NCBI RefSeq assembly: GCF_038002225.1
Contig: NZ_JBBOCA010000001.1
Span: 2,232,001-2,296,000 of the forward strand
Reading direction: 5' to 3'
DNA from: Paenibacillus sp. FSL R7-0204
Lineage (GTDB): Bacteria > Bacillota > Bacilli > Paenibacillales > Paenibacillaceae
DNA length: 64,000 bases
Shown: one piece after another, positions 1 through 64,000 of the stretch
How the letters are laid out: each line of letters begins with the position of its first letter
Numbering within the stretch: the stretch's first letter is position 1
The notes under the pieces: model-generated
The model's input: the letters and a program-made list of their open reading frames with translations, nothing else
Told to the model about the DNA's origin: nothing
The model's database searches: none
Position numbers and translations under genes: made by a program

Positions 1-2
1 TT

Positions 3-260
3 GGAGGCCCGGAGGAATTTGGGCCAGAAGGGTTCGTCATTGCTGTTGCATTGTGGCGGAAATCCAGCAAATTAGGCTGGCCACAAACCTTTCAAATGAC
101 CAACACAGAGCTTCAAGTACAAACTGGAATTGCAACCCGCAAGACCTTGAATGTCTATCGTTCCAAGCTGGTAAAAGCCGGAATCATTGCATATGAACCA
201 CCTCCCCGGGGGTCTTCAAGAGGAACTTTGCAGGTAGAATTAAAAGTGGACACCCGTTAA
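3..260 (+). pseudogene. Truncated DnaD-like / phage replisome organizer N-terminal fragment
   Basis: The frame is open from the first base of the window, so the 5' end is missing. The readable part (VIAVALWRKSSKLGW, then MTNTELQVQTGIATRKTL) looks like the winged-helix N-terminal part of DnaD/replisome-organizer proteins, which have a GIxSRxTLxxYRxxLVxKGLI pattern. The last residues (KVDTR) are encoded by the left end of the IS3 element, so the gene is cut by that insertion and its C-terminal half is not seen on the other side. The family call is inferred from pattern memory only. Confidence 0.5.
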
Positions 261-298
261 GAAAGCACGAATAATGAACTTAACGAGGAGGTGTTCCC

Positions 299-616
299 AT
301 GGGTGAACAACGGCAACGATACAATGAAACTTTTAAAAGAGAAACGGTGAAGTACATTCAGGAACAGACAAAGTCGGTGGTGGAGATTGGGGAGGAGCTG
401 GGGATCTCCCCTGGCGTGCTGCACAACTGGCTGGCGAAGTATCGGGAGTTCAGCAACGAACCTTTAAACAGTGCGGAAAAGGTTCGCGAACTGGAGCAGC
501 GATTGGCAGAACAGGAAAAGGAATTACGGGCAAGAGCGCAGCGCATTGCAGACGTCAAAGAGGAGCTGGCCATCGTAAAAAAAGCGGTGCACATCTTCAG
601 CAAACCAAAGAACTGA
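299..616 (+). CDS. IS3-family transposase OrfA (helix-turn-helix)
   Basis: A 105-residue protein with the IS3 OrfA layout: an HTH_Tnp_1 type helix-turn-helix near residues 8-50 (RYNETFKRETVKYI, then GISPGVLHNWLAKY) and a leucine-zipper-like coiled coil at about 60-95. Start ATG 299 is preceded by GAGGAGGTG. An A7G heptamer-like run (A AAA AAA G) lies at 577-584, just before the C-terminal tail. In this family such a run makes ribosomes slip -1 to produce the OrfAB transposase, while unshifted OrfA acts as a repressor. Confidence 0.9.
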   Translation: MGEQRQRYNETFKRETVKYIQEQTKSVVEIGEELGISPGVLHNWLAKYREFSNEPLNSAEKVRELEQRLAEQEKELRARAQRIADVKEELAIVKKAVHIFSKPKN

Positions 617-654
617 GATTTCAGTTCATCGAAACTCATCGCTCCGAGTTTCGA

Positions 655-1488
655 GTGGAGAAGATGTGCAGCATGCTCAAGGTTTCCCGGAGCGGGTTTT
701 ACAAGTGGCGGGAGAAGAAAACCAGCCCCCAAGCGGAGCGTAAGGCAAAGGTACTCCAGCGAATCACCTATCATTTTAAGGACAATCAGAGACGTTACGG
801 TAGTCCCAAAATCGCCAAGCTCCTCCAGAAAGAAGGCTACACGGTTAGCGAACGGACGGTGGGGAAATATATGCAGGAACTGGGTTTACGCTCCTGTGTC
901 GCCAAGCGTTTTCGCGTAAAGACGACCGATTCTAATCACGATTTGCCCATTGCCCCGAACCTGCTGAACCAAGAGTTTAAGACGGACGAACCTAACCAAG
1001 TCTGGGTCACGGATATCACATACATTCCCTGCCGGGAAGGCCGGTTGTATCTGGCCAGTGTACTGGACCTCTGTACGAGAGAAATTGTGGGTTTTAGGTT
1101 AGGCGACCGAATGACAACCGACCTGGTGCTAGGCGCACTGGAGGACGCCTACACGGCTAAACGGCCCAAGAAGGGGCTCCTGCATCACTCGGATCGGGGA
1201 TCGCAGTATGCCTCTGCAGAGTACCGCAAGCGTCTGAAGAAATACCACATGAAAGCCAGCATGAGCCGCAAAGGGAATTGCTATGACAATGCCTGCATCG
1301 AATCCTTTCATAGCCTCCTAAAGAAAGAGTTTATTTATTGCACCAAGTTCAAAACCAAGGAGCAGGCGAAGCACGAGATCTTCCAGTACATTGAATTTTT
1401 TTATAACCGCAAGCGAATCCACAGTGCGCTGGGTTATGTTTCGCCTGTCCAGTTTGCTGCGCAATTTAAAAAGAGAAAACACGCATAA
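655..1488 (+). CDS. IS3-family transposase OrfB (DDE integrase)
   Basis: The catalytic part of the transposase. The first possible independent start is GTG 655, but the frame is open back to the slippery run at about 580, so the working product is probably the OrfAB fusion. HTH_21-type region at about residues 35-85. Rve core: first Asp in VWVTDITYIP, second in HHSDRGSQYAS, Glu in ESFHSLLKKE, a complete DDE triad. Ends with the YNRKRIHSALGY motif common in this family. No frameshift or stop is seen, so it may be active. Confidence 0.92.
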   Translation: MEKMCSMLKVSRSGFYKWREKKTSPQAERKAKVLQRITYHFKDNQRRYGSPKIAKLLQKEGYTVSERTVGKYMQELGLRSCVAKRFRVKTTDSNHDLPIAPNLLNQEFKTDEPNQVWVTDITYIPCREGRLYLASVLDLCTREIVGFRLGDRMTTDLVLGALEDAYTAKRPKKGLLHHSDRGSQYASAEYRKRLKKYHMKASMSRKGNCYDNACIESFHSLLKKEFIYCTKFKTKEQAKHEIFQYIEFFYNRKRIHSALGYVSPVQFAAQFKKRKHA

Positions 1489-1508
1489 TTCACTTTTTTT
1501 GTGTCCAC

Positions 1509-2109
1509 TTTCTTGACGGAGGTCCAATATCAAAACGGTCACTTTTATATACTCGGATCGCAGAACCAAACTATCTATCGATATACGAATGTTTCAGGTT
1601 GGTTGATTGAAGACTACCGCAAAACCATAACTTCACTAGGGTCTTCGTATGTCAGGTCCATAAAGGTAATCGATGGATATATGTATTTTATGCGTAACGA
1701 TGGGGTTGTTGTAGTTGCTGACTACTTAAGCGGTAACTATGAAACCATAACATCATACTCACTTCCAGCGGATTTTGTGGAAATTGTGGATATTGAGAAA
1801 TTCAATGGTGAGTTTTACGTGTCGGCTATGGGGATTCCTGAGACAACGGGTATTCCATCAAAGGTAGTGCGTGGGAGTAGTCTTTCCGTCATTTCGTCTG
1901 GACTAGGCATTGACATGTATTCGAGTTTAGGGATGTTGGGTAAGCCTTATTTTTTCGAGATCATGGACTCTTTGTTGATACTTGGCGAAGTGGGAATAGA
2001 CTATAACTCCTTAGTTACAATTTCTTCAGCACATACACCTGCCATTATTCATAGAACGATAGGGGTACATGAAGGATCGTACAAACGAAGCGCTATGTAT
2101 CCAAAATAG
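1509..2109 (+). pseudogene. Beta-propeller-like protein, N-terminus removed by the IS
   Basis: About 200 residues that align along their whole length with the C-terminal two thirds of the next gene, for example SSYVRSIKVIDGYMYF against DSYVRSIKIIGNNMYF and VEIVDIEKFNGEFYVSAMG against VEMVDVELFNGNYFVSAMG. Both end in R-(S/R)-AMYP plus one residue. No signal peptide or ribosome site is left; the frame runs directly out of the right end of the IS. I read it as the remains of a tandem paralogue. The repeated blade-like units suggest a propeller; no function can be assigned. Confidence 0.75.
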
Positions 2110-2157
2110 CAAACAACTGCTATAATGGACACAAAAAAATGGTAAAGGAATGAAGTT

Positions 2158-3153
2158 GTGTATCCAAAAAAAACCATTGCTGTAGGGGTCATATTGGTGT
2201 TTTTAATTATAGGATTGGTTGCTGCTTGTGTGTTGCCAGTGAACTCACTAAAAGTTTCTTCTAAGGGATTTGAAAAATCATACAATTACCCCTATTCACG
2301 ACTATTTGTTCCAACGCAAATAAAAAAAATAAACAATTATTACTTTATAGTGGACAGTAACCATCACAGGATAATTTTCAGCGATAACCTGGACTCGAGT
2401 ATAGAGGACTGGACTCCGATTGATTACGAATTTGCGGGACCGCATTCGATTTCAAGTAATGGAGAAATTTACGTAGTGGATAACACTGGGCGAAATGAAG
2501 TTTTAGTTTTTGACTCGAAATTCAAAAAAATTCAGACTATTTCAAATGTAGGCTTAAGACCACATAAGGTCCTATTTGACCGCGGGAAGTTCTATGTTCT
2601 TTCTTCACAAACGCAAGAAATTTATTGTTATTCTACTAAAAAGGATATGCTTGTTGAAGAATACCATCGAAAACTTCCCTTTTTAGAAGATTCATATGTT
2701 AGATCAATTAAAATCATAGGGAATAACATGTATTTTATTGCAAACAATAACACTGTTTTTATTACCAACTACTTAAGTACAAATTATGAGGTGATAAATA
2801 AGTACAAAATGCCTAGTGAATTTGTTGAAATGGTTGATGTTGAATTATTTAATGGGAATTACTTTGTATCTGCCATGGGAACACCGGAAAGCGGAATACG
2901 GTCGCAATTAGTAAAGGGTTCTAGCTTGCGAAATATTGAAAATGGAATTTACACTGATGTTTATACAGAATCAAATATGGTCGGTAAACCTTATCTTTTT
3001 GAAGAAATAGATAATAAATTGTTTTTTACCGAAATAGGAGAAGTCTCAAACGGAGTACTTTCGGTGGATAAAAACAATATGTATTCTGTTCATTACAGAT
3101 TTAATAATATACTTCCTGAATCTTGGGAAAGACGTGCGATGTATCCACTATAA
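2158..3153 (+). CDS. Predicted lipoprotein, beta-propeller-like, unknown function
   Basis: 331 residues starting at GTG 2158 behind AAGGAATGAAG. The N-terminus is a lipoprotein signal (hydrophobic VILVFLIIGLVAAC, lipobox VAAC with Cys 24), so the product should be anchored on the outer face of the membrane. The body shows repeated YxxD/N and FxxxFYV units of about 40-45 residues (FIVDSNHHRIIFSDN, IYVVDNTGRNEVLVFD, FYVLSSQTQEIYCY) reminiscent of NHL/propeller blades. It sits in tandem with a broken paralogue upstream and a third secreted propeller-like gene downstream. Substrate unknown. Confidence 0.7.
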   Translation: MYPKKTIAVGVILVFLIIGLVAACVLPVNSLKVSSKGFEKSYNYPYSRLFVPTQIKKINNYYFIVDSNHHRIIFSDNLDSSIEDWTPIDYEFAGPHSISSNGEIYVVDNTGRNEVLVFDSKFKKIQTISNVGLRPHKVLFDRGKFYVLSSQTQEIYCYSTKKDMLVEEYHRKLPFLEDSYVRSIKIIGNNMYFIANNNTVFITNYLSTNYEVINKYKMPSEFVEMVDVELFNGNYFVSAMGTPESGIRSQLVKGSSLRNIENGIYTDVYTESNMVGKPYLFEEIDNKLFFTEIGEVSNGVLSVDKNNMYSVHYRFNNILPESWERRAMYPL

Positions 3154-3249
3154 TCTGTGAGTTGAAATATCCTTATAGACAATATGGGAAAAAATGCATA
3201 TTATATTCCATGTGTACAACAGTTATTCCTTACACATGGGAGGTATTAA

Positions 3250-4077
3250 GTGAAAAAGCTAATTACTACTTTTAGTCTTATCGCAGGGATTACCGCAGTT
3301 CTATTTTTTTTTCCTCAACTCTATCAAGGTCCACAGAAAGATGGGGTGAATATAATAACAATGAAAAAAGACTTTAGGGCTTGGCAAGGTGTTGGGTCTG
3401 ACGGTAAAGTGGTCTACGTCACATCAGATCGGGACGAAAATTTTTTATTATCGAACACAATTTCTGAATATAAGATTAATGGTGACTTCATCACCGAGAA
3501 GACAGAGGCTTATACTGGTAAAGATCCGAGTAATCGTTTTATGTCTTTCGGTGACAATTATGTTCTAGGCGATTTTCTTTACGCAACGGTATACAACTTT
3601 AATTCATCTCCGCCTGAAAAGGAAAGGGTTAGTCGAATTGTAAAGTACAGTCTTCCAGATTTAAAACAGGTCAAAGAATATGAAATAGGAGATGGCACAG
3701 CAGAGTCAGTCACCTTATACAAGGATTGTTTTTGGGTGGTTTATCATGACAAGAATGAGATCAGGAAATTTGATGCTAATTTTAAATTGATGGGAAGCTA
3801 CCCGTTATCAGGAACATTTGGAGGAGAAGGCGGGTATCAAGGGATATTTTTTGAGGGAGATACCCTATACGGCAATTTACACGGATCAAATGAAAAAGGT
3901 CAAAAATACGCACAGGGTTTGGACAGTTACAAATTTGATGGGGAAAAATTCAAACTTATAGAAAGGATAAAACCGCCGACGTACGGAGCAGGGCAAGGCA
4001 TTGAAAAGGTTGGAGATACTTATTTCTGGGCAGATCGGCCAGACAACACAATCGTAATGACAAAATCATTAAAATAA
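3250..4077 (+). CDS. Exported propeller-like protein, unknown function
   Basis: 275 residues, start GTG 3250 with GGGAGGT upstream. Residues 1-25 form an uncleaved-looking or cleaved signal segment (LITTFSLIAGITAVLFFFP) without a lipobox Cys. The rest is rich in short beta motifs with aromatic and Asp residues (VVYVTSDRDEN, FWVVYHDKNEIRKFD, DTLYGNLHGSNEKG, DTYFWADRPDNT), compatible with a propeller fold like its upstream neighbour. It is followed by two terminators, so the cluster ends here. No enzyme motif recognised. Confidence 0.65.
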   Translation: MKKLITTFSLIAGITAVLFFFPQLYQGPQKDGVNIITMKKDFRAWQGVGSDGKVVYVTSDRDENFLLSNTISEYKINGDFITEKTEAYTGKDPSNRFMSFGDNYVLGDFLYATVYNFNSSPPEKERVSRIVKYSLPDLKQVKEYEIGDGTAESVTLYKDCFWVVYHDKNEIRKFDANFKLMGSYPLSGTFGGEGGYQGIFFEGDTLYGNLHGSNEKGQKYAQGLDSYKFDGEKFKLIERIKPPTYGAGQGIEKVGDTYFWADRPDNTIVMTKSLK

Positions 4078-4097
4078 AACATTTTTGAATTACACTA

Positions 4098-4124
4098 AAA
4101 CGCCAATAAAGGGCGTTTTTTCTT
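4098..4124 (+). terminator. Rho-independent terminator after the propeller genes
   Basis: Stem AAACGCC / GGCGTTT with a 7-base loop followed by a T run. It lies 20 bases after the stop codon of the 3250-4077 gene. Confidence 0.85.
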
Positions 4125-4150
4125 TGCTCTAGTTTACATGACCAAAATTC

Positions 4151-4179
4151 AGGCGCGTCCTCCAGGGCGGGCCTTTTTA
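4151..4179 (+). terminator. Second hairpin terminator ahead of the phage lysis genes
   Basis: Stem AGGCGCGTCC / GGGCGGGCCT around a TCCA loop with one mismatch and a wobble, followed by TTTTT. It separates the propeller genes from the lysis cassette. Confidence 0.6.
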
Positions 4180-4209
4180 AATACATCAAAGATAGAGGGG
4201 AGCGGGGGA

Positions 4210-4455
4210 ATGGACAGTAACAATGTGACAAATCTTGAAAAGCTGCTGCCGCTCGCAGACAAATACGGCCTTGCTTATATCGTATCGCTGGTGCTGGTGT
4301 TTATCGTTTTTGGATTTATCAGGGATATCCGGCGTGGTAAGTGGGTGCCCCGGGAACTGCTGGACCGCGCTGAGGAGGACAGAGACCGGCTGCAGGCGAT
4401 CCTGGATAAAGAGCGGTCCGACTTCATGGCACCTACACTCCAAGTGCTGCAGTGA
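4210..4455 (+). CDS. Small phage-type membrane protein (holin-like)
   Basis: 81 residues, ATG 4210 with GAGGGGAGCGGGGG upstream. One strong transmembrane segment at about residues 20-39 (GLAYIVSLVLVFIVFGFI), then a basic stretch (RDIRRGKW) and a charged helix (ELLDRAEEDRDRLQAILDKE). This layout is typical of UviB/BhlA-like proteins encoded just before phage endolysins. It opens the lysis cassette that runs to 6067. The exact family is uncertain. Confidence 0.6.
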   Translation: MDSNNVTNLEKLLPLADKYGLAYIVSLVLVFIVFGFIRDIRRGKWVPRELLDRAEEDRDRLQAILDKERSDFMAPTLQVLQ

Positions 4456-4514
4456 TTGAAAATAGATCATGCCGCAAGCAATAGCGGCAGTGATGAGGAC
4501 AGGGGAGGATAACC

Positions 4515-4712
4515 GTGTTTAGTCGATGGATCAAACGCTTATCGCCTCAGCATAAAGAGAGAGAGCAGGAGCTGACGCGGGCATCCCGCAGGGTTACGGT
4601 CTCTATTGGCCGATACAAAAATGCGTCAAAAGAAATTCAAGAGGAAATCCGGAATAATGGTTTTGCCGAATTCTTAATTTACGATCGGGGTGTTAATCAT
4701 GGGGGGCATTGA
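4515..4712 (+). CDS. Small basic phage-type protein, unknown
   Basis: 65 residues, GTG 4515 with GGGGAGGAT upstream. Highly charged and soluble, no motif recognised. Its last 14 bases overlap the start of the next gene, which suggests translational coupling inside the lysis cassette. Confidence 0.6.
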   Translation: MFSRWIKRLSPQHKEREQELTRASRRVTVSIGRYKNASKEIQEEIRNNGFAEFLIYDRGVNHGGH

Positions 4713-5850
4713 TATCTTGTTGCTGGTAGCTTATTCAATTTCTATGATCTGCGCGGTAATGCTGTTTATCGCGTTATCTATGTATTTCCACAAGCGATTC
4801 AAGCGCCAGACGGTGAGCCTGTTCATGCTGGGCGTGTTCTTCTTTCTGAGCGCCTACACCTTCAAAATGGCCGTAGCGTTCTGGATTCGCTTCACTTCAG
4901 CGTCAGGCGGCGCGGCGCTTTACGCAACGCTTAAATCAACCGCATGGGCTGTGGCGCAGATCGGCACCACTCTGGGGCTGGTGGTGCTGACATATCTTAT
5001 GTACACCAAAGGACAGGACATCTTTATGTCGCTGCCACGGAAGGGGAAAAACGCGATGCTGACGCTTGATCAGGTAAAGCTCAAATCAATGCCGCGCATG
5101 TCCGGCCTGCACCCGGTCCTGGAAGCTGGAACGGTGGCGCTGATTGAGCGCTGCTATGCCCGGGGCGTGCCCATCATCGTTACGCAGGGCCTGCGGACCA
5201 TTGCAGAGCAGGATGCGCTATATGCCCAGGGCCGAACCCGGCCAGGCAGAATCGTCACCAATGCCCGAGGCGGTCATAGCTATCACAATTACGGGCTGGC
5301 GATTGACTTTGCTCTGCTGCTGCCGAACGGCTCCAGCGTTTCCTGGGATATGACAAGGGACGGGGACCAGGACGGCGTAGCTGATTGGCAGGAGGTCATT
5401 CAAGAGGCGAAAGCCCTGGGATTCGAGTCAGGCGGAGACTGGACCTCATTCAAGGATTACCCGCATTTGCAAATGACCTTTGGCCTACGGCTTGCGGATC
5501 TGCTGGCAGGCCGTCAGCCAACAGGCGTACAGATGGATGCTGCATATGCCAGGATAGATAAATTACAAGGGGAGGCGGAACAGCCCATGACAGCACAGGA
5601 AAAGAAAGACTTTGAAGCTATGCAATTGCTCATTAAGGCTCAGGCGGAAGCGGCACTTAATCTGTCCAATCGGGTTACCGGGTTGGAGAAGGCTGCCAAG
5701 CTGCCGGAAATACCAAAGTGGGCGCTACCTGCTTGTGAGGCGGCCAAGGCAGCAGGGCTGCTGGATACAACCGCAAACGGGAGCTATGACTTCTACCGGA
5801 TGGTGACTATCCTTAACAGGGCCGGAGTATTCAAGAAAGGGGCAAAGTAG
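4699..5850 (+). CDS. Membrane protein fused to M15 L-Ala-D-Glu-type endolysin
   Basis: 383 residues from ATG 4699 (GGGGTG upstream). Residues 1-100 carry three hydrophobic helices (LLLVAYSISMICAVMLFIAL, LFMLGVFFFLSAYTF, TTLGLVVLTYLMY). Residues 120-260 are an M15C peptidase of the CwlK/Ply500 type: zinc ligand motifs SYHNYGLAIDF (His, Asp) and PHLQM (His). The usual GFEWGGDW is GFESGGDW here. The C-terminus (IPKWALPACEAAKAAGLL, then YDFYRMVTILNRAGVF) is an SLH-like tail common in phage lysins. GGAAGGGG lies 9 bases before an in-frame ATG at 5056 (residue 120), exactly where the paralogue at 31480 starts (MLTLDQV against MLTLEQV), so a soluble enzyme may also be made. Confidence 0.85.
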   Translation: MGGIDILLLVAYSISMICAVMLFIALSMYFHKRFKRQTVSLFMLGVFFFLSAYTFKMAVAFWIRFTSASGGAALYATLKSTAWAVAQIGTTLGLVVLTYLMYTKGQDIFMSLPRKGKNAMLTLDQVKLKSMPRMSGLHPVLEAGTVALIERCYARGVPIIVTQGLRTIAEQDALYAQGRTRPGRIVTNARGGHSYHNYGLAIDFALLLPNGSSVSWDMTRDGDQDGVADWQEVIQEAKALGFESGGDWTSFKDYPHLQMTFGLRLADLLAGRQPTGVQMDAAYARIDKLQGEAEQPMTAQEKKDFEAMQLLIKAQAEAALNLSNRVTGLEKAAKLPEIPKWALPACEAAKAAGLLDTTANGSYDFYRMVTILNRAGVFKKGAK

Positions 5851-5851
5851 T

Positions 5852-6067
5852 ATGAAGAGCAAATGGCGGAACTATGGCATGTGGGTATCTTTGACAGCAG
5901 CCGTGCTGTTAGGCGTTCAGGCGGTCGGCACGATCTTCGGACTACATCTGGCCCCGGAGAAATATGAAGAGGTTACAGCGGCCGTCAATGCGGTCCTCGG
6001 GGTGCTGGTGGTCCTGGGGATCGTAAGTAATCCGGAAGCGGGTAAGGGCTATACGGATAAAGAGTAA
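5852..6067 (+). CDS. Phage holin, phi LC3 family
   Basis: 71 residues directly after the endolysin (1-base gap). Two hydrophobic segments (MWVSLTAAVLLGVQAVGTIF and TAAVNAVLGVLVVLGIV) and the ending VSNPEAGKGYTDKE match the usual phi LC3 holin layout (two helices, then a D/NPTTKGLSDS-like tail). Holins open the membrane for release of the endolysin. It closes the lysis cassette. No phage structural genes are seen nearby, so this is a prophage remnant or a domesticated cassette. Confidence 0.85.
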   Translation: MKSKWRNYGMWVSLTAAVLLGVQAVGTIFGLHLAPEKYEEVTAAVNAVLGVLVVLGIVSNPEAGKGYTDKE

Positions 6068-6143
6068 ATCCCCGAGCGGTTTATATTAGGATTATTTTAG
6101 TAAGAATATGGAAATCAAAGAGGGTAAAGAATGAATACATGAA

Positions 6144-6182
6144 AATTCCCCTCACTGTTTAAAGTGAACAGTGAGGGGAATT
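6144..6182. terminator. Bidirectional terminator
   Basis: A perfect 16-bp inverted repeat, AATTCCCCTCACTGTT with its complement, around a 7-base loop. A-rich and T-rich flanks on both sides let it end the holin operon (plus strand) and the converging secreted-protein gene (minus strand, stop at 6195). Confidence 0.9.
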
Positions 6183-6194
6183 CTTTAATTGGTA

Positions 6195-6899
6195 TTAACC
6201 ACCAAAGTTAACGTTGTAGCCTACGGCACCAGTGGCATATCTCCAAATATTTGAAGTTCCAATTGTGAAGCCGAAATAACCAATAGAAACTCCATATTCA
6301 GTTGAAGTGGTTGTTGCGAAAACTGCACTACCTGTGGTAATGACTTGGTTTGTTGGATATGATCCGGTAGATCCAGTAGGAGAGGTTTGTGCGAAATTAG
6401 TTTCGATATTGAAATTACCGCCTCCAGCCATCGCCTCCCAATAAGTACCTACTACAGAATTAATTTGGCCAAAAGAGCCATCTTGCCAGCAATTGTATAC
6501 TGTATAAAGATTTGCTCCTGCAAAGTGTTTGTTATTGTATCCACGGTCAGTAAAAAGTCTATAGACTGTTCTAGTTGTATATGTACCGGACGCTAGCATA
6601 GATACCTTATTCAACGAAGGTTCTACAATTTCACCGTAAGTCGAAACAATTCTAGCGGATGCCTTTTCCACAACTTGAACCTCAACAGTGTTACCATCAT
6701 CGTTTCTTACGAAGTCATATAAAGCTGGATCGTAAGGTGTTTCCACTGTGAGTGCATCTAACTTTAGGGATGATTGCACTGGTTCAACATCGCCTGTTGA
6801 ATTCTGAACGGGAACACTTGCAGCAGAAGCGCCTACCACAGTGCTCATAAACAGTGCAGTGGCGAGACTTAGTGAAAATAATAACTTGATTTTGCGCAT
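6195..6899 (-). CDS. Secreted protein of unknown function
   Basis: 234 residues from ATG 6899, chosen because GGAGG lies 9 bases upstream; an upstream in-frame start at 6953 has no such site. A typical Sec signal peptide (KLLFSLSLATALFMSTVVGASA) is followed by an acidic propeptide-like part and a Gly/Thr/Asn-rich C-terminal domain from about residue 100 (TTRTVYRLFTDRGYNNKHF, SVGYF-type beta strands, ending GYNVNFGG). No catalytic motif recognised. It resembles in style the secreted proteins at 57212 and 60363, but I cannot show homology. Confidence 0.7.
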   Translation of the reverse strand: MRKIKLLFSLSLATALFMSTVVGASAASVPVQNSTGDVEPVQSSLKLDALTVETPYDPALYDFVRNDDGNTVEVQVVEKASARIVSTYGEIVEPSLNKVSMLASGTYTTRTVYRLFTDRGYNNKHFAGANLYTVYNCWQDGSFGQINSVVGTYWEAMAGGGNFNIETNFAQTSPTGSTGSYPTNQVITTGSAVFATTTSTEYGVSIGYFGFTIGTSNIWRYATGAVGYNVNFGG

Positions 6900-7032
6900 T
6901 TCTTTTTTCCTCCATTTTTTGTAATGTATTATATTGCCAAGTGAATATATCATATAGGAAAAATATTGTAGATAGTTTTTTAATGTGGTATTTTATGATT
7001 GAATAGTATAGAAAAGACAGGAGTGGGTATTG

Positions 7033-7260
7033 GTGGATTCAAATGACATGAACCAAATTAATCAGCATTTAAATAACATTGCTAATCAGATTAGTGGCCT
7101 TACTTCAACAGTTAGTGTAACTAATCGTGAATCAGAAAATAATAGCGATGTAGGAAACGCTCTCGAGACTACTAATCTTCTACTGGGAATACTGATTGTG
7201 GTTATTTTACTAAATACTTTTGTAAAATGGAGAAGTTCATCAAAGAGGAACAGGGAGTAA
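7033..7260 (+). CDS. Small single-pass membrane protein
   Basis: 75 residues. AGGAG at 7019-7023 favours GTG 7033 over the TTG three bases earlier. The N-terminal half is polar (DMNQINQHLNNIANQISGLTS, predicted amphipathic helix), then one transmembrane segment (LLLGILIVVILLNTFV) and a basic end (KWRSSSKRNRE). Probably a type II or tail-anchored peptide. Function unknown. Confidence 0.55.
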   Translation: MDSNDMNQINQHLNNIANQISGLTSTVSVTNRESENNSDVGNALETTNLLLGILIVVILLNTFVKWRSSSKRNRE

Positions 7261-7304
7261 TTTAAAGCGCAAATCATTTTATTTGAATAATGTGGGGAAG
7301 AGAA

Positions 7305-7487
7305 TTAGTATAAGATATCGGCTGGATCGTAGGACCCACGCTCGTGATCGGGGGCTTTCCCTTTTTGCTTCCGTTCCCGGTATTGTTCAAAATGACCTGG
7401 ATCGTAGCCATCTTCATGAGTAGTACACTGGGGTAATGGCTCAAGTTGCCTTAAATTTTGATATTTCGAATTACATTTGACTAACTA
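7305..7487 (-). pseudogene. Gene remnant without start codon
   Basis: A minus-strand frame with coding-like composition (THEDGYDPGHFEQYRERK, then DHERGSYDPADILY, stop at 7305) has no start codon before an upstream stop. The ending looks like a real C-terminus. Family not recognised. The rest of 7261-7550 shows no other gene. Confidence 0.35.
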
Positions 7488-7552
7488 ATCCGTAAGCTTT
7501 TGCTAAAGTCAGAATTACAGTCAATATAGTATCCGTAAAGGTACACTGAATC

Positions 7553-7610
7553 TATGCTGGGTCGCACTCGTAATGCGTGGGCCGGGGGTTCAATTCCCTT
7601 CACCAGCATC
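7553..7610 (+). other. Degenerate tRNA-Thr-like 3' fragment
   Basis: An anticodon-like loop CTCGTAA in a short stem is followed by a T-arm (GGGGGTTCAATTCCCTT) and CACCAGCA, as in the 3' half of tRNA-Thr(CGU). GCTGG at 7556 could pair with CCAGC at 7603, but the D-arm is absent, so this is not a working tRNA. Bases 7553-7580 recur with one mismatch at 10573-10600. Confidence 0.5.
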
Positions 7611-7654
7611 CGTACTAACTCTATAGTGGCAAGGCTTCCCGGTTTTTTTATGGG

Positions 7655-7798
7655 AAAGAGTGAACGTCTACCATTCTTCTTACCTTTAATCGGATAAAGT
7701 GATGTTCTTGCTCCAAAACGTCAGATAAGCTGACCAAGGTGTAGTCATTGATCAGCTTGTCTGCTCGGCTATTATCCGTTAAGGAATCGATTGGAAGG
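7655..7798 (-). other. Short open frame, possible gene remnant
   Basis: A minus-strand frame of about 48 codons has no start codon (IDSLTDNSRADKLINDY, then VLEQEHHFIRLKVRRMV). Composition is protein-like, but nothing is recognised. It lies just downstream of the lipoprotein gene and could be a remnant of a further operon member. Confidence 0.25.
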
Positions 7799-7799
7799 G

Positions 7800-8324
7800 T
7801 TACTCAGTCCGTTTTCCGTACTTTTTCGCCCAGTAGTCAAGCCATTGTGAATAATCCATTCCCTTAATCTCCTTCAGCGTCTTTCCATCTATTGAATACT
7901 CTCCGCCTGCCATGACGAGATTTTTAATTTTACTTACTGGACCGGAAATTCCGCCTATGACCTCACTGTCTACAAGCATCACTATTACAGAAATAGTGTA
8001 ATCATCTGGGCTATACAACTGTTCCAGTGGATGATCCCTTACAGTGAATTGATAAGAGACGATTTCTTTCCCGAAGAAGGCATCAGGCTCTTCCTCCTGA
8101 ACTGCCCAGAGCTGCATATAATCCGGAGTTTCAAGCCTTTCCTGCTCCAAGGTATATTTTGCCGCCTCTCCTTCATGGACAATAATCGTGTAACCAAGAG
8201 CTTGAAGATAATCGGCGGCAATTTGTTCGTCGGTCTTTTCCTCAGCAGAATCTTCCTTGTTGCATCCAACCATTGCTAACAGCACAAGGAATGGAAGAAG
8301 AAATAACAATCTTTTTCGTTTCAT
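7800..8324 (-). CDS. Lipoprotein of unknown function
   Basis: 174 residues from ATG 8324. Signal peptide with lipobox (LLFLLPFLVLLAMVGC, Cys 21), acidic linker (NKEDSAEEKTDEQ), then a small alpha/beta domain (IAADYLQALGYTII, VSYQFTVRDH, YTISVIVMLVDSEVIGGISG). The layout recalls DUF4830-like exported proteins. It is the third gene of a minus-strand run 9705, 9102, 8324 with gaps of 36 and 16 bases, so it is probably co-transcribed with the protease and the anchored protein. Confidence 0.7.
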   Translation of the reverse strand: MKRKRLLFLLPFLVLLAMVGCNKEDSAEEKTDEQIAADYLQALGYTIIVHEGEAAKYTLEQERLETPDYMQLWAVQEEEPDAFFGKEIVSYQFTVRDHPLEQLYSPDDYTISVIVMLVDSEVIGGISGPVSKIKNLVMAGGEYSIDGKTLKEIKGMDYSQWLDYWAKKYGKRTE

Positions 8325-8340
8325 TAATTCCAGCCTGCTC

Positions 8341-9102
8341 TCATCGTAATGTGACGGAGGCCCTTTTTCTTTGAGTCGCTATGACTATGAGAGGAACAGC
8401 AAAGATAAGAGATAATCCGAATAGAAGGATAGGCAAAAACAAAGATGTATGATTGTCAGCAGAAGAGACATTTTGGCCCCCGCCGACCAAAATCGCTCCG
8501 TCATTTGAATTGCGGTTCGAATTATTGAAGGAACTCTCCGACTGGCTAACAACACTCATGATCTCTGTAGGACTTATACTTTCATTATTTGTTAAATTAA
8601 TATATTCCTCATTAACTGCAGTGTTAATATAGAGATAATTTAGATTATATCGTTTGTCATCAATAAGCTCTAATGTACCATCTTTAGCATACTCCGATTC
8701 TATTCGTTTGATTGTATTGCTAAAATTATCATTATTGCTGATATTAAAAATTTTCCATGCACCTGACTCAAAAGTAGCATCGATCACCGCAACTTGGGTT
8801 CCCTCTAGATAAAGCGGGAATTTATAACCAATCAATTCATGTGAAAGTGATTCTCCATGAATATTCGCTTGATAATAAGCAATTCCTTCTCCAAGTGTTG
8901 CTTCAAGGAAACTTACTCTGTTGCTGCTGTGAAAATTTTCCTTCTGGGCTTCAAGAGTATCCGCATAATACGCTGTATAATCCCTCTCAATCGCCCCTTT
9001 GATATCTGCACCAGCTGTCTTAAGGCTTGAGTCAGCATATGCAGCATTTCCCAACGTTAACAGAGCAAAAAAAACGGTTAATATAATGGCACGAATTTTC
9101 AA
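8341..9102 (-). CDS. Exported, C-terminally membrane-anchored protein
   Basis: 253 residues from TTG 9102 behind AGGAGGGG. Signal peptide (IILTVFFALLTLGNAAYA), an extracellular domain of about 170 residues (YYADTLEAQKENFHS, SLSHELIGYKFPLYLEGTQ, YAKDGTLELIDDKRYNLNY), a Ser/Asn-rich linker, one transmembrane helix (LFLPILLFGLSLIFAVPLIVI) and a basic tail (TQRKRASVTLR). Placed between an exported cysteine protease and a lipoprotein, it could be a partner or inhibitor of the protease; that is inference. Bases 8324-9057 are duplicated at 20572-21305. Confidence 0.75.
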   Translation of the reverse strand: MKIRAIILTVFFALLTLGNAAYADSSLKTAGADIKGAIERDYTAYYADTLEAQKENFHSSNRVSFLEATLGEGIAYYQANIHGESLSHELIGYKFPLYLEGTQVAVIDATFESGAWKIFNISNNDNFSNTIKRIESEYAKDGTLELIDDKRYNLNYLYINTAVNEEYINLTNNESISPTEIMSVVSQSESSFNNSNRNSNDGAILVGGGQNVSSADNHTSLFLPILLFGLSLIFAVPLIVIATQRKRASVTLR

Positions 9103-9138
9103 AAAAACCCCTCCTACTTGTTAATGGCTAGTATATTA

Positions 9139-9705
9139 TTAATTTGCTTTTATATTGTTTACTGTATTGACCCAAGTATAGATGGAATTACTCTTGAAAG
9201 TTGAAAAGCTTTGAACGTTGCTGGAAGCATCTGCCGGATCTATATAGTAAAGGTTCTGAATGTTGTTATCCGTATTATAGTAGTAACCCTTAATCAAAAA
9301 GGCATGGCCAATAGTGGAGCCCGCTTTGCTAGTAAATGCTAGAACGTTAGAGTTAGTATTGATGTTATACATTATATTGTCGTATGTGGGCATGGAAAGA
9401 AGTGCAATCGAATTTACGCCATATGCTGCAAGGCCATTCTTGGCGTCATATACATTCCCGGCAGTGTCCATGTACATTCCTTTAGTGGCTGCAACTATGT
9501 TGTATTGGGTAGCATTGGATTTCCCTAAGTATTGTCCAGCCATGCTGGCTACGGCCGCCCAGCACAAATAGTTTCCCTGTTGTTTCTGGGCATTTACTGA
9601 ATTAATGCTAATGCCTGAAGCGGCGTATACACTTGCTGCAAAAAGTGAAGCGGAGATAATCGAACAAAAAACAATGGAAAGCGATTTCAATTTTATTTTT
9701 ATCAC
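9139..9705 (-). CDS. Exported papain-like cysteine protease
   Basis: 188 residues from GTG 9705. Signal peptide (IVFCSIISASLFAASVYA) and a single peptidase domain of the bacterial papain-like (C39/staphopain-like) type: QQGNYLCWAAVASMAGQYLG holds the oxyanion Gln and catalytic Cys, GHAFLIKGYYYN the catalytic His, and YYIDPAD the Asp. No long propeptide is visible, unlike classical staphopains. First gene of a three-gene operon. It may process a secreted substrate or act on competitors; substrate unknown. Confidence 0.78.
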   Translation of the reverse strand: MIKIKLKSLSIVFCSIISASLFAASVYAASGISINSVNAQKQQGNYLCWAAVASMAGQYLGKSNATQYNIVAATKGMYMDTAGNVYDAKNGLAAYGVNSIALLSMPTYDNIMYNINTNSNVLAFTSKAGSTIGHAFLIKGYYYNTDNNIQNLYYIDPADASSNVQSFSTFKSNSIYTWVNTVNNIKAN

Positions 9706-9750
9706 TTTTTCTCAAATCCTTCATACATTATTGATCTATCGGCCGAAGAA

Positions 9751-10226
9751 CTATGGATAATAATATAATACTTTATTTAGGGTTATGCGAATTAAAGGTC
9801 TTTCCTTGGAAATTATACTTTTTCTATACGTTTTACTGAACAATTGAGTTAAACTTACTTGAATCTTGCAGAATCGACTTGAATATCTTGAAAAAGACAG
9901 AGCTGTAGTGTTTAGGCTGTTCAAGCGTATTAGGCAGAGACTCGAAGCGATTTTAATGTCGAAGAGGCTTAAGAAGTTCTGCGTCAAGAACTGGATCGCC
10001 CAAAAGGGCTTATCACGAAGCGATGGTAATTGATATTGGTCAAAGCCAAGCAGTTCCTTGAAGTACCGATACCCCATCTCGATATTCCAGCGCACGTGAT
10101 AATACTTTTGGATCGTAACGAGATCCAAGGACAGATCCGTGAATAGGAGAAAAAACTGCGCTTTGCTCGAAGAGGTGTATTCGTCCTTCTAAAACAGCAA
10201 TAAGTCCATAATAAACATGTAAACAA
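9751..10226 (-). pseudogene. IS4-type transposase C-terminal fragment, frameshifted
   Basis: Read on the minus strand, VLEGRIHLFEQSAVF shifts frame at about 10150 into FFLLFTDLSLDLVTIQKYYHVRWNIE and MGYRYFKELLGFDQYQLPSL, the YxxRWxIEMxYRxxKExLG motif near the C-terminal Glu of DDE transposases (IS4/IS1634 type). The 3' part after LTQNF diverges. No N-terminal domain and no terminal repeats found. Confidence 0.75.
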
Positions 10227-10229
10227 TGA

Positions 10230-10572
10230 AGTATAAGGAGATTCAGCAGTAGTCTGATTATTATACTCTTACCTGATTTCAGAAGGGGGATATTCCTAAA
10301 TATGTATACATAATGTTCCGATTTTTTTATAATGCAATGTAGAATACATGGTTGGAGGAGAGGGTATCCATCAGAAGATAAGTGGCAAAGTATTGTCGAG
10401 GGAGTAATTCACCATGGTCTTGAGCATGCAGAAATGGATATTCTATAATAATGATGATTTTGGTGTACCAATCTTCTAAAAACAACCAAAAATCAACAAA
10501 ACTCTAGAAGTAACTATACGCTTAAAACACACGATTTATTGCCCTACAGACCCCAGGAAAACCTAATAAATA
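10230..10572. other. Intergenic, no gene recognised
   Basis: AT-rich stretch without an open frame of useful length and without recognised repeats, between the transposase fragment and the second tRNA-Thr-like repeat copy. Confidence 0.5.
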
Positions 10573-10600
10573 TATGCTGGGTCGCACTCGTATTGCGTGG
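10573..10600 (+). repeat. Second copy of the 28-bp tRNA-Thr-like repeat
   Basis: 27 of 28 bases match 7553-7580 (GCTGGGTCGCACTCGT part identical; A to T in the TAAT/TATT step). It stops before the T-arm, continuing only with ACCAG. It may be the other junction of a small inserted segment. Confidence 0.6.
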
Positions 10601-10617
10601 ACCAGAGCTAAATAAAC

Positions 10618-10642
10618 AGGACACCTGGTTGGGTGCCCTGAA
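10618..10642 (+). terminator. Hairpin, possible terminator
   Basis: CAGGACACC / GGGTGCCCTG stem with a short loop, followed by AATTTTAGTTTT. No gene ends here, so it may belong to lost DNA. Confidence 0.35.
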
Positions 10643-10681
10643 TTTTAGTTTTAGCGAGATTTAGTTCTCCTTTAGCAAAGA

Positions 10682-10889
10682 TTTGACCATATTTTGACCA
10701 TATTTGCATCAGAACTTATCTGAATTAATCGTATGCCGAAACACGGGACTTCCTATTATAATGCGGTTATCCTCAATAATCGGAACTGAACATTTAGGAA
10801 CGTAAGAAATACGGCATGTTCAACCATGGAACAGTTCCAGCTGAGTTTCCACTGTTTAAAGCAGGATTTATTGGTCATATATTTGGTCA
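10682..10889. repeat. Short direct repeats of GGTCA/TGACC, possible integrase arm sites
   Basis: TTTGACCATA occurs twice at 10682-10703, and GGTCA twice at 10873-10877 and 10885-10889 in the opposite orientation. Paired short direct repeats beside an integrase and a tRNA fragment are typical of arm-type integrase sites. Binding is inferred. Confidence 0.35.
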
Positions 10890-10986
10890 CGAACTCTTTA
10901 TAATCCAATTTACCTTATAGTCCCGAAACCCAATAATATCAGCATCTCGCGAACAGAAATTAGGGCGTTTATCCCTTTTCTCTATA

Positions 10987-11049
10987 TCAGTTGGTTAGAG
11001 CGGTCGGCTCATAACCGATTGGTCACAGGTTCGAGTCCTGTAGGGCCCA
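10987..11049 (+). other. 3' part of a tRNA-Met(CAU), likely attachment site
   Basis: From the D-loop onward the sequence is that of an elongator-type tRNA with anticodon CAT: TCAGTTGGTTAGAGC, anticodon arm TCGG-CTCATAA-CCGA, T-arm ACAGGTTCGAGTCCTGT, and AGGGCCCA. The 5' acceptor strand (expected GGGCCCT) and first D-stem half are missing, so it is not functional. It is followed by a terminator and the 3' end of a broken integrase, the usual arrangement of an attachment site at a tRNA 3' end. Confidence 0.75.
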
Positions 11050-11057
11050 ATTCACTG

Positions 11058-11083
11058 AAACCCTTACCTAGTAAGGTTTTTTT
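11058..11083 (+). terminator. Terminator behind the tRNA fragment
   Basis: CCTTAC / GTAAGG stem followed by seven T residues, as expected after a tRNA transcription unit. Confidence 0.7.
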
Positions 11084-11159
11084 GCTGTATGTAGGCAGAT
11101 GAATTGAGGATGGTAAATAGCCCGGTAACTTGGTAAAAAGGCAGATGGTTACATTTTGG

Positions 11160-11990
11160 TCACGGCGCTATTTCATCGCCGGAATTCTTGCTCAATTTCA
11201 TCTTGGAATCGATCAGATCAGCAGCATCTCTCTGCATATCAGGGAGTAGGTGGGAGTATCGATCCAGATAGATCTGGACGCTGCTGTGTCCAAGACGCGC
11301 GGCTCCGATTTTGGCATTGATTCCATTGTTCAATAACATGGAAGCATGTGAATGTCTAAGATCATGGAAACGAATCTTGGGCAGCTCTGACTTTCCTGTT
11401 AAGAATGCGAACGTTTCTGTAACTCGTCTTGGCTTTATAGGCTCGCCATTAATATAGCAGCATACAAGATCATGATCCTTATAGTTGTCTACCCCAATGT
11501 TTTGTTTATCGATAAGCATATCGCCAATAGGATTCTACGGGCTGAGCTTGAAGTCTTGGTATCTTGAATGATAATGCCCTTCTAAGGTGTCCAGGTCACC
11601 GTTTGTTGAATCATCAGGCTTTTGCCTTCCCAATCGATGTCTCCCCACCTAAGCCCAAGGACTTCGCCTTTGCGCATGCCTGTATGAATAGCCAGGGAAT
11701 ACACAATTTGATGAACATGGCCTTCAGCGGTATCCAGAAAGTGCAGACACTGCTCCATGCTCCAGGTCTTCATCTCCTTTCTCCGCAGCTTAGGAGCCTC
11801 TACCTTATCCAAAGGGGGCGAAGCAATCATCTCCCACTTCACAGCTTGCCTGAATGCTTTACGTAGGATAGCGTGGATATGTGGCACGTAATCCGGAGAG
11901 TATTTTTCAAGTAGTCCATTATAAAATTTGTTAACGGTCAAGGGTTTGATTTGCTGCAGCTTCTGTCTTCCGATACCAGGATAATTCGGC
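11160..11990 (-). pseudogene. Tyrosine recombinase (phage integrase), broken
   Basis: Two minus-strand pieces (11941-11582 and 11519-11160) form most of one phage-type integrase. The upstream piece has part of the SAM-like core-binding domain and the first catalytic Arg (IHTGMRKGEVLGLRW). It stops after TVTWTP; a frameshifted link reads QDTKTSSSARR; the second piece has FHDLRHSHASML, RLGHSSVQIYLDRYSH and the Tyr region. The N-terminus beyond 11990 is gone and the stop and frameshift at 11520-11585 disable it. Its 3' end faces the tRNA-Met fragment, so it was probably the integrase of the element that used that site. Confidence 0.85.
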
Positions 11991-12009
11991 TATTAATAAT
12001 GGATTCTTC

Positions 12010-12330
12010 AACATCGTAGATGAACTGCATCCAGATAAAACACGAATTGTATATTGCAAATATGATGACTGAAAAGGGAAGCTATACTCCGTTTTACGTC
12101 ATATGAACGAGGCACTCATTCATTGGGCAAGTAGGAAATACAAGAAATTGGAGAGGCGCAAGATCAGGGTGAAAAAATGGATGGGACGACTTGCGAAGAA
12201 TCTTCCTAAATTGTTTGTACACTGGCAGATGGGAATACTGCCTACGGCTGGATAATGGGAGCCGGATGAGCAGAGAGGTTCACGTCCGGTTCTGAGAGGG
12301 CCTGAGGGTGTAATTCCCTTGGGCTACTCA
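12010..12330 (+). mobile_element. Group II intron 3' fragment (1)
   Basis: Remnants of an intron-encoded reverse transcriptase/maturase (LHPDKTRIVYCKYDD, later EALIHWASRKYKKLERRK, KNLPKLFVHWQMG) contain stops and an internal deletion. They are followed by a 34-base domain V at 12259-12292 (GAGCCGGAT ... GTCCGGTTC) and a domain VI-like hairpin ending near 12330. Only the 3' end of the intron remains. Confidence 0.7.
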
Positions 12331-12399
12331 CCTTGTCATTTGCTGCAAAAACCAAAAGGGAGCAAAACGAGTGTTGGAGGGAGTGACTTTCTGGGACAT

Positions 12400-12540
12400 G
12401 AATTCATACCGGGTACTAGGTAGGACCGTCAGGAAAAGCCAATGCCTCGAATGCGAATGTATGCATGGAGGAGCCGGATACGATGACCCACACATCCGGT
12501 TCTCTGAGAGGCCCATACAATTGCGCATGGGCCTACTCTA
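12400..12540 (+). mobile_element. Group II intron 3' fragment (2)
   Basis: A second domain V-like hairpin lies at 12471-12502 (GAGCCGGAT / ATCCGGTTC), followed by a domain VI-like stem AGGCCCAT ... ATGGGCCT with CTACTC at the presumed 3' end. No maturase coding is left. The sequence differs from fragment 1, so these are two introns rather than a duplication. Bases 12541-12944 show no convincing gene. Confidence 0.55.
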
Positions 12541-12944
12541 TTATGCTTTTGTGGGGACGGCAGAACCTTGCGAACGAAGGCTAATTTTAACGAGAATAAT
12601 GAGCATATGGGTTCAGCGAGGCAATCTGATATGCTTAGGGAAAGGTGAGTCAGGCAACGTTATTATAGAGGATTTTTATAGATGTAGTGAAGATGCTGTA
12701 AAGTTAATTGCTTAATTCAACGATATAAGAATATATTGTAGAAAGTGTTGGGGATTTTAAGAAAATCATGGTATATTCGAACTGCTGAATTGAAACTAGT
12801 ACTTTAAAGTATTAATGTTCTAAAATCTAGCGGAATATGAGCAACTTGCTGACAATCCGTTATATGATTTTTAGAATTTTTTAAGAAAGCTTGATGATTG
12901 AGGTTTGAACGTTAAGCGTTACATAACTGGAGGCTGCTATTATT

Positions 12945-15900
12945 ATGAAGAAAAATTCATCAAAGAATCGATCAACAACGAAAAAACTGCTCGCGGGTAT
13001 GCTAGTGATCGTCCTGCTTAACTCTCCGGTATTTGGTCACTTGGTACCTAAAGCTTTTGCAGCTTCGGGTACATTGATCTTTTCTGGTGTTCAGAAAAAG
13101 AATGGAGGAGTGATTTTACAAGACGGAATGAATTTTAATAGTGGAGATATGCTATCTAATGATATTCCGGGGATTGTTTTGAAAATATTTAATGTTAATA
13201 GAAACGATGTAACGTTACCAGTGGGCAGTTTTTCTTTTCGGAGCGACCTGGCTTCTAAAATCCCTGGGAATCAACCGGCAGTTGTGCCGATTTCCGCGTC
13301 TTCAGGTGCCTATAATTCCGGGCGTGGTCCCGATATTATGATTATAAAAAGTGAGAATGGCGACGCGTTTAGCTTTAAGTCCATTATAGCAATGGATGCA
13401 GACGCGATCAGGTTAACGAAATTTGAGGGATTCCTTAATGGTGTTTCAACAGGATCGGTTATTCTTAGCATGAATACATCTACTTATTATGAATCCTATA
13501 CGCAATCAAACGGACTTACACCTTCGATATTTCAAAATGTAAATGAAATTAGGATATCGAATCAAACTGATGGAGATATGTTTTGGGGAAATGCTATGGG
13601 ATTTAATAATATTGAAATCGGTGAGCCTGTTATAGCATCAACACCACCCGCAGCACCGAGCGTAAGCGCAGATGATGATGCCAACACGATTACGGGACTG
13701 ACGACAGCGATGGAGTTCCAAGTTGAGGGTGGAGCTTATGTACAATATAACGGCAGCAATGCTCCGGATCTCTCAGGTACAAAAACAGTAAAAGTGCGTG
13801 TTGCAGCCGACAGCAGCACATCTACTCCGGCAGGAGCAGAAACAACGCTGAACTTTACGACGAACGTACCGAATGCACCAGCAGCGCCAAGTGTGACGGC
13901 GGATGATGTAACGAATACGATTACGGGACTGACGACAGCGATGGAGTTCCAAGTTGAGGGTGGAGCTTATGTACAATATAACGGCAGTAATGCTCCGGAT
14001 CTCTCGGGTACAAAAACAGTAAAAGTGCGTGTTGCAGCCGACAGCAGCACATCCACTCCGGCGGGAGCGGATACGACGCTGAACTTTACGACTAACGCAC
14101 CGAATGCACCAGCAGCGCCAAGTGTGACGGCGGATGATGTAACGAATACGATTACGGGACTGACGACAGCGATGGAGTTCCAAGTTGAGGGTGGAGCTTA
14201 TGTACAATATAACGGCAGCAATGCTCCGGATCTCTCGGGTACAAAAACAGTAAAAGTGCGTGTTGCAGCCGACAGCAGCACATCTACTCCGGCGGGAGCG
14301 GACACGACGCTGAACTTTACGACTAACGTACCGAATGCACCAGCAGCGCCAAGTGTGACGGCGGATGATGTAACGAATACGATTACGGGACTGACGACAG
14401 CGATGGAGTTCCAAGTTGAGGGTGGGGCTTATGTACAATATGACGGCAGTAATGCTCCGGATCTCTCGGGTACAAAAACAGTAAAAGTGCGTGTTGCAGC
14501 CGACAGCAGCACATCTACTCCGGCGGGAGCAGAAACGACGCTGAACTTTACGACTAACGCACCGAATGCACCGGCAGCGCCAAGTGTGACGGCGGATGAT
14601 GTAACGAACACGATTACGGGACTGACGACAGCGATGGAGTTCCAAGTTGAGGGTGGAGCTTATGTACAATATAACGGCAGCAATGCTCCGGATCTCTCGG
14701 GTACAAAAACAGTAAAAGTGCGTGTTGCAGCCGACAGCAGCACATCTACTCCGGCGGGAGCGGACACGACGCTGAACTTTACGACTAACGTACCGAATGC
14801 ACCAGCAGCGCCAAGTGTGACGGCGGATGATGTAACGAATACGATTACGGGACTGACGACAGCGATGGAGTTCCAAGTTGAGGGTGGGGCTTATGTACAA
14901 TATGACGGCAGTAATGCTCCGGATCTCTCGGGTACAAAAACAGTAAAAGTGCGTGTTGCAGCCGACAGCAGCACATCTACTCCGGCGGGAGCGGACACGA
15001 CGCTGACGTTCACTACAAACCCTCCAGCACCGGCTGCACCAAGTGTAACTGCAAATGATGCCGCGAACACGATCACGGGTTTGACCGAAGACATGGAGTT
15101 CCAGGTAGATGGCGGAACTTATGTGAAATACACCGGAAGTAACGCGCCGGATCTTACCGGAGCACACACGGTGAAAGTAAGAGTGCCAGCAGACGCTACT
15201 ACGGGAACACCGGCAGGAGCGGAAACAACGCTGACGTTCACTACAAACCCTCCAGCACCGGCTGCACCAAGTGTAACTGCAAATGATGCCGCGAACACGA
15301 TCACTGGATTGACAACGGGGATGGAGTTCCAGGTAGATGGCGGAACTTATGTGAAATACACCGGAAGTAACGCGCCGGATCTTACCGGAGCACACACGGT
15401 GAAAGTAAGAGTGCCAGCAGACGCTACTACGGGAACACCGGCAGGAGCGGACACGACGCTGACGTTCACTACAAACCCTCCAGCACCGGCTGCGCCGAAC
15501 GTAACTGCAAATGATGCCGCGAACACGATCACTGGATTGACAACGGGGATGGAGTTCCAGGTAGATGGCGGAACTTATGTGAAATATACCGGAAGCAACG
15601 CGCCGGATCTTACCGGAGCGCACACGGTGAAAGTAAGAGTGCCAGCAGACGCTACTACGGGAACACCGGCAGGAGCGGACACGACGCTGACGTTCACTAC
15701 AAACCCTCCAGCACCGGCTGCGCCAAGTGTAACTGCAAATGATGCCGCGAACACGATCACTGGATTGACAACGGGGATGGAGTTCCAGGTAGATGGCGGA
15801 ACTTATGTGAAATACACCGGAGCAAACGCGCCGGATCTTACGGGAGCGCACACGGTGAAAGTAAGAGTGCCAGCAGACGCTACTACGGGAACGCCAGCAG

Positions 15901-18900
15901 GAGCGGACACGACGTTGACGTTCGCTACAAACCCTCCAGCACCGGCAGCACCAAGTGTAACTGCAAATGATGCCGCGAACACGATCACTGGCTTAACTGA
16001 AGACATGGAGTTCCAGGTAGATGGCGGAACTTATGTGAAATATACCGGAAGCAACGCGCCGGATCTTACCGGAGCACACACGGTGAAAGTAAGAGTACCA
16101 GCAGATGCGGCTACGGGAACACCGGCGGGAGCGGAAACAACGCTGACGTTCACCACAAACCCGCCAGCACCGGCAGCACCAAGTGTAACTGCAAATGATG
16201 CCGCGAACACGATCACTGGCTTAACTGAAGACATGGAGTTCCAGGTAGATGGCGGAACTTATGTGAAATATACCGGAAGCAACGCGCCGGATCTTACCGG
16301 AGCGCACACGGTGAAAGTAAGAGTGCCAGCAGACGCTACTACGGGAACACCGGCAGGAGCGGACACGACGCTGACGTTCACCACGAACCCGCCAGCACCA
16401 GCCGCGCCGAACGTAACTGCAAATGATGCCGCGAACACGATCACTGGATTGACAACGGCGATGGAGTTCCAGGTAGATGGCGGAACTTATGTGAAATACA
16501 CCGGAAGTAACGCGCCGGATCTTACCGGAGCACACACGGTGAAAGTAAGAGTGCCAGCAGACGCTACTACGGGAACACCGGCAGGAGCGGAAACAACGCT
16601 GACGTTCACTACAAACCCTCCAGCACCGGCTGCACCAAGTGTAACTGCAAATGATGCCGCGAACACGATCACTGGATTGACAACGGGGATGGAGTTCCAG
16701 GTAGATGGCGGAACTTATGTGAAATACACCGGAAGTAACGCGCCGGATCTTACGGGAGCGCACACGGTGAAAGTAAGAGTGCCAGCAGACGCTACTACGG
16801 GAACGCCAGCAGGAGCGGACACGACGTTGACGTTCACTACAAACCCTCCAGCACCGGCAGCACCAAGTGTAACTGCAAATGATGCCGCGAACACGATCAC
16901 TGGATTGACAACGGGGATGGAGTTCCAGGTAGATGGCGGAACTTATGTGAAATATACCGGAAGCAACGCGCCGGATCTTACCGGAGCACACACGGTGAAA
17001 GTAAGAGTGCCAGCAGACGCTACTACGGGAACACCGGCAGGAGCGGACACGACGTTGACGTTCACTACAAACCCTCCAGCACCGGCAGCACCAAGTGTAA
17101 CTGCAAATGATGCCGCGAACACGATCACTGGCTTAACTGAAGACATGGAGTTCCAGGTAGATGGCGGAACTTATGTGAAATACACCGGAAGCAACGCGCC
17201 GGATCTTACGGGAGCACACACGGTGAAAGTAAGAGTACCAGCAGATGCGGCTACGGGAACACCGGCGGGAGCGGAAACAACGCTGACGTTCACCACAAAC
17301 CCGCCAGCACCGGCTGCACCAAGTGTAACTGCAAATGATGCCGCGAACACGATCACTGGATTGACAACGGCGATGGAGTTCCAGGTAGATGGCGGAACTT
17401 ATGTGAAATACACCGGAAGCAACGCGCCGGATCTTACCGGAGCGCACACGGTGAAAGTAAGAGTGCCAGCAGACGCTACTACGGGAACACCGGCAGGAGC
17501 GGACACGACGCTGACGTTCACTACAAACCCTCCAGCACCGGCAGCACCAAGTGTAACTGCAAATGATGCCGCGAACACGATCACTGGCTTAACTGAAGAC
17601 ATGGAGTTCCAGGTAGATGGCGGAACTTATGTGAAATACACCGGAAGCAACGCGCCGGATCTTACCGGAGCGCACACGGTGAAAGTAAGAGTGCCAGCAG
17701 ACGCTACTACGGGAACACCGGCAGGAGCGGACACGACGCTGACGTTCACTACAAACCCTCCAGCACCGGCAGCACCAAGTGTAACTGCAAATGATGCCGC
17801 GAACACGATCACGGGTTTGACCGAAGACATGGAGTTCCAGGTAGATGGCGGAACTTATGTGAAATACACCGGAAGTAACGCGCCGGATCTTACCGGAGCA
17901 CACACGGTGAAAGTAAGAGTGCCAGCAGACGCTACTACGGGAACACCGGCGGGAGCGGACACGACGCTGACGTTCACTACAAACCCTCCAGCACCGGCTG
18001 CACCAAGTGTAACTGCAAATGATGCCGCGAACACGATCACGGGTTTGACCGAAGACATGGAGTTCCAGGTAGATGGCGGAACTTATGTGAAATACACCGG
18101 AAGTAACGCGCCGGATCTTACCGGAGCACACACGGTGAAAGTAAGAGTGCCAGCAGACGCTACTACGGGAACGCCAGCAGGAGCGGAAGCAACGCTGACG
18201 TTCACCACGAACCCGCCAGCACCGGCTGCGCCCACATCACCGACACCGACACCGACACCGACACCAACACCAACGGCCACCCAGGTCACTGCAGTAGAGG
18301 TGCTTGTGAATGGTAAGGTGGAAAATGCCGGAACGGCCGCAACATCAACAAAAAACAATCAATCGGTCATTACAATAATGGTAGATGAACAAAAGCTGGA
18401 ACAAAAACTTGCGGCAGAAGGCCAAAATGCAGTGATAACCATTCCGGTTAAAATTCATTCAGATGTGGTGATCGGAGAGCTAAACGGCAGAATGCTGCAG
18501 AGTATGGAGCAGAAGCAGGCAGTTATCCAAGTCAAGACAGATCAAGCAACCTATTCGATTCCAGCGCAGCAAGTTAATATCGGCTCCATCGCCGAGAAAC
18601 TTGGCCAGTCTGTAGTCTTGCAGGATATTACAATTCAGCTTGAAATAGCAGCGCCAACAGCGCACACGGTGAGTTTGGTGCAAAACTCTGCTCAAAAAGA
18701 CAATCTCTCCATTGTCGTTCCAGCCATCGACTTCATCGTCAGAGCTGTTTATGGAGATCGAACGATCGAGGTAACCAAGTTTGATGCTTATGTAGAAAGA
18801 ACTCTTGCGATCCCTGAGGGTGTAGATCAGAGTAGAATTACAACCGGGATTGTCGTGGAACCGGATGGGAAGGTCCGCCATGTCCCTACTAAAGTTGTGA

Positions 18901-19538
18901 TTATCGGCGGTAAATATTTTGCCCGGATTAACAGTTTAACGAACAGCACGTATTCGGTGGTGTATCACCCGCTGGAGTTTACAGATATGGCTCAGCATTG
19001 GGCTAAAACTGAAGTGAATGACATGGGTTCAAGAATGGTCATCAACGGTATCGGCAAAGATCTGTTTAATCCGGATCAGGCGATTACCCGGGCTGAATTC
19101 GCTACGGTTGTGGTTCGCGGATTAGGCTTGAAACTGGTAGACGGTGTGACTTCATTTAGCGATTTGAGTACAACAGATTGGTACAGCAGTGCGATTCAAA
19201 CCTTGTATGAGTACAAGCTGATCGATGGATTTGAGGACGGAACCTTCAGACCGATGGATACCATTACACGTGAACAGGCGATGAAAATCATCTCTCAAGC
19301 GATGGCACTAACGGATCTGAAATCCAAACTTTCCAGTACACCATCCTCAGATGCACTCAAACCATTCACAGATGGAATGAAAGCGGCAGAATGGGCTAAG
19401 GCAAGTATTGCAGAAGTTGTTCAATCCGGAATCATTACAGGCAGAAGCAGCACCATCCTTGCTCCAAAAGATAATATTTCAAGAGCAGAGGTAGCCGTTA
19501 TTATCCGCAGACTGCTCCAACAATCCAATTTAATCTAA
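12945..19538 (+). CDS. Giant S-layer-like protein with 20 tandem modules and 3 SLH domains
   Basis: 2197 residues from ATG 12945 (CTGGAGG upstream). Signal peptide to about residue 39 (LLAGMLVIVLLNSPVF, then KAFA-A). An unassigned 190-residue N-domain follows. Then come 20 DUF4073-like modules (NTITGLTxxMEFQVxGGxYVxY): six of type A (VEGGAYVQY, 77 residues) and fourteen of type B (VDGGTYVKYTG, 76 residues). After these are a PTPTPT linker, a domain of about 230 residues common in Paenibacillus wall proteins, and three SLH domains at about 2003-2197 (FTDMAQHWAK, FSDLSTTDWYS, FTDGMKAAEWAK). SLH domains bind pyruvylated wall polymer, so the protein should be displayed on the surface, perhaps as adhesin or S-layer component. 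Confidence 0.92.
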   Translation: MKKNSSKNRSTTKKLLAGMLVIVLLNSPVFGHLVPKAFAASGTLIFSGVQKKNGGVILQDGMNFNSGDMLSNDIPGIVLKIFNVNRNDVTLPVGSFSFRSDLASKIPGNQPAVVPISASSGAYNSGRGPDIMIIKSENGDAFSFKSIIAMDADAIRLTKFEGFLNGVSTGSVILSMNTSTYYESYTQSNGLTPSIFQNVNEIRISNQTDGDMFWGNAMGFNNIEIGEPVIASTPPAAPSVSADDDANTITGLTTAMEFQVEGGAYVQYNGSNAPDLSGTKTVKVRVAADSSTSTPAGAETTLNFTTNVPNAPAAPSVTADDVTNTITGLTTAMEFQVEGGAYVQYNGSNAPDLSGTKTVKVRVAADSSTSTPAGADTTLNFTTNAPNAPAAPSVTADDVTNTITGLTTAMEFQVEGGAYVQYNGSNAPDLSGTKTVKVRVAADSSTSTPAGADTTLNFTTNVPNAPAAPSVTADDVTNTITGLTTAMEFQVEGGAYVQYDGSNAPDLSGTKTVKVRVAADSSTSTPAGAETTLNFTTNAPNAPAAPSVTADDVTNTITGLTTAMEFQVEGGAYVQYNGSNAPDLSGTKTVKVRVAADSSTSTPAGADTTLNFTTNVPNAPAAPSVTADDVTNTITGLTTAMEFQVEGGAYVQYDGSNAPDLSGTKTVKVRVAADSSTSTPAGADTTLTFTTNPPAPAAPSVTANDAANTITGLTEDMEFQVDGGTYVKYTGSNAPDLTGAHTVKVRVPADATTGTPAGAETTLTFTTNPPAPAAPSVTANDAANTITGLTTGMEFQVDGGTYVKYTGSNAPDLTGAHTVKVRVPADATTGTPAGADTTLTFTTNPPAPAAPNVTANDAANTITGLTTGMEFQVDGGTYVKYTGSNAPDLTGAHTVKVRVPADATTGTPAGADTTLTFTTNPPAPAAPSVTANDAANTITGLTTGMEFQVDGGTYVKYTGANAPDLTGAHTVKVRVPADATTGTPAGADTTLTFATNPPAPAAPSVTANDAANTITGLTEDMEFQVDGGTYVKYTGSNAPDLTGAHTVKVRVPADAATGTPAGAETTLTFTTNPPAPAAPSVTANDAANTITGLTEDMEFQVDGGTYVKYTGSNAPDLTGAHTVKVRVPADATTGTPAGADTTLTFTTNPPAPAAPNVTANDAANTITGLTTAMEFQVDGGTYVKYTGSNAPDLTGAHTVKVRVPADATTGTPAGAETTLTFTTNPPAPAAPSVTANDAANTITGLTTGMEFQVDGGTYVKYTGSNAPDLTGAHTVKVRVPADATTGTPAGADTTLTFTTNPPAPAAPSVTANDAANTITGLTTGMEFQVDGGTYVKYTGSNAPDLTGAHTVKVRVPADATTGTPAGADTTLTFTTNPPAPAAPSVTANDAANTITGLTEDMEFQVDGGTYVKYTGSNAPDLTGAHTVKVRVPADAATGTPAGAETTLTFTTNPPAPAAPSVTANDAANTITGLTTAMEFQVDGGTYVKYTGSNAPDLTGAHTVKVRVPADATTGTPAGADTTLTFTTNPPAPAAPSVTANDAANTITGLTEDMEFQVDGGTYVKYTGSNAPDLTGAHTVKVRVPADATTGTPAGADTTLTFTTNPPAPAAPSVTANDAANTITGLTEDMEFQVDGGTYVKYTGSNAPDLTGAHTVKVRVPADATTGTPAGADTTLTFTTNPPAPAAPSVTANDAANTITGLTEDMEFQVDGGTYVKYTGSNAPDLTGAHTVKVRVPADATTGTPAGAEATLTFTTNPPAPAAPTSPTPTPTPTPTPTATQVTAVEVLVNGKVENAGTAATSTKNNQSVITIMVDEQKLEQKLAAEGQNAVITIPVKIHSDVVIGELNGRMLQSMEQKQAVIQVKTDQATYSIPAQQVNIGSIAEKLGQSVVLQDITIQLEIAAPTAHTVSLVQNSAQKDNLSIVVPAIDFIVRAVYGDRTIEVTKFDAYVERTLAIPEGVDQSRITTGIVVEPDGKVRHVPTKVVIIGGKYFARINSLTNSTYSVVYHPLEFTDMAQHWAKTEVNDMGSRMVINGIGKDLFNPDQAITRAEFATVVVRGLGLKLVDGVTSFSDLSTTDWYSSAIQTLYEYKLIDGFEDGTFRPMDTITREQAMKIISQAMALTDLKSKLSSTPSSDALKPFTDGMKAAEWAKASIAEVVQSGIITGRSSTILAPKDNISRAEVAVIIRRLLQQSNLI
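13641..18212 (+). repeat. Tandem 231/228-bp coding repeats (6 + 14)
   Basis: Type A units run 13641-15020 with a 231-bp period (first unit slightly shorter) and type B units 15021-18212 with an exact 228-bp period. Copies are nearly identical at DNA level and differ by a few alternating variants (TTGMEF, TTAMEF or EDMEF; GADTT or GAETT). This points to recent amplification and recombination between units. Copy number is likely to vary between strains and could be mis-assembled from short reads. Confidence 0.9.
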
Positions 19539-19555
19539 GTAATATATGTAGAAAG

Positions 19556-19591
19556 GAGATCAACAGAGCTAATTCTGTTGGTCTCTTTTTT
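19556..19591 (+). terminator. Terminator of the S-layer-like gene
   Basis: GAGATCAACAG / CTGTTGGTCTC stem (one G-U pair), 8-base loop, then TTTTTT. It begins 17 bases after the stop codon. Confidence 0.9.
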
Positions 19592-19676
19592 GGGGGAATG
19601 AGCGGATATTTCCTGTATCCTATCGGTTGCCTTGATGAGGCTATCCGAAATACTGCTGGTAAGATATCATTGACGC

Positions 19677-19880
19677 ATGACCGCTGCCACCACTATAATC
19701 TGGAAAAATAATGAAGTTCATCCCGTACCCATGCTTATTGGGGCGAGTGGAAATACAGTAAAAGACACACGCCGTATGTATGTGCATCTATACTATAATG
19801 ATACCAAAGCCTCCGAAGATCGTATGGCGCTGGACCATCTATTGGATAACATAATTATGTTGCGCGAGGTTCTTTGTTGA
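19677..19880 (+). pseudogene. IS1634-type transposase fragment
   Basis: About 65 residues (PVPMLIGASGNTVKDTRRMY, then VHLYYNDTKASEDRMALDHL) resemble the middle of IS1634-family transposases, where a VKDxRRxYVHLYYNxxKAxxxR pattern is common. Both ends are lost and there are no inverted repeats. Assignment rests on pattern recall. Confidence 0.5.
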
Positions 19881-20150
19881 TGGCTGAACCTGAGAAGCCT
19901 TCAGTCCATATAATATCAATAGATGATTATTTAGTTTGTGCTTTCTCTAGAAAAAATGGATGATCAATGTTCTGGAGAGGAAGTGGATGGGTTGAAAGGC
20001 GATCAATCGTGTTCATATATGGGTTTCCGTATGGGCAAAGATATGTATTTAATTATTTCTGCCGTTGATTTAGCTATGAGAGAATTGAAGGAAATATTTA
20101 TTAAAGTGCGTTGCTTTGAATAAATTCCCTTACATAAGATACGTAATAAT

Positions 20151-20571
20151 ATGATTCTAACCTTCGTTGAATTAAGCAAGAACACAGAATTAAATCATAT
20201 AATAGATCGTTTGAGACAAGAAGATGATTATACCTACAAGCATAGTATAGTCGTCGCGTTAATATCGGGAATTATCGGCACGGCCATAGGATTGCTTGAT
20301 TTGGAATTATCAGATTTAACAGGAGCTGCCTTTCTGCATGATATCGGAAAAACAAGGATTTCCAAAGAAGTTTTAAATAAACCCGGAAAATTAACGTCTG
20401 ATGAATTTAACCAAATGAAGAATCATACGATTTATGGGTTTGAAATCATTAGATCCTTAGGAATTCCTCACCGGCATGCATTAGTTGCTCTACAGCATCA
20501 TGAACGTGAAGATGGCAGTGGATACCCGTTAGGCATAAAGGGAAGTGATATTGCCCCCTACAGCAAAATTG
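20151..20571 (+). pseudogene. HD-GYP domain protein, truncated and interrupted
   Basis: The readable part holds a c-di-GMP phosphodiesterase-like HD-GYP core: DDYTYKHSIVVALISGIIG, FLHDIGKTRISKEVLNKPGK, HHEREDGSGYPLGIKGSDI. The N-terminal sensor part is missing, with only short unconnected frames at 19890-20150. At 20572 the frame runs into a 734-bp duplicated segment, so the C-terminal third after PYSKIV is lost. Not expected to work. Confidence 0.75.
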
Positions 20572-21305
20572 TTAATTCCAGCCTGCTCTCATCGTAATGT
20601 GACGGAGGCCCTTTTTCTTTGAGTCGCTATGACTATGAGAGGAACAGCAAAGATAAGAGATAATCCGAACAGAAGGATAGGCAAAAACAAAGATGTATGA
20701 TTGTCAGCAGAAGAGACATTTTGGCCCCCGCCGACCAAAATCGCTCCGTCATTTGAATTGCGGTTCGAATTATTGAAGGAACTCTCCGACTGGCTAACAA
20801 CACTCATGATCTCTGTAGGACTTATACTTTCATTATTTGTTAAATTAATATATTCCTCATTAACTGCAGTGTTAATATAGAGATAATTTAGATTATATCG
20901 TTTGTCATCAATAAGCTCTAATGTACCATCTTTAGCATACTCCGATTCTATTCGTTTGATTGTATTGCCAAAATCATCATTATTGCTGATATTAAAAATT
21001 TTCCATGCACCTGACTCAAAAGTAGCATCGATCACCGCAACTTGGGTTCCCTCTAGATAAAGCGGGAATTTATAACCAATCAATTCATGTGAAAGTGATT
21101 CTCCATGAATATTCGCTTGATAATAAGCAATTCCTTCTCCAAGTGTTGCTTCAAGGAAACTTACTCTGTTGCTGCTGTGAAAGTTTTCCTTCTGGGCTTC
21201 AAGAGTATCCGCATAATACGCTGTATAATCCCTCTCAATCGCCCCTTTGATATCTGCACCAGCTGTCTTAAGGCTTGAGTCAGCATATGCAGCATTTCCC
21301 AACGT
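20572..21305 (-). repeat. 734-bp duplicate of 8324-9057
   Basis: The segment is the same length as 8324-9057 and differs at about four positions by eye. It contains the membrane-anchored protein gene from the stop codon to residue 16 but not its start, first signal-peptide codons, or promoter. The copy at 20589-21302 is therefore most likely silent. Boundaries are TTAATTCC on the left and CCAACGT on the right; no terminal repeats or target duplication seen. Confidence 0.85.
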
Positions 21306-21483
21306 AGAACTAATAAGTGAATATCCTTTGGTTTGGAGGATATTGATTCAAGGCCGCTGTGTTGATATTAGCGAAGAAGAAATTGATGATATCCGGAATT
21401 CATTGCCTAGTTTTAATGGTTCAGGTGAGAAATTACCCTTACTTGATGGAATTAAGAAATTGTTAGTTGAAAAATTTAATTAA
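21306..21483 (+). pseudogene. C-terminal gene fragment of unknown family
   Basis: A coding-like frame (SEYPLVWRILIQGRCVDISE, then EEIDDIRNSLPSF and KKLLVEKFN) ends at 21483 and enters from the duplicated segment without a start of its own. It may be the tail of the gene broken by the duplication, but joining 20571 to 21306 does not restore the HD-GYP frame, so more DNA was lost or the pieces are unrelated. Bases 21484-21815 hold nothing I can support. Confidence 0.35.
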
Positions 21484-21833
21484 GCACCTTAGGATGATTT
21501 TTTATGTCTTTTAAGAGGCTATTATATGTGTTTTCAAACACTTTCAACAATAAACTCGTCTGGCATTAAGCCCGGCGGGTTATTTTATAGCTTTTGCAAA
21601 TGCTCAATAACTATGTTCATTAACTTCTTAAAGATTAATGTATCATCAATCGTCTGGCCTTTTCTAAAGGAAAAGGAAAAGTATTTTATGGTTACAAATA
21701 TAATTTTATGCGTAAACCTTATCTTGTGAGAATTAAAGGGGATGAAATATAATCAGTGTATGACTTGATCAAGGGGTGAAACCATGAAATTACTGGACGG
21801 TCTCTAGCTTCCCTAAAGGAGGTTAGAGCTGAG

Positions 21834-22112
21834 TTGAGTAGAAGCGTTAAGAAAACACCCGTAAGTAAAGAGCAGGCAAATCCCTGGATCAAACGACAGG
21901 CAAGTAAGGCAGTGCGAAGATACTCCCGAGATATTCCTAATGGGAAATACTATCGTAAGATTTATTGTTCTTGGAATATAAGCGATTGGAGATTTTACAC
22001 ACCTTATTTGCAAGCGGTCAAGGAATGGGAGACCACAGGCAGTACTTGGCACAGACAAGTTAGCTTTCAAGAAATGGCTTTAAGCTGGGCTAAAAACTTT
22101 AAAAGAAAATAA
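21834..22112 (+). CDS. Conserved small basic protein (SRSxKKTP family)
   Basis: 92 residues from TTG 21834 with AAAGGAGG about 10 bases upstream. The start SRSVKKTPVSKEQANPW and the K/R-rich block KRQASKAVRRYSRDIPNG match a family of short hypothetical proteins frequent in Bacillota genomes and prophages. The end is aromatic-rich (WNISDWRFYTPY). No catalytic motif. Function unknown. Confidence 0.6.
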   Translation: MSRSVKKTPVSKEQANPWIKRQASKAVRRYSRDIPNGKYYRKIYCSWNISDWRFYTPYLQAVKEWETTGSTWHRQVSFQEMALSWAKNFKRK

Positions 22113-22156
22113 AAAACAGGAGTGGTTGGCAGGGAAGCGCCAGCAGCTCCTGTTTT
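22113..22156. terminator. Bidirectional terminator
   Basis: AAACAGGAG / CTCCTGTTT outer stem with an inner loop of about 24 bases, A run on the left and T run on the right. It separates the converging genes 21834-22112 and 22171-22371. Confidence 0.7.
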
Positions 22157-22170
22157 ATTGTTTTATTCCC

Positions 22171-22371
22171 CTAACCAAACATAGAGGGCAAAAAGAACAA
22201 GAAAAAGAGAATAAGAACGATCACACTTGTGATTCGGCTCATCATGAGATAGGCTTCACTGGGGCCGGAGTCGCCCTTGACCATCCAGCCGTAGCGCATA
22301 TGCCAGCCCATGGCCGGGAAGAAGATATTCAGCATCGCAATCAGTACAAATAGAATAGAAAAGACAACCAT
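22171..22371 (-). CDS. Small two-helix membrane protein, DUF6199-like
   Basis: 66 residues from ATG 22371, chosen for AAAGGAG 8 bases upstream. Helix 1 is MVVFSILFVLIAMLNIFFP, then a short conserved-looking loop (GWHMRYGWMVKGDSGPSEAY), and helix 2 (ITSVIVLILFFLFFLP). The RYGWxVKGxxxPSE loop between helices is what I recall from DUF6199 proteins. Function unknown. Confidence 0.65.
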   Translation of the reverse strand: MVVFSILFVLIAMLNIFFPAMGWHMRYGWMVKGDSGPSEAYLMMSRITSVIVLILFFLFFLPSMFG

Positions 22372-22473
22372 TTTTACCAACTCCTTTATCAGTTTTACGT
22401 GAATTGAGCATCTGAAGTTGCACAACATTTATACGTCAGCTTAATTGATGCAGCATGAGTTTGAAGGAGAATA

Positions 22474-22620
22474 ACCAAAAAACAGACCCGAATTAGAATT
22501 CGGGTCTGACAGGGAAGTATCAGTTGTCCAATTCTAAAATACGAAAAATAATAAAATTTGGTGTGGGACATTGTGATGTATTTAAGGGCGTAACTACTAT
22601 GGCTAACGCCCGTTTTTTTT
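22474..22620. other. Two hairpins without a neighbouring gene end
   Basis: A hairpin at 22483-22508 (CAGACCCGAATT / AATTCGGGTCTG) has a T run only on the minus strand side. A second at 22586-22620 (GGGCGT / ACGCCC, then eight T) reads as a plus-strand terminator. No recognised gene ends at either. The 22509-22620 interval could be a small RNA or leader ending in the second hairpin; this is speculative. Confidence 0.35.
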
Positions 22621-22717
22621 GGAATTAGGTTGCTGACTAGTAAAAACTAGTTGTTCGTCCATTTCTAAACCAGATGGGATGCGTACACTACACTATCTTA
22701 TTAGGGAGGTGTCCGTA

Positions 22718-23803
22718 TTGAGTTGTCCAGACGATAAAAAATGTCATCCTAAAAAAATCGTCACCCTCGTTCCTTCAAAAAGAAAAAGAAAAGAACATCG
22801 GAAAGTTGTTAAAAAAGTGATTAAAAAGGTGGTTAAAGTAACCTGTCCACCGCCTGAAGTCAATGTCACTACTCCTACCGTCATCGGTCCCACAGGGCCT
22901 CAAGGAGCGCAGGGCTCTCCGGGCATACCGGGAATCCCGGGGGCAAGAGGCCCCCAGGGAACAGCAGGTCCTCCGGGACCTGCCGGTGGGCCTCCAGGGC
23001 CCCAAGGCCCCCAAGGTGTGCCCGGGCCACCTGGAGCGATAGGCCCTCAGGGAGCAGCGGGGCCCGTTGGCCCTCAAGGGGCGCAGGGAGTTCCGGGAGC
23101 GCAGGGCCTCATAGGTCCCCAGGGCCCGCAGGGTGAGCCTGGTCCGGCGGGAGCGATTGGGCCACAAGGCGTTGCAGGAGCTGCAGGGCCGGCTGGAGCA
23201 ACAGGAGCTACTGGTCCGGCCGGAGCCGCAGGAGCTGCAGGGCCGGCTGGAGCAACAGGAGCTGCAGGGCCGGCTGGAGCAACAGGAGCCACTGGGCCAG
23301 CCGGAGCTGCAGGAGCCGCCGGAGCCGCAGGAGCGACCGGGGCAACAGGAGCGACCGGGGCAACAGGAACGGCGGGTGGAGTATTAGGATTTGCCGATTT
23401 CTTTGCTCTGATGCCTCCTGATAATGCAGCAACGGTAGCGCCAGGCACAGATGTAAGCTTTCCACAAGATGGCCCTACCAGCGGGACAACGATTGCCCGG
23501 ACCGGGCCGAGTTCTTTTAATTTAGCGGCCATTGGGACGTACCAGGTGCTGTTTCAGGTTAGTGTGACCGAAGCCGGACAACTAATCTTGACTTTAAATG
23601 GTGCAGATCTCGCTTATACTGTAGTTGGGCGGGCAACAGGTACCTCACAAATCGTAGAAATGGCTATTGTGCAAACAACGGTCATTAACAGCATACTGAC
23701 CGTTCGTAATCCTGCCGGAAACTCTACTGCACTTACGATTACTCCTCTTGCCGGAGGAACAAGACCCGTTTCAGCTCATCTTGTTATTACCCAATTAGCG
23801 TAG
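22718..23803 (+). CDS. Collagen-like protein with BclA-type C-terminal domain
   Basis: 361 residues from TTG 22718, preferred over an upstream frame start because GGGAGGTG lies 7 bases before it. N-terminus [12 protein letters not shown], then a strongly basic stretch ([15 protein letters not shown]) and about 170 residues of Gly-X-Y triplets (GPQG, GPAG, GATG units) from about residue 58. The last 135 residues form a beta-rich domain ([37 protein letters not shown]) like the C1q/TNF-like head of Bacillus BclA exosporium proteins. Likely a spore-surface filament; sporulation control is inferred from the family. Confidence 0.85.
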
Positions 23804-23837
23804 CGGCTATTTTACGAATAGAGCATAATGAAATTTT

Positions 23838-23867
23838 GCCACCAGTAGCTTGGTGGCTTTTTTGTTC
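23838..23867 (+). terminator. Terminator of the collagen-like gene
   Basis: GCCACCA / TGGTGGC stem with a 6-base loop and TTTTTT, 35 bases after the stop codon. Confidence 0.9.
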
Positions 23868-23998
23868 TGATCACAATAAACCACATGACATTTATGTCAC
23901 ACCAACTCCCATATTGTTAGCTCATTCGATGGGGAATTCTATCTCAGCCTCTTATACTGGAAATATATTGATTCACTTCCGAGAGGGGCTATTCACCA

Positions 23999-24802
23999 GT
24001 GACTGAAGCTATCAAAGCAATTATATTAGGGATTATTGAGGGGTTAACTGAATTCTTGCCGGTCTCGTCTACCGGGCACCTTATCCTGGCAGGGAATCTG
24101 CTGAAGTTCGAGGGAGAGGCTGCGGTTACCTTCAAAATCGTAATCCAGCTGGGTGCGGTAATGGCCGTATTGCTGTTGTATTGGAAGAAGTATGTGAACA
24201 TCGGGGTGAATATGCTGAAGCTGGATTTCTCCAAAAGCAAAGGACTGAATGCCATCCACATGATCCTGGCTATGGTTCCGGCACTGGTGGTGTATCTGCT
24301 CTTCAAAGATACGATCAAGAGCCAGTTATTCGGCCCCAAGCTGGTTCTCATTGGACTGATCGCCGGTGGCCTGTTGATGATCCTCGCTGCACGCAGCAGG
24401 AGATCCGTTACGTCAGAGACGGTAGACGGTCTTAACTATACTCAAGCCTTCGGCATCGGGCTGTTCCAGTGTCTGGCGCTGTGGCCCGGGTTCTCAAGGT
24501 CCGGTTCGACGATCTCAGGCGGTCTGCTGCTGGGGACCAGCCAGAAAGCTGCTGCTGACTTCACCTTCCTGATCTCAGTACCGGTCATGTTCGGAGCAAG
24601 CCTCCTGGACCTCTATGACAGCCGGGATGCGCTGAACTCCGATGATCTTGTGCTTATGCTGATCGGATTCGTGACTTCCTTCCTCGTAGCCATGATTGCA
24701 GTGGTCACGTTCATCAAGCTGATCAAGCGGCTCCGCCTGGAGTGGTTCGCGCTGTACCGCTTCGTGCTAGCAGGACTGTTCTATGTAATTGTCATCCTGT
24801 AA
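23999..24802 (+). CDS. uppP: Undecaprenyl-diphosphatase UppP (BacA)
   Basis: 267 residues from GTG 23999 (GAGAGGGG upstream), a multi-pass membrane protein. It has both signature motifs of the BacA family: EGLTEFLPVSSTGHLIL near the N-terminus and PGFSRSGSTISGG in the middle. The enzyme removes a phosphate from undecaprenyl diphosphate to recycle the lipid carrier of wall synthesis, and extra copies can give bacitracin resistance. Length and motifs are standard. Stands alone. Confidence 0.96.
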   Translation: MTEAIKAIILGIIEGLTEFLPVSSTGHLILAGNLLKFEGEAAVTFKIVIQLGAVMAVLLLYWKKYVNIGVNMLKLDFSKSKGLNAIHMILAMVPALVVYLLFKDTIKSQLFGPKLVLIGLIAGGLLMILAARSRRSVTSETVDGLNYTQAFGIGLFQCLALWPGFSRSGSTISGGLLLGTSQKAAADFTFLISVPVMFGASLLDLYDSRDALNSDDLVLMLIGFVTSFLVAMIAVVTFIKLIKRLRLEWFALYRFVLAGLFYVIVIL

Positions 24803-24839
24803 TGGGCCTCTGGTGTGATCCGCTCAGGCGGCTCAGCAC

Positions 24840-25004
24840 TCAGCCGTATTCCTTAGGCTCCTGCAGCAGGATGGAGAAGGTCTGGGTTACGTGGTCCACT
24901 TCAATCGTCTCGATACCCACAAAATCCGGAATTTCAGGATGAACGGCATCCACGCTGTATTCAGGGTGAGTCAGCAATAATTGAATGACTTTCAGGGCTT
25001 CCAC
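24840..25004 (-). CDS. Small protein of unknown function
   Basis: 54 residues if started at GTG 25004, 12 bases after AAAGGGG; the frame is open upstream to a stop at about 25050 without ATG. Sequence MEALKVIQLLLTHPEYSVDA, then a Glu/Val-rich part ending LLQEPKEYG. It has regular coding composition and no overlap with another gene. Family unknown; the start is uncertain. Confidence 0.45.
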   Translation of the reverse strand: MEALKVIQLLLTHPEYSVDAVHPEIPDFVGIETIEVDHVTQTFSILLQEPKEYG

Positions 25005-25073
25005 GTTGATCTTGATCCCCTTTACAGTAGAATCTCTTGTTCTGATCTATAGTCTGTATTATCCCCGCAGCGC

Positions 25074-25616
25074 TTAGCGAATATGTCTGTGGATGATATT
25101 TCTGTCTTCGTTACGTTCCATAACAGCCATTAATTGCCCCTGGAAAATACGTCTCTGGATCTGGTCGATCCGCTGCAGCGCGAGAGGGACGGGGACCTGG
25201 AACGCTACAGCCAGCTCAGTAACGGCATCCTCACGGAGCTCGGGCAACGTGTTCGCAGAGATCATGACATAAGGCATGGAAGCATACAGAATGAACCGGT
25301 CGGATTCATCTCTCTGCGCCTGCGTGAACACTCCGGGCATAAGCGTGGACTTGCCGGCATGCCGCAGCAGATGACACAGCTCGTGGAGGAACTCCAGCCG
25401 CTGCAGCTCGGGAGGGAGACGGTTGTCGATGAACATGCTGTACATTCCGGCTGTAGCCTCAATCGCCTTGCTGCGGACATCCAGATAGTGCACCCAGATA
25501 TTAAGCCGCTTCGCTATGTAATCGATGGAGATGTCGGACGGCTTGCGGACACCAATACGCTGGTATAGATCCTCTGTCCATTTCTCCAATGTGGTCATCT
25601 GATAATAGCCTTGCAT
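25074..25616 (-). CDS. ImmA/IrrE-family metallopeptidase-like protein
   Basis: 180 residues from ATG 25616 (GGGGTGATT upstream). The central HELCH motif (EFLHELCHLLRHAG) is the zinc-binding HExxH of the ImmA/IrrE family, preceded by the usual N-terminal part (IDYIAKRLNIWVHY, DNRLPPELQRLEF). The C-terminal half has an aliphatic helix block typical of the family (REDAVTELAVAFQVP). ImmA-type enzymes cleave phage-type repressors; no repressor gene is adjacent, so the target is not evident. Confidence 0.8.
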   Translation of the reverse strand: MQGYYQMTTLEKWTEDLYQRIGVRKPSDISIDYIAKRLNIWVHYLDVRSKAIEATAGMYSMFIDNRLPPELQRLEFLHELCHLLRHAGKSTLMPGVFTQAQRDESDRFILYASMPYVMISANTLPELREDAVTELAVAFQVPVPLALQRIDQIQRRIFQGQLMAVMERNEDRNIIHRHIR

Positions 25617-25661
25617 AATCAATCACCCCATATATAAGATCGTATGTTCGTATTATTAGCC

Positions 25662-25683
25662 AAAAGAAAAGCCCGTAAGGGCT
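25662..25683 (-). terminator. Terminator of the YjfB gene
   Basis: AGCCC-GTAA-GGGCT hairpin; on the minus strand it is followed by TTTTCTTTTG. Confidence 0.6.
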
Positions 25684-25759
25684 AAGCAGCAGTTCAGCGC
25701 GCACTCTTCAGCGGCTGAAATATGGAACGGGTGTTCCTATGTATGTAAGCATAAAGGAA

Positions 25760-25936
25760 TTACGCCCGAATATCAAGTGTTTTTCCCAAGGTGGGGTGCG
25801 TGGCCTGACTCAGCATCTGAACCATATCCTGGGCACCGATCTGCGCCTGCTCCTTGGCAAGGCTCATTACCTGCAGCCCTGCGGCCTGCTGTAAGGATGA
25901 CTGGCTCATCACTACGGATAATGCAGCAATATCCAT
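25760..25936 (-). CDS. YjfB family protein
   Basis: 58 residues from ATG 25936 with GGAGGGAGGA upstream. MDIAALSVVMSQSSLQQAAG at the start and HPTLGKTLDIRA at the end match the YjfB family of short proteins (MDIxxLSxxxSQxxLxQ ... PxLGxxxDIxA), sometimes labelled putative motility proteins. The middle is a helical segment (VMSLAKEQAQIGAQDMVQML). Usual family length. Function not established. Confidence 0.85.
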   Translation of the reverse strand: MDIAALSVVMSQSSLQQAAGLQVMSLAKEQAQIGAQDMVQMLSQATHPTLGKTLDIRA

Positions 25937-26105
25937 CCGGCATTCCTCCCTCCATATGTTGTGAAGCTATTGCTTCATACTCTATATCGACCACTGGACG
26001 CCTGTCCGTTAGGTGAATGGTATTTCTTTGCCAATTGGCCCATGCAACGGAGCGGAATTCCACATATTCTGTGCTGTATTCAATATTCAAGAGGAGGAAT
26101 TAATC

Positions 26106-26261
26106 ATGGGAGCAGAATATGGTTGCGGTTGTGGAAATAACGTAGGTGGAGTGAATCAGGGACCTCCAATCGTTCCGGTAGTAAGCCCTTGGACTTCGAC
26201 AGGTGCAATTCTGGTTCTGTTCATTCTGCTGGTTATCATCACAAAAGCCTGTTTGTTCTAG
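26106..26261 (+). CDS. YjcZ-like small sporulation-type protein
   Basis: 51 residues from ATG 26106 behind AAGAGGAGGAATT. A Gly/Cys-rich start (GAEYGCGCGNNVGG) and a hydrophobic C-terminus (TGAILVLFILLVIITKACLF) match the YjcZ/YrhC-like group of tiny membrane peptides made during sporulation. Followed by a strong terminator. Confidence 0.75.
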   Translation: MGAEYGCGCGNNVGGVNQGPPIVPVVSPWTSTGAILVLFILLVIITKACLF

Positions 26262-26280
26262 AACAGCCTATAGCCAGTGT

Positions 26281-26322
26281 AGCCCTGTCCGGCCTGTGCC
26301 GGATAGGGCTATTTCTTTTTTT
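26281..26322. terminator. Strong terminator, also overlapping a converging gene end
   Basis: AGCCCTGTCCGGC / GCCGGATAGGGCT stem followed by ATTTCTTTTTTTT. It ends the YjcZ-like transcript. The T run also encodes the Lys tail (HKKKKK) of the converging small gene. Confidence 0.9.
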
Positions 26323-26497
26323 TCTTATGAGCACGGACCGTTGGCCCGATCTGGCGTTTGATTCTGCCTGTAGCTGCATCCGTTTCAATGATATAGAGTT
26401 CCTTAATTGTTCCTGCAAGCGCGAACCATTCCTGTAAGGCTTCAGCTTCGGACATAGGGCCGTACAGCCGTTTGCCCCGATAACAGATATAGAACAC
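26309..26497 (-). CDS. Small hypothetical protein
   Basis: 62 residues from GTG 26497 with GGAG about 9 bases upstream. MFYICYRGKRLYGPMSEAEA suggests a GYF_2/SPOR-like short beta-alpha domain; the end is basic (GPTVRAHKKKKK). The Lys tail is encoded by the shared terminator. Unknown function, moderate coding likelihood. Confidence 0.5.
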   Translation of the reverse strand: MFYICYRGKRLYGPMSEAEALQEWFALAGTIKELYIIETDAATGRIKRQIGPTVRAHKKKKK

Positions 26498-26583
26498 ATG
26501 CGGCTCTCCATCTAAGTTATATTATCCCATTTCATTCTACGCTTTATCGCAGTGAAATTGAACAATATCCCCCACAATCGGGC

Positions 26584-27024
26584 TTATTTGAAAATAAATT
26601 CCACACGCGTGCCATCTGCGAACGCCTCCAGCTGATTGCCGACCCAGCTTCCCGCTCCGCGGTTATCACTGGGTGTTATGTATTCAATATGCGCTCCGGC
26701 TCCGCCTTCATCACACATGGCCATCGGCCATTCGTCCCGGTCATAGCCTTTCTTCGTGGGAACTCCCTTCAACGACGCCTTGCGGTTCTCCTCCGCTCCC
26801 TTGCGGTTGATCGTGCAGATGGCTGACTCTCCCTTGCGGATGGCCTTCTGGATGTGCTTTGCGGTCTCCGGGAAGCGGTCTGCCGGGAACTTCAGCTTCA
26901 CGACCTCCAAAGAATGACCGGAAGGGGTCTGCGGCAGCCATTGCCCGTTCTCTTCCAACAGGTAGGCGGACAGACTGATCAGGGCGATAATAATGAGACT
27001 GATGATGGACTTTTTGGCTTTCAT
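26584..27024 (-). CDS. nucB: NucB-type secreted deoxyribonuclease
   Basis: 146 residues from ATG 27024 (AAAGGAG upstream). Signal anchor ([18 protein letters not shown]) and one NucA/NucB domain: [48 protein letters not shown]. The RDEWPM and SDNRGAGS blocks hold the catalytic Asp/Glu/Asn residues of this family. NucB is an extracellular DNase made during sporulation in Bacillus and disperses biofilm DNA. Family length is usual. Confidence 0.9.
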
Positions 27025-27174
27025 ATCTGCTCCTTTGTAGGTGGGTATGGGTATAATGCCTGTGCCCAGAATAGTATAGCGTAAGAATAACGGATTGTGA
27101 CAGCCCTAATTCTGTGCAGTTGCCGTGCTGAAGTTCCATAATTCGTCATAATATGTACAAACACAAGGAAAAGG

Positions 27175-28662
27175 ATGGTGGAAAATGTGGAACAGCGCAA
27201 CCTCAGGGACCTGCTGGATTCGGCCTCACGGCTGATTGGTGATGTGCAGTGGCAAGCGGCTTTTCGCAAAATTCAAATGACTCCCGCTGACCCGGAGCTG
27301 GGGGCGCCCGCACAGAAGCTGCTGGAGACGCTGTACTGGCTCCAGGGCCAGGGCATGATCAGCGGTCAGCATGATTACCTGGAGAGCCCGGATGATATCA
27401 ACAACAAGCTGAAGAATACGGCTGGCAGCTATGCCGGACTGCACGGCTATGAGATGGGGCCGATCAGCAACCAGACGGAGAAGCTCATCAGCAGCCAGCG
27501 GCAGGGCGTAACCGACAGTGCGATCCGCTGGCACAAGGCTGGGGGTATCGTAGCGATGACCTATCATGCCAACCTGCCGGGCAGCGCTCCAGCCTGGACG
27601 AATGTCTCCATGAGTCTCAGCGAAGCTAATTTCAGCAAGTACATCACACCGGGAACGCCAGAGTATACGGCAATGATTGCGGAACTCGATAAGGTAGCTG
27701 TTTTCCTGAAAAAGCTGGGTGACGCCGGTGTCCCCGTACTCTGGAGACCTTACCATGAGATGAACGGCGGCTGGTTCTGGTGGGGGCAGAAATCCTCCTT
27801 CGTGACCCTCTGGGAGATCATGTTCGAGCGGTACACCGTCTATCATCAGCTGCACAATCTGCTGTGGGTGTGGAGTCCGAATGCCAAGAACAAGAATAGT
27901 GAGGAGCCGGCGAAGTATTATCCGGGCAGCGGCAGGGTGGATGTGCTGGCGGCGGATATTTTCGAGGGGGATTATATGGTAAGCCATCATGATACGCTCT
28001 GGGACCTGGGGCGCGGCAAGCTGATCGCCATCGGCGAGAACGGGGAACTCCCTCCGCCAGCTGTGCTGGCAGGCACGCAGAACAAGTGGAGCTACCAGAT
28101 GACCTGGGGCAAGATGCTGTACGAGCGCAATAAGGATGCAGTGATTCAGGCTTTTATGAGGAATAGTGCCATATTCTCCAGAGACGACTATTCGGCCAAA
28201 GCAGCGGCGTATGCTTCTTCAGGAGGGGTCCTACCCAAGCCGGGGCTCTATGGGCAGTACTATAACAATATTACGCTTAGCGGCACGCCTGCCCTCACCC
28301 GGACAGATGCCAACATTAACTTCGCCTGGAGGCAGGCGGCGCCCGATCCGGCCGTTCACACCGATCTGTTCTCGGTACGCTGGAGCGGCAAAATAAGTGC
28401 TGCCTACAGTGAGACCTATACGATCTATTCGTATTCAGATGACGGAATCCGGGTATGGATCGACGGGAAGCTGGTTATTGACAGCTGGATCAAGCAGAGC
28501 GGGCAGGAGCGGCAAGGCACAGTGAGTCTGATTGCGGGGAAGCTGCATGAGCTGAAGGTGGAATACTATGAGAACCAGGGGGATGCGCGGGCGGTACTGA
28601 TGTGGGAGAGCCCCAGCCAGGCCAAAGGCGTAATTCCGGCAGGAGCCCTCTATCTTCCATAA
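27175..28662 (+). CDS. GH26 beta-mannanase-like enzyme with PA14 domain
   Basis: 495 residues. The GH26 domain covers about 1-340: acid/base Glu 195 in WRPYHEMNGGWFWWG and a likely nucleophile Glu 288 in LIAIGENGELP. Residues 355-495 form a PA14 domain (GLYGQYYNNITLSGTP, YTIYSYSDDGIRVWIDGKL, GDARAVLMWESP) used for sugar binding. GH26 enzymes cleave beta-1,4-mannan or mixed-linkage glucan. No signal peptide is visible from ATG 27175 or the nearby GTG codons, which is odd for a mannanase with a binding module. Converging neighbour is the PH-domain gene. Confidence 0.85.
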   Translation: MVENVEQRNLRDLLDSASRLIGDVQWQAAFRKIQMTPADPELGAPAQKLLETLYWLQGQGMISGQHDYLESPDDINNKLKNTAGSYAGLHGYEMGPISNQTEKLISSQRQGVTDSAIRWHKAGGIVAMTYHANLPGSAPAWTNVSMSLSEANFSKYITPGTPEYTAMIAELDKVAVFLKKLGDAGVPVLWRPYHEMNGGWFWWGQKSSFVTLWEIMFERYTVYHQLHNLLWVWSPNAKNKNSEEPAKYYPGSGRVDVLAADIFEGDYMVSHHDTLWDLGRGKLIAIGENGELPPPAVLAGTQNKWSYQMTWGKMLYERNKDAVIQAFMRNSAIFSRDDYSAKAAAYASSGGVLPKPGLYGQYYNNITLSGTPALTRTDANINFAWRQAAPDPAVHTDLFSVRWSGKISAAYSETYTIYSYSDDGIRVWIDGKLVIDSWIKQSGQERQGTVSLIAGKLHELKVEYYENQGDARAVLMWESPSQAKGVIPAGALYLP

Positions 28663-28679
28663 TGAAGTGTAACGAAGCG

Positions 28680-29171
28680 TCAGATATGCTCGCGGTAGCT
28701 GATGTTGTTAGCAATTTTCTCGTCACGGACGGCTTGGCGCAGGATATCCTTGACAGCTTGAACCTTACGGATTCTATAGAAGGGGAGCTGTGGTGATGAA
28801 GCATCATCCGACAAAATGATCAGCGTCCCGATGCCCAGCATACGCTGCATAACCGACTGGGTGACGGAGAAATCATTGACCCGCAGCAGCTCGATTTCTT
28901 CGACATCTTTGCCGATCAGTCCGCTCTTGACCATAATCCGCTGGGACGTAATCGTATACTTGGTGGTATTCAGCCCGATCAGCCCCTTGAGACGGTCAGA
29001 GATGCCGGCAGGCTTGCCCTGCCATAATTCTTTTTCGTGACCGGAGCTGTGGCCAGCCGCTGGACGCCGTGCTGCTGCCGGAGAACCGGCCTCTTCTGTG
29101 CCTGCCCCGCATTCCCCGCAGAATTTGGCGCCTTGCTTGTATTCCGCACCACATGTTGTGCAATAAGCCAT
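28680..29171 (-). CDS. Zinc-ribbon plus PH-domain (bPH2-type) protein
   Basis: 163 residues from ATG 29171. The N-terminal zinc ribbon has CTTCG and CGECG pairs (four Cys at about 4, 7, 18, 21), then an Ala/Pro-rich linker, then a bacterial PH-like domain from about residue 65: ELWQGKPAGISDRLKGL, YTITSQRIMVKSGLIGKDVE, EIELLRVNDFSVTQSVM. Such proteins are common and of unknown role. A 17-base gap separates its end from the converging GH26 gene. Confidence 0.8.
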   Translation of the reverse strand: MAYCTTCGAEYKQGAKFCGECGAGTEEAGSPAAARRPAAGHSSGHEKELWQGKPAGISDRLKGLIGLNTTKYTITSQRIMVKSGLIGKDVEEIELLRVNDFSVTQSVMQRMLGIGTLIILSDDASSPQLPFYRIRKVQAVKDILRQAVRDEKIANNISYREHI

Positions 29172-29372
29172 GATAGATCTTCCTCTCCTTGAACGGATAA
29201 ATTCATTATAGTATAACAGGAATTGCCAGTCATCAACGGGTTATGGGCCGCTGTTTCTCCCTATGAATACGCTTAACCGCAGACAGATGTTTCATTACGC
29301 CGAATTTTACATTAATTTCATTTGCACTTAACAAAAATCGATATTATTCTGTTAAGTGGAGGGATATTAACT

Positions 29373-29975
29373 ATGAGACAAGCTTTACTTGCAGGACTGC
29401 TAATGGCCGTCATGATCCTCAGTGCCTGCGGCAATAACAGCGCCGAACCGGCTTCCCCGGAAGCGGTGCAGGAGACGGTACAGAACTTTTACAATGAAAT
29501 GGCGAAATTCGACGAAATGGGCAAATCCTCGCTAGAGAACTTCAACACCACATTAACCTCTTATTCCACCGGACAAGCGACAGACAAAGAATTCGAGAAG
29601 GCTGTAGACAGCTTCCAGGATACCGCCTCCGAGCTTGCAGATCATGTGAACGATATCAAGATTGCGGGCGGCCTGCCGGATACGATCGAGAAGCTGCTTA
29701 GAGATTCGGTGATTGCTTTCCAGAGTGCCTATCAGATCAAGGAAAAGGCTTCCAAGAGCGCTGTATCGCCCGATGTGACCGCAGAGGAATTCAACACGAT
29801 GAATCAGCAGGCGGACGTAGCGATGCTCTACGGCATCTCCAAGCTGAATGAGGCCAGAGAAGCCGCCGGACTGATTGATAAGGAGCAAGCCGTACCAGGA
29901 ACCGTATCAGATGCAGGCACAGGTGCCAACCAGGAACCGGGAGCTGGAAGCGCAGGGACTTCGTCAGTGAAATAA
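29373..29975 (+). CDS. Lipoprotein of unknown function
   Basis: 200 residues from ATG 29373 (GTGGAGGG upstream), preferred over a frame start 51 bases earlier. Lipobox LMAVMILSAC with Cys 19. The mature part is helical (PEAVQETVQNFYNEMAKFDE, ASELADHVNDIKIAGG, FNTMNQQADVAMLYG) and ends in a Gly/Ala/Ser-rich tail. No ligand motif recognised. Confidence 0.75.
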   Translation: MRQALLAGLLMAVMILSACGNNSAEPASPEAVQETVQNFYNEMAKFDEMGKSSLENFNTTLTSYSTGQATDKEFEKAVDSFQDTASELADHVNDIKIAGGLPDTIEKLLRDSVIAFQSAYQIKEKASKSAVSPDVTAEEFNTMNQQADVAMLYGISKLNEAREAAGLIDKEQAVPGTVSDAGTGANQEPGAGSAGTSSVK

Positions 29976-30015
29976 GCAGAGACAAGACTTGTTATAGGCA
30001 AAAGGGTTCAGAGGA

Positions 30016-30049
30016 AGACGCTGTACAGCATTACTGTAGGCGTCTTTTT
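30016..30049 (+). terminator. Terminator of the lipoprotein gene
   Basis: AGACGC ... GCGTCT outer stem with TACAG / CTGTA inside, followed by TTTTT. Confidence 0.8.
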
Positions 30050-30062
30050 GCTGCCGATTGAA

Positions 30063-30488
30063 TTATTGGTCCAACCTTTTTGAGAAGTACTTAGGGGCCT
30101 CCCTGAAACCTTGTCTTTCATAAAATGTATGAGCCTCTATTCTTCTGGCATGACAATGAACCTGGATACTGGCACATCCTCTTCGACGGGCGGAAGCTGA
30201 TGCGGATTCCACTAATTCCTGTCCAATTCCCTTACTTCTAGCTGAGGAGTCCACAACCAGATAACTGATGGAGGCGATATCTCCTCTCATGCCCAGTTGC
30301 GGGATATAATGCAGGGAGAGACAGGCGATAACACATCCTTCCGCTTCATAGACCATTAACTCCTCATTGGGGTCAGTAAGAAGTCTTTCTATATTCTCTT
30401 TCATAAAAAGCTTGGTATCCGGGTAACCTAATTGCGTCAATAGTCTGGAAATATCCTCCCGATCCTCCACATTTGCAGCTCTAATCAT
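30063..30488 (-). CDS. GNAT family N-acetyltransferase
   Basis: 141 residues; ATG 30488 has GGAG 9 bases upstream and is preferred over the ATG three codons earlier. Standard GNAT fold: IRAANVEDREDISRLL (motif C region), SISYLVVDSSARSKGIGQEL with the acetyl-CoA binding R/Q-x-x-G-x-G/A type loop (ARSKGIG), and FYERQGFREAPKYFSKRL at the end. It moves an acetyl group to an amine; the substrate cannot be told. Confidence 0.88.
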   Translation of the reverse strand: MIRAANVEDREDISRLLTQLGYPDTKLFMKENIERLLTDPNEELMVYEAEGCVIACLSLHYIPQLGMRGDIASISYLVVDSSARSKGIGQELVESASASARRRGCASIQVHCHARRIEAHTFYERQGFREAPKYFSKRLDQ

Positions 30489-30762
30489 AAATATCATCTC
30501 CGTCCTTTCTACCCCTTTTCCCTAATAATGGCATTAAATTAGCGAAACAACTAGAACCACGTGATGGCTGTTTTCATGCAGGTGTGGTGCTAGCTCAACC
30601 TTTTGTTATGATCAGCTGAAGCTCCCCTCCTGAGTCCTTGCTCTGACATTAATTTCTGCTTGCCTAACAAGAAGAATTGCGGATATAATACAAACGTACG
30701 TTCGGTTCATGGGCGGCAAGATGATGTAGTCCGGCTATAAAGAACAGAGTGGGGGAATAGCA

Positions 30763-31098
30763 ATGGGCAAGAAGCTTGAAGCGGACGGTCTGCGGGAGAG
30801 CAGCCGAAGCATGTTGACGGAGCATAAGGGCGGGATCAGGAGGGACGAACGGGAGACCTGGCATAGCCTGAGGCCGGTTCTGGATGAGCAGAAGCTGGAG
30901 GAGATTGAGCATACGCTGGCCTTATCGCTAAGGAGTCATGTGCGGGTAACGCTAGTGCTGTACGATCCTCTGGAGCAGAGGAAGCTGAGCGGGTTCGTGA
31001 CTTCCATTCACACCCACTCGCGGGAATTCAAGCTGCAGTGGGCGGAGGAATGGAAGTGGCTGCTTGTAGATGACATTGTGGAGGCTTATATTGTCTAA
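30763..31098 (+). CDS. YolD-like family protein
   Basis: 111 residues from ATG 30763 (GTGGGGG upstream). KLEADGLRESSRSMLTEHKG and RPVLDEQKLEEIEHTL resemble the helical start of YolD-like proteins, and VRVTLVLYDPLEQRKLSGFV with the following beta strands and LVDDIVEAYIV match the conserved C-terminal part. YolD proteins often sit near UV-damage polymerase genes, but none is present here. Confidence 0.8.
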   Translation: MGKKLEADGLRESSRSMLTEHKGGIRRDERETWHSLRPVLDEQKLEEIEHTLALSLRSHVRVTLVLYDPLEQRKLSGFVTSIHTHSREFKLQWAEEWKWLLVDDIVEAYIV

Positions 31099-31139
31099 AA
31101 GATAACCTGTTCGCCTGGGATCCGCACGGCACGCTTCAT

Positions 31140-31301
31140 TTACTTGCTGCGGTGTCCGTCTGTCTTCTCATAGGCAATCAGCGTGACCTCCGGGTTCCCG
31201 GTCATCCGGGCAATCTCTGATTCCGCCTGGCGGATCACTTCCACCACATCCTCCTGGTCGCTAAGCGGGGCTATTCTGTAGCTGTCGCTGTGGATCTCCA
31301 T
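31140..31301 (-). CDS. Small hypothetical protein
   Basis: 53 residues from ATG 31301 with GGAAAGGGGG upstream; an earlier frame start at 31346 lacks a ribosome site. MEIHSDSYRIAPLSDQEDVV, then an acidic helix (EVIRQAESEIARMTG) and VTLIAYEKTDGHRSK. No family recognised. Confidence 0.55.
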   Translation of the reverse strand: MEIHSDSYRIAPLSDQEDVVEVIRQAESEIARMTGNPEVTLIAYEKTDGHRSK

Positions 31302-31479
31302 GTTCATCCCCCTTTCCGTTAGAATGACCTGACTTGCGGTCTGCATTCTTATTCTGGCCTATAGGTGCACAGTTCATCCGGGGAGATAGGACACTTCACA
31401 GCTCATTTTGTGAAAAAAACGGTCATTGGTGCAAGCAACCCGGCCTAAGCGGGCATTTACTATACCAGGGGGTGAGTAG

Positions 31480-32166
31480 ATGCTTACTTTGGAGCAGGTG
31501 AAGCAGAAGTCGGCCGCAAGGCTGGCGAAGCTGCATCCGGCCGTACTGGCCGGGGCGAACGAGTTGATTAGACGCTGTTATAACCGGGGGGTGCAGATCC
31601 TCATTACGCAGGGCATGCGCACGATAGCGCAGCAGAATGAGCTATATTTTCAAGGGAGAACCAAGAAGGGCGACATTGTAACCAATGCCCGGGGAGGCGA
31701 CAGCTACCATAATTACGGACTGGCAATAGACTTTGCGCTACTCCTGCCGGATGGCAGGAATGTGTCATGGGATATGAACCGTGACGGGGATGACGACAAG
31801 GTGTCAGACTGGCAAGAGGTGGTTCAGGAGGGGAAGAAGCTGGGATTCGAATGGGGCGGGGACTGGACCTCCTTCAAGGATTACGCTCATCTGCAGATGA
31901 GCTTCGGCCTTAGCATCCAGGACCTGAAGGCAGGCAGACGGCCTACTGCCCAGCAGAGTGCAGCCGCACTAAGCCGTATAACCGGAGGTGAGCCAGAGGT
32001 GAACAAGGATATCCCGGTAAATATTACGCTCAATGGAAAGAAGCTGACGACCGGCGTCATGGACGATGCGGTAACCTATGCGCCTGTACGTGCGATTGCC
32101 GAAGCACTTGGAGCCAAGGTCACGTATAATGCGTCCAGCAAGACCGTGAACATTGTGAAGGAATAA
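31480..32166 (+). CDS. M15 L-Ala-D-Glu peptidase with copper-amine-oxidase-like domain
   Basis: 228 residues from ATG 31480 (CCAGGGGGTGAG upstream), no signal peptide. Residues 1-160 are a CwlK/Ply500-type peptidase: QGMRTIAQQNELYFQGRTK, SYHNYGLAIDFALLLPDG (His, Asp), GFEWGGDW (the catalytic Glu region), HLQMSFG (His). Residues 175-228 are a Cu_amine_oxidN1 type domain (VNITLNGKKLTTGV, APVRAIAEALGAKVTYN), seen in many wall-linked proteins. Close paralogue of the peptidase part at 5056-5850; probably a domesticated phage lysin. Confidence 0.88.
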   Translation: MLTLEQVKQKSAARLAKLHPAVLAGANELIRRCYNRGVQILITQGMRTIAQQNELYFQGRTKKGDIVTNARGGDSYHNYGLAIDFALLLPDGRNVSWDMNRDGDDDKVSDWQEVVQEGKKLGFEWGGDWTSFKDYAHLQMSFGLSIQDLKAGRRPTAQQSAAALSRITGGEPEVNKDIPVNITLNGKKLTTGVMDDAVTYAPVRAIAEALGAKVTYNASSKTVNIVKE

Positions 32167-32241
32167 CTTCTCTGCATAGATGCTGTGCCGGATGGGGAAA
32201 TTATCAGCGATTAACCACATCCATGAAGGGGGCACAACATT

Positions 32242-32709
32242 TTGAACAAGCTGATCACAAGTCTTGCCTGCGGTACGGTCCTGTCCATGAGTCTGCTCGG
32301 AGCAGGGAGCATCTCCGCAGCACCCGGCGGTATGATGACTACCACTCCAGGCGTTATGAGCACCTCCGCTCCGGGCATGAACAGTACGACTACTGACGGC
32401 CGGATGGGCAACATGAACATGCGCAATATGGATGACCGGATGATGGACAGCCGGGGCAATACCATGATGAACGAGACCAGAGATTCCATGCACAAGACCG
32501 AATCCATCATGAAGGACAAAATCCGTACCGGCGACAACAGCTCCGTCTCCCCGCTGTCCAACAATAACACAACGGGCCGCTACCGGGCACAGAGCACAAC
32601 CACCACAAGCAACACCCGAAACGGCTCCAACTGGGGCTGGCTCGGTCTCGTCGGCCTCCTAGGTCTGGCCGGCATGCGCAGCAGAACCGGTGAGCGTGAC
32701 CGCCACTAG
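32242..32709 (+). CDS. WGxxGxxG family exported Met-rich protein
   Basis: 155 residues from TTG 32242 (TGAAGGGGG upstream). Signal peptide (LACGTVLSMSLLGAGSISA), a long low-complexity stretch rich in Met, Asn, Thr, Ser and Asp (MGNMNMRNMDDRMMDSRG), then GSNWGWLGLVGLLGLAGMRS and a basic tail. The W-G-W-L-G-L-V-G-L-L-G-L-A-G block with Arg-rich end is the sorting-like motif of the WGxxGxxG family. Role unknown. Confidence 0.8.
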   Translation: MNKLITSLACGTVLSMSLLGAGSISAAPGGMMTTTPGVMSTSAPGMNSTTTDGRMGNMNMRNMDDRMMDSRGNTMMNETRDSMHKTESIMKDKIRTGDNSSVSPLSNNNTTGRYRAQSTTTTSNTRNGSNWGWLGLVGLLGLAGMRSRTGERDRH

Positions 32710-32761
32710 TCTGAGCAGCGCAGGGCAGAACGGATCTGACCAGATCCGATTCGGTAAGACG

Positions 32762-32804
32762 AGCAAAAGGCCCGTGTCAGTCTCGGCTGAGCGGGCTGTT
32801 TGCT
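32762..32804 (+). terminator. Terminator between WGxxGxxG gene and tRNA-Leu
   Basis: AGCAAA / TTTGCT and GCCCG / CGGGC paired arms, flanked by A and T rich ends. Confidence 0.65.
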
Positions 32805-32894
32805 GCTTATGCAGAAATACTTACAAAAAGCAATTGCGTATCCTCCAGATACGTGATATTATATTTCTTGTCGCGTATAACGCGCACACAACAT

Positions 32895-32980
32895 GCCGGG
32901 GTGGCGGAACAGGCAGACGCACAGGACTTAAAATCCTGCGAAGGGTGACCTTCGTACGGGTTCGACCCCCGTCCTCGGCA
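32895..32980 (+). tRNA. tRNA-Leu (anticodon UAA)
   Basis: Complete cloverleaf of 86 bases: acceptor GCCGGGG / CCTCGGC (one G-U), D-arm GCGGAACAGGCAGACGC, anticodon arm CAGGA-CTTAAAA-TCCTG with TAA, long variable arm CGAAGGG-TGA-CCTTCG, T-arm ACGGG-TTCGACC-CCCGT, discriminator A. CCA is not encoded. The long variable arm fits a class II leucine tRNA. Its 3' half is copied in decayed form at 56166-56224. Confidence 0.97.
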
Positions 32981-32988
32981 CTAGAATG

Positions 32989-33016
32989 AAAACCTTGAGA
33001 AATCAAGGTTTTTTTA
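32989..33016 (+). terminator. Terminator of tRNA-Leu
   Basis: AAAACCTTGA / TCAAGGTTTT stem with a short loop and T run, 8 bases after the tRNA. Confidence 0.9.
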
Positions 33017-33079
33017 TTTGGATTACTTTCAAAAGTATATGTAGAACACTTATTTAGTGCACAGGATTTATCCTGTTAA

Positions 33080-33229
33080 TTACTGAGTTTTGTCAGGAAA
33101 GATACTCAATTCATTGGCTAGCACTTCTTCCCCGGTTAACACCTCTACCATGATGCCTACTCCCAAGCGAAACCCATATTTGAATATAGATGCCTCCTCT
33201 GAAAATCGCTCCTTCCAAATCTCCTTCAT
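33080..33229 (-). pseudogene. C-terminal fragment of a DUF6809-like gene
   Basis: A 49-codon minus-strand frame reads MKEIWKERFSEEASIFKYGF, then RLGVGIMVEVLTGEEVLANE and ends IFPDKTQ. The xxFxYGFRLGxxxMxEV pattern is typical of the end of DUF6809-like proteins that are frequent in Paenibacillus; the N-terminal 60 or so residues are missing and the upstream frame is closed by stops. Probably dead. Confidence 0.45.
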
Positions 33230-33426
33230 TTATAAAGTGCTTTGTGTTCAACCATAAGTTATTTATACTGGCTAAATCCACGTTGTATTCTCTATAAAGA
33301 ATAACGTTTTCATTGATGGCGGATTTGATAGAGTGTGTTGCTTAGCTAGGTCAAGCATGTATTTTTTAAGGTTCGTGCAGACTGTAAGTTACCTGCCGCT
33401 TTTATATCCGGGGTTGTCGCGACAGG

Positions 33427-33600
33427 TGGACAATCATTTTTCTGGCAGCCTTGGCCGGGATTGATCCATCGCTGTATGAGGCAGCGGAGATTGATGGAGC
33501 TTCAAGGCTTGCCTGGCTGGGAGGAGCACCCTGCTGTAAGAGCAGGTAAAGTCTATTATATCCATGAGTATTGGAATGGAGATGATGCCTTCTCTGGCTT
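33427..33600 (+). pseudogene. Chimeric remnant: ABC sugar permease piece joined to binding-protein piece
   Basis: 33427-33510 encodes WTIIFLAALAGIDPSLYEAA and EIDGASR, the EAA loop of a CUT1/LplB-type sugar permease. From about 33510, in another frame, LPGWEEHPAVRAGKVYYIHE resembles the C-terminal part of siderophore-type binding proteins (xxxLPAVxxGRVYxI). The two pieces come from unrelated genes joined at one point, so this is a recombination scar just upstream of the PTS operon. Bases 33017-33766 hold no intact gene. Confidence 0.55.
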
Positions 33601-33679
33601 TGCTGTGGTACGCATAGTTGCAAACGGGGAATCAAAGCAATGCCATTCTTTTTCCCCCAGGTAGGTGAAAAAGAATGGG

Positions 33680-33708
33680 TTCAATTGAAAGCGGTATCAA
33701 ATTATACT
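33680..33708 (+). promoter_or_regulatory. Promoter with cre (CcpA) site of the PTS operon
   Basis: TGAAAGCGGTATCA at 33686-33699 fits the cre consensus TGNAANCGNWNNCA. It fills the 17-base space between a possible -35 (TTCAAT, 33680) and a -10 (TATACT, 33703), so CcpA binding would block the promoter when glucose is present. The -35 is weak, consistent with an activated promoter. Confidence 0.7.
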
Positions 33709-33765
33709 TACCTTGTAACAAGGACAGCAAGACAGATAAGAGAGAAAAAACGCAGAGGTGATGGA

Positions 33766-34074
33766 ATGGAATACGTGGAGAAGATTATGACGCTGATTGC
33801 CAATTCTGGAGAAGCTAGAAGTAAAGCGATGGAAGCGATTCAAGTGGCGAAAACTAATGATTTTATTGCGGCCAAAAAAATGCTGCAGGAAGCTTCGGAT
33901 GTTTTGCGAATGGCTCATAAAATTCAAACGGGTCTAATTCAGGAGGAAGCAGGAGGAAGTAAGCAGGAGATCACGATTCTAATGATACATGCCCAGGACC
34001 ATCTGATGAATGCTATGACTGTCAAAGATCTGGCTGCAGAATTTATTGAATTGTATGAGGTTAACAAGAAATAG
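33766..34074 (+). CDS. PTS lactose/cellobiose-family EIIA component
   Basis: 102 residues from ATG 33766 (AGAGGTGATGG upstream). All-helical EIIA of the Lac family: IANSGEARSKAMEAIQVAKT, LQEASDVLRMAHKIQTGLIQ, and ILMIHAQDHLMNAM with the phosphorylated His 75 and the metal-binding Asp 78. It takes phosphate from HPr and passes it to EIIB (38046). First gene of a five-gene operon: EIIA, EIIC, glycoside hydrolase, EIIB, GH1. Confidence 0.95.
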   Translation: MEYVEKIMTLIANSGEARSKAMEAIQVAKTNDFIAAKKMLQEASDVLRMAHKIQTGLIQEEAGGSKQEITILMIHAQDHLMNAMTVKDLAAEFIELYEVNKK

Positions 34075-34147
34075 ATAGTCAGGATCATTCGGGGTTAGCC
34101 TTATGCGATAGCTAAAGGCTCCCTAAACATTTTAATGGGGGTCAGGT

Positions 34148-35446
34148 ATGAACGGATTTTTAGGGATATTACAGAAAATGGTCGTTCCGCTTGCAGCGAA
34201 ATTATCTTCGAACAAAGCTTTGCAATCGGTTTCTAAAGGTCTTATGGGTTTGATGGTAATCATGATGATGGGTGCTTTTTCAACGATATTGAGCAGTTTG
34301 CCATTCGATGCTTATCAGAACTTTTTAGTGTCTTCTAATTTAAAAGGAGTATTTAACACTCTGCTCAACGTTACAACAAATATGCTGGGGGTATACGCAG
34401 CATTTTCCATTGCTTATTCCTATGTCTCAAATGAAGATAAAGATGGATTCTCAGCAGGTGCAATCAGCCTCATGTGCTTTTTTATCGTTACTCCATTGAC
34501 AGTCGCAGGAGAGGGCTACATGGCAGTTACGAATTTGCCGTTGGATTGGATAGGGCCAAAGGGCTTATTCACCGCAATGATCGTTGCTATTGTAGTTTCC
34601 AAATTGTATGTATTGATTATTAACCGGAATATAACGATTAAAATGCCTGAAGGGGTTCCGGAATTTGTATCCAAATCCTTTGTAAGCATTATTCCGGGTA
34701 TTGTTATTGGCATGCTTTTTGCCGCTATTTCTTATCTGCTATCCTTAACCAGCTTCGGGGACATGCATCAAATCATTTATAAACTGATTCAAATTCCTCT
34801 TACAGGTCTTGGATCCAGTATCTGGGCTGCATTGCTGGTGTATGTATTGATTGGGTTGTGCTGGTTCTTCGGGGTTCATGGCATGGCAGTAATGTCAGTG
34901 GTGATTCCAATCTGGGCAGCACTTGATGCCGAGAATATGGTTGGCGTTGCTGCAGGCGTGGCCAATGCGGATTTGCCCAATATTGTAACTCTTAACTGGG
35001 TAAGTGCAGTGGCTACTATCGGTGGTGCCGGTTCAACTATTGGTTTAGTGATTTGGCTGACCTTTAAAGCTAAATCAAAGCAATATAAAGTATTTGGCAA
35101 AATGGCGCTTATTCCTTCTCTCTTTAATATAAATGAACCAGTAATCTTCGGGCTTCCTGTAATGTTGAACCCGTTACTGTTTATTCCATTTGTATTTACT
35201 CCTGTATTGCTAATCGGGCTGGCATACATTTTAGTTACGATCGGAATATTGCCAATTTCGAATGGAATCGGGGCGCCCATGGGCACACCATTAGTGCTTC
35301 AAGGCTTCTTTAATGGAGGCTGGAGGTTAGGGTTGTACCAGGTGTTCGGAGTCCTGCTGTCATTGGTCATATACTATCCGTTCTTTAGAATAATGGATAA
35401 AAAAGCTGTTGAAGAAGAATCCGCTGCTGAGATGGCAGCTCAATAA
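34148..35446 (+). CDS. PTS cellobiose/beta-glucoside EIIC permease
   Basis: 432 residues from ATG 34148 (AATGGGGGTCAGGT upstream). Multi-pass EIIC of the Lac/Cel family with the conserved regions FFGVHGMAVMSVVIPIWAA and FNINEPVIFGLPVMLNPLLF that form the sugar site. It carries a beta-glucoside across the membrane while EIIB phosphorylates it. Ends in an acidic tail (AVEEESAAEMAAQ). Confidence 0.94.
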   Translation: MNGFLGILQKMVVPLAAKLSSNKALQSVSKGLMGLMVIMMMGAFSTILSSLPFDAYQNFLVSSNLKGVFNTLLNVTTNMLGVYAAFSIAYSYVSNEDKDGFSAGAISLMCFFIVTPLTVAGEGYMAVTNLPLDWIGPKGLFTAMIVAIVVSKLYVLIINRNITIKMPEGVPEFVSKSFVSIIPGIVIGMLFAAISYLLSLTSFGDMHQIIYKLIQIPLTGLGSSIWAALLVYVLIGLCWFFGVHGMAVMSVVIPIWAALDAENMVGVAAGVANADLPNIVTLNWVSAVATIGGAGSTIGLVIWLTFKAKSKQYKVFGKMALIPSLFNINEPVIFGLPVMLNPLLFIPFVFTPVLLIGLAYILVTIGILPISNGIGAPMGTPLVLQGFFNGGWRLGLYQVFGVLLSLVIYYPFFRIMDKKAVEEESAAEMAAQ

Positions 35447-35487
35447 GGTCTACATGTGAGTGATGATAAGTGGAGGGAGGTGGGGAA

Positions 35488-38034
35488 ATGAATAAAATAG
35501 GCGATATTTATGCTAATAAATTCGAAAATTTTATTTTCCCATTTTTTTGGATGCATGGAGAGTCAGAAGAAGTACTAGTGGATTACATGCAAAAAATTCA
35601 TGACAGCCATATTGGTGCGGTTTGTCTGGAATCAAGACCTCATCCGGATTTTATGGGTGACAGATGGTGGGCTGATCTGGATATTATCGTTAGAGAAGCC
35701 AAACGGTTGAATATGAAGATTTGGATACTGGATGACTCACACTTCCCGACAGGCTATGCGAATGGTCTGGTTAAGGAGAAGTATCCCGACAGGCTAAAAA
35801 CACTCTTGACACACCGGGTTGTCGAAGTCTTTGGACCCAAGGATAGCATCGGGGTTATGACAGCCAATATATTCGATCCCACTGCCCGATTAATCGCTGT
35901 TTACGCCAAGCAAGACGATAAAATCATTGATCTGAAGGATCAAATCGATGATGAGATAATTTACTTTAATATTCCCGCAGGTTCATGGAAAGTATATCTA
36001 CTCTATGAGTCCAGGAAAGTGGATTATAATCCGGATTATATTAATATGGTGGACAAAGAATCCTGCGATGTATTAATTGAAGCGGTATATGAGCCACACT
36101 ACCAACGGTATAAAGAAGAATTCGGGAGAACAATTGCGGGATTCTTCTCGGATGAGCCTGGATTTATGAATGAAAAAGGAGTACGGAATGACAGCAGGAT
36201 TGGTAAATTAATGCCGCTTCCCTGGAGCAGGCAGGTTAAAGAAATGTTGCAATTAAGATTGGGTAAGGATTACCTGCTACAGTTATCCTCTCTATGGTAT
36301 GACGAAACATGCAGTCCTGAAATCAGACATGTCTTTATGGATATCTGTACCACACTGTACAAAGAGTGCTTTAGTGATAACTTGGGGAATTGGTGCAGGG
36401 AACGCAATGTTGAGTATGTGGGCCATGTTATTGAAGACCGTGATTCCAATGCCAGACTTGGTGTGGGTGCCGGGCATCTGTTCAGAGCGATGGCGGGGCA
36501 GGATATGGCGGGCGTCGATGTTGTGCTGAATCAACTGATTCCGGGAATGGATTCTGGTGAACATCCTACATTCAGAGGTACGTGGGACAGCGAGTTCTTC
36601 CATTATGCCTTAGTGAAGATGGCCTCATCTCTAGGGGCAATTGATCCCAAGAAGAAAGGCAGAACGATGGCAGAAGTATTTGGCGCTTACGGCTGGTACG
36701 AGGGCGTGAAGATGATGAAGTGGATCGTGGATCATTTCTTAATCCGCGGAGTGAGTTATTTTGTTCCACATGCCTTCTCACTGAAAGGATTTCCTGATAT
36801 GGATTGCCCTCCACACTTCTATGCCAATGGAAATGATCCTCAATTCAGGTATTTCGGTGATTTAATGAAATATGTCAATAAAATGAGCACACTCTTCAGT
36901 GGAACGAAAGGAAAACCGACTGCGGCCATTCTATATCATGCGGAGGCTGAATGGACGGGAGACTTCATGCTGACGCAAAAACCGGCAAGGGTACTGACCC
37001 AGCAGCAGATTGACTTTCATATTTTACCTAATGATATCTTTACATTCAAGGATAGCTTTCTTACCGTATTAGATAACTATCTGCATGTGAATGGCTATGA
37101 GTACCAGTGCTTAATCCTCCCTTATTGTGAATGTATCAGTGAGGAATTGGCTCAATTCATTATTGCTTCCGCAAATTCTCATCTGAGAATTATCTGCATA
37201 GATGCATTGCCTAGCAAACTATTTAATAGCAGCAATACAGATTTACTCAATCAAATGTCTCATGTGGAAGTAGTAAAACTGGATGAGCTGTCTCATTACA
37301 TGAAAGCCAATCAGTTACACCATATTGAGGTGGCAACTTCCGAACCCTATTTGAGATTTGCTTCTTTTGCCCATGAGGACGGAGAGTATTTAATGTTCTT
37401 TAATGAGGATCCGTTGAATATGATTCAGACCTCAATTAAGATTGAATCGGATAAGCCCATATACAAATTTGATGTTCTTAATAATAAGATCACCAAAGTG
37501 GAGTATGACGGCAAGAGCTTCCCGCTTGTATTGTCTCCATACGAATCATTTGTCTATGTGTTGGGAGAGATTGATGCAAGTATTGTAGGTACAGAAGTTA
37601 TAATTGGTCATAAAGTGAAGGTAGTTGACTCACCCTATAAGGTAAGTATTGCAAATGCTCAGGAATATCCTGATTTTAGAGAAGCGTTCACCATGGAGCA
37701 GCTGGAGAATTTATCATTAACCAAGTACTTGCCTAAATTCTCGGGAACATTCAGATATGAAACTGAAGTCCAATTGGATCAAGATATTAACGCAGCCATC
37801 CTGGACTTGGGAAGAGTGTTTGAAGTAGCTGATGTCACTATAAACGGCACATTTATTGGCACCAGGATCTGTCCACCTTATCATTTTGAAGCCCACAATA
37901 TTCTTAAATCAGGAATGAATACAATATGCGTGGATGTAACGAATACGTTGGATAAGCAGCTTAGGGATTACTTTTCTTACGGTGAAGAAATTCAGCCTTC
38001 GGGATTATTGGACAATATTGTTATCAAATATTAA
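35488..38034 (+). CDS. Glycoside hydrolase, GH106/rhamnosidase-like, cytoplasmic
   Basis: 848 residues from ATG 35488 with GGAGGGAGGTGGGG upstream, no signal peptide. N-terminal TIM-barrel-like part (FPFFWMHGESEEVLVDYM, KIWILDDSHFPTGYANG) with a candidate acidic pair in AGFFSDEPGFMNEKG and a later EHPTFRGTWDSEFFHY. The C-terminal 100 residues are a galactose-binding-like jelly roll (AAILDLGRVFEVADVTING, GMNTICVDVTNTLDKQLRDY). This layout recalls GH106 alpha-L-rhamnosidases and related unclassified families. Between EIIC and EIIB genes, it probably trims an imported phosphorylated glycoside that carries a second sugar. Confidence 0.65.
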   Translation: MNKIGDIYANKFENFIFPFFWMHGESEEVLVDYMQKIHDSHIGAVCLESRPHPDFMGDRWWADLDIIVREAKRLNMKIWILDDSHFPTGYANGLVKEKYPDRLKTLLTHRVVEVFGPKDSIGVMTANIFDPTARLIAVYAKQDDKIIDLKDQIDDEIIYFNIPAGSWKVYLLYESRKVDYNPDYINMVDKESCDVLIEAVYEPHYQRYKEEFGRTIAGFFSDEPGFMNEKGVRNDSRIGKLMPLPWSRQVKEMLQLRLGKDYLLQLSSLWYDETCSPEIRHVFMDICTTLYKECFSDNLGNWCRERNVEYVGHVIEDRDSNARLGVGAGHLFRAMAGQDMAGVDVVLNQLIPGMDSGEHPTFRGTWDSEFFHYALVKMASSLGAIDPKKKGRTMAEVFGAYGWYEGVKMMKWIVDHFLIRGVSYFVPHAFSLKGFPDMDCPPHFYANGNDPQFRYFGDLMKYVNKMSTLFSGTKGKPTAAILYHAEAEWTGDFMLTQKPARVLTQQQIDFHILPNDIFTFKDSFLTVLDNYLHVNGYEYQCLILPYCECISEELAQFIIASANSHLRIICIDALPSKLFNSSNTDLLNQMSHVEVVKLDELSHYMKANQLHHIEVATSEPYLRFASFAHEDGEYLMFFNEDPLNMIQTSIKIESDKPIYKFDVLNNKITKVEYDGKSFPLVLSPYESFVYVLGEIDASIVGTEVIIGHKVKVVDSPYKVSIANAQEYPDFREAFTMEQLENLSLTKYLPKFSGTFRYETEVQLDQDINAAILDLGRVFEVADVTINGTFIGTRICPPYHFEAHNILKSGMNTICVDVTNTLDKQLRDYFSYGEEIQPSGLLDNIVIKY

Positions 38035-38045
38035 GGAGAGTTCTA

Positions 38046-39807
<1,762 letters not shown>

Positions 39808-39816
39808 TTGTTTAAT

Positions 39817-39858
39817 CAAGTAGTGGGCCTCTAGTTAGGAGAGATCCACTGCTTTTTT
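39817..39858 (+). terminator. Terminator of the PTS operon
   Basis: AGTAGTGG / CCACTGCT with inner CTC / GAG pairing, then TTTTTT, 10 bases after the GH1 stop codon. Confidence 0.8.
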
Positions 39859-39946
39859 ACAATGCCGCCCAGTCCCGATAATTGTAAAACCGGGGTAGGC
39901 TAAGGGAAGAGTGAGGCAAGATAATATGTTGCAAGGAGGGATAGTT

Positions 39947-41875
39947 ATGGATGCACGGCAAACGACGATCCTCCGACTACTGCTAGCTGCGGATGCTCCG
40001 CTTAATGGTAAGTTTTTAGCGGAAAGAAACAATGTTACTTCCAGGACTACCCGGAGCGATATCCATTCCCTAAACCGTATTTTGAAACAACATGGCGCAG
40101 AGGTTGAGCCAGTCCACGGGATAGGGTATCAGCTCCGAATTCAAGATGATTCGCTGTTTCGCGAATGGTTGGCAGGTCAACTTCGGGATGAGAAGCCCGT
40201 TAATTATGCAAATCCAGATAACAGAGTTAACAAAATTATACATCTGATGTTTACTGCTAATGGGTACATTCGCTCGGAAGAATTGGCAGATATGATGTAT
40301 GTTAGCAAATCCACCTTGCAGAACGACCTCAAGGAGGTTAAAAGGAAGCTTGAACTTTATCATATTACGGTTGAAGCAAAACCTCATCACGGGCTAAGAA
40401 TACGCGGTGATGAAATGAAAATACGGTTTGGAATGTCTGAACTTTTATTTGACCGCGAGAACAGTCATTCCGATTCTATGTACGTTAATTTGTTCTCATT
40501 TCTAGAACATGATCTTACCGTCATTCGATCTTCGGTCACAAAGCACGTACAGAACTACGGTGTAGAGTTGTCGGACACCGGACTCAACAACCTGATTATT
40601 CATATTGCCATTGCTTGTCAACGGATTAAAAATGATCATAATATCATTGAATTACCGGGTGAGCATCATTTCATGGAACAAAAGCAGGAATACGAGGCTG
40701 CCAGAACCATCGTTACTGACATTGAAAAGTTATTGTCTCTAAAATTTCCAGAGACTGAGATAACGTATATCACAATGCATCTGCTTGGTACCAAACTGTT
40801 ATCCGCAGTGGGAACGGATGAACGGGAGATTACTCGTTGGGTGGATAAAGATACCTATCAATATGCAATGGATATTATGAAGGCTATCGAGTCCAAGCTT
40901 AAGCTTGGCATAAGCGGTGATCCAGAACTGCTGAAGAGTCTGTGTCTACACCTTCGGCCTGCTCTTAATAGAATTCGCTATGGAATGAGCTTGCGTAATC
41001 CAATGCTGGAATCCATCCAATCGACCTACCCATTAGCATTTCAAGGTGGCGTAATCGCTGGAATGGTTATTCAACAGAAGATGGGGCGTCATGTTTCTGA
41101 GAATGAGATTGGTTACCTGGCATTGCACATTGGAGCGGCTATGGAACGCAGGAGGGAATCTTATCCACCGAAGCGCTGTATCATCGTGTGTAGTTCTGGT
41201 GTGGGCAGTGCCAGATTATTATTTCATAAATTGCGTATTCAATTTGGAGTTCGGCTGGATATTGTGGACACGATCGGATATTATAAGCTGGCTCACACGG
41301 ATCTGGATAACATTGATTTGATTATCAGTACGGTTCCCATAGCTCTTGATATCTCTGTTCCGGTCATTATTGTTAATTCACTGCTTGGAAATGGTGATTT
41401 AATGAGGATTGAACAGGCTATTACAGGTGTTTCTGACAACGATATGGACTATCTGCAGGAAGATTTAACATTTGTTTCCTGCGATTTCAATTCCCGCGAA
41501 GAGGTTTTACGGTTCCTTTGTGATCAGTTACAGCACAAGGGGCTGGTTGGAACGGATTTTTATGATCTTGTTGTGCAGAGGGAAGAGGTGACACCAACTT
41601 CATTTGGGAATAGCGTAGCTATCCCACATCCTATTTTACCTCAAACTGAACATACTTTTTGGGCGATCTGTACACTGCAAAAGCCAGTAAACTGGGGATC
41701 AAAGCCTGTACAATTCATCTGTTTGCTGTGTATCGCAAAAGATGGCGAGGCAGGTGATTTGACTACTATGTATGATCTTCTCGTCCGAGTAGTGGATGAT
41801 GCTAATCTGGTTCAGAAATTAATTAAATGCCAAAATTATCAGCAAATCCATCATATATTCCGGACAAAATCCTAA
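39947..41875 (+). CDS. PRD-containing transcriptional activator (LicR/BglG type)
   Basis: 642 residues from ATG 39947 (AAGGAGGG upstream). Order: N-terminal HTH (TTILRLLLAADAPLNGKFLA, VTSRTTRSDIHSLN), second HTH (VSKSTLQNDLKEVKRKL), PRD1 (about 170-275, with LIIHIAIACQRI), PRD2 (about 285-400, CLHLRPALNRIRYGMSLRNP), EIIB-like domain (IIVCSSGVGSARLLFHKL, Cys), EIIA-type domain (SFGNSVAIPHPILPQT, His). PTS proteins phosphorylate these sites to report sugar transport, so it most likely activates the upstream PTS operon and its own downstream GH3 gene. Confidence 0.92.
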   Translation: MDARQTTILRLLLAADAPLNGKFLAERNNVTSRTTRSDIHSLNRILKQHGAEVEPVHGIGYQLRIQDDSLFREWLAGQLRDEKPVNYANPDNRVNKIIHLMFTANGYIRSEELADMMYVSKSTLQNDLKEVKRKLELYHITVEAKPHHGLRIRGDEMKIRFGMSELLFDRENSHSDSMYVNLFSFLEHDLTVIRSSVTKHVQNYGVELSDTGLNNLIIHIAIACQRIKNDHNIIELPGEHHFMEQKQEYEAARTIVTDIEKLLSLKFPETEITYITMHLLGTKLLSAVGTDEREITRWVDKDTYQYAMDIMKAIESKLKLGISGDPELLKSLCLHLRPALNRIRYGMSLRNPMLESIQSTYPLAFQGGVIAGMVIQQKMGRHVSENEIGYLALHIGAAMERRRESYPPKRCIIVCSSGVGSARLLFHKLRIQFGVRLDIVDTIGYYKLAHTDLDNIDLIISTVPIALDISVPVIIVNSLLGNGDLMRIEQAITGVSDNDMDYLQEDLTFVSCDFNSREEVLRFLCDQLQHKGLVGTDFYDLVVQREEVTPTSFGNSVAIPHPILPQTEHTFWAICTLQKPVNWGSKPVQFICLLCIAKDGEAGDLTTMYDLLVRVVDDANLVQKLIKCQNYQQIHHIFRTKS

Positions 41876-41901
41876 CTAACTATTGAGGAGTGAAGAGACT
41901 A

Positions 41902-44184
41902 GTGGAACGTGATATTCGAAAGATAGTAAGTAACATGACCTTAACCGAAAAAGCGGAGCTGTGCTCCGGGTCCAACTTCTGGTCAACAAAAGCCGTAGAC
42001 CGATTGGGCATTCCATCTATTACATTAACCGACGGTCCGCATGGTCTCCGCAAGCAGGCGGGAGAACCGGATCATCTGGGACTTAATGAGAGTGTGCCGT
42101 CTACCTGCTTCCCTTCCGCTGCTGGTCTGGCGAGCTCCTGGAATCGTGATCTGGTACAGAGTGTAGGTGAAGCCATCGGCAAGGAAGCACAGGCTGAAGA
42201 TATAGCGGTCGTCCTTGGACCTGCCGTCAATATCAAGCGTTCCCCACTCTGCGGACGTAATTTCGAATATTTCTCGGAGGACCCTTACCTGACGGGAGAA
42301 CTGGCTGCAGCACACATTGCAGGAGTGCAAGGCCAGGGAGTAGGCACATCCCTGAAGCATTTTGCCGTCAATAATCAGGAGCATCGGCGGATGACAACAG
42401 ATGCCATTGTCGACGATCGTACATTAAGAGAAATTTATCTGACCGGTTTTGAAAAGGCGGTAAAGCAATCTCAGCCCTGGACGGTGATGTCCTCTTATAA
42501 CAAGGTCAACGGAACGTATGCCTCCCAAAATGAAACCTTGCTGACCACGATTCTGAAAGAAGAATGGGGACATGAAGGCATCGTGGTCTCCGATTGGGCT
42601 GCGGTTAGTGAAATTGTGCCAAGTGTTGTAGCCGGTATGGAGCTGGAGATGCCTTCTTCTAACGGCGAAGGACCTAAGCAAATTATAAAAGCTGTAAATC
42701 AAGGAGAATTATCAGAAGAGAAGCTTGATCTGGCTGTGGAAAGGCTCTTGAATGTCATCTTTAAAGCAGCCGATTCCAGGCGTGAGGGTACTAGTTATGA
42801 TCGGACAGCCCATCATAAGCTGGCGAGAAGGGTTGCGGGAGAATCAATGGTCTTGCTCAAGAATGAGGATCAAGTTCTCCCATTGAGAAAAAGTGGCCGG
42901 ATTGCGGTTATCGGTGATCTGGCTACGAAGGTGAGATATCAAGGTGGCGGCAGCTCTCATATCAGACCGACACAGTTGGACAGTATTTATGAACAAATTT
43001 CGATATCCGCAGGGTCTGAAGCTTCGATCTCTTTTAAGCAGGGTTACGATCAGGGCTCAGATGATACGAACCCGTCTATGCTGGATGAAGCAGTGAAGGC
43101 TGCAGAAGCTGCAGATGTGGCCGTACTAGTAGTAGGTTTGCCAGACCGCTATGAATCAGAGGGATATGACCGTTCGCATTTGGATATACCGGTCAATCAG
43201 CAGGAGATTATTTCTGCCATTGCTGCAGTTCAGCCTAACGTGGTGGTGGTTCTATGCAACGGAGCACCTATTCTCATGCCGTGGTTGGGTGAGGTGAAGG
43301 CTGTTCTGGAAGGTTATTTGGGTGGTCAGGGAGCTGGTGGAGCCATCGCTGACCTGCTGTTTGGAGATGTCAACCCGAGCGGCAAACTGGCGGAGACCTT
43401 CCCGCAATCATTGAAGCATAATCCGTCCTATTTATTCTTCCCTGGCGATGGAGACCGTGTCGAATACCGGGAAGGGGTGTATGTCGGTTATCGCTATTAT
43501 GACATGAAGGATATTGAACCTTTATTTCCTTTCGGCTACGGCTTAAGCTATACCCGATTTGCATACTCCGGCTTAACAGTGAGCCAGACGGAAATTAAGG
43601 ATACCGAAACGCTCACCGTCACCGTAAATGTGAAAAACACGGGTTCTATCTTTGGCAAGGAAGTGGTGCAGTTGTACGTTCATGACTGTGAGTCTGAGGT
43701 TAGCCGCCCTGAGAAAGAGCTTAAAGGCTTCGCCAAAGTAGCTCTTGAACCGGGAGAAGAAACAACCGTTTCGTTTACCTTGGACAAGCGCAGTTTTGCC
43801 TACTACAGTGTTGAACGTACAGCGTGGCATGTGGAGAGCGGAGAATTCGATATTCTAATAGGCTCCTCTTCGCGGGACATCTCGTTGCAGACGAAGCTCC
43901 ATGTGGTATCCACTTCAGAGGAGATCGTGCCGACATATGACCGGAATACTGCCCTTGGTGAATTGCTTTCGAATCCGAAGACGTTAGCAGTCTTGGACCA
44001 ACTTCAAGGATTGGCTCCACAGAGTGCCGAAAGTGCATCCTCTGACGCCATTTCTAGGGAGATGATACAGGCCTCAATGAAGTATATGCCTCTGAGGGCA
44101 TTAATTCCGTTTACAGGTGGAGAACTTACGGAAGAGGCATTGTCCATGCTGCTTGTGCAGCTTAAAACAGTAGTACGTCAATAA
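41902..44184 (+). CDS. GH3 beta-glucosidase
   Basis: 760 residues. GTG 41902 is chosen because TTGAGGAG lies 12 bases upstream; the in-frame GTG at 41890 overlaps that site. The GH3 N-domain has [49 protein letters not shown] and nucleophile Asp in [14 protein letters not shown]. Then the C-domain ([19 protein letters not shown]), a fibronectin-III-like tail ([20 protein letters not shown]) and an extra C-terminal helix block. No signal peptide, so it acts inside the cell. It follows the PRD regulator by 26 bases. Confidence 0.94.
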
Positions 44185-44255
44185 GCATTCAACATTGATA
44201 AGTTGAGCTAACTCGATTCCTGAATTATTGGGATTGTAACCGTCACAAACGGGCG

Positions 44256-44314
44256 ATACCTAAATTCATTTAGTGCAGTTGAATTCTGCCTATTTGAGTT
44301 TAGGTATTTTTTAT
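44256..44314 (+). terminator. Terminator after the GH3 gene
   Basis: ATACCTAAATTC ... GAGTTTAGGTAT arms (long loop with further pairing) and a TTTTTT run. Confidence 0.75.
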
Positions 44315-44394
44315 TTCAGAGGTTTCTGGAACGGAATCCGGAACAAGTGCAGGTGCGGTTGATTCGTACATCACTTCGTGATTCTGAATGGGAG

Positions 44395-44438
44395 TTCGAC
44401 AAAAAGATAATTATTCATTACAATGAGAATGATTATCA
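44395..44438 (+). promoter_or_regulatory. Promoter with Fur box for the AraC gene
   Basis: TGAGAATGATTATCA at 44424-44438 matches the 7-1-7 Fur box TGATAATNATTATCA at all but one fixed position. It directly follows a -10 TACAAT (44419) with a weak -35 TTCGAC (44395, 18-base space), so Fur-iron would block transcription. Confidence 0.8.
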
Positions 44439-44465
44439 TATAGAGAACACATGGAGTGCTTAATT

Positions 44466-45434
44466 ATGAACAATTCGATTCAATATAATTTCAATCATTT
44501 CTTTGACAAGCTTGAAGTAGGTCATCAAGCCGGAAGTTCAAGCCATATGCTTCATCCTACGACAGGAATAGGACAGATTCTTCGATTGTACCCACGCTCT
44601 GAGTTGGAGATGGTTATGTCAGACTATAAGCTGTACCAGGACCATGATATACGCCTAGATTCACTCGCGCCAATGGTAGAGTTTGGGTATTGTTATGAGG
44701 GTAGCAGGGAGATAAGTGTACCTGGCGCTCGTCAGGAGTTCATGCCTGCCAATTGGAGTTTGCAACTGATTAATACCTCGGAAGCGAGATTGGAGCTAGG
44801 CCAAGCACAATCCTTTCGAATGTTGGGCATCGGGATGTCTGTCGGCGTGTTTCATCATTTTATGACCTCCATCGGGGGAGTGCAAAGGGCTGACTTTAAC
44901 AGCCTACTTGGAGGAAAGTCGTATCGGTTGCTTCAGGAGAAGCCTCCAGCTTCCGCCAGTGCTTCGCTTCACCACATTGCAGCAAGCCTAAGAGATGGAA
45001 CGATGAATAATATTGAGCTGGAGTATACGGTGTTAGAACTCCTGGAACTGGCGCTCCGCACTTTTCTTGAAGGAAAAGAGGAACGGATAGGGATTAGCCA
45101 AGAGACCCAGCTGCGCGTTGGCGAAGCGCGCCGAATAATCCTGGAGCAGATGGATAATCCTCCATCATTGTTGCAGCTGTCGCGTATGGTCGGTTTGAAT
45201 GATTACAAGCTCAAGGTGGGCTTCAAGGAAATGTATGGCAACACAATCTTTGGATACCTACGAGAGAAGAGGATGGAGCAGGCTTTAAAGCTACTTCAAG
45301 CCGGCAAGTCCAACGTCATTGAAGTGTCATGCGCAGTGGGCTACTCGAATCCAAGCCATTTTGCCGAGGCGTTCCGCAAGAAATTCGGGGTAAATCCCAG
45401 CGCATTACTACGTGAAAATTCTTCCCGGATATAA
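44466..45434 (+). CDS. AraC-family regulator, probably siderophore-responsive
   Basis: 322 residues from ATG 44466 (ATGGAGTG upstream). Residues 1-215 form an effector domain with GREISVPGARQEF-type beta strands. Residues 225-322 are the double HTH: RIILEQMDNPPSLLQLSRMV, LNDYKLKVGFKEMYGNTIF, NVIEVSCAVGYSNPSHFAEA, FRKKFGVNPSALL. The layout and the SRMVGLNDYKLKxGFKExYGxTxFxYLRxxRMExA pattern are those of PchR/YbtA-type regulators, which switch on siderophore genes when the ferri-siderophore is present. The Fur box upstream supports an iron role. Confidence 0.85.
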   Translation: MNNSIQYNFNHFFDKLEVGHQAGSSSHMLHPTTGIGQILRLYPRSELEMVMSDYKLYQDHDIRLDSLAPMVEFGYCYEGSREISVPGARQEFMPANWSLQLINTSEARLELGQAQSFRMLGIGMSVGVFHHFMTSIGGVQRADFNSLLGGKSYRLLQEKPPASASASLHHIAASLRDGTMNNIELEYTVLELLELALRTFLEGKEERIGISQETQLRVGEARRIILEQMDNPPSLLQLSRMVGLNDYKLKVGFKEMYGNTIFGYLREKRMEQALKLLQAGKSNVIEVSCAVGYSNPSHFAEAFRKKFGVNPSALLRENSSRI

Positions 45435-45523
45435 CATGGTAATGACAGGCTTGTATTTAAAACGGATTGTTAACTTATCGGTTAACTTACTCTCTTCACA
45501 AGCAACTGAACTTGCCTGGCATA

Positions 45524-45559
45524 GAAAAAGCCCTTCAGAACCCACTGAAGGGCTTTTTC
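45524..45559. terminator. Strong bidirectional terminator
   Basis: Perfect 15-bp inverted repeat GAAAAAGCCCTTCAG / CTGAAGGGCTTTTTC around a 6-base loop, separating the AraC and MFS genes. Confidence 0.9.
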
Positions 45560-45663
45560 ATGAAATCAGATGGTTAAATTACAGAGAATCTCATGGACTC
45601 CGTGAAACGGGGATTTTAATCCACCTTGGGGTAGAGGGTGCCGTCAGAAAAACCTTACTATAG

Positions 45664-45678
45664 TAATAATTATTTTCA
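45664..45678 (+). promoter_or_regulatory. Probable Fur box of the MFS gene
   Basis: TAATAATTATTTTCA differs from the Fur consensus TGATAATNATTATCA at two positions. It lies 28 bases before the start codon of the MFS gene. Confidence 0.6.
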
Positions 45679-45705
45679 TATTTTCACAGAAGGGAGAGTG
45701 CCCAA

Positions 45706-46944
45706 GTGCGCTCACAATACAGTTCTGATTCCAATTCCAATTTCAATTCAGGCCCTCTCCCATCCTTCTGGCCGTTTGTACTGACCGGGATGTTGATGAT
45801 TGTGACCACGACAGGGTTTGCGCGAATGGCCTATGGGATAGTGTTGCCTTATATGCAGGCCGGACTCGGATTGTCAATTTCACAGGGAGGGATGCTTGGC
45901 ACGATCATGTTTCTAGGCTACCTGGCTTCGGTCGGGTTATCGGGCATACTCGCTGTCCGCTGGGGTAGCAAAGCTGTTCTTATGGCAGGAGGTGGTGCTG
46001 TTGTCATCAGCATGTTTGGCCTTTCCGGATCATATTCGTTCATTTGGGTGGCTCTGTTCATGTTCCTGGCCGGAGGGGGCAGTGCACTGGTGTTCACTCC
46101 GCTCATGTCCCTCATGCTGGGCCAGTTCCCGGACAAGAAGGGAATCGTCCTCGGGATGTTGCTAAGTGGTGCAGGTATCGGGATGCTGTTAAGCGGATTT
46201 TTAGTACCCTTACTAATCGCTCAATTCCCCGTTCTAGGCTGGCGTGCGGTCTGGTTAGGGTTCGGTGTCATCTCACTTGTTGTGCTAATCGCGGCTTTAT
46301 TGATCCTGAGAAACCCCGAGATTGTAGGGAGCGTGAAGGAGACAGACAAACCGAAGTGGTTAAAAAATAAAGCATTGATGCAGGTGGCTGTACTCTATTT
46401 TCTAGTGGGTATAGCATATCTTGTCCCCAATCTATATCAATCTGGTTATATGCTGGCTGAAGGGATTTCGGACCGCGCTGCCGGTCTGGTGTACGCCATA
46501 GCTGGCATCTTCAGCATTGCAGGCGGCCCTGTCTGGGGCAGTCTGTCCGACCGATTTGGTGTAAACCGGATGTTTATACTGGTTTGGGCTTGCGCGGCGG
46601 CGGGGGATATCATCCCGCTTCTGAATCACAGTATTCCGGGGTTCGTCTTATCATCAGTACTTTGGGGCTCCAGTATCGGTGGTCTGGTTACATTAATTCA
46701 GCTGAAGGCTGCGAAACAAGTCAATCCCCGGTATGTTCCAACTGCCATCGGACTTATCTCAATATTCTATGCGGTAGGTCAAATGCTGGGTCCGGGAATG
46801 ACAGGGTTGATGATTGATCATCTCGGTGGCTACGGAGTGGCTTATGGATTCGGAGCGGTAGTCTACGGCTTTGGGTTAGTCGCCAGCCTGATCTCTGGCT
46901 TCAGGGGAACAACAAGAAATTTCTGGAGCAGAGCAAAAAGATAA
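45706..46944 (+). CDS. MFS transporter, YbfB/YjiJ type
   Basis: 412 residues from GTG 45706 (AGAAGGGAGAG upstream). Twelve hydrophobic segments. FARMAYGIVLPYMQAGLGLS in helix 1 and GTIMFLGYLASVGLSG in helix 2 are characteristic of YbfB/YjiJ family transporters; RAAGLVYAIAGIFSIAGGPV and WGSLSDRFGVNRMF form the second-half MFS motif. Between two AraC regulators in a Fur-controlled cluster, with its own Fur-like box, it may export a siderophore or a breakdown product. Substrate not evident. Confidence 0.85.
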   Translation: MRSQYSSDSNSNFNSGPLPSFWPFVLTGMLMIVTTTGFARMAYGIVLPYMQAGLGLSISQGGMLGTIMFLGYLASVGLSGILAVRWGSKAVLMAGGGAVVISMFGLSGSYSFIWVALFMFLAGGGSALVFTPLMSLMLGQFPDKKGIVLGMLLSGAGIGMLLSGFLVPLLIAQFPVLGWRAVWLGFGVISLVVLIAALLILRNPEIVGSVKETDKPKWLKNKALMQVAVLYFLVGIAYLVPNLYQSGYMLAEGISDRAAGLVYAIAGIFSIAGGPVWGSLSDRFGVNRMFILVWACAAAGDIIPLLNHSIPGFVLSSVLWGSSIGGLVTLIQLKAAKQVNPRYVPTAIGLISIFYAVGQMLGPGMTGLMIDHLGGYGVAYGFGAVVYGFGLVASLISGFRGTTRNFWSRAKR

Positions 46945-47013
46945 TGCAGTAACAGCGAGTCCACAGAAGGCTTTTCCACGAACCATATAGGGCTATAGTA
47001 ATAGGGCTTTAAT

Positions 47014-47067
47014 AAAGAGGCTGTCCCAAAAGTCATGTAATGGCTTCTGTGACGCCTCTTTTTTTTG
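47014..47067. terminator. Terminator between converging MFS and GH43 genes
   Basis: AAAGAGGC / GCCTCTTT outer stem with about 35 bases between, followed by eight T. AGAGGCTGTCCCAAAAG on the left arm also resembles the ends of some insertion sequences; no transposase is present. Confidence 0.6.
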
Positions 47068-47167
47068 AGAAAGATCAACGTGTGGACTTGAATGGACGCT
47101 CCGTGAACGCTACCACGCGATCAATCATAGAGACCACAACGCTTGGAGAAGGAAGCAGCACCATTTA

Positions 47168-48628
47168 TTAATTGGCCACAACGATTTGCCATTGTTGATT
47201 CAAGCCGTTGTTGTCACTCCATTGAATCACATTGGCACCGTCGGTGAGTGCGCCGGAGGAGACGTCTATCAATTTGCCGGTAGCGCGGTTCTTCAGCTTG
47301 AAGAAGCCGCCGCCCGCATCAATCAGCTGCCAGTGCTGGCTGGTCCAACCCCCGTCTGACCACTGTTCGATGACTGTTCCATCGGTCGTATTGCCATTCT
47401 CAGGGCCAAGAATCAATCCGCTGTTGGTATTCTTAAGCTTATAGTACCCGTCGCCAGCGTCGATCAGCGTCCAACGTTCACTCGGTAAGTTAGTATCAGT
47501 CCATTGTTCGGCATCTGCACCATTTGCTGTTGCACTCGCTCTAATGTTCAAAGCCTTTTCGCTTTTGCGGTTAATCAGCTCATACGTGAGGCTGCTGTCT
47601 ACCGTGAAAGGAGTTCCTGCGACCGTTCCTGCTGCACTGTCGATGTTAAGCTGCGGGTACCATGACATGGAGAGGGTGGTCGATGAAGGGAATGTCAACG
47701 GCAGCCATACGTATTTGGATTCATTGGCGGGACGCTCCCAGGCTCCGGCCCAGCGGTCACCCATATATAGATAGGACGTGGATGAGCTACCCTCAACAGG
47801 AATGATATAGGCGGCTTGTGACTCGGAAGCGCGTGAATCTCCGACATTGGAGAGGGCGCTCCAGGTTCCGCTTATGCTGGAAGCGGTTGCGTATTTCTGC
47901 TGGTTAGGAGTCCAGCCTGTTGCGCCGGAAGTGATCAGGAAGTAGGTAGAGCCCCGCTTGAACATAGCAGGAGCTTCACGGTATGAGCCTGCCCACAGGG
48001 TCTGGACCAGTGATTCCACGCCCAGAAAATCTGGAGTCAGACGATAAATGTTAAGATCGGCATTCACCCTTGTGGCTGATATCAGATAAGCGGTGCCGTT
48101 ATCGTTGTATACCGTCATATCACGGGAATCGTAGTCAAGAGGCCTGAAGCTGCCTTGATACGTATACGGACCTTCGATATTGGAGGCTGAAGCAACAGCG
48201 ACTTTTGCTTCTCCGTAATCTACCCCGTTTTCTTTATGCGCCCATAGCACATATTTTCCGGTTGCCGCATTATAAAGAAGCTTGGGGCGTTCGATATTGG
48301 CGGTTGCAAGCTCTGAGGCGCTGCTCTTGGATAGTATATTCGCGCGGAATTCCCAGTTCTTCAGGTCTGTTGAACGGTAAAGTGATACATAGTTCGTTCC
48401 ATCCCGGTTCTCCCCAACCCAATAATAATAGCTGCCAGACTTGATCATTCCACCGCCATGCGCATTAACCGGATTGCCTGAAGTATCCTTGAACTGAATC
48501 CCGTTAAGGAGACTGAGCGGAGCGGCATAGCTCTTGGAGCCAGATCCTCCATAGGACAGGACAATCAGCAGAAGGGACAGAAACAGAATAAAGGGTGTTT
48601 TGGCTCTTTTCCATTCATTCACATGCAT
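47168..48628 (-). CDS. Secreted GH43 enzyme with ricin-type lectin domain
   Basis: 486 residues from ATG 48628. Signal peptide to about residue 36 (FILFLSLLLIVLSYGGSGSK, YAA). GH43 five-bladed propeller from about 40 to 340: NAHGGGMIKSGSYYYWVGEN, NIERPKLLYNAATGKYVLWA, DYDSRDMTVYNDNGTAYLIS, YREAPAMFKRGSTYFLITSG (general acid Glu). Residues 350-486 are a ricin B-like module (three QxW-type repeats, SERWTLIDAGDGYYKLKNTN, SQHWQLIDAGGGFFKLKN). The blade motifs recall GH43 subfamily 24 exo-beta-1,3-galactanases, so plant arabinogalactan is a likely substrate. Confidence 0.88.
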   Translation of the reverse strand: MHVNEWKRAKTPFILFLSLLLIVLSYGGSGSKSYAAPLSLLNGIQFKDTSGNPVNAHGGGMIKSGSYYYWVGENRDGTNYVSLYRSTDLKNWEFRANILSKSSASELATANIERPKLLYNAATGKYVLWAHKENGVDYGEAKVAVASASNIEGPYTYQGSFRPLDYDSRDMTVYNDNGTAYLISATRVNADLNIYRLTPDFLGVESLVQTLWAGSYREAPAMFKRGSTYFLITSGATGWTPNQQKYATASSISGTWSALSNVGDSRASESQAAYIIPVEGSSSTSYLYMGDRWAGAWERPANESKYVWLPLTFPSSTTLSMSWYPQLNIDSAAGTVAGTPFTVDSSLTYELINRKSEKALNIRASATANGADAEQWTDTNLPSERWTLIDAGDGYYKLKNTNSGLILGPENGNTTDGTVIEQWSDGGWTSQHWQLIDAGGGFFKLKNRATGKLIDVSSGALTDGANVIQWSDNNGLNQQWQIVVAN

Positions 48629-48663
48629 TCGAGTAATCCTCCTTCATTTCATTCATTATTTAG

Positions 48664-48677
48664 TTAAGCGCTTACAA
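48664..48677 (-). promoter_or_regulatory. Probable cre (CcpA) site of the GH43 gene
   Basis: On the minus strand TTGTAAGCGCTTAA resembles the cre consensus (TGNAANCGNWNNCA) apart from the last position. It lies 36 bases upstream of the start codon, where CcpA would act as a roadblock. Confidence 0.55.
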
Positions 48678-48888
48678 AAAACAAACAGAATGTCCTCCTT
48701 TCTCTCCAAACATTACCAGCAATACAAATTGCGATCAATTTAAACATTTGGATATTTGTAGACAAAATGGATATTTCTTTTGTAACAATTCGTCAGAGCT
48801 ACCTGAGATGCTTTGGAATACAAAGCATAACGTCCGTTGTCTGCTCCCCCAATGTCACTTAATGATGATATACTTACCTTGAGTATTA

Positions 48889-48903
48889 TGATAATGATAA
48901 TCA
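48889..48903 (+). promoter_or_regulatory. Fur box of the AraC/siderophore uptake operon
   Basis: TGATAATGATAATCA matches the Fur 7-1-7 consensus at all but one fixed position, 40 bases before the start of the fusion gene. Iron would repress the whole uptake operon through Fur. Confidence 0.85.
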
Positions 48904-48943
48904 AAATCATTTTAGGGTCGGTATATCAATTGGGACAAGTGAG

Positions 48944-50929
48944 ATGAGGGAGCGCGGATTGATGCAAGAAGAAGCAGAAGCTAGACAGATATTTACACCA
49001 GAGATGATCGATACGATGGCCCGCATTTGGACACGTTCGATCATTACATTAATAGATGTACGCTTTGAGAATCTAGCGTCCGCATACCCTTTGGAGCAGT
49101 ATAAAATGCCTAGCAGCATGTTTATCTATGCCTGTGGAGGGGAAGCGCAAATTCAACTGAATGAAACGACATTCGGAATGGAACGCTTCGGTCTAGTTCA
49201 TGGCGGGAAGGGGAGCCTGCTCAGTATTTGGCCTAAAAGGGAGAGTGTGAAGACCTTTATGGTCTTTTATAAAGCGGAATCCCCTCTTTTCCACAAAAAG
49301 CACCTGCAGCAATTACTGGAGCAAGTCAATCCATTTGTTCAGCAGTTTGGTTATACACCAAGTAATCCCATTCTGCTGCTCGACTGGTTTCAACAAATGT
49401 TGAATGACTGGAACCGCGGCAAGGCGATGGATCAGCTTCAGGCCAAAGGGTTTCTATATCAATTGATCCATAGGGTGTATAGAGATTTTGAGGGGGGCGA
49501 GATTCGCTATCTCCAGCCCTTTCCAGCCAGTTCTGCCAAAATATATCTAGATAAACATTACCGGGAGCCGATTATGTTCCAGGATATTGCCGCTATGTTT
49601 GGGATCAGTGGCGGGCAATTAACGCGGTTGTTCAAAAAGAAGGAAGGGATGAGCTTACAGGAGTACCTCATTCAGAAAAGGATTGAAGCTGCTTGTCATG
49701 ACTTGAAGTATACAGAGGCAACCATTAAAGAGATAGCAACAGGATCTGGATTTGCTGATGAGAAGAACCTGTTTCGGATGTTTAAGAAGTATTACAAGAT
49801 GACGCCGAGTGATTACCGGAAAATAAACGCACCATCCATGCAGGTTGATGGTATTGATAATGATTCTCATCTTCATTACAATGAGAGGGAACTGGCGAGT
49901 CTAGTCAAGTCTTATAGAGATGGGGAATCAAGCATGTTTGGACAAGTACGAAGTAAAGAAATGATCTTTGTGGCGGCGATGAGCCTGATGCTGTTGCTGA
50001 CGGCATGTACGTCGGGGACGCCAGCGAATAATAGGGGAACGGTGAATCCGTCTGCGGAGACCGGGCAGACGACACAACCGGAAGTACAGGAGACGAAGGC
50101 TTCAGAAGCAGTCTCGCAGACCAGAACGATATCTACAGTAAAGGGCGATGTTGAGGTGCCTGGCAACCCTCAGCGTGTTGTAGTCGATTATCTGGTTGGT
50201 GATGTGGTAGCTTTGGGTGTAACTCCTCTTGGTGTGGCGAGAGCGACAAAGGGTGAGACAGAGGCGGTGTATTCTAACGAGATTAAAGATTCAATTAACA
50301 TAAAGATGGAGCCGGAAGATGTCATGGCTCTTGAGCCTGATCTGATCATATTAGCATGGGGCGAAGAGAATTATGAGGATTTATCCAAAATTGCCCCGAC
50401 CATTTATGTCCCTTATGGTGATATGACTACAGAAGAGCGTATCCATTTTATTGGCAATGTTCTGAATAAGCCGAAAGAGGCTGAGGCTGTTTTGAGTGCT
50501 TATGCTAACAAAATCGAAGAAGCGAAGCTATCCCTTAAGAATGCAGGCCTTGCAGACGTGACGATTACGATGGGAGAATTCGGTGATAAAACGAACTCCA
50601 TCGCTGGAGCCAAACATGCGGTTGGCGAGCTTGTGTATAATCAGCTTCAAATGAAGGCACCGTCAAAAGTTCAATCTGATATTATTGACGCAGATAAATA
50701 TTGGGGACAGATCTCTATGGAGGTCTTGCCCGCTTACATGGGGGATTATTTAATCGCCTTAGGAGATACGGAAGTTCCTGCTGATCATGCAGTTTGGAAA
50801 TCACTACCTGCTGTGCAACATAACCGGATTGTAACGGTGGGTTCATCGCTATCTTGGTCCACGGATATAATGACCTCCAGTGCATTGATCGATCATATTG
50901 TCAATCAATTGCTGGCATTAGCTAAATAA
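48944..50929 (+). CDS. AraC regulator fused in frame to a ferri-siderophore binding lipoprotein
   Basis: 661 codons; ATG 48962 with GAGGGAG upstream may be the real start. Residues 1-190 form a cupin-type sensor. Residues 195-293 are an AraC double HTH (IMFQDIAAMFGISGGQLTRL, TIKEIATGSGFADEKNLFRM, YYKMTPSDYRK). Residues 331-355 form a complete lipoprotein signal ending LLLTAC. Residues 400-661 are a FecB/FepB-type binding protein (VEVPGNPQRVVVDYLVGDVV, MALEPDLIILAWGEENYEDL). The Btr regulator of Bacillus also joins AraC to a binding-protein domain but, as I recall, has no lipobox. Inside the frame are a promoter and Fur box (49854-49882) and an internal ATG 49934 with GGGGAA, so two separate products are likely. 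Confidence 0.88.
   Translation: MRERGLMQEEAEARQIFTPEMIDTMARIWTRSIITLIDVRFENLASAYPLEQYKMPSSMFIYACGGEAQIQLNETTFGMERFGLVHGGKGSLLSIWPKRESVKTFMVFYKAESPLFHKKHLQQLLEQVNPFVQQFGYTPSNPILLLDWFQQMLNDWNRGKAMDQLQAKGFLYQLIHRVYRDFEGGEIRYLQPFPASSAKIYLDKHYREPIMFQDIAAMFGISGGQLTRLFKKKEGMSLQEYLIQKRIEAACHDLKYTEATIKEIATGSGFADEKNLFRMFKKYYKMTPSDYRKINAPSMQVDGIDNDSHLHYNERELASLVKSYRDGESSMFGQVRSKEMIFVAAMSLMLLLTACTSGTPANNRGTVNPSAETGQTTQPEVQETKASEAVSQTRTISTVKGDVEVPGNPQRVVVDYLVGDVVALGVTPLGVARATKGETEAVYSNEIKDSINIKMEPEDVMALEPDLIILAWGEENYEDLSKIAPTIYVPYGDMTTEERIHFIGNVLNKPKEAEAVLSAYANKIEEAKLSLKNAGLADVTITMGEFGDKTNSIAGAKHAVGELVYNQLQMKAPSKVQSDIIDADKYWGQISMEVLPAYMGDYLIALGDTEVPADHAVWKSLPAVQHNRIVTVGSSLSWSTDIMTSSALIDHIVNQLLALAK
49854..49882 (+). 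promoter_or_regulatory. Internal Fur-controlled promoter inside the fusion gene
   Basis: TTGATA (49854), 17 bases, TACAAT (49877) form a near-consensus sigma-A promoter. TGATAATGATTCTCA (49855-49869) overlaps the -35 and fits the Fur box with one mismatch. The site is 52 bases before the internal start ATG 49934. The encoded residues (about 304-313) lie in the linker between the two domains. Confidence 0.75.
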
Positions 50930-50946
50930 GGGGATCTGGAAATACG

Positions 50947-51972
50947 ATGAAAAACAAGCCTGAACAAAATCGTCGTGGGGCGGTGAACTTCACCATGTAC
51001 ATGGTGGTAGGGCTTGGATTAACGGTTCTCATGTCAGCGGCGTCGATTAGCTTTGGTGCCGCTGACATGAGGTTAGCGACTGCATGGGAGGCTATTTTCC
51101 GGTTTGATCCAACGCTCACTGAACATCAAATTATTCAAACCCTACGTCTTCCGCGTACTGTAGCCGATCTGATCGTCGGGTGCAGCCTTGCGGTTTGTGG
51201 TGCGATCATGCAGGGGACAACGCGTAATCCGCTGGCCGACTCCGGGCTGATGGGAATCAGCTCCGGGGCAGCATTCGCGATTGCGCTGTGCCTGGCCTTC
51301 CTACCGGGGTATTCGTATGGGCAGATGATGCTGTTTGCTTGTCTGGGAGCAGCGCTCGCGACCGGGATCACGTACTTCATCGCGTCACTGGGCAAGCGCG
51401 GGATGACACCTCAGCGGCTGGTGCTGGCAGGGCTGTCCATCTCCATGCTGTTTGGCGCACTCAGTCAGTATTTGGCGATCAATTACAACCTGGGCCGGGC
51501 CTTGGCATTCTGGACCGCAGGCAGTACAGCCGGGGCCAAGTGGGAGGAATTACTGATTATCTCTCCTCTATTTGCTGGAGGTGTACTGCTGGCGTTGGCG
51601 CTGGCTCCTTCTGTTACTCTGCTTAGTCTGGGAGATGATGTGGCAAGTGGACTCGGTATTCGCAGCGGACTGGTCAAGGGGCTGTCGACAATTACCGTGC
51701 TCGTGCTGACTGGATTGGCTGTTGTCGTGGTTGGCCCAATCGGTTTTGTGGGTCTGATTACCCCGCATATTGTACGATACATGGTCGGTGTCGACTACAG
51801 GTACATTATTCCGGCTGCGGCGCTATATGGTGCGTTGCTGACCGTATCGGCCGATCTGGCTGGCCGTTTAATCAATAGGCCGTTCGAAACACCGATTGGT
51901 ATTATTTTTTCTATCATTGGTGTGCCGTACTTTCTCTTCCTGGCCCGCAGGCAAAGGAGGGAATTCGAATGA
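50947..51972 (+). CDS. FecCD-type iron-siderophore ABC permease (1)
   Basis: 341 residues from ATG 50947, 17 bases after the fusion gene. Ten-helix FecCD permease: LRLPRTVADLIVGCSLAVCG, MQGTTRNPLADSGLMGISSG (the conserved NPLA.P/S..LG region), VLAGLSISMLFGALSQYL, IGFVGLITPHIVRYMVGVDY (coupling region to the ATPase). With the next permease it forms the membrane channel for the siderophore bound by the lipoprotein. Its stop overlaps the next start by 4 bases. Confidence 0.94.
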   Translation: MKNKPEQNRRGAVNFTMYMVVGLGLTVLMSAASISFGAADMRLATAWEAIFRFDPTLTEHQIIQTLRLPRTVADLIVGCSLAVCGAIMQGTTRNPLADSGLMGISSGAAFAIALCLAFLPGYSYGQMMLFACLGAALATGITYFIASLGKRGMTPQRLVLAGLSISMLFGALSQYLAINYNLGRALAFWTAGSTAGAKWEELLIISPLFAGGVLLALALAPSVTLLSLGDDVASGLGIRSGLVKGLSTITVLVLTGLAVVVVGPIGFVGLITPHIVRYMVGVDYRYIIPAAALYGALLTVSADLAGRLINRPFETPIGIIFSIIGVPYFLFLARRQRREFE

Positions 51973-52982
51973 TCAAGCAGCGTTATACGGTGCAACGGGG
52001 TATCCTCGTCAATGTAGTGCTTATGGTGCTTATCCTTATGTTTGCTGTCATTAGCATGAATTCCGGCAAGATGAATCTTTCACCGCTAGAAGTGCTGAAT
52101 GTCCTCCTTGGAAACGGTACCGGCAAGCAAAATCTGATCCTGTTCGATTTTCGAATGCCACGAATCGTACTGTCGATCTTGGTAGGTCTGGGAATGGGCG
52201 CGGCTGGGGTCGTGATGCAGAGTTTGCTGCGCAATGACATGGCTAGTCCGGGGACACTGGGGATTAGTTCAGGATCGGGTTTGTTTGTCCTGTTCTTCGT
52301 AGTATTCATCGCATCGGCAGGAAAAAGTTCCTTCATTGCCCTGCCGCTGCTGGCCTTTGTTGGCGGTCTGCTGGCGGCGGGATTGATCTTCTTATTATCG
52401 TATCACCGTGGGCGAAACCTCTCGCCAATCGGTCTGATCTTAACCGGGGTCGCACTCGGAAGCGGGTATGGGGCGCTGACCACCTTCCTGACACTCAAGC
52501 TGGATGATTCGCAGATGGACTTCATGCTGAATTGGCTGGCGGGGAGCTTGTGGGGCGCTGATTGGCGCTATATTGCCGTACTGGCACCATGGGTCTTGAT
52601 TTTAATCGGCTATATTTTCTACAAGTCCCGGATGCTGAACACCCTCCATCTGGGCTATCAAACGGCAGAAGGGCTGGGACTTTCCGTGAAGCGGCAGTTT
52701 TTGGGGTTGTCGATCGCTGCTGTTGCTTTATCCTCTGGCAGTGTGGCTGTTGGCGGAAGCTTCTTCTTCGTTGGTTTGATTGCTCCGCATATGGCAAGGA
52801 AACTGGTCGGGCCTGATCACAAATTACTCATTCCGGCTGCCAGCCTGACCGGCGGATTAGTCGTGGTGCTGGCTGACACGATTACGCGCACGGTTAACCT
52901 GGGGGGAGATGTGCCGACGGGAATCGTTATTACGGTCATCAGTGTTCCGTACTTTCTTTATTTACTAGCGAAGGCCAATTAG
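51969..52982 (+). CDS. FecCD-type iron-siderophore ABC permease (2)
   Basis: 337 residues from ATG 51969, overlapping the first permease gene (ATGA), so translation is coupled. FRMPRIVLSILVGLGMGAAG, MQSLLRNDMASPGTLGISSG, ILTGVALGSGYGALTTFL, FFFVGLIAPHMARKLVGPDH. In this copy NPLA is replaced by NDMA, as is usual for FeuC/YfhA-type partners. Works as heterodimer with the 50947 permease. Confidence 0.94.
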   Translation: MIKQRYTVQRGILVNVVLMVLILMFAVISMNSGKMNLSPLEVLNVLLGNGTGKQNLILFDFRMPRIVLSILVGLGMGAAGVVMQSLLRNDMASPGTLGISSGSGLFVLFFVVFIASAGKSSFIALPLLAFVGGLLAAGLIFLLSYHRGRNLSPIGLILTGVALGSGYGALTTFLTLKLDDSQMDFMLNWLAGSLWGADWRYIAVLAPWVLILIGYIFYKSRMLNTLHLGYQTAEGLGLSVKRQFLGLSIAAVALSSGSVAVGGSFFFVGLIAPHMARKLVGPDHKLLIPAASLTGGLVVVLADTITRTVNLGGDVPTGIVITVISVPYFLYLLAKAN

Positions 52983-52991
52983 GAGGACGTC

Positions 52992-53849
52992 ATGGAAAGT
53001 ATTACAGCAGAGCAAATTGATATTGCCTATAATGACACACTTATCGTCAAAGAACTGGATTTGCAGATTCCGCGTGGACAGATCACCTCGATTATTGGTC
53101 CCAATGGCTGCGGCAAATCAACCGTACTCAAGGCAGTCGGCCGGCTGCTCAAGCCGAATAATGGTACGGTCTATCTGAATGGTGCCGATATCCGCACACT
53201 GTCCACCAGGGAAGTCGCCAAGCAGATGGCGATTCTGCCGCAGACGCCAACCGCACCGAGCGGCTTGACAGTCGGCCAATTAGTCGCCTATGGGCGTTTT
53301 CCTCATCAACGGGGTTTCGGCAAGCTCTCCAAAGAGGATAAGCAAGTAGTCACCTGGGCGCTATCGGTTACACAGCTTACAGCGTTTGAGCATCGTGAGG
53401 TCGATACGCTCTCTGGCGGTCAGCGTCAGCGCGTATGGATTGCGATGGCGCTCACCCAGCAGACCGATCTGATCCTGCTGGATGAACCCACCACTTATCT
53501 GGACCTGGCGCATCAGCTCGAAGTGCTGGAACTGCTCTATGAACTGAATCGCAGTCAGCAGGTGACGATTGTGATGGTGCTGCATGACCTGAATCTGGCA
53601 GCGCGCTTCTCCGACTATATGGTGGCGATTCGTGAGGGCCAGGTGGTGGAGCATGGCTCGCCAGAGCGTGTAATGACGGTGCAGACGCTGCGTGAGGTGT
53701 TCGCTATTGATGCCGAAATTATGCTGGAACCGCGAACAGGGCGGCCGGTGTATGTGACGTACGAGCTATTGCGTGATAAGCGTAGAGACCAAGCAGCAGA
53801 TCAAGGATTCCTGCAAGCTGAGGAACAGAAGGAGTCGATTGCCACATGA
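52992..53849 (+). CDS. Iron-siderophore ABC transporter ATPase
   Basis: 285 residues from ATG 52992 (TTAGGAGGACGTC upstream). Walker A GPNGCGKSTVLKAVGRLL, Q-loop MAILPQTPTAPSGLTVG, signature DTLSGGQRQRVWIAMAL, Walker B LILLDEPTTYLDLAHQ, H-loop MVLHDLNLAARFSD: a complete FecE/YusV-type ATPase. It drives uptake through the two permeases. The C-terminal 30 residues are hydrophilic and extend beyond the usual length. Its last 4 bases overlap the next start. Confidence 0.95.
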   Translation: MESITAEQIDIAYNDTLIVKELDLQIPRGQITSIIGPNGCGKSTVLKAVGRLLKPNNGTVYLNGADIRTLSTREVAKQMAILPQTPTAPSGLTVGQLVAYGRFPHQRGFGKLSKEDKQVVTWALSVTQLTAFEHREVDTLSGGQRQRVWIAMALTQQTDLILLDEPTTYLDLAHQLEVLELLYELNRSQQVTIVMVLHDLNLAARFSDYMVAIREGQVVEHGSPERVMTVQTLREVFAIDAEIMLEPRTGRPVYVTYELLRDKRRDQAADQGFLQAEEQKESIAT

Positions 53850-55570
53850 GAACCGCATGGCGTGTCCTGATGGGCGCACGGAAATACTGGCTGCAGTTAG
53901 GCATTGGATTTGCCGGTATCGTGATGGCCACGATTGCCGGGTTTTATTTGCCTTGGGCGCTCCGCTCGTTGACCCAATTGGCGACCGAAGGCAGCAGCCG
54001 GTTTGCCGCGGAAGCGCTGAAGATTGGTCTGTTGCTGCTTGGAGCCACCTGTCTGCAAGCCATCGGAACATCACTGGCCGGCTATATGAACCATTATGCG
54101 GCACTTCACTATGTGGCAGATTTAAGAACAAGATTATATAGCAAGTATCAGCAAATGAGCCTGCGCTATTTCCATCGAAGCCGGACGGGTGACTTAACCG
54201 GGCGCGTTGTGAATGATGCGATGGAAGCGGAAATTTACATTGCCCATGCCATTCCTGACTTTATAATCAACGGGCTGACTTTTATTGGAGTAGGCATCCT
54301 GCTCTTGACGATCAATGTGAAGCTGGCACTGATCAGTCTGATCACAATTCCGTTGCTGCTTGCGATCACGGTATGGCAAAGCAAACGCTTGTCACCGCTA
54401 TGGGGAGAGAATTCCAAGGCGCGGGGAGAAATTGCTGGCAAGGTGCAGGAGAACTTGTCGGGCATGAAGGAAATCCAAATTTTCAATCGGCAGGAGGAGG
54501 AGCGGGGCAACGTTGCTCGTCTGGCTATGAAACATACGAAGACCTATTTGCGCGCCAGTCTGTTCTATGAGACCTCTGTGCCGTTGTTGGCATTTGTGAC
54601 CGCGCTGGGTACCGTGCTTGTCGTGATACTAGGCGGCAGATTGATGGCAACAGGCGAGGTAAGTATTGCTGATATCATCGGATTCATCGCCTACCTGGGT
54701 ATGTTCTATCAACCGGTAAAGTCCTTTTCCGGCTTAGTGGAAATGTCCGGGCGAGCTGCCGCTGGTCTTAAACGGGTATATGATGTGCTGGAAGAGGAGG
54801 AAGACATACAGGAGAAGCGAAATGCAGTCCATTTGCCGCGTATACAAGGACAGATATCCTTTCAGAATGTCACATTCGTATATCCGGATGGTGCTCCTGT
54901 ACTAGAAGGGCTGAACCTGACTATTGATCCTGGAAAGACGGTGGCGCTTGTAGGTACAACCGGTGTAGGAAAGACGACATTGGCCAGTCTCGTTAACCGG
55001 TTCTACGACCCGCAGACCGGTTCAATTCAAGTGGATGGCATCGACATTCGTGATGTGACACTCTCCAGCCTGCGTGATAATATCTCGATGGTGCTGCAGG
55101 ATACCTTCCTGTTTGACGGCACGGTGTATGATAATATCGCTTATGGATGGGCGGATGCGACCGGGAAAGATGTGATGGCCGCAGCGAAGGCGGCGAAAGC
55201 GCATGATTTCATAGCACAGATGGAGCAAGGCTACGATACGGTGATTGGTGAACGCGGAGTACGATTGTCAGGAGGGCAGAAGCAGCGGATTTCGATCGCA
55301 CGGGCAATTCTGCGTAATGCACCGATCCTCATTCTGGATGAAGCGACATCGGCGCTGGATACCAAGACCGAGCAAGAGATTCAGCAGGCGCTGGACGAAA
55401 TATCGAAGGATCGCACAACACTGGTGATTGCCCATCGCCTATCGACGGTCCGTCATGCCGACCAGATCGTCGTGCTGGAGGGCACAGAGATTGCCGAGAC
55501 GGGTACGCATGAGGAACTGCTGCGTAGCGGCGGCATTTATGCACGATTGTATGCCACGCAAGCTTCTTGA
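53846..55570 (+). CDS. Exporter-type ABC transporter (membrane and ATPase domains fused)
   Basis: 574 residues from ATG 53846, coupled to the ATPase gene by an ATGA overlap. Residues 1-310 have six helices with the ABC_membrane signature (LRYFHRSRTGDLTGRVVNDA, FIAYLGMFYQPVKSFSGLVE). Residues 330-574 are the ATPase: Walker A LVGTTGVGKTTLASLVNRF, signature GVRLSGGQKQRISIARAIL, Walker B ILILDEATSALD, H-loop IAHRLSTVRHAD. A homodimer is likely. In a FecCD operon it may export a siderophore, or be an exporter-fold importer as known for YbtPQ and IrtAB. Last gene of the operon. Confidence 0.92.
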   Translation: MRTAWRVLMGARKYWLQLGIGFAGIVMATIAGFYLPWALRSLTQLATEGSSRFAAEALKIGLLLLGATCLQAIGTSLAGYMNHYAALHYVADLRTRLYSKYQQMSLRYFHRSRTGDLTGRVVNDAMEAEIYIAHAIPDFIINGLTFIGVGILLLTINVKLALISLITIPLLLAITVWQSKRLSPLWGENSKARGEIAGKVQENLSGMKEIQIFNRQEEERGNVARLAMKHTKTYLRASLFYETSVPLLAFVTALGTVLVVILGGRLMATGEVSIADIIGFIAYLGMFYQPVKSFSGLVEMSGRAAAGLKRVYDVLEEEEDIQEKRNAVHLPRIQGQISFQNVTFVYPDGAPVLEGLNLTIDPGKTVALVGTTGVGKTTLASLVNRFYDPQTGSIQVDGIDIRDVTLSSLRDNISMVLQDTFLFDGTVYDNIAYGWADATGKDVMAAAKAAKAHDFIAQMEQGYDTVIGERGVRLSGGQKQRISIARAILRNAPILILDEATSALDTKTEQEIQQALDEISKDRTTLVIAHRLSTVRHADQIVVLEGTEIAETGTHEELLRSGGIYARLYATQAS

Positions 55571-55668
55571 ATGTAATCAATACAAACAAGGCTAAACAGG
55601 AGAAGGAAAGGAATTCTTCATCGCGATAGGACAGCGTGTTGCCTGGACAGATAGAACGTACCCTGAAC

Positions 55669-56066
55669 TAGCGCGGGAATCTATTCTCCTTTTTATAAGG
55701 GACATATATCCATTCCAGGACTCGGACAACTGGCTTTCTCAGAATATAAAGCGGAGAAGCTTGAAGCTAATGAATTATCCAAGGAGATTAACGCCTCATG
55801 GAAAAAGCGCGATGGTAAAAAATATTACCTAGTGAATGAGAAATACATATCCATGGTCTATCTACAATAATAAGATTATTGGAGCAAACGAAGCAGCCAA
55901 TCTATTGCAGATTCCTGGTACTGCCGGACGGGATACGATGGATATTCATTTCTCTAAAAAGGATGGAGGAGAGTATCTTAAAGCCTCAGGTTATGTATAC
56001 GCCAGTGAGGATCTAGTGAAACCAATCCTTGCTAACATGGCTGCATATCCCATCCTCGAACATTGA
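55669..56066 (+). pseudogene. Broken gene of unknown family
   Basis: Two consecutive open pieces in different frames: 55669-55869 ([20 protein letters not shown], then [16 protein letters not shown]) and 55836-56066 ([20 protein letters not shown], then ASEDLVKPILANMAAYP). Both have protein-like composition but no ribosome site fits and the frames do not join. I read them as one decayed gene at the right edge of the possible island. Family not recognised. Confidence 0.4.
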
Positions 56067-56078
56067 GAGCATGGAACA

Positions 56079-56117
56079 CAAAAAAGTGCCTTAAACTCGC
56101 GTGGCTAAAGGCTTTTT
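56079..56117 (+). terminator. Hairpin terminator
   Basis: AAAAAGTGCCTT / AAAGGCTTTTT arms around a 14-base loop, ending in a T run, just after the broken gene. Confidence 0.55.
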
Positions 56118-56165
56118 GCCCGATAATCCTGTAGTGTAGAAAAGGTACTAAGAAGGTTATTTCAA

Positions 56166-56224
56166 GACTTAAAATCCTGCGAAGGGTGACCTTCGTACGG
56201 GTTGGACCCCGTCCTAGGGACTAG
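56166..56224 (+). other. Decayed 3' copy of tRNA-Leu(UAA), candidate attachment site
   Basis: 56166-56203 is identical over 38 bases to 32925-32962 of the intact tRNA-Leu (anticodon loop, variable arm, start of the T-arm). The following bases match with a few changes (GGACCCCGTCCTAGGGACTAGA against CGACCCCCGTCCTCGGCACTAGA). The 5' half is missing, so it is no tRNA. Same orientation, 23.2 kb apart: the pattern left by integration into a tRNA 3' end. Confidence 0.8.
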
Positions 56225-56225
56225 A

Positions 56226-56272
56226 ACAACAAGGGTTTCAGCTCATTAGAGCTGGAACCCTTGTTTGTTTTT
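56226..56272 (+). terminator. Strong terminator behind the tRNA fragment
   Basis: AACAAGGGTTTCAGCT / AGAGCTGGAACCCTTGTT stem of about 16 pairs with TTTGTTTTT following. It parallels the terminator after the intact tRNA-Leu. Confidence 0.85.
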
Positions 56273-56280
56273 AAGATGAT

Positions 56281-56300
56281 TTGCTAACATTTTGCTAACG
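56281..56300 (+). repeat. Paired direct repeat TTGCTAAC, possible integrase arm site
   Basis: TTGCTAACA at 56281-56289 and TTGCTAACG at 56292-56300, 50 bases beyond the tRNA fragment. Short direct repeat pairs next to an attachment site are typical integrase arm sites; here this is inference. Confidence 0.3.
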
Positions 56301-56352
56301 GCGCCTTTTTTTATTTAGATTTGAGACTCAGCGTTTGGAGGATTCTAATGAT

Positions 56353-56577
56353 TTACTCAGTTATTGTAGTGACAGGGGAAGGGAATGCTTTTCCTAAAAT
56401 CTTGGAACTTTCAGCCTGCTGGCGGTCAGACCGACTCATGCGATTTGCTTCTTGGGTTAAATCACCGGTTGAAGTTGGAACCTTGTTCCCTTTCGCAGAG
56501 ACGGACACAACTAAAGTTATAACCATAAAACATACGAATGTTGTTATTGCAACTATTTTTAGGCTTTTCTTTTTCAA
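56353..56577 (-). CDS. Small secreted peptide precursor
   Basis: 74 residues from TTG 56577 behind GGGAGGTT. Signal peptide SLKIVAITTFVCFMVITLVV with likely cleavage at SVSA, then a 46-residue polar mature part (KGNKVPTSTGDLTQEANRMS, ending AFPSPVTTITE). Size and layout resemble exported Phr-type or other signalling pre-peptides, but no Rap or receptor gene lies nearby, so this remains a guess. Confidence 0.55.
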   Translation of the reverse strand: MKKKSLKIVAITTFVCFMVITLVVSVSAKGNKVPTSTGDLTQEANRMSRSDRQQAESSKILGKAFPSPVTTITE

Positions 56578-56710
56578 GGCAATTCAACCTCCCAATAAGT
56601 TCCTGATATGAATTTAAAAATCTTTACAGATATAAAATGAGTGTTCCTTTACTATAATGATTCATCAATTAAACCGTGCTTCTCTCGTTAGAGCGGTAAG
56701 TGTGTATTGA

Positions 56711-57133
56711 CTACCGGGCAACAAAAACCCACCATTTTTCTTCAACTTTCCTTAGTGTAAAAGTATGCGCCACCGTACCTCCAGGATCAAGTGTGAGTGT
56801 AGCTTCCACTTGAGCATCTCCATTCTCATCGATGTGAATATTGGGGGAGACAGTATATGCTAAAAGTTTATCGGTCGTAATACTCTCAGAATAAAACTTA
56901 ATGAGTCTATCTTTATCCGGAATAGCTTCATCAATCAGGTATGAAGTTGCAGCAACTGCGTCTTTATTCTTTATAGCTTCTAAGTAGCTTGTTAAGTAAT
57001 TGATAATTTGCGTTGAAGGATTATTTGGCAACGTGTTATGAATACTGGTTGAACGCCCCATTACAAAAAATAAACTGACTAATATTATCAAATATATGAT
57101 AATAATCGACCGTTTTTTCTTAAAATATTCCAT
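56711..57133 (-). CDS. Membrane-anchored NTF2-like protein
   Basis: 140 residues from ATG 57133. N-terminal anchor (SIIIIYLIILVSLFFVMG), then a DUF4878/NTF2-like fold: TSYLEAIKNKDAVAATSYLI, KDRLIKFYSESITTDKLLAY, and beta strands ending FTLRKVEEKWWVFVAR. Outward-facing small domain of unknown ligand. Divergent from the secreted protein gene at 57212. Confidence 0.65.
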   Translation of the reverse strand: MEYFKKKRSIIIIYLIILVSLFFVMGRSTSIHNTLPNNPSTQIINYLTSYLEAIKNKDAVAATSYLIDEAIPDKDRLIKFYSESITTDKLLAYTVSPNIHIDENGDAQVEATLTLDPGGTVAHTFTLRKVEEKWWVFVAR

Positions 57134-57157
57134 TTTTCACCCACTTAATGATATAAT

Positions 57158-57193
57158 TTGGTGTATAATTAAATTATATGGGTATTATACCAA
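57158..57193. promoter_or_regulatory. Divergent promoter region with imperfect inverted repeat
   Basis: TTGGTGTATAAT (57158-57169) faces ATTATACCAA (57184-57193), forming an imperfect palindrome that contains -10-like TATAAT on both strands, between genes 57133 (minus) and 57212 (plus). It could be a shared operator. Confidence 0.4.
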
Positions 57194-57211
57194 TAAAATG
57201 TAGGTTTTGAA

Positions 57212-57790
57212 ATGTTTATTAGTAGGTTGAAAAACATGGTTGTCTCGTCAATATGTTTATCTGCACTCATTTTTTCTGTGATTCCCGCAAGCGCAACTGG
57301 TGTTCAAGAATCAGAACCGGTTCAAAAAGGCTTGACAGAAACTTCAAATCCCATGTTGGATAAGCAATCTGAAAATATAATTGGACAAGCTGTAAAAATT
57401 GACGATTCTTCCATTGCCAAAGCTAAACTTGCTGTTGCAGAGATAAAAATATACGGTCCAAATAATTTTTGGGGTGTAACATATGACGGAATCAGTACAA
57501 ATGATTTTACCTCGACTACCTATAACAACATTCAAATTAATAGTTGGGCTAACGCATACCAGTATAACGAGGCCTCAGGACAATATAAAATCCAACTGAA
57601 AAAGAAAATAAGTTGGTTGTCTACCCAGGATTGCGGAACCATAACTTATCCTTACGGTACGGATCTTGGAACTTACGTAGGTACGTGGTCGAATGTGGGG
57701 ACTGGGACTTTTTATGCTAATATCTGGCATAATAGCAGCCCCTCTTCGCAAAAAATTGATGGACAAGTCACTGTTTACGAAAAAAACTAG
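57212..57790 (+). CDS. Secreted protein of unknown function
   Basis: 192 residues from ATG 57212; no clear ribosome site, and ATG 57236 is an alternative. Signal peptide VVSSICLSALIFSVIPASA, a helical pro-region (GLTETSNPMLDKQSENII) and a C-terminal beta domain from about residue 80 (EIKIYGPNNFWGVTYDGIST, YPYGTDLGTYVGTWSNVGTG). One Cys in the mature part. Style matches the secreted proteins at 6195 and 60363. No motif recognised. Confidence 0.6.
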   Translation: MFISRLKNMVVSSICLSALIFSVIPASATGVQESEPVQKGLTETSNPMLDKQSENIIGQAVKIDDSSIAKAKLAVAEIKIYGPNNFWGVTYDGISTNDFTSTTYNNIQINSWANAYQYNEASGQYKIQLKKKISWLSTQDCGTITYPYGTDLGTYVGTWSNVGTGTFYANIWHNSSPSSQKIDGQVTVYEKN

Positions 57791-57965
57791 AACCTCAGTG
57801 GAATAGCCTTATGCGATATGACTAATTGAATAAAGCGCAAGTAATAGGGGGCCATGGGGAATGCTTCCCTTTGGCCCTACGTTTTTATCCCTGAAGGTTA
57901 GGTTAGAAGATAGGATATTAAAACAAGAAAGTGAAGGTGGCTTAGACAGATTAGGCGGTGAGAAA

Positions 57966-58466
57966 ATGAAGCTCGATCAAGAGCAACGAGTATTAATTGA
58001 AAAGCTTTTCTTAGAGATGATAAATCCATTATCTGCTTATGCAAAAAAAGTTTTACATAATCACTTATTGGCTGAAGAAGCTGTCCAAGAGACATTTCGA
58101 ATAGCATGCACAAGAGCCAACAAGTTGTTGTCCAGTTCAAATTCAAAGGGATGGCTGTTCATTACACTTAAAAATGTTATTAAAAACACGATTCGCAATT
58201 TTACTCATGTTAATAGCAAATTATTTTTCTCTATTAATTTAGATGAAGATTTATTAATAGGGCATATTGATACACTTAAGGTTGATTTTTTATACTCAGA
58301 TTTGGTAAATATTGAGGACTATAAGTTAATAAAAAAAATTGCTTTGGATAAATATACTGTGGTTGAGACAGCGCATGAACTTGGGATATCAGTTGAGACT
58401 TGTAAAAAAAGAGTTCAAAGAGCCAAAAAGAGACTAAAGAAATATTTGCAAGTTGATCTGAATTAA
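57966..58466 (+). CDS. ECF-like RNA polymerase sigma factor
   Basis: 166 residues from ATG 57966 (GGCGGTGAG upstream); the frame extends further 5' without a ribosome site. Sigma region 2 at about 15-75 (YAKKVLHNHLLAEEAVQETF, KGWLFITLKNVIKN) and region 4 at about 115-160 (YTVVETAHELGISVETCKKR, VQRAKKRLKKYL). The region between is short. No anti-sigma gene is adjacent; the next genes are the BlaR1/BlaI pair on the other strand. Its targets may include the secreted protein genes beside it. Confidence 0.82.
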   Translation: MKLDQEQRVLIEKLFLEMINPLSAYAKKVLHNHLLAEEAVQETFRIACTRANKLLSSSNSKGWLFITLKNVIKNTIRNFTHVNSKLFFSINLDEDLLIGHIDTLKVDFLYSDLVNIEDYKLIKKIALDKYTVVETAHELGISVETCKKRVQRAKKRLKKYLQVDLN

Positions 58467-58508
58467 CTCGTCTACATATAAAGTGGCATTCTGCATAGTG
58501 TCTTTTAA

Positions 58509-59711
58509 TTAGCGATACTTCTTTAATAGCTCCTTCAGAGGGGTTATTAAGGTATCGCTATCTTTATCGCTGTTAGGTGGTCCGATAACCACTTTGGTTT
58601 GATAGGATTCCTTTAGGTCATTAGAGTTAGCATTATTACTATGGTAGTTCCGTAACAACTCACGGAGATGATTCTCTTCATTGTCCGTATCGCTATTGCT
58701 TTCAGGATTTGCCACAATTACTCCTGGGGTAGTAGATTCTTTTGAATTAGTAGCTGCAGCCAGAGTGGCACCGGTCATCAGAGCACCTAAAAAGATTATT
58801 CCAAGGACAATAATCCCTGATTTCTTTTGCTTAGTATTCATAATAAGTGAAAGTCGATTTTTCATATTCTGTTTTCCTCCATAAAAATTTTTTGATAATG
58901 CAGTTTGAAATTTTGCTCCGTACTTAACAATTTTAATAATGGCTTCACCATATTGTCTTCTACGCTGTAAGTCTGCACCTTTTAATACGATTTCATCGCA
59001 CGAGAACTCACATTGTGAGACCACCTTCTTTGCCATTAGATAGACTATTGGATTAAACCAGTGAAGCACAGTAGCCGTTAGGATTAAGGTCTTATACCAA
59101 AGATCATACCTTTTAAAATGAACTACCTCGTGCTTCAGTATTAGAAATAATTCAGTGTCTGAAATTTGTAAAGGCGGCAGCAAAATGACAGGGTGGAAAA
59201 AGCCAATCATCATGGGACTTGTTATAACTTTGCATTCTCGCAGTTCTACATTTTTATTAATGTTAAGCTCTATACACAGATTTTTTAACATTAATTCGCT
59301 ATTAAGATCAGTCACAGGAGCACTCCAACGACGTATCATTTTTATGAAGTATCTGTGCCGCAAAAAATGATAAACAGAGATACTTAATGCACCTATTAGC
59401 CAAATTGCTGGAAGCATCCACTTTAAATAATAAAATGCCTGAATATATACAGCATCTCCGGTAATGGTAGAAATGCCTATATCTGAGCGGTTGGGGATAA
59501 TAGGTACTTCAGGAATTTTTATTGGGATTATCAAAAAGTCAATTAGAGGTCGACAAGGGAAAACCCAAAGTAATCCAATAATAATCCAACATATGTAACA
59601 CCACTTTGCAGTATATCGCTTTGATACGACTGGCATTATTACCATGAAAATAAGGGTTACAGCAGACATTGAAATGGAATTATAGATAAGAATATCTAAA
59701 AAACCGTGCAT
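58509..59711 (-). CDS. BlaR1/MecR1-type M56 sensor peptidase
   Basis: 400 residues from ATG 59711. Four membrane helices in the N-terminal half and the zinc site HEVVHFKRYDLWYKTL in a cytoplasmic loop, with a second acidic motif (CEFSCDEIVL) as in M56 peptidases. After a last helix (GIIVLGIIFLGALMTGATLA) the outer part is only about 85 polar residues, with no penicillin-binding sensor domain. When triggered it should cleave the BlaI repressor encoded one base upstream. Confidence 0.9.
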   Translation of the reverse strand: MHGFLDILIYNSISMSAVTLIFMVIMPVVSKRYTAKWCYICWIIIGLLWVFPCRPLIDFLIIPIKIPEVPIIPNRSDIGISTITGDAVYIQAFYYLKWMLPAIWLIGALSISVYHFLRHRYFIKMIRRWSAPVTDLNSELMLKNLCIELNINKNVELRECKVITSPMMIGFFHPVILLPPLQISDTELFLILKHEVVHFKRYDLWYKTLILTATVLHWFNPIVYLMAKKVVSQCEFSCDEIVLKGADLQRRRQYGEAIIKIVKYGAKFQTALSKNFYGGKQNMKNRLSLIMNTKQKKSGIIVLGIIFLGALMTGATLAAATNSKESTTPGVIVANPESNSDTDNEENHLRELLRNYHSNNANSNDLKESYQTKVVIGPPNSDKDSDTLITPLKELLKKYR

Positions 59712-59712
59712 A

Positions 59713-60093
59713 TTAATCCTTCTTTTCTCTTAACCACTTTGAAAGTTGATTAAGGTCACTATCTTTTATTTTGTTTCCTTCAAATAAACGTGCTACCAAG
59801 GTTGTAATAGAATTTCCATCAAAACGCTCTACAAAGTCACTTGTTTCAAAATTAAGGTAGTCCTCTTTGCTAATCAGCGAGAAATAAGTTCGTTCTTTAC
59901 CATTTTTTTCAGTTCTGACAAATCCACGTTCAACTAATCTTGACAAAAGGGTACCAACTGTCTGTGTCTTCCAAGTTTTTTTTCTTTCCAATTGTTGCAT
60001 AATGATACTGGTTGTGATAGGTTCATTGTTTTCCCAAACTACTTTCATAATGTCAAACTCTGCGTCAGGAAGTTTTTTTAATATTTCCAACAT
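59713..60093 (-). CDS. BlaI/MecI-family repressor
   Basis: 126 residues from ATG 60093. Winged-helix domain with the family motifs LPDAEFDIMKVVWENNEPIT, TWKTQTVGTLLSRLVERGFV and FSLISKEDYLNFETSDFVER, and a helical dimer domain. It represses its own operon through the palindrome at 60107 and is removed by the M56 peptidase. No beta-lactamase gene is in the window, so the regulated target is something else. Confidence 0.93.
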   Translation of the reverse strand: MLEILKKLPDAEFDIMKVVWENNEPITTSIIMQQLERKKTWKTQTVGTLLSRLVERGFVRTEKNGKERTYFSLISKEDYLNFETSDFVERFDGNSITTLVARLFEGNKIKDSDLNQLSKWLREKKD

Positions 60094-60106
60094 CTCAGCC
60101 TCCTTT

Positions 60107-60142
60107 AAGACAATTGTCTTACAATGATATTCTACATTTGTC
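60107..60142. promoter_or_regulatory. BlaI operator
   Basis: Perfect palindrome AAGACAATTGTCTT (60107-60120) and a related site TACATTTGTC (60133-60142), 14 and 40 bases upstream of blaI. Both fit the BlaI/MecI pattern (T/G)ACA-N2-TGT(A/C), so the repressor should control its own transcription here. Confidence 0.8.
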
Positions 60143-60362
60143 TTAAATAGGAGTCAATGTTTTTTTAAAAAAATTAAGCATTAACTGTCCCTGAAATTGA
60201 TTTTCGATACATTTATGGAATGAAGAGGGATTGGAAAGGAGGTGAGGATATCGAATTGAAATATTTTTCTTATAGGTAAGAATATGTGGATGTTTTGGCG
60301 TCATTTTTTATTTTTGAAATAATAAAGGAAATATATTCTAATTAGTAGGAGGACTTTTATTT

Positions 60363-61037
60363 ATGAAAAGAATAGCCTTTACAGCAATCACAGCTTTTTT
60401 GTTGTTTGCAACACTAATTACCCCAAGCTTTGCAAACGCAGCCAACCAACCTAACTATGCTACTCTGTCCGCTGAGAATCTCGCATATTCTGATCTTAAA
60501 ACAGCGCCTGAAGAATGGCAGAATGCTATTTTAGCTGCTAGAAATTCTATAATTTATAGTGAGTCTTGGACTGTTAATGGCCAAGTTGCAATTGAGCTTT
60601 CTGATGGAACAATTGAAAAACTTCCTGAATTTTCCGACCTTTTTCCGGGTTGGGATATCCCTAAAAACACTAATACCGTAAGTAAAGAAGCTTCAACAGT
60701 ACTCACTGATCCTATATTTACGATTATGTCTGCTAATTATGCGGGATACGTCTATCTGCAAGCTGCACCAACGAGTTCAGAAACCCCAATCTTCTATGCT
60801 TTCAATACAAATGCTAATAGAGTTTCAATGGTAGCTGATTCTTTACCTGGGTCCAGCTATAATGCAGGCTACTCAGATTTAACCTCTGCTTATGATGTAG
60901 GGTGGGCGACTAACTTGTCCGTAGGTCGAAAAATGTATCTTACTAATCCTAATTCGAGTCATTCCTATGGTGCTAGAGCGAGTACGAACAGCACTACAGG
61001 ATACGCGCTAATGGGTGTAGTTGATGATCCTTCATAA
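60363..61037 (+). CDS. Secreted protein of unknown function
   Basis: 224 residues from ATG 60363 (TAGGAGGACTTTT upstream). Signal peptide AFTAITAFLLFATLITPSFA, then a helical region (KTAPEEWQNAILAARNSIIY), a short SWTVNGQVAIELSDGTIEKL hairpin, and a beta-rich C-terminus (MSANYAGYVYLQAAPTSSET, GRKMYLTNPNSSHSYGARAS). No catalytic motif. As it starts 270 bases from the BlaI operator on the other strand, it could belong to that control circuit; there is no direct evidence. Confidence 0.7.
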   Translation: MKRIAFTAITAFLLFATLITPSFANAANQPNYATLSAENLAYSDLKTAPEEWQNAILAARNSIIYSESWTVNGQVAIELSDGTIEKLPEFSDLFPGWDIPKNTNTVSKEASTVLTDPIFTIMSANYAGYVYLQAAPTSSETPIFYAFNTNANRVSMVADSLPGSSYNAGYSDLTSAYDVGWATNLSVGRKMYLTNPNSSHSYGARASTNSTTGYALMGVVDDPS

Positions 61038-61193
61038 AATCGATAGAATTTTAACAATGCGACTATCCGTAATAAATTAGATTCTAAAGGAGACGTTCTC
61101 TATAACAATTGAGCGTCCCTGCATCAATTACCATTTTATTTCTCCAAACCTGTACTGATTGTTGGTTGAAGCAGTCTTTTAACGCTGGTCCAT

Positions 61194-61226
61194 TAAAATC
61201 AGGCCCATGCAACCCCGCATGGGCCT
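61194..61226 (-). terminator. Terminator overlapping the end of the aldo/keto reductase gene
   Basis: AGGCCCATGC / GCATGGGCCT stem with a 6-base loop, followed on the minus strand by GATTTTAATGG. The stem lies inside the last codons of the reductase frame. Confidence 0.7.
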
Positions 61227-62296
61227 CTTGCTCCGTTCAATTCACTTCCCCCCACCTGAATCGCTACCTCATGCCCAACGGTTGCGGCCATGCAGGCAAT
61301 CGATTTCGGGTCGGAATTTCTCACATTTACGTCGATACGAGGGGTGTAAGCAGCTTCGAGCCGTGCAGCTTCTTCGTCGGATAGTTTGATCGAGAGGGCT
61401 TTGATGGCATCGTCAATGTGACTGGTTTTGAGGGCTCCGACGATTGGAGCGGCAACGACGGGGTTGCGATACAGCCAAGCGAGCGAGATTTCGGCACGGC
61501 TAACCCCGCGTTCCTCTGCCACTTGACCGATGGCCGCGACGATTTTTTGGTCGGCTGCCGCAGTTGCCTGGAAGTATTGGGCAGCACCGGTTTCGGTCGC
61601 GGAGCGGGCTGTTTGTGCACCCCAAGGCCGAGCCAGGACACCACGCGACAGCGGACTGAAGACCATGGTCTGAATCCCTTCGTCAGCACAGAGGGGAATC
61701 ATTTCATTCTCTTCCTCGCGGGCGATCAAGTTGTAGTTGTGTTGCATGGTGATGAAGCGGGCCCAACCGTGCTCTTTCTGGAGATGCAGGGCCTTTGCGA
61801 ACTGCCAAGTTCTCATGGTGGAGGCGCCCAAATAGCGTACTTTTCCCATTTTCACGAGATCATGGAGGGCTTCAAGCGTCTCTTCCCACAGGGTAAAAGG
61901 GTCCGCCCGATGAATCTGGTACAGGTCTATATAATCCGTTCCAAGACGTCTCAAGCTGTGGTCAATTTCCGTCATAATCGCCTTGCGTGAGAGCCCGAAT
62001 GAATTAGGTCCTGAACGCATGGGAGCACCCAGTTTGGTGGCAATGACGACGTTCTCCCGTGTCGCGTAATCCTTGAGCGCCCTGCCGACGCTTTCCTCAC
62101 TGGTTCCGTGTGAATACAAATTAGCGGTATCAAAGAAGTTGATCCCTGCCTCAATCGCATGTCTGATCACAAGACGGCTGCCATCCTCGCCCAGCGCCCA
62201 GCCAGGGTAACCACTGAGGGGATCTCCAAAGCCCATGCAACCGATGCAGACCGGTGAAACTTCGAGGCCGGAGTGGCCTAGCTTAATATATTGCAT
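61199..62296 (-). CDS. Aldo/keto reductase
   Basis: 365 residues from ATG 62296. NADPH-dependent (alpha/beta)8 barrel with the catalytic tetrad in NFFDTANLYSHGTSEESVG (Asp, Tyr), VVIATKLGAP (Lys) and DLYQIHRADP (His); GVLARPWG-type cofactor region and RAEISLAWLYRNPVVAAPIV near the end. The family normally ends soon after TPRID; here about 40 extra residues follow, the last ones encoded by a terminator hairpin, which suggests a lost stop codon. The AraC fragment upstream on the same strand may once have regulated it. Confidence 0.9.
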   Translation of the reverse strand: MQYIKLGHSGLEVSPVCIGCMGFGDPLSGYPGWALGEDGSRLVIRHAIEAGINFFDTANLYSHGTSEESVGRALKDYATRENVVIATKLGAPMRSGPNSFGLSRKAIMTEIDHSLRRLGTDYIDLYQIHRADPFTLWEETLEALHDLVKMGKVRYLGASTMRTWQFAKALHLQKEHGWARFITMQHNYNLIAREEENEMIPLCADEGIQTMVFSPLSRGVLARPWGAQTARSATETGAAQYFQATAAADQKIVAAIGQVAEERGVSRAEISLAWLYRNPVVAAPIVGALKTSHIDDAIKALSIKLSDEEAARLEAAYTPRIDVNVRNSDPKSIACMAATVGHEVAIQVGGSELNGARGPCGVAWA

Positions 62297-62365
62297 ACAT
62301 ACCTCCTGAATAAATTTTATTCTTGTTGAACCTCCTTGAAGGTATTCATAATATACAGCGAATAC

Positions 62366-62735
62366 TCAGACCCCCGGTACTCCGATCCGATCAAAAAGTT
62401 GCCTAATCCTATCACGGGTTACTTTAAACCGCTTCATATCTTCTTTGGGTGGAACGCCAAACATTCTGGAGTACTCCCGGCTGAATTGCGTCGGACTCTC
62501 ATAACCTACCTGAAAAGCAGCATCCGCTGCGTTCTCTGACCCGGACAGTAATAGGCGGCGGGCTTCCTGAAGTCTCAGCTGTTTTTGAAATTGAATCGGG
62601 CTCATGCCGGTGATTTCTTTAAAATTCCTATGGAAAGACGGAACGCTCATCTTCACGAGTTGTGCCAAATCCTCAATGCGGAATGAATCCTGATAATGAT
62701 TCAGAATGTGCTCAAGGGCATGTTTGATAAAAAAT
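62366..62735 (-). pseudogene. AraC-family regulator, N-terminus lost
   Basis: The C-terminal double HTH is intact (QDSFRIEDLAQLVKMSVPSF, EITGMSPIQFQKQLRLQEAR, NAADAAFQVGYESPTQFSRE, YSRMFGVPPKEDM). The frame reaches back only to about 62735, where it hits the terminator of the neighbouring gene; the effector domain of this AraC_N-type protein is missing. Such regulators often sit next to aldo/keto reductases, as here. An ATG at 62668 could still give a 100-residue DNA-binding fragment. Confidence 0.75.
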
Positions 62736-62765
62736 AACCGTCCCGGCCTTAACTGGGAGACGGTT
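62736..62765 (-). terminator. Terminator of the 62992-62765 gene
   Basis: AACCGTC / GACGGTT outer stem with inner CCC / GGG pairing; on the minus strand it is followed by ATTTTTTATC. Confidence 0.75.
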
Positions 62766-62992
62766 CATTCATTTGTTTCACCTTCAACCCGCAGCCTAAT
62801 GACTGGTGAAATGCTCTTCATATCCACATATGGCACCCATACCGGCCCCTCGATGGTATTGATCTTTACCCGATCAGGATTTGCTGATACCTCCGGAATG
62901 CCTTTCGCCTTTCCTCCACCATGAAGCCATACAACAATCATTTCTCGGTTTACGGCCGCAGTCTTGATGCTTTGTTTAAGTTGTTTATGCAT
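62765..62992 (-). CDS. Small hypothetical protein
   Basis: 75 residues from ATG 62992 (GAGGTGTAATC upstream). MHKQLKQSIKTAAVNREMIV, then VVWLHGGGKAKGIPEVSANP and a beta-rich half (VKINTIEGPVWVPYVDMKSI) ending in acidic residues. It looks like a small SH3-like or Lsm-like domain, but no family is recognised. Confidence 0.55.
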   Translation of the reverse strand: MHKQLKQSIKTAAVNREMIVVWLHGGGKAKGIPEVSANPDRVKINTIEGPVWVPYVDMKSISPVIRLRVEGETNE

Positions 62993-63199
62993 GATTACAC
63001 CTCGGAGCTTTCTGATTATTATACAGCCACTTTATAGCTAAGGGAAATTGTCCTTTCCTGATCCCTTATTTCTTTATCATTCCACATATTTCCTCTTAAA
63101 CCCTTAAGTGTATTGTAAATTTCTGTGGATAAACAGACTGTTTGTTCGCCCTTTTTTATTGTAGGCTTGATGTATACATATTAAAGGAGATGGATTTTT

Positions 63200-64000
63200 T
63201 TGAAAAAAGGAATTAGTGTAAGTTATAAAATATTTATAGTGCTGAGTTTAATAGTATCTGTAATTTTATTTCAACCAGTAATTAAAAATGATATTTCACA
63301 TGCTGAAAGTGGGGATAATGTTGAAATGCTTGGAACTGTGCCTCCAAATGGCACTGTAGTATCTGCTAATAAGTCATACAGTGGGATGGTTCCTAGCAAT
63401 GTAATAGATTCGAATTTTGAAACCTTCTGGAATAGTGGAGGATATAACGGTTTTATAGAATTGAAATTTCCTGAGGAAATTTATTTAGATTTTGTTCAAT
63501 TAGCAGCTTCTGCTAGTCCAAAAACTAATGTTTCCTATAAGCTGTATGGTTTACAATCAGGAATTTGGGTTGAAATATCCGGGAAAATAAACAGAGAAGT
63601 GGAAAACCATGCAAATAAACTCTACACAATTTTAGATCCTTTTGTAGTAACTCCAGGAAATTATAGTGGGATTAGAATTGAGTGTGCTGAAAGCAACACT
63701 TGGATCGCTATTAGTGAAATTACTGTAGGTGCTTTGACGCCTGAACCAACTCCTGAACCAACAGCAACTCCAGAGCCGACACCTACCGTCACACCAGTAC
63801 CAACCGTTAAGCCAACACCAACAGTAACACCGTCACCGATTCCAGAGCAGCCTACAGGTAACAGGGCAATCTTGGTCGTGACGATGAATACTGGGCTTGA
63901 AAAAGAATTTGATCTTCCAATGACTGAAGTCAATGCCTTTTTAAGTTGGTACGACGCATCCTCAGGATCGGCCCGTTATGGAATTAATAAGCACGACAAT
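63200..64000 (+). CDS. Secreted discoidin (F5/8 type C) domain protein, partial at window end
   Basis: At least 267 residues, start TTG 63200 with AAAGGAGATGG upstream; the frame is open at base 64000. Signal peptide YKIFIVLSLIVSVILFQPVI with cleavage near SHA, then an F5/8 type C-like domain at about 40-180 (SNVIDSNFETFWNSGGYNGF, WIAISEITVGAL), which usually binds sugars. Then a Pro/Thr linker of TPEPT and TPTVTP units and the start of another domain (NAFLSWYDASSGSARYGINK). Likely a cell-surface or polysaccharide-acting protein; the catalytic part, if any, lies outside the window. Confidence 0.8.
   Translation, partial: MKKGISVSYKIFIVLSLIVSVILFQPVIKNDISHAESGDNVEMLGTVPPNGTVVSANKSYSGMVPSNVIDSNFETFWNSGGYNGFIELKFPEEIYLDFVQLAASASPKTNVSYKLYGLQSGIWVEISGKINREVENHANKLYTILDPFVVTPGNYSGIRIECAESNTWIAISEITVGALTPEPTPEPTATPEPTPTVTPVPTVKPTPTVTPSPIPEQPTGNRAILVVTMNTGLEKEFDLPMTEVNAFLSWYDASSGSARYGINKHDN

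Follow-up and report, generated by a model that had tools for sequence, protein, structure and literature searches.

In the genome of Paenibacillus sp. FSL R7-0204, an AraC-type regulator and a siderophore-binding lipoprotein share one reading frame, and the DNA that joins them resembles a promoter. This locus raises the question of whether one gene specifies a single fused protein, a free receptor, or both. The frame was first noticed in a sequence-only reading of the window, by which we mean the whole 64,000-nucleotide stretch of DNA analysed here; all features of the gene given below are on the forward strand. The region 48944-50929 is a single open frame (661 aa from the ATG at 48944). The ATG at 48962 is the likelier start, since it is preceded by AGGGAG at 48947-48952 and an ortholog that is 86% identical (L002) carries a TAG just 5' of the matching ATG. 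That TAG was considered as a stop between the domains and rejected, as it sits upstream of the real start. From 48962 to 50929 the full-length frame encodes 655 aa and, by open-frame scan and Pfam, consists of an AraC-type regulator, a linker, a lipoprotein signal and a siderophore-binding domain.

The domain assignments of the sequence-only reading were borne out. The AraC DNA-binding domain, which had been placed as ending at about residue 293, corresponds to HTH_18 at 49586-49822 (Pfam, residues 215-293 of the 661-aa frame), with scores of 78 and 45.2 bits to HTH_18 and HTH_AraC against curated cut-offs of 33.6 and 26.6. It is followed by a linker of 37 codons (49823-49933) and by the expected lipoprotein signal peptide, MFGQVRSKEMIFVAAMSLMLLLTAC (49934-50008), which runs from the Met codon at 49934 to the Cys codon at 50006-50008 and ends in the lipobox LTAC. 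The domain described as FecB-like is Peripla_BP_2 (50198-50848; Pfam, residues 419-635 of the 661-aa frame), and its best solved relatives in both sequence and fold are FhuD/FhuD2-type proteins. With Peripla_BP_2 behind a lipobox that follows an n-region and a hydrophobic core, the receptor half has the make-up of a siderophore-binding lipoprotein, and its relatives in sequence and fold make it a predicted ferric-siderophore binder. Genes for two FecCD permeases and an ATPase lie immediately downstream (50947-53849, Pfam), in an order kept in orthologs L091-L095, and probably form one transcription unit with the receptor. A structure model predicted from 10 sequences was of low quality outside the HTH and receptor domains (mean pLDDT 56.7), and interdomain geometry was therefore left unused.

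The linker DNA carries the elements of a separate transcription and translation unit. A sigma-A-like promoter, TTGATA-N17-TACAAT (49854-49882, with the -35 at 49854-49859 and the -10 at 49877-49882), is overlapped by a Fur box with one mismatch, TGATAATGATTCTCA (49855-49869, 14/15 in the 7-1-7 pattern, centre free), and a ribosome site, GGGGA at 49922-49926, stands seven bases before the ATG at 49934 (49922-49936 in all). These elements had been recognized in the sequence-only reading, and they are conserved in the 13 rows formed by the window gene and 12 orthologs: the Fur box matches at 13-15 of 15 positions, TTGATA, GGGGAATCA and the ATG are present in every row, and the -10 is TACAAT in 11 rows and TACTAT in two. 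A Fur box upstream of the whole gene had escaped that reading. This box, TGATAATGATAATCA (48889-48903, 14/15), is overlapped by another at 48895-48909 (13/15), and an upstream box of 13-14/15 is found in the window gene and 7 aligned orthologs. Within a 360-nt stretch around the regulator start, a box of at least 13/15 was present in 85 of 105 family members, compared with 0 of 105 for the control.

Across the 7.7-Mb genome, 27 sites lie within one mismatch of the Fur box, whereas the reversed-pattern control gave one. Five of the 27 are in the linkers of the five lipobox fusions found in this genome, and three more are just upstream of three of these five. The internal Fur box is thus above chance, and control of both promoters by Fur is predicted from the boxes. 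Elsewhere in the window, a Fur-like box of 14/15 (44424-44438) stands directly before a 327-aa AraC-family gene (HTH_18; 44424-45434); an MFS transporter comes next, at 45706, and the two genes may be a further iron-controlled pair of regulator and exporter.

The sequence-only reading had offered recent loss of a stop codon as one explanation of the fusion, had named a sequencing error hiding a stop near 49830-49930 as a possible refutation, and had looked to relatives for a stop between the domains. The window gene and its 12 orthologs are open throughout, as is the wider family, so that a lost stop or a sequencing error confined to this strain was rejected and has a negligible probability. 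Named carriers of the window ortholog include Paenibacillus silagei, P. tritici, P. eucommiae, P. paeoniae, P. gorillae and P. radicis. A scan of long frames for a lipobox pattern within them yielded 26 fusions (57 of the first 59 loci, two duplicates omitted); the 24 other than L002 are 27-34% identical to the window protein. Two further members, L041 (MNAC) and L008 (TGA inside the HTH part), were missed by the filters on pattern or length. A profile of the linker, covering the stretch from HTH to lipobox, was then searched with stops read through (E<=1e-20), although, being built from open fusions, it favours open relatives. It matched in 48 of 148 family genomes and 12 of 19 genera (195 matches counted per genome), with no stops among the matches listed, and in 28 of 250 class genomes (100 matches counted per genome), with a stop in one row. 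Some rows fall in short, broken frames, and one class-level match (G329) spans only profile positions 3-76. Regulator and receptor share one frame in a whole family of such genes, more generally than had been claimed; judged by these matches, the fusion is old and widespread, occurring in Paenibacillus and in some of its relatives.

To count stop codons, we drew from 155 loci a set of 111 non-identical linker matches that reach from the HTH to the lipobox. Two contained stops. L144 is a decayed copy with further frameshifts or truncations in its regulator and receptor halves, and L030 is a 31-bit match to two separate genes. With L097 (59 bits) below the score limit, 108 stop-free linkers remain, and L144 is the only one of 109 linkers over 60 bits with an in-frame stop. 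Outside the Fur box, the two alternative frames of the 107 linkers with both ends defined contain 132 and 250 stops in 3850 codons. A first-order Markov null for the same region predicts about 69 in-frame stops over 39 clusters, with a log10 probability of none of about -30; the in-frame count of zero in this calculation reflects the removal of stop-containing rows, of which L144 alone exceeds 60 bits. An initial null (293 expected in 107 linkers, 117 in 42 clusters) was set aside as less fair, because it included the Fur box, whose fixed TGA/TAA triplets raise the stops in the other frames and inflate the null. The frame has long been kept open, and its openness looks to be under selection.

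Conservation of the linker is of an unusual kind. Among the window gene and 12 orthologs, synonymous differences in the linker amount to 0.107 per site, 2-3 fold lower than the 0.23-0.32 of the rest of the gene, whereas nonsynonymous differences (0.069) are ordinary. None of 10,000 random sets of 37 codon columns was as low as the linker, and the lowest synonymous value in a window clear of it was 0.161. The suppression was first seen with 7 orthologs and then with 12. Since synonymous changes are suppressed while amino acids drift, the linker is constrained as DNA. Its pN/pS is 0.64, compared with 0.07-0.28 for the regulator and receptor halves, each of which is under purifying selection; the amino acids of the linker are hardly constrained, and the data thus point to no specific function of the linker peptide.

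The same elements recur across the family. Of 108 linkers, 97 have a Fur box of at least 13/15; in all 108 the best box has the identical codon phase, and in 87 a start codon lies exactly 25 nt past it. A ribosome-site match of at least 4 bases precedes 86 of these 87 fixed-distance starts, compared with 62 of 354 other internal ATGs in the 26 fusions; the fixed-distance count replaces an initial choice of internal starts that was biased, as it took the best ribosome site among the candidates. When the Fur box was recoded synonymously in each linker, only one of 108 linkers stood out at the 1% level. The test is weak because amino acids such as DNHYQ nearly spell a Fur box, and codon counts were therefore pooled by cluster. 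In 33 clusters, AAT:AAC is 36:0 in Fur-box codons and 12:11 in the HTH part (p 5e-6), and CAA:CAG is 26:1 compared with 14:24 (p 4e-7). The bias extends to GAT:GAC (p 0.002) and TAT:TAC (p 0.009); for CAT:CAC it was not significant in these clusters (p 0.23). Within any single linker the Fur box is mostly dictated by the encoded amino acids, which counts against a reading with two products.

Upstream of the Fur box, most family linkers contain a further repeated element. In 34 clusters the match rate at a lag of 22 bases is 0.343, compared with 0.23-0.28 at other lags from 8 to 39; a weaker second periodicity is seen at lag 27 (0.305). A model of two half-sites, each approximately GATCNTCCATTG, fits 32 of 36 linker clusters at a leave-one-out p<=0.05, and the repeat is placed 31 or 37 bases before the Fur box in 28 of the 36. 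Scores of at least 15 were obtained for 80 of 108 linkers, 2 of 105 stretches before the regulator's own start and 1 of 105 controls; the 108 linkers are the training set, and the leave-one-out count is the fair figure. The presence of the repeat in linkers and not before the regulator start fits AraC-type activation of the receptor promoter rather than of the regulator's own, and the 22-bp direct repeat fits a putative operator of the regulator in most family members. It was not found in the window's own clade (L091, L095; leave-one-out p about 0.5), where the linker is shorter. A conserved block, CAATGTCACTTAATGATGATATACTT (48850-48875), upstream of the gene's Fur box and largely kept in 8 aligned rows, may be the regulator's operator in that clade.

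Fifteen short or interrupted copies were also analysed; these were picked for being so rather than sampled, and their frames are as assembled, with sequencing errors possible. The regulator is broken and the receptor frame open from the linker on in six of them (L008, L099, L206, L207, L209 and L210), as expected if the lipoprotein is made alone. Three (L100, L101 and L205) keep the regulator with a broken receptor, and in five (L201, L202, L203, L204 and L208, the last being L144 with longer flanks) both halves are broken. The sole clean split is L098 (G083), which has a frameshift in the linker around 2461-2470 and halves that are otherwise intact, so that a split gene can exist; it was left out of the linker set by the coverage filter. 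The copies in these last three groups weigh against a reading with two products.

Taken together, we consider it likely that one gene gives two products here: the complete regulator-receptor chain and, from the internal Fur-controlled promoter, the lipoprotein by itself. The upstream Fur-controlled promoter would direct synthesis of a Btr-like AraC activator continued by the linker, the lipoprotein signal and the siderophore-binding domain. The second, within the linker and with its own ribosome site and ATG, would give the free lipoprotein receptor, and its output here would also cover the genes for FecC, FecD and the ATPase. Fur would shut both promoters when iron is plentiful, and both would be released when it is scarce. 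Given the cognate siderophore, the regulator would then activate expression of its receptor, which in most family members would involve binding to the 22-bp direct repeat in its own linker DNA. With a Btr-like regulator half and a FhuD-like receptor, a ferric siderophore is the likely signal. The full-length form is most likely held in the membrane by the internal signal. That two forms could coexist had been suggested in the sequence-only reading, and the internal Fur-type promoter, ribosome site and in-frame start support it.

One alternative, that these are two ordinary genes whose intergenic region is open by chance and whose full-length protein is a functionless by-product, would account for a linker that evolves as DNA and not as protein, and for L098, split with both halves intact. 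We regard it as improbable, however, given a single stop in 109 linkers over 60 bits, in a decayed copy, against about 69 expected outside the Fur box over 39 clusters; among the matches listed, rows that hit the regulator part alone lie in frames of at least 582 aa.

Other explanations concern the fate of the full-length chain. It could act as a membrane-tethered one-component regulator that binds siderophore outside and DNA, through its AraC domain, inside, with the internal promoter just adding free receptor. Domain order and the hydrophobic segment fit such a protein, the frame through the signal is kept open, and purifying selection acts on both halves. The setting of the genes is also consistent with it: FecCD matches lie near 7 of 29 longer loci, five of them window orthologs, and none within the flanks covered in the other 22, so that many fusions may be stand-alone units; neighbours were unrelated by eye in most of eight loci inspected. 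The lipobox is retained, however, so LspA may cut the protein, a membrane-held AraC dimer touching DNA is hypothetical, and the structure model is poor. This explanation is possible but, in our judgement, doubtful. The topology it presupposes is predicted from the hydrophobic signal, and cleavage by LspA at the lipobox is as possible as an intact tether. Cleavage is central to a further alternative, which we hold to be rather unlikely, in which the chain is a polyprotein that is inserted, lipidated and cut by LspA into a lipoprotein and an AraC regulator with a membrane tail, and in which this cleavage, or a subsequent release step carried out by an intramembrane protease, contributes to control. 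A lipobox pattern is present in each of the 108 linker matches, in part by construction, since the profile was itself made from lipobox fusions, and the open frame and a hydrophobic remnant are kept in L029, L048, L186 and L187, related fusions that lack the lipobox. Lipoprotein signals, on the other hand, are rarely placed after a cytoplasmic domain of 320 residues.

The two halves of the fusions differ in their histories. A tree of 85 receptor domains was built from 172 distinct sequences (92 after a redundancy filter, with 7 doubtful rows dropped). The 47 lipobox fusions in it require 15 label changes, 9 of them forced by well-supported branches, and a single clade of fusion receptors is rejected (AU p 1.3e-5). 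A first tree, which gave 16 changes, 8 forced and an AU p of 0.0002, was rebuilt because it had at least one probably broken fusion, L133, among the separate receptors. A second tree covered 58 regulator halves, every one taken from a fusion; in it, those 47 of lipobox type require one change relative to the 11 others. This grouping has a support of 66 and is set against just those 11 fusions, and both trees were built quickly and have long branches. The receptor halves are interspersed with ordinary receptors, whereas the regulator halves show no such scatter, which implies swapping of receptors. A constant module of regulator, linker and signal appears to have been joined to several receptor lineages, or receptors to have split off repeatedly.

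Several fusions lack a lipobox. L029, L048, L186 and L187 also keep a linker like that of the lipobox type, in which the best Fur-box match is 12/15 in L048 and 9/15, the background level, in L029. L056, L049 and L058 have no hydrophobic segment. The fusions with a hydrophobic remnant point to a possible transition between exported and cytosolic receptor domains, in either direction. Btr-type fusions without a lipobox occur in the same genomes as lipobox fusions, in keeping with the earlier statement that the Btr type has none. Two loci of other architecture were seen. L102 (G083, 2510-8962) has three tandem lipobox fusions on one strand beside a lipobox-free fusion and a separate receptor, and L024 (G017) is a separate receptor that lacks a regulator domain and whose open frame extends upstream across a Fur-box-like stretch, DINNENQYHLTERD.

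Btr (YbbB) of Bacillus subtilis is a bacillibactin-responsive AraC regulator with a fused binding-protein domain that senses in the cytosol. The regulator half of the window protein aligns with positions 9-270 of the 531-position Btr model (E 2.5e-16), and the order of domains, AraC followed by binding protein in one chain, is the same. The window protein nevertheless scores 59.3 bits against a curated cut-off of 900 (NCBIfam NF049932), and its gene has a lipoprotein signal and a promoter between the halves; the binding domain should be extracellular. To our knowledge the binding-protein half of Btr carries no export signal or lipobox, unlike the window protein with its hydrophobic signal and LTAC. 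The receptor half resembles FhuD/FeuA-type siderophore-binding lipoproteins of Gram-positives in its Peripla_BP_2 domain, lipobox, Fur box and adjoining FecCD genes, but its gene is the in-frame 3' half of a regulator gene. ToxR and CadC are membrane-bound one-component regulators in which a DNA-binding domain is followed by a single hydrophobic segment and an outside sensor. The window protein shares this order and differs in having an AraC-type domain, a siderophore receptor, a lipobox and a second promoter that would serve only the receptor.

Neither AraC-receptor fusions nor internal promoters are new in themselves. According to the available text of one survey (PMC13293324), 229 of 6023 Peripla_BP_2 genes in siderophore clusters have a second domain, which is HTH_18 in 98.7% of these, the domain pair of the window fusion, and the ratio of such receptors to siderophore clusters is highest in Paenibacillus (29.43). 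The main text of that survey has no matches to lipobox or signal peptide, and no passage on a promoter within a fusion was found in the text available. Neither an in-frame lipobox nor an internal promoter in such fusions was found in the literature searched, with most subscription papers beyond reach. What appears new is a conserved coding linker that would serve as tether, operator, Fur box, promoter, ribosome site and lead-in to a lipoprotein signal.

If correct, the two-product arrangement would couple sensing and capture of a siderophore in one gene, and would offer a simple way of adapting receptors to foreign siderophores in Paenibacillus, whose ratio of receptors to siderophore clusters is very high (PMC13293324). 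One could go further and see in these fusions self-contained iron-sensing cassettes: an AraC regulator that carries its receptor's operator, Fur box, promoter, ribosome site and export signal within its own coding sequence, whose full-length chain is a membrane-tethered regulator reading siderophore outside and tuned by lipobox cleavage, and whose constant module repeatedly gains new receptor domains for foreign siderophores. We offer this combined picture as a speculation that is more likely wrong than right by a good measure. For annotation there is a practical warning, in that calling the gene from the regulator start hides the start of the lipoprotein and so masks an exported receptor.

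Two other regions of the window contained features outside the iron-related genes. A PTS/glycosidase cluster at 34148-44184 comprises PTS EIIC, GH1, a PRD regulator with EIIA, and GH3, and includes an 854-aa frame (35470-38034) with no Pfam match. A group II intron match (Rfam RF00029, 12257-12332) lies upstream of a 2197-aa protein (12945-19538) that has S-layer homology domains and DUF4073 matches.
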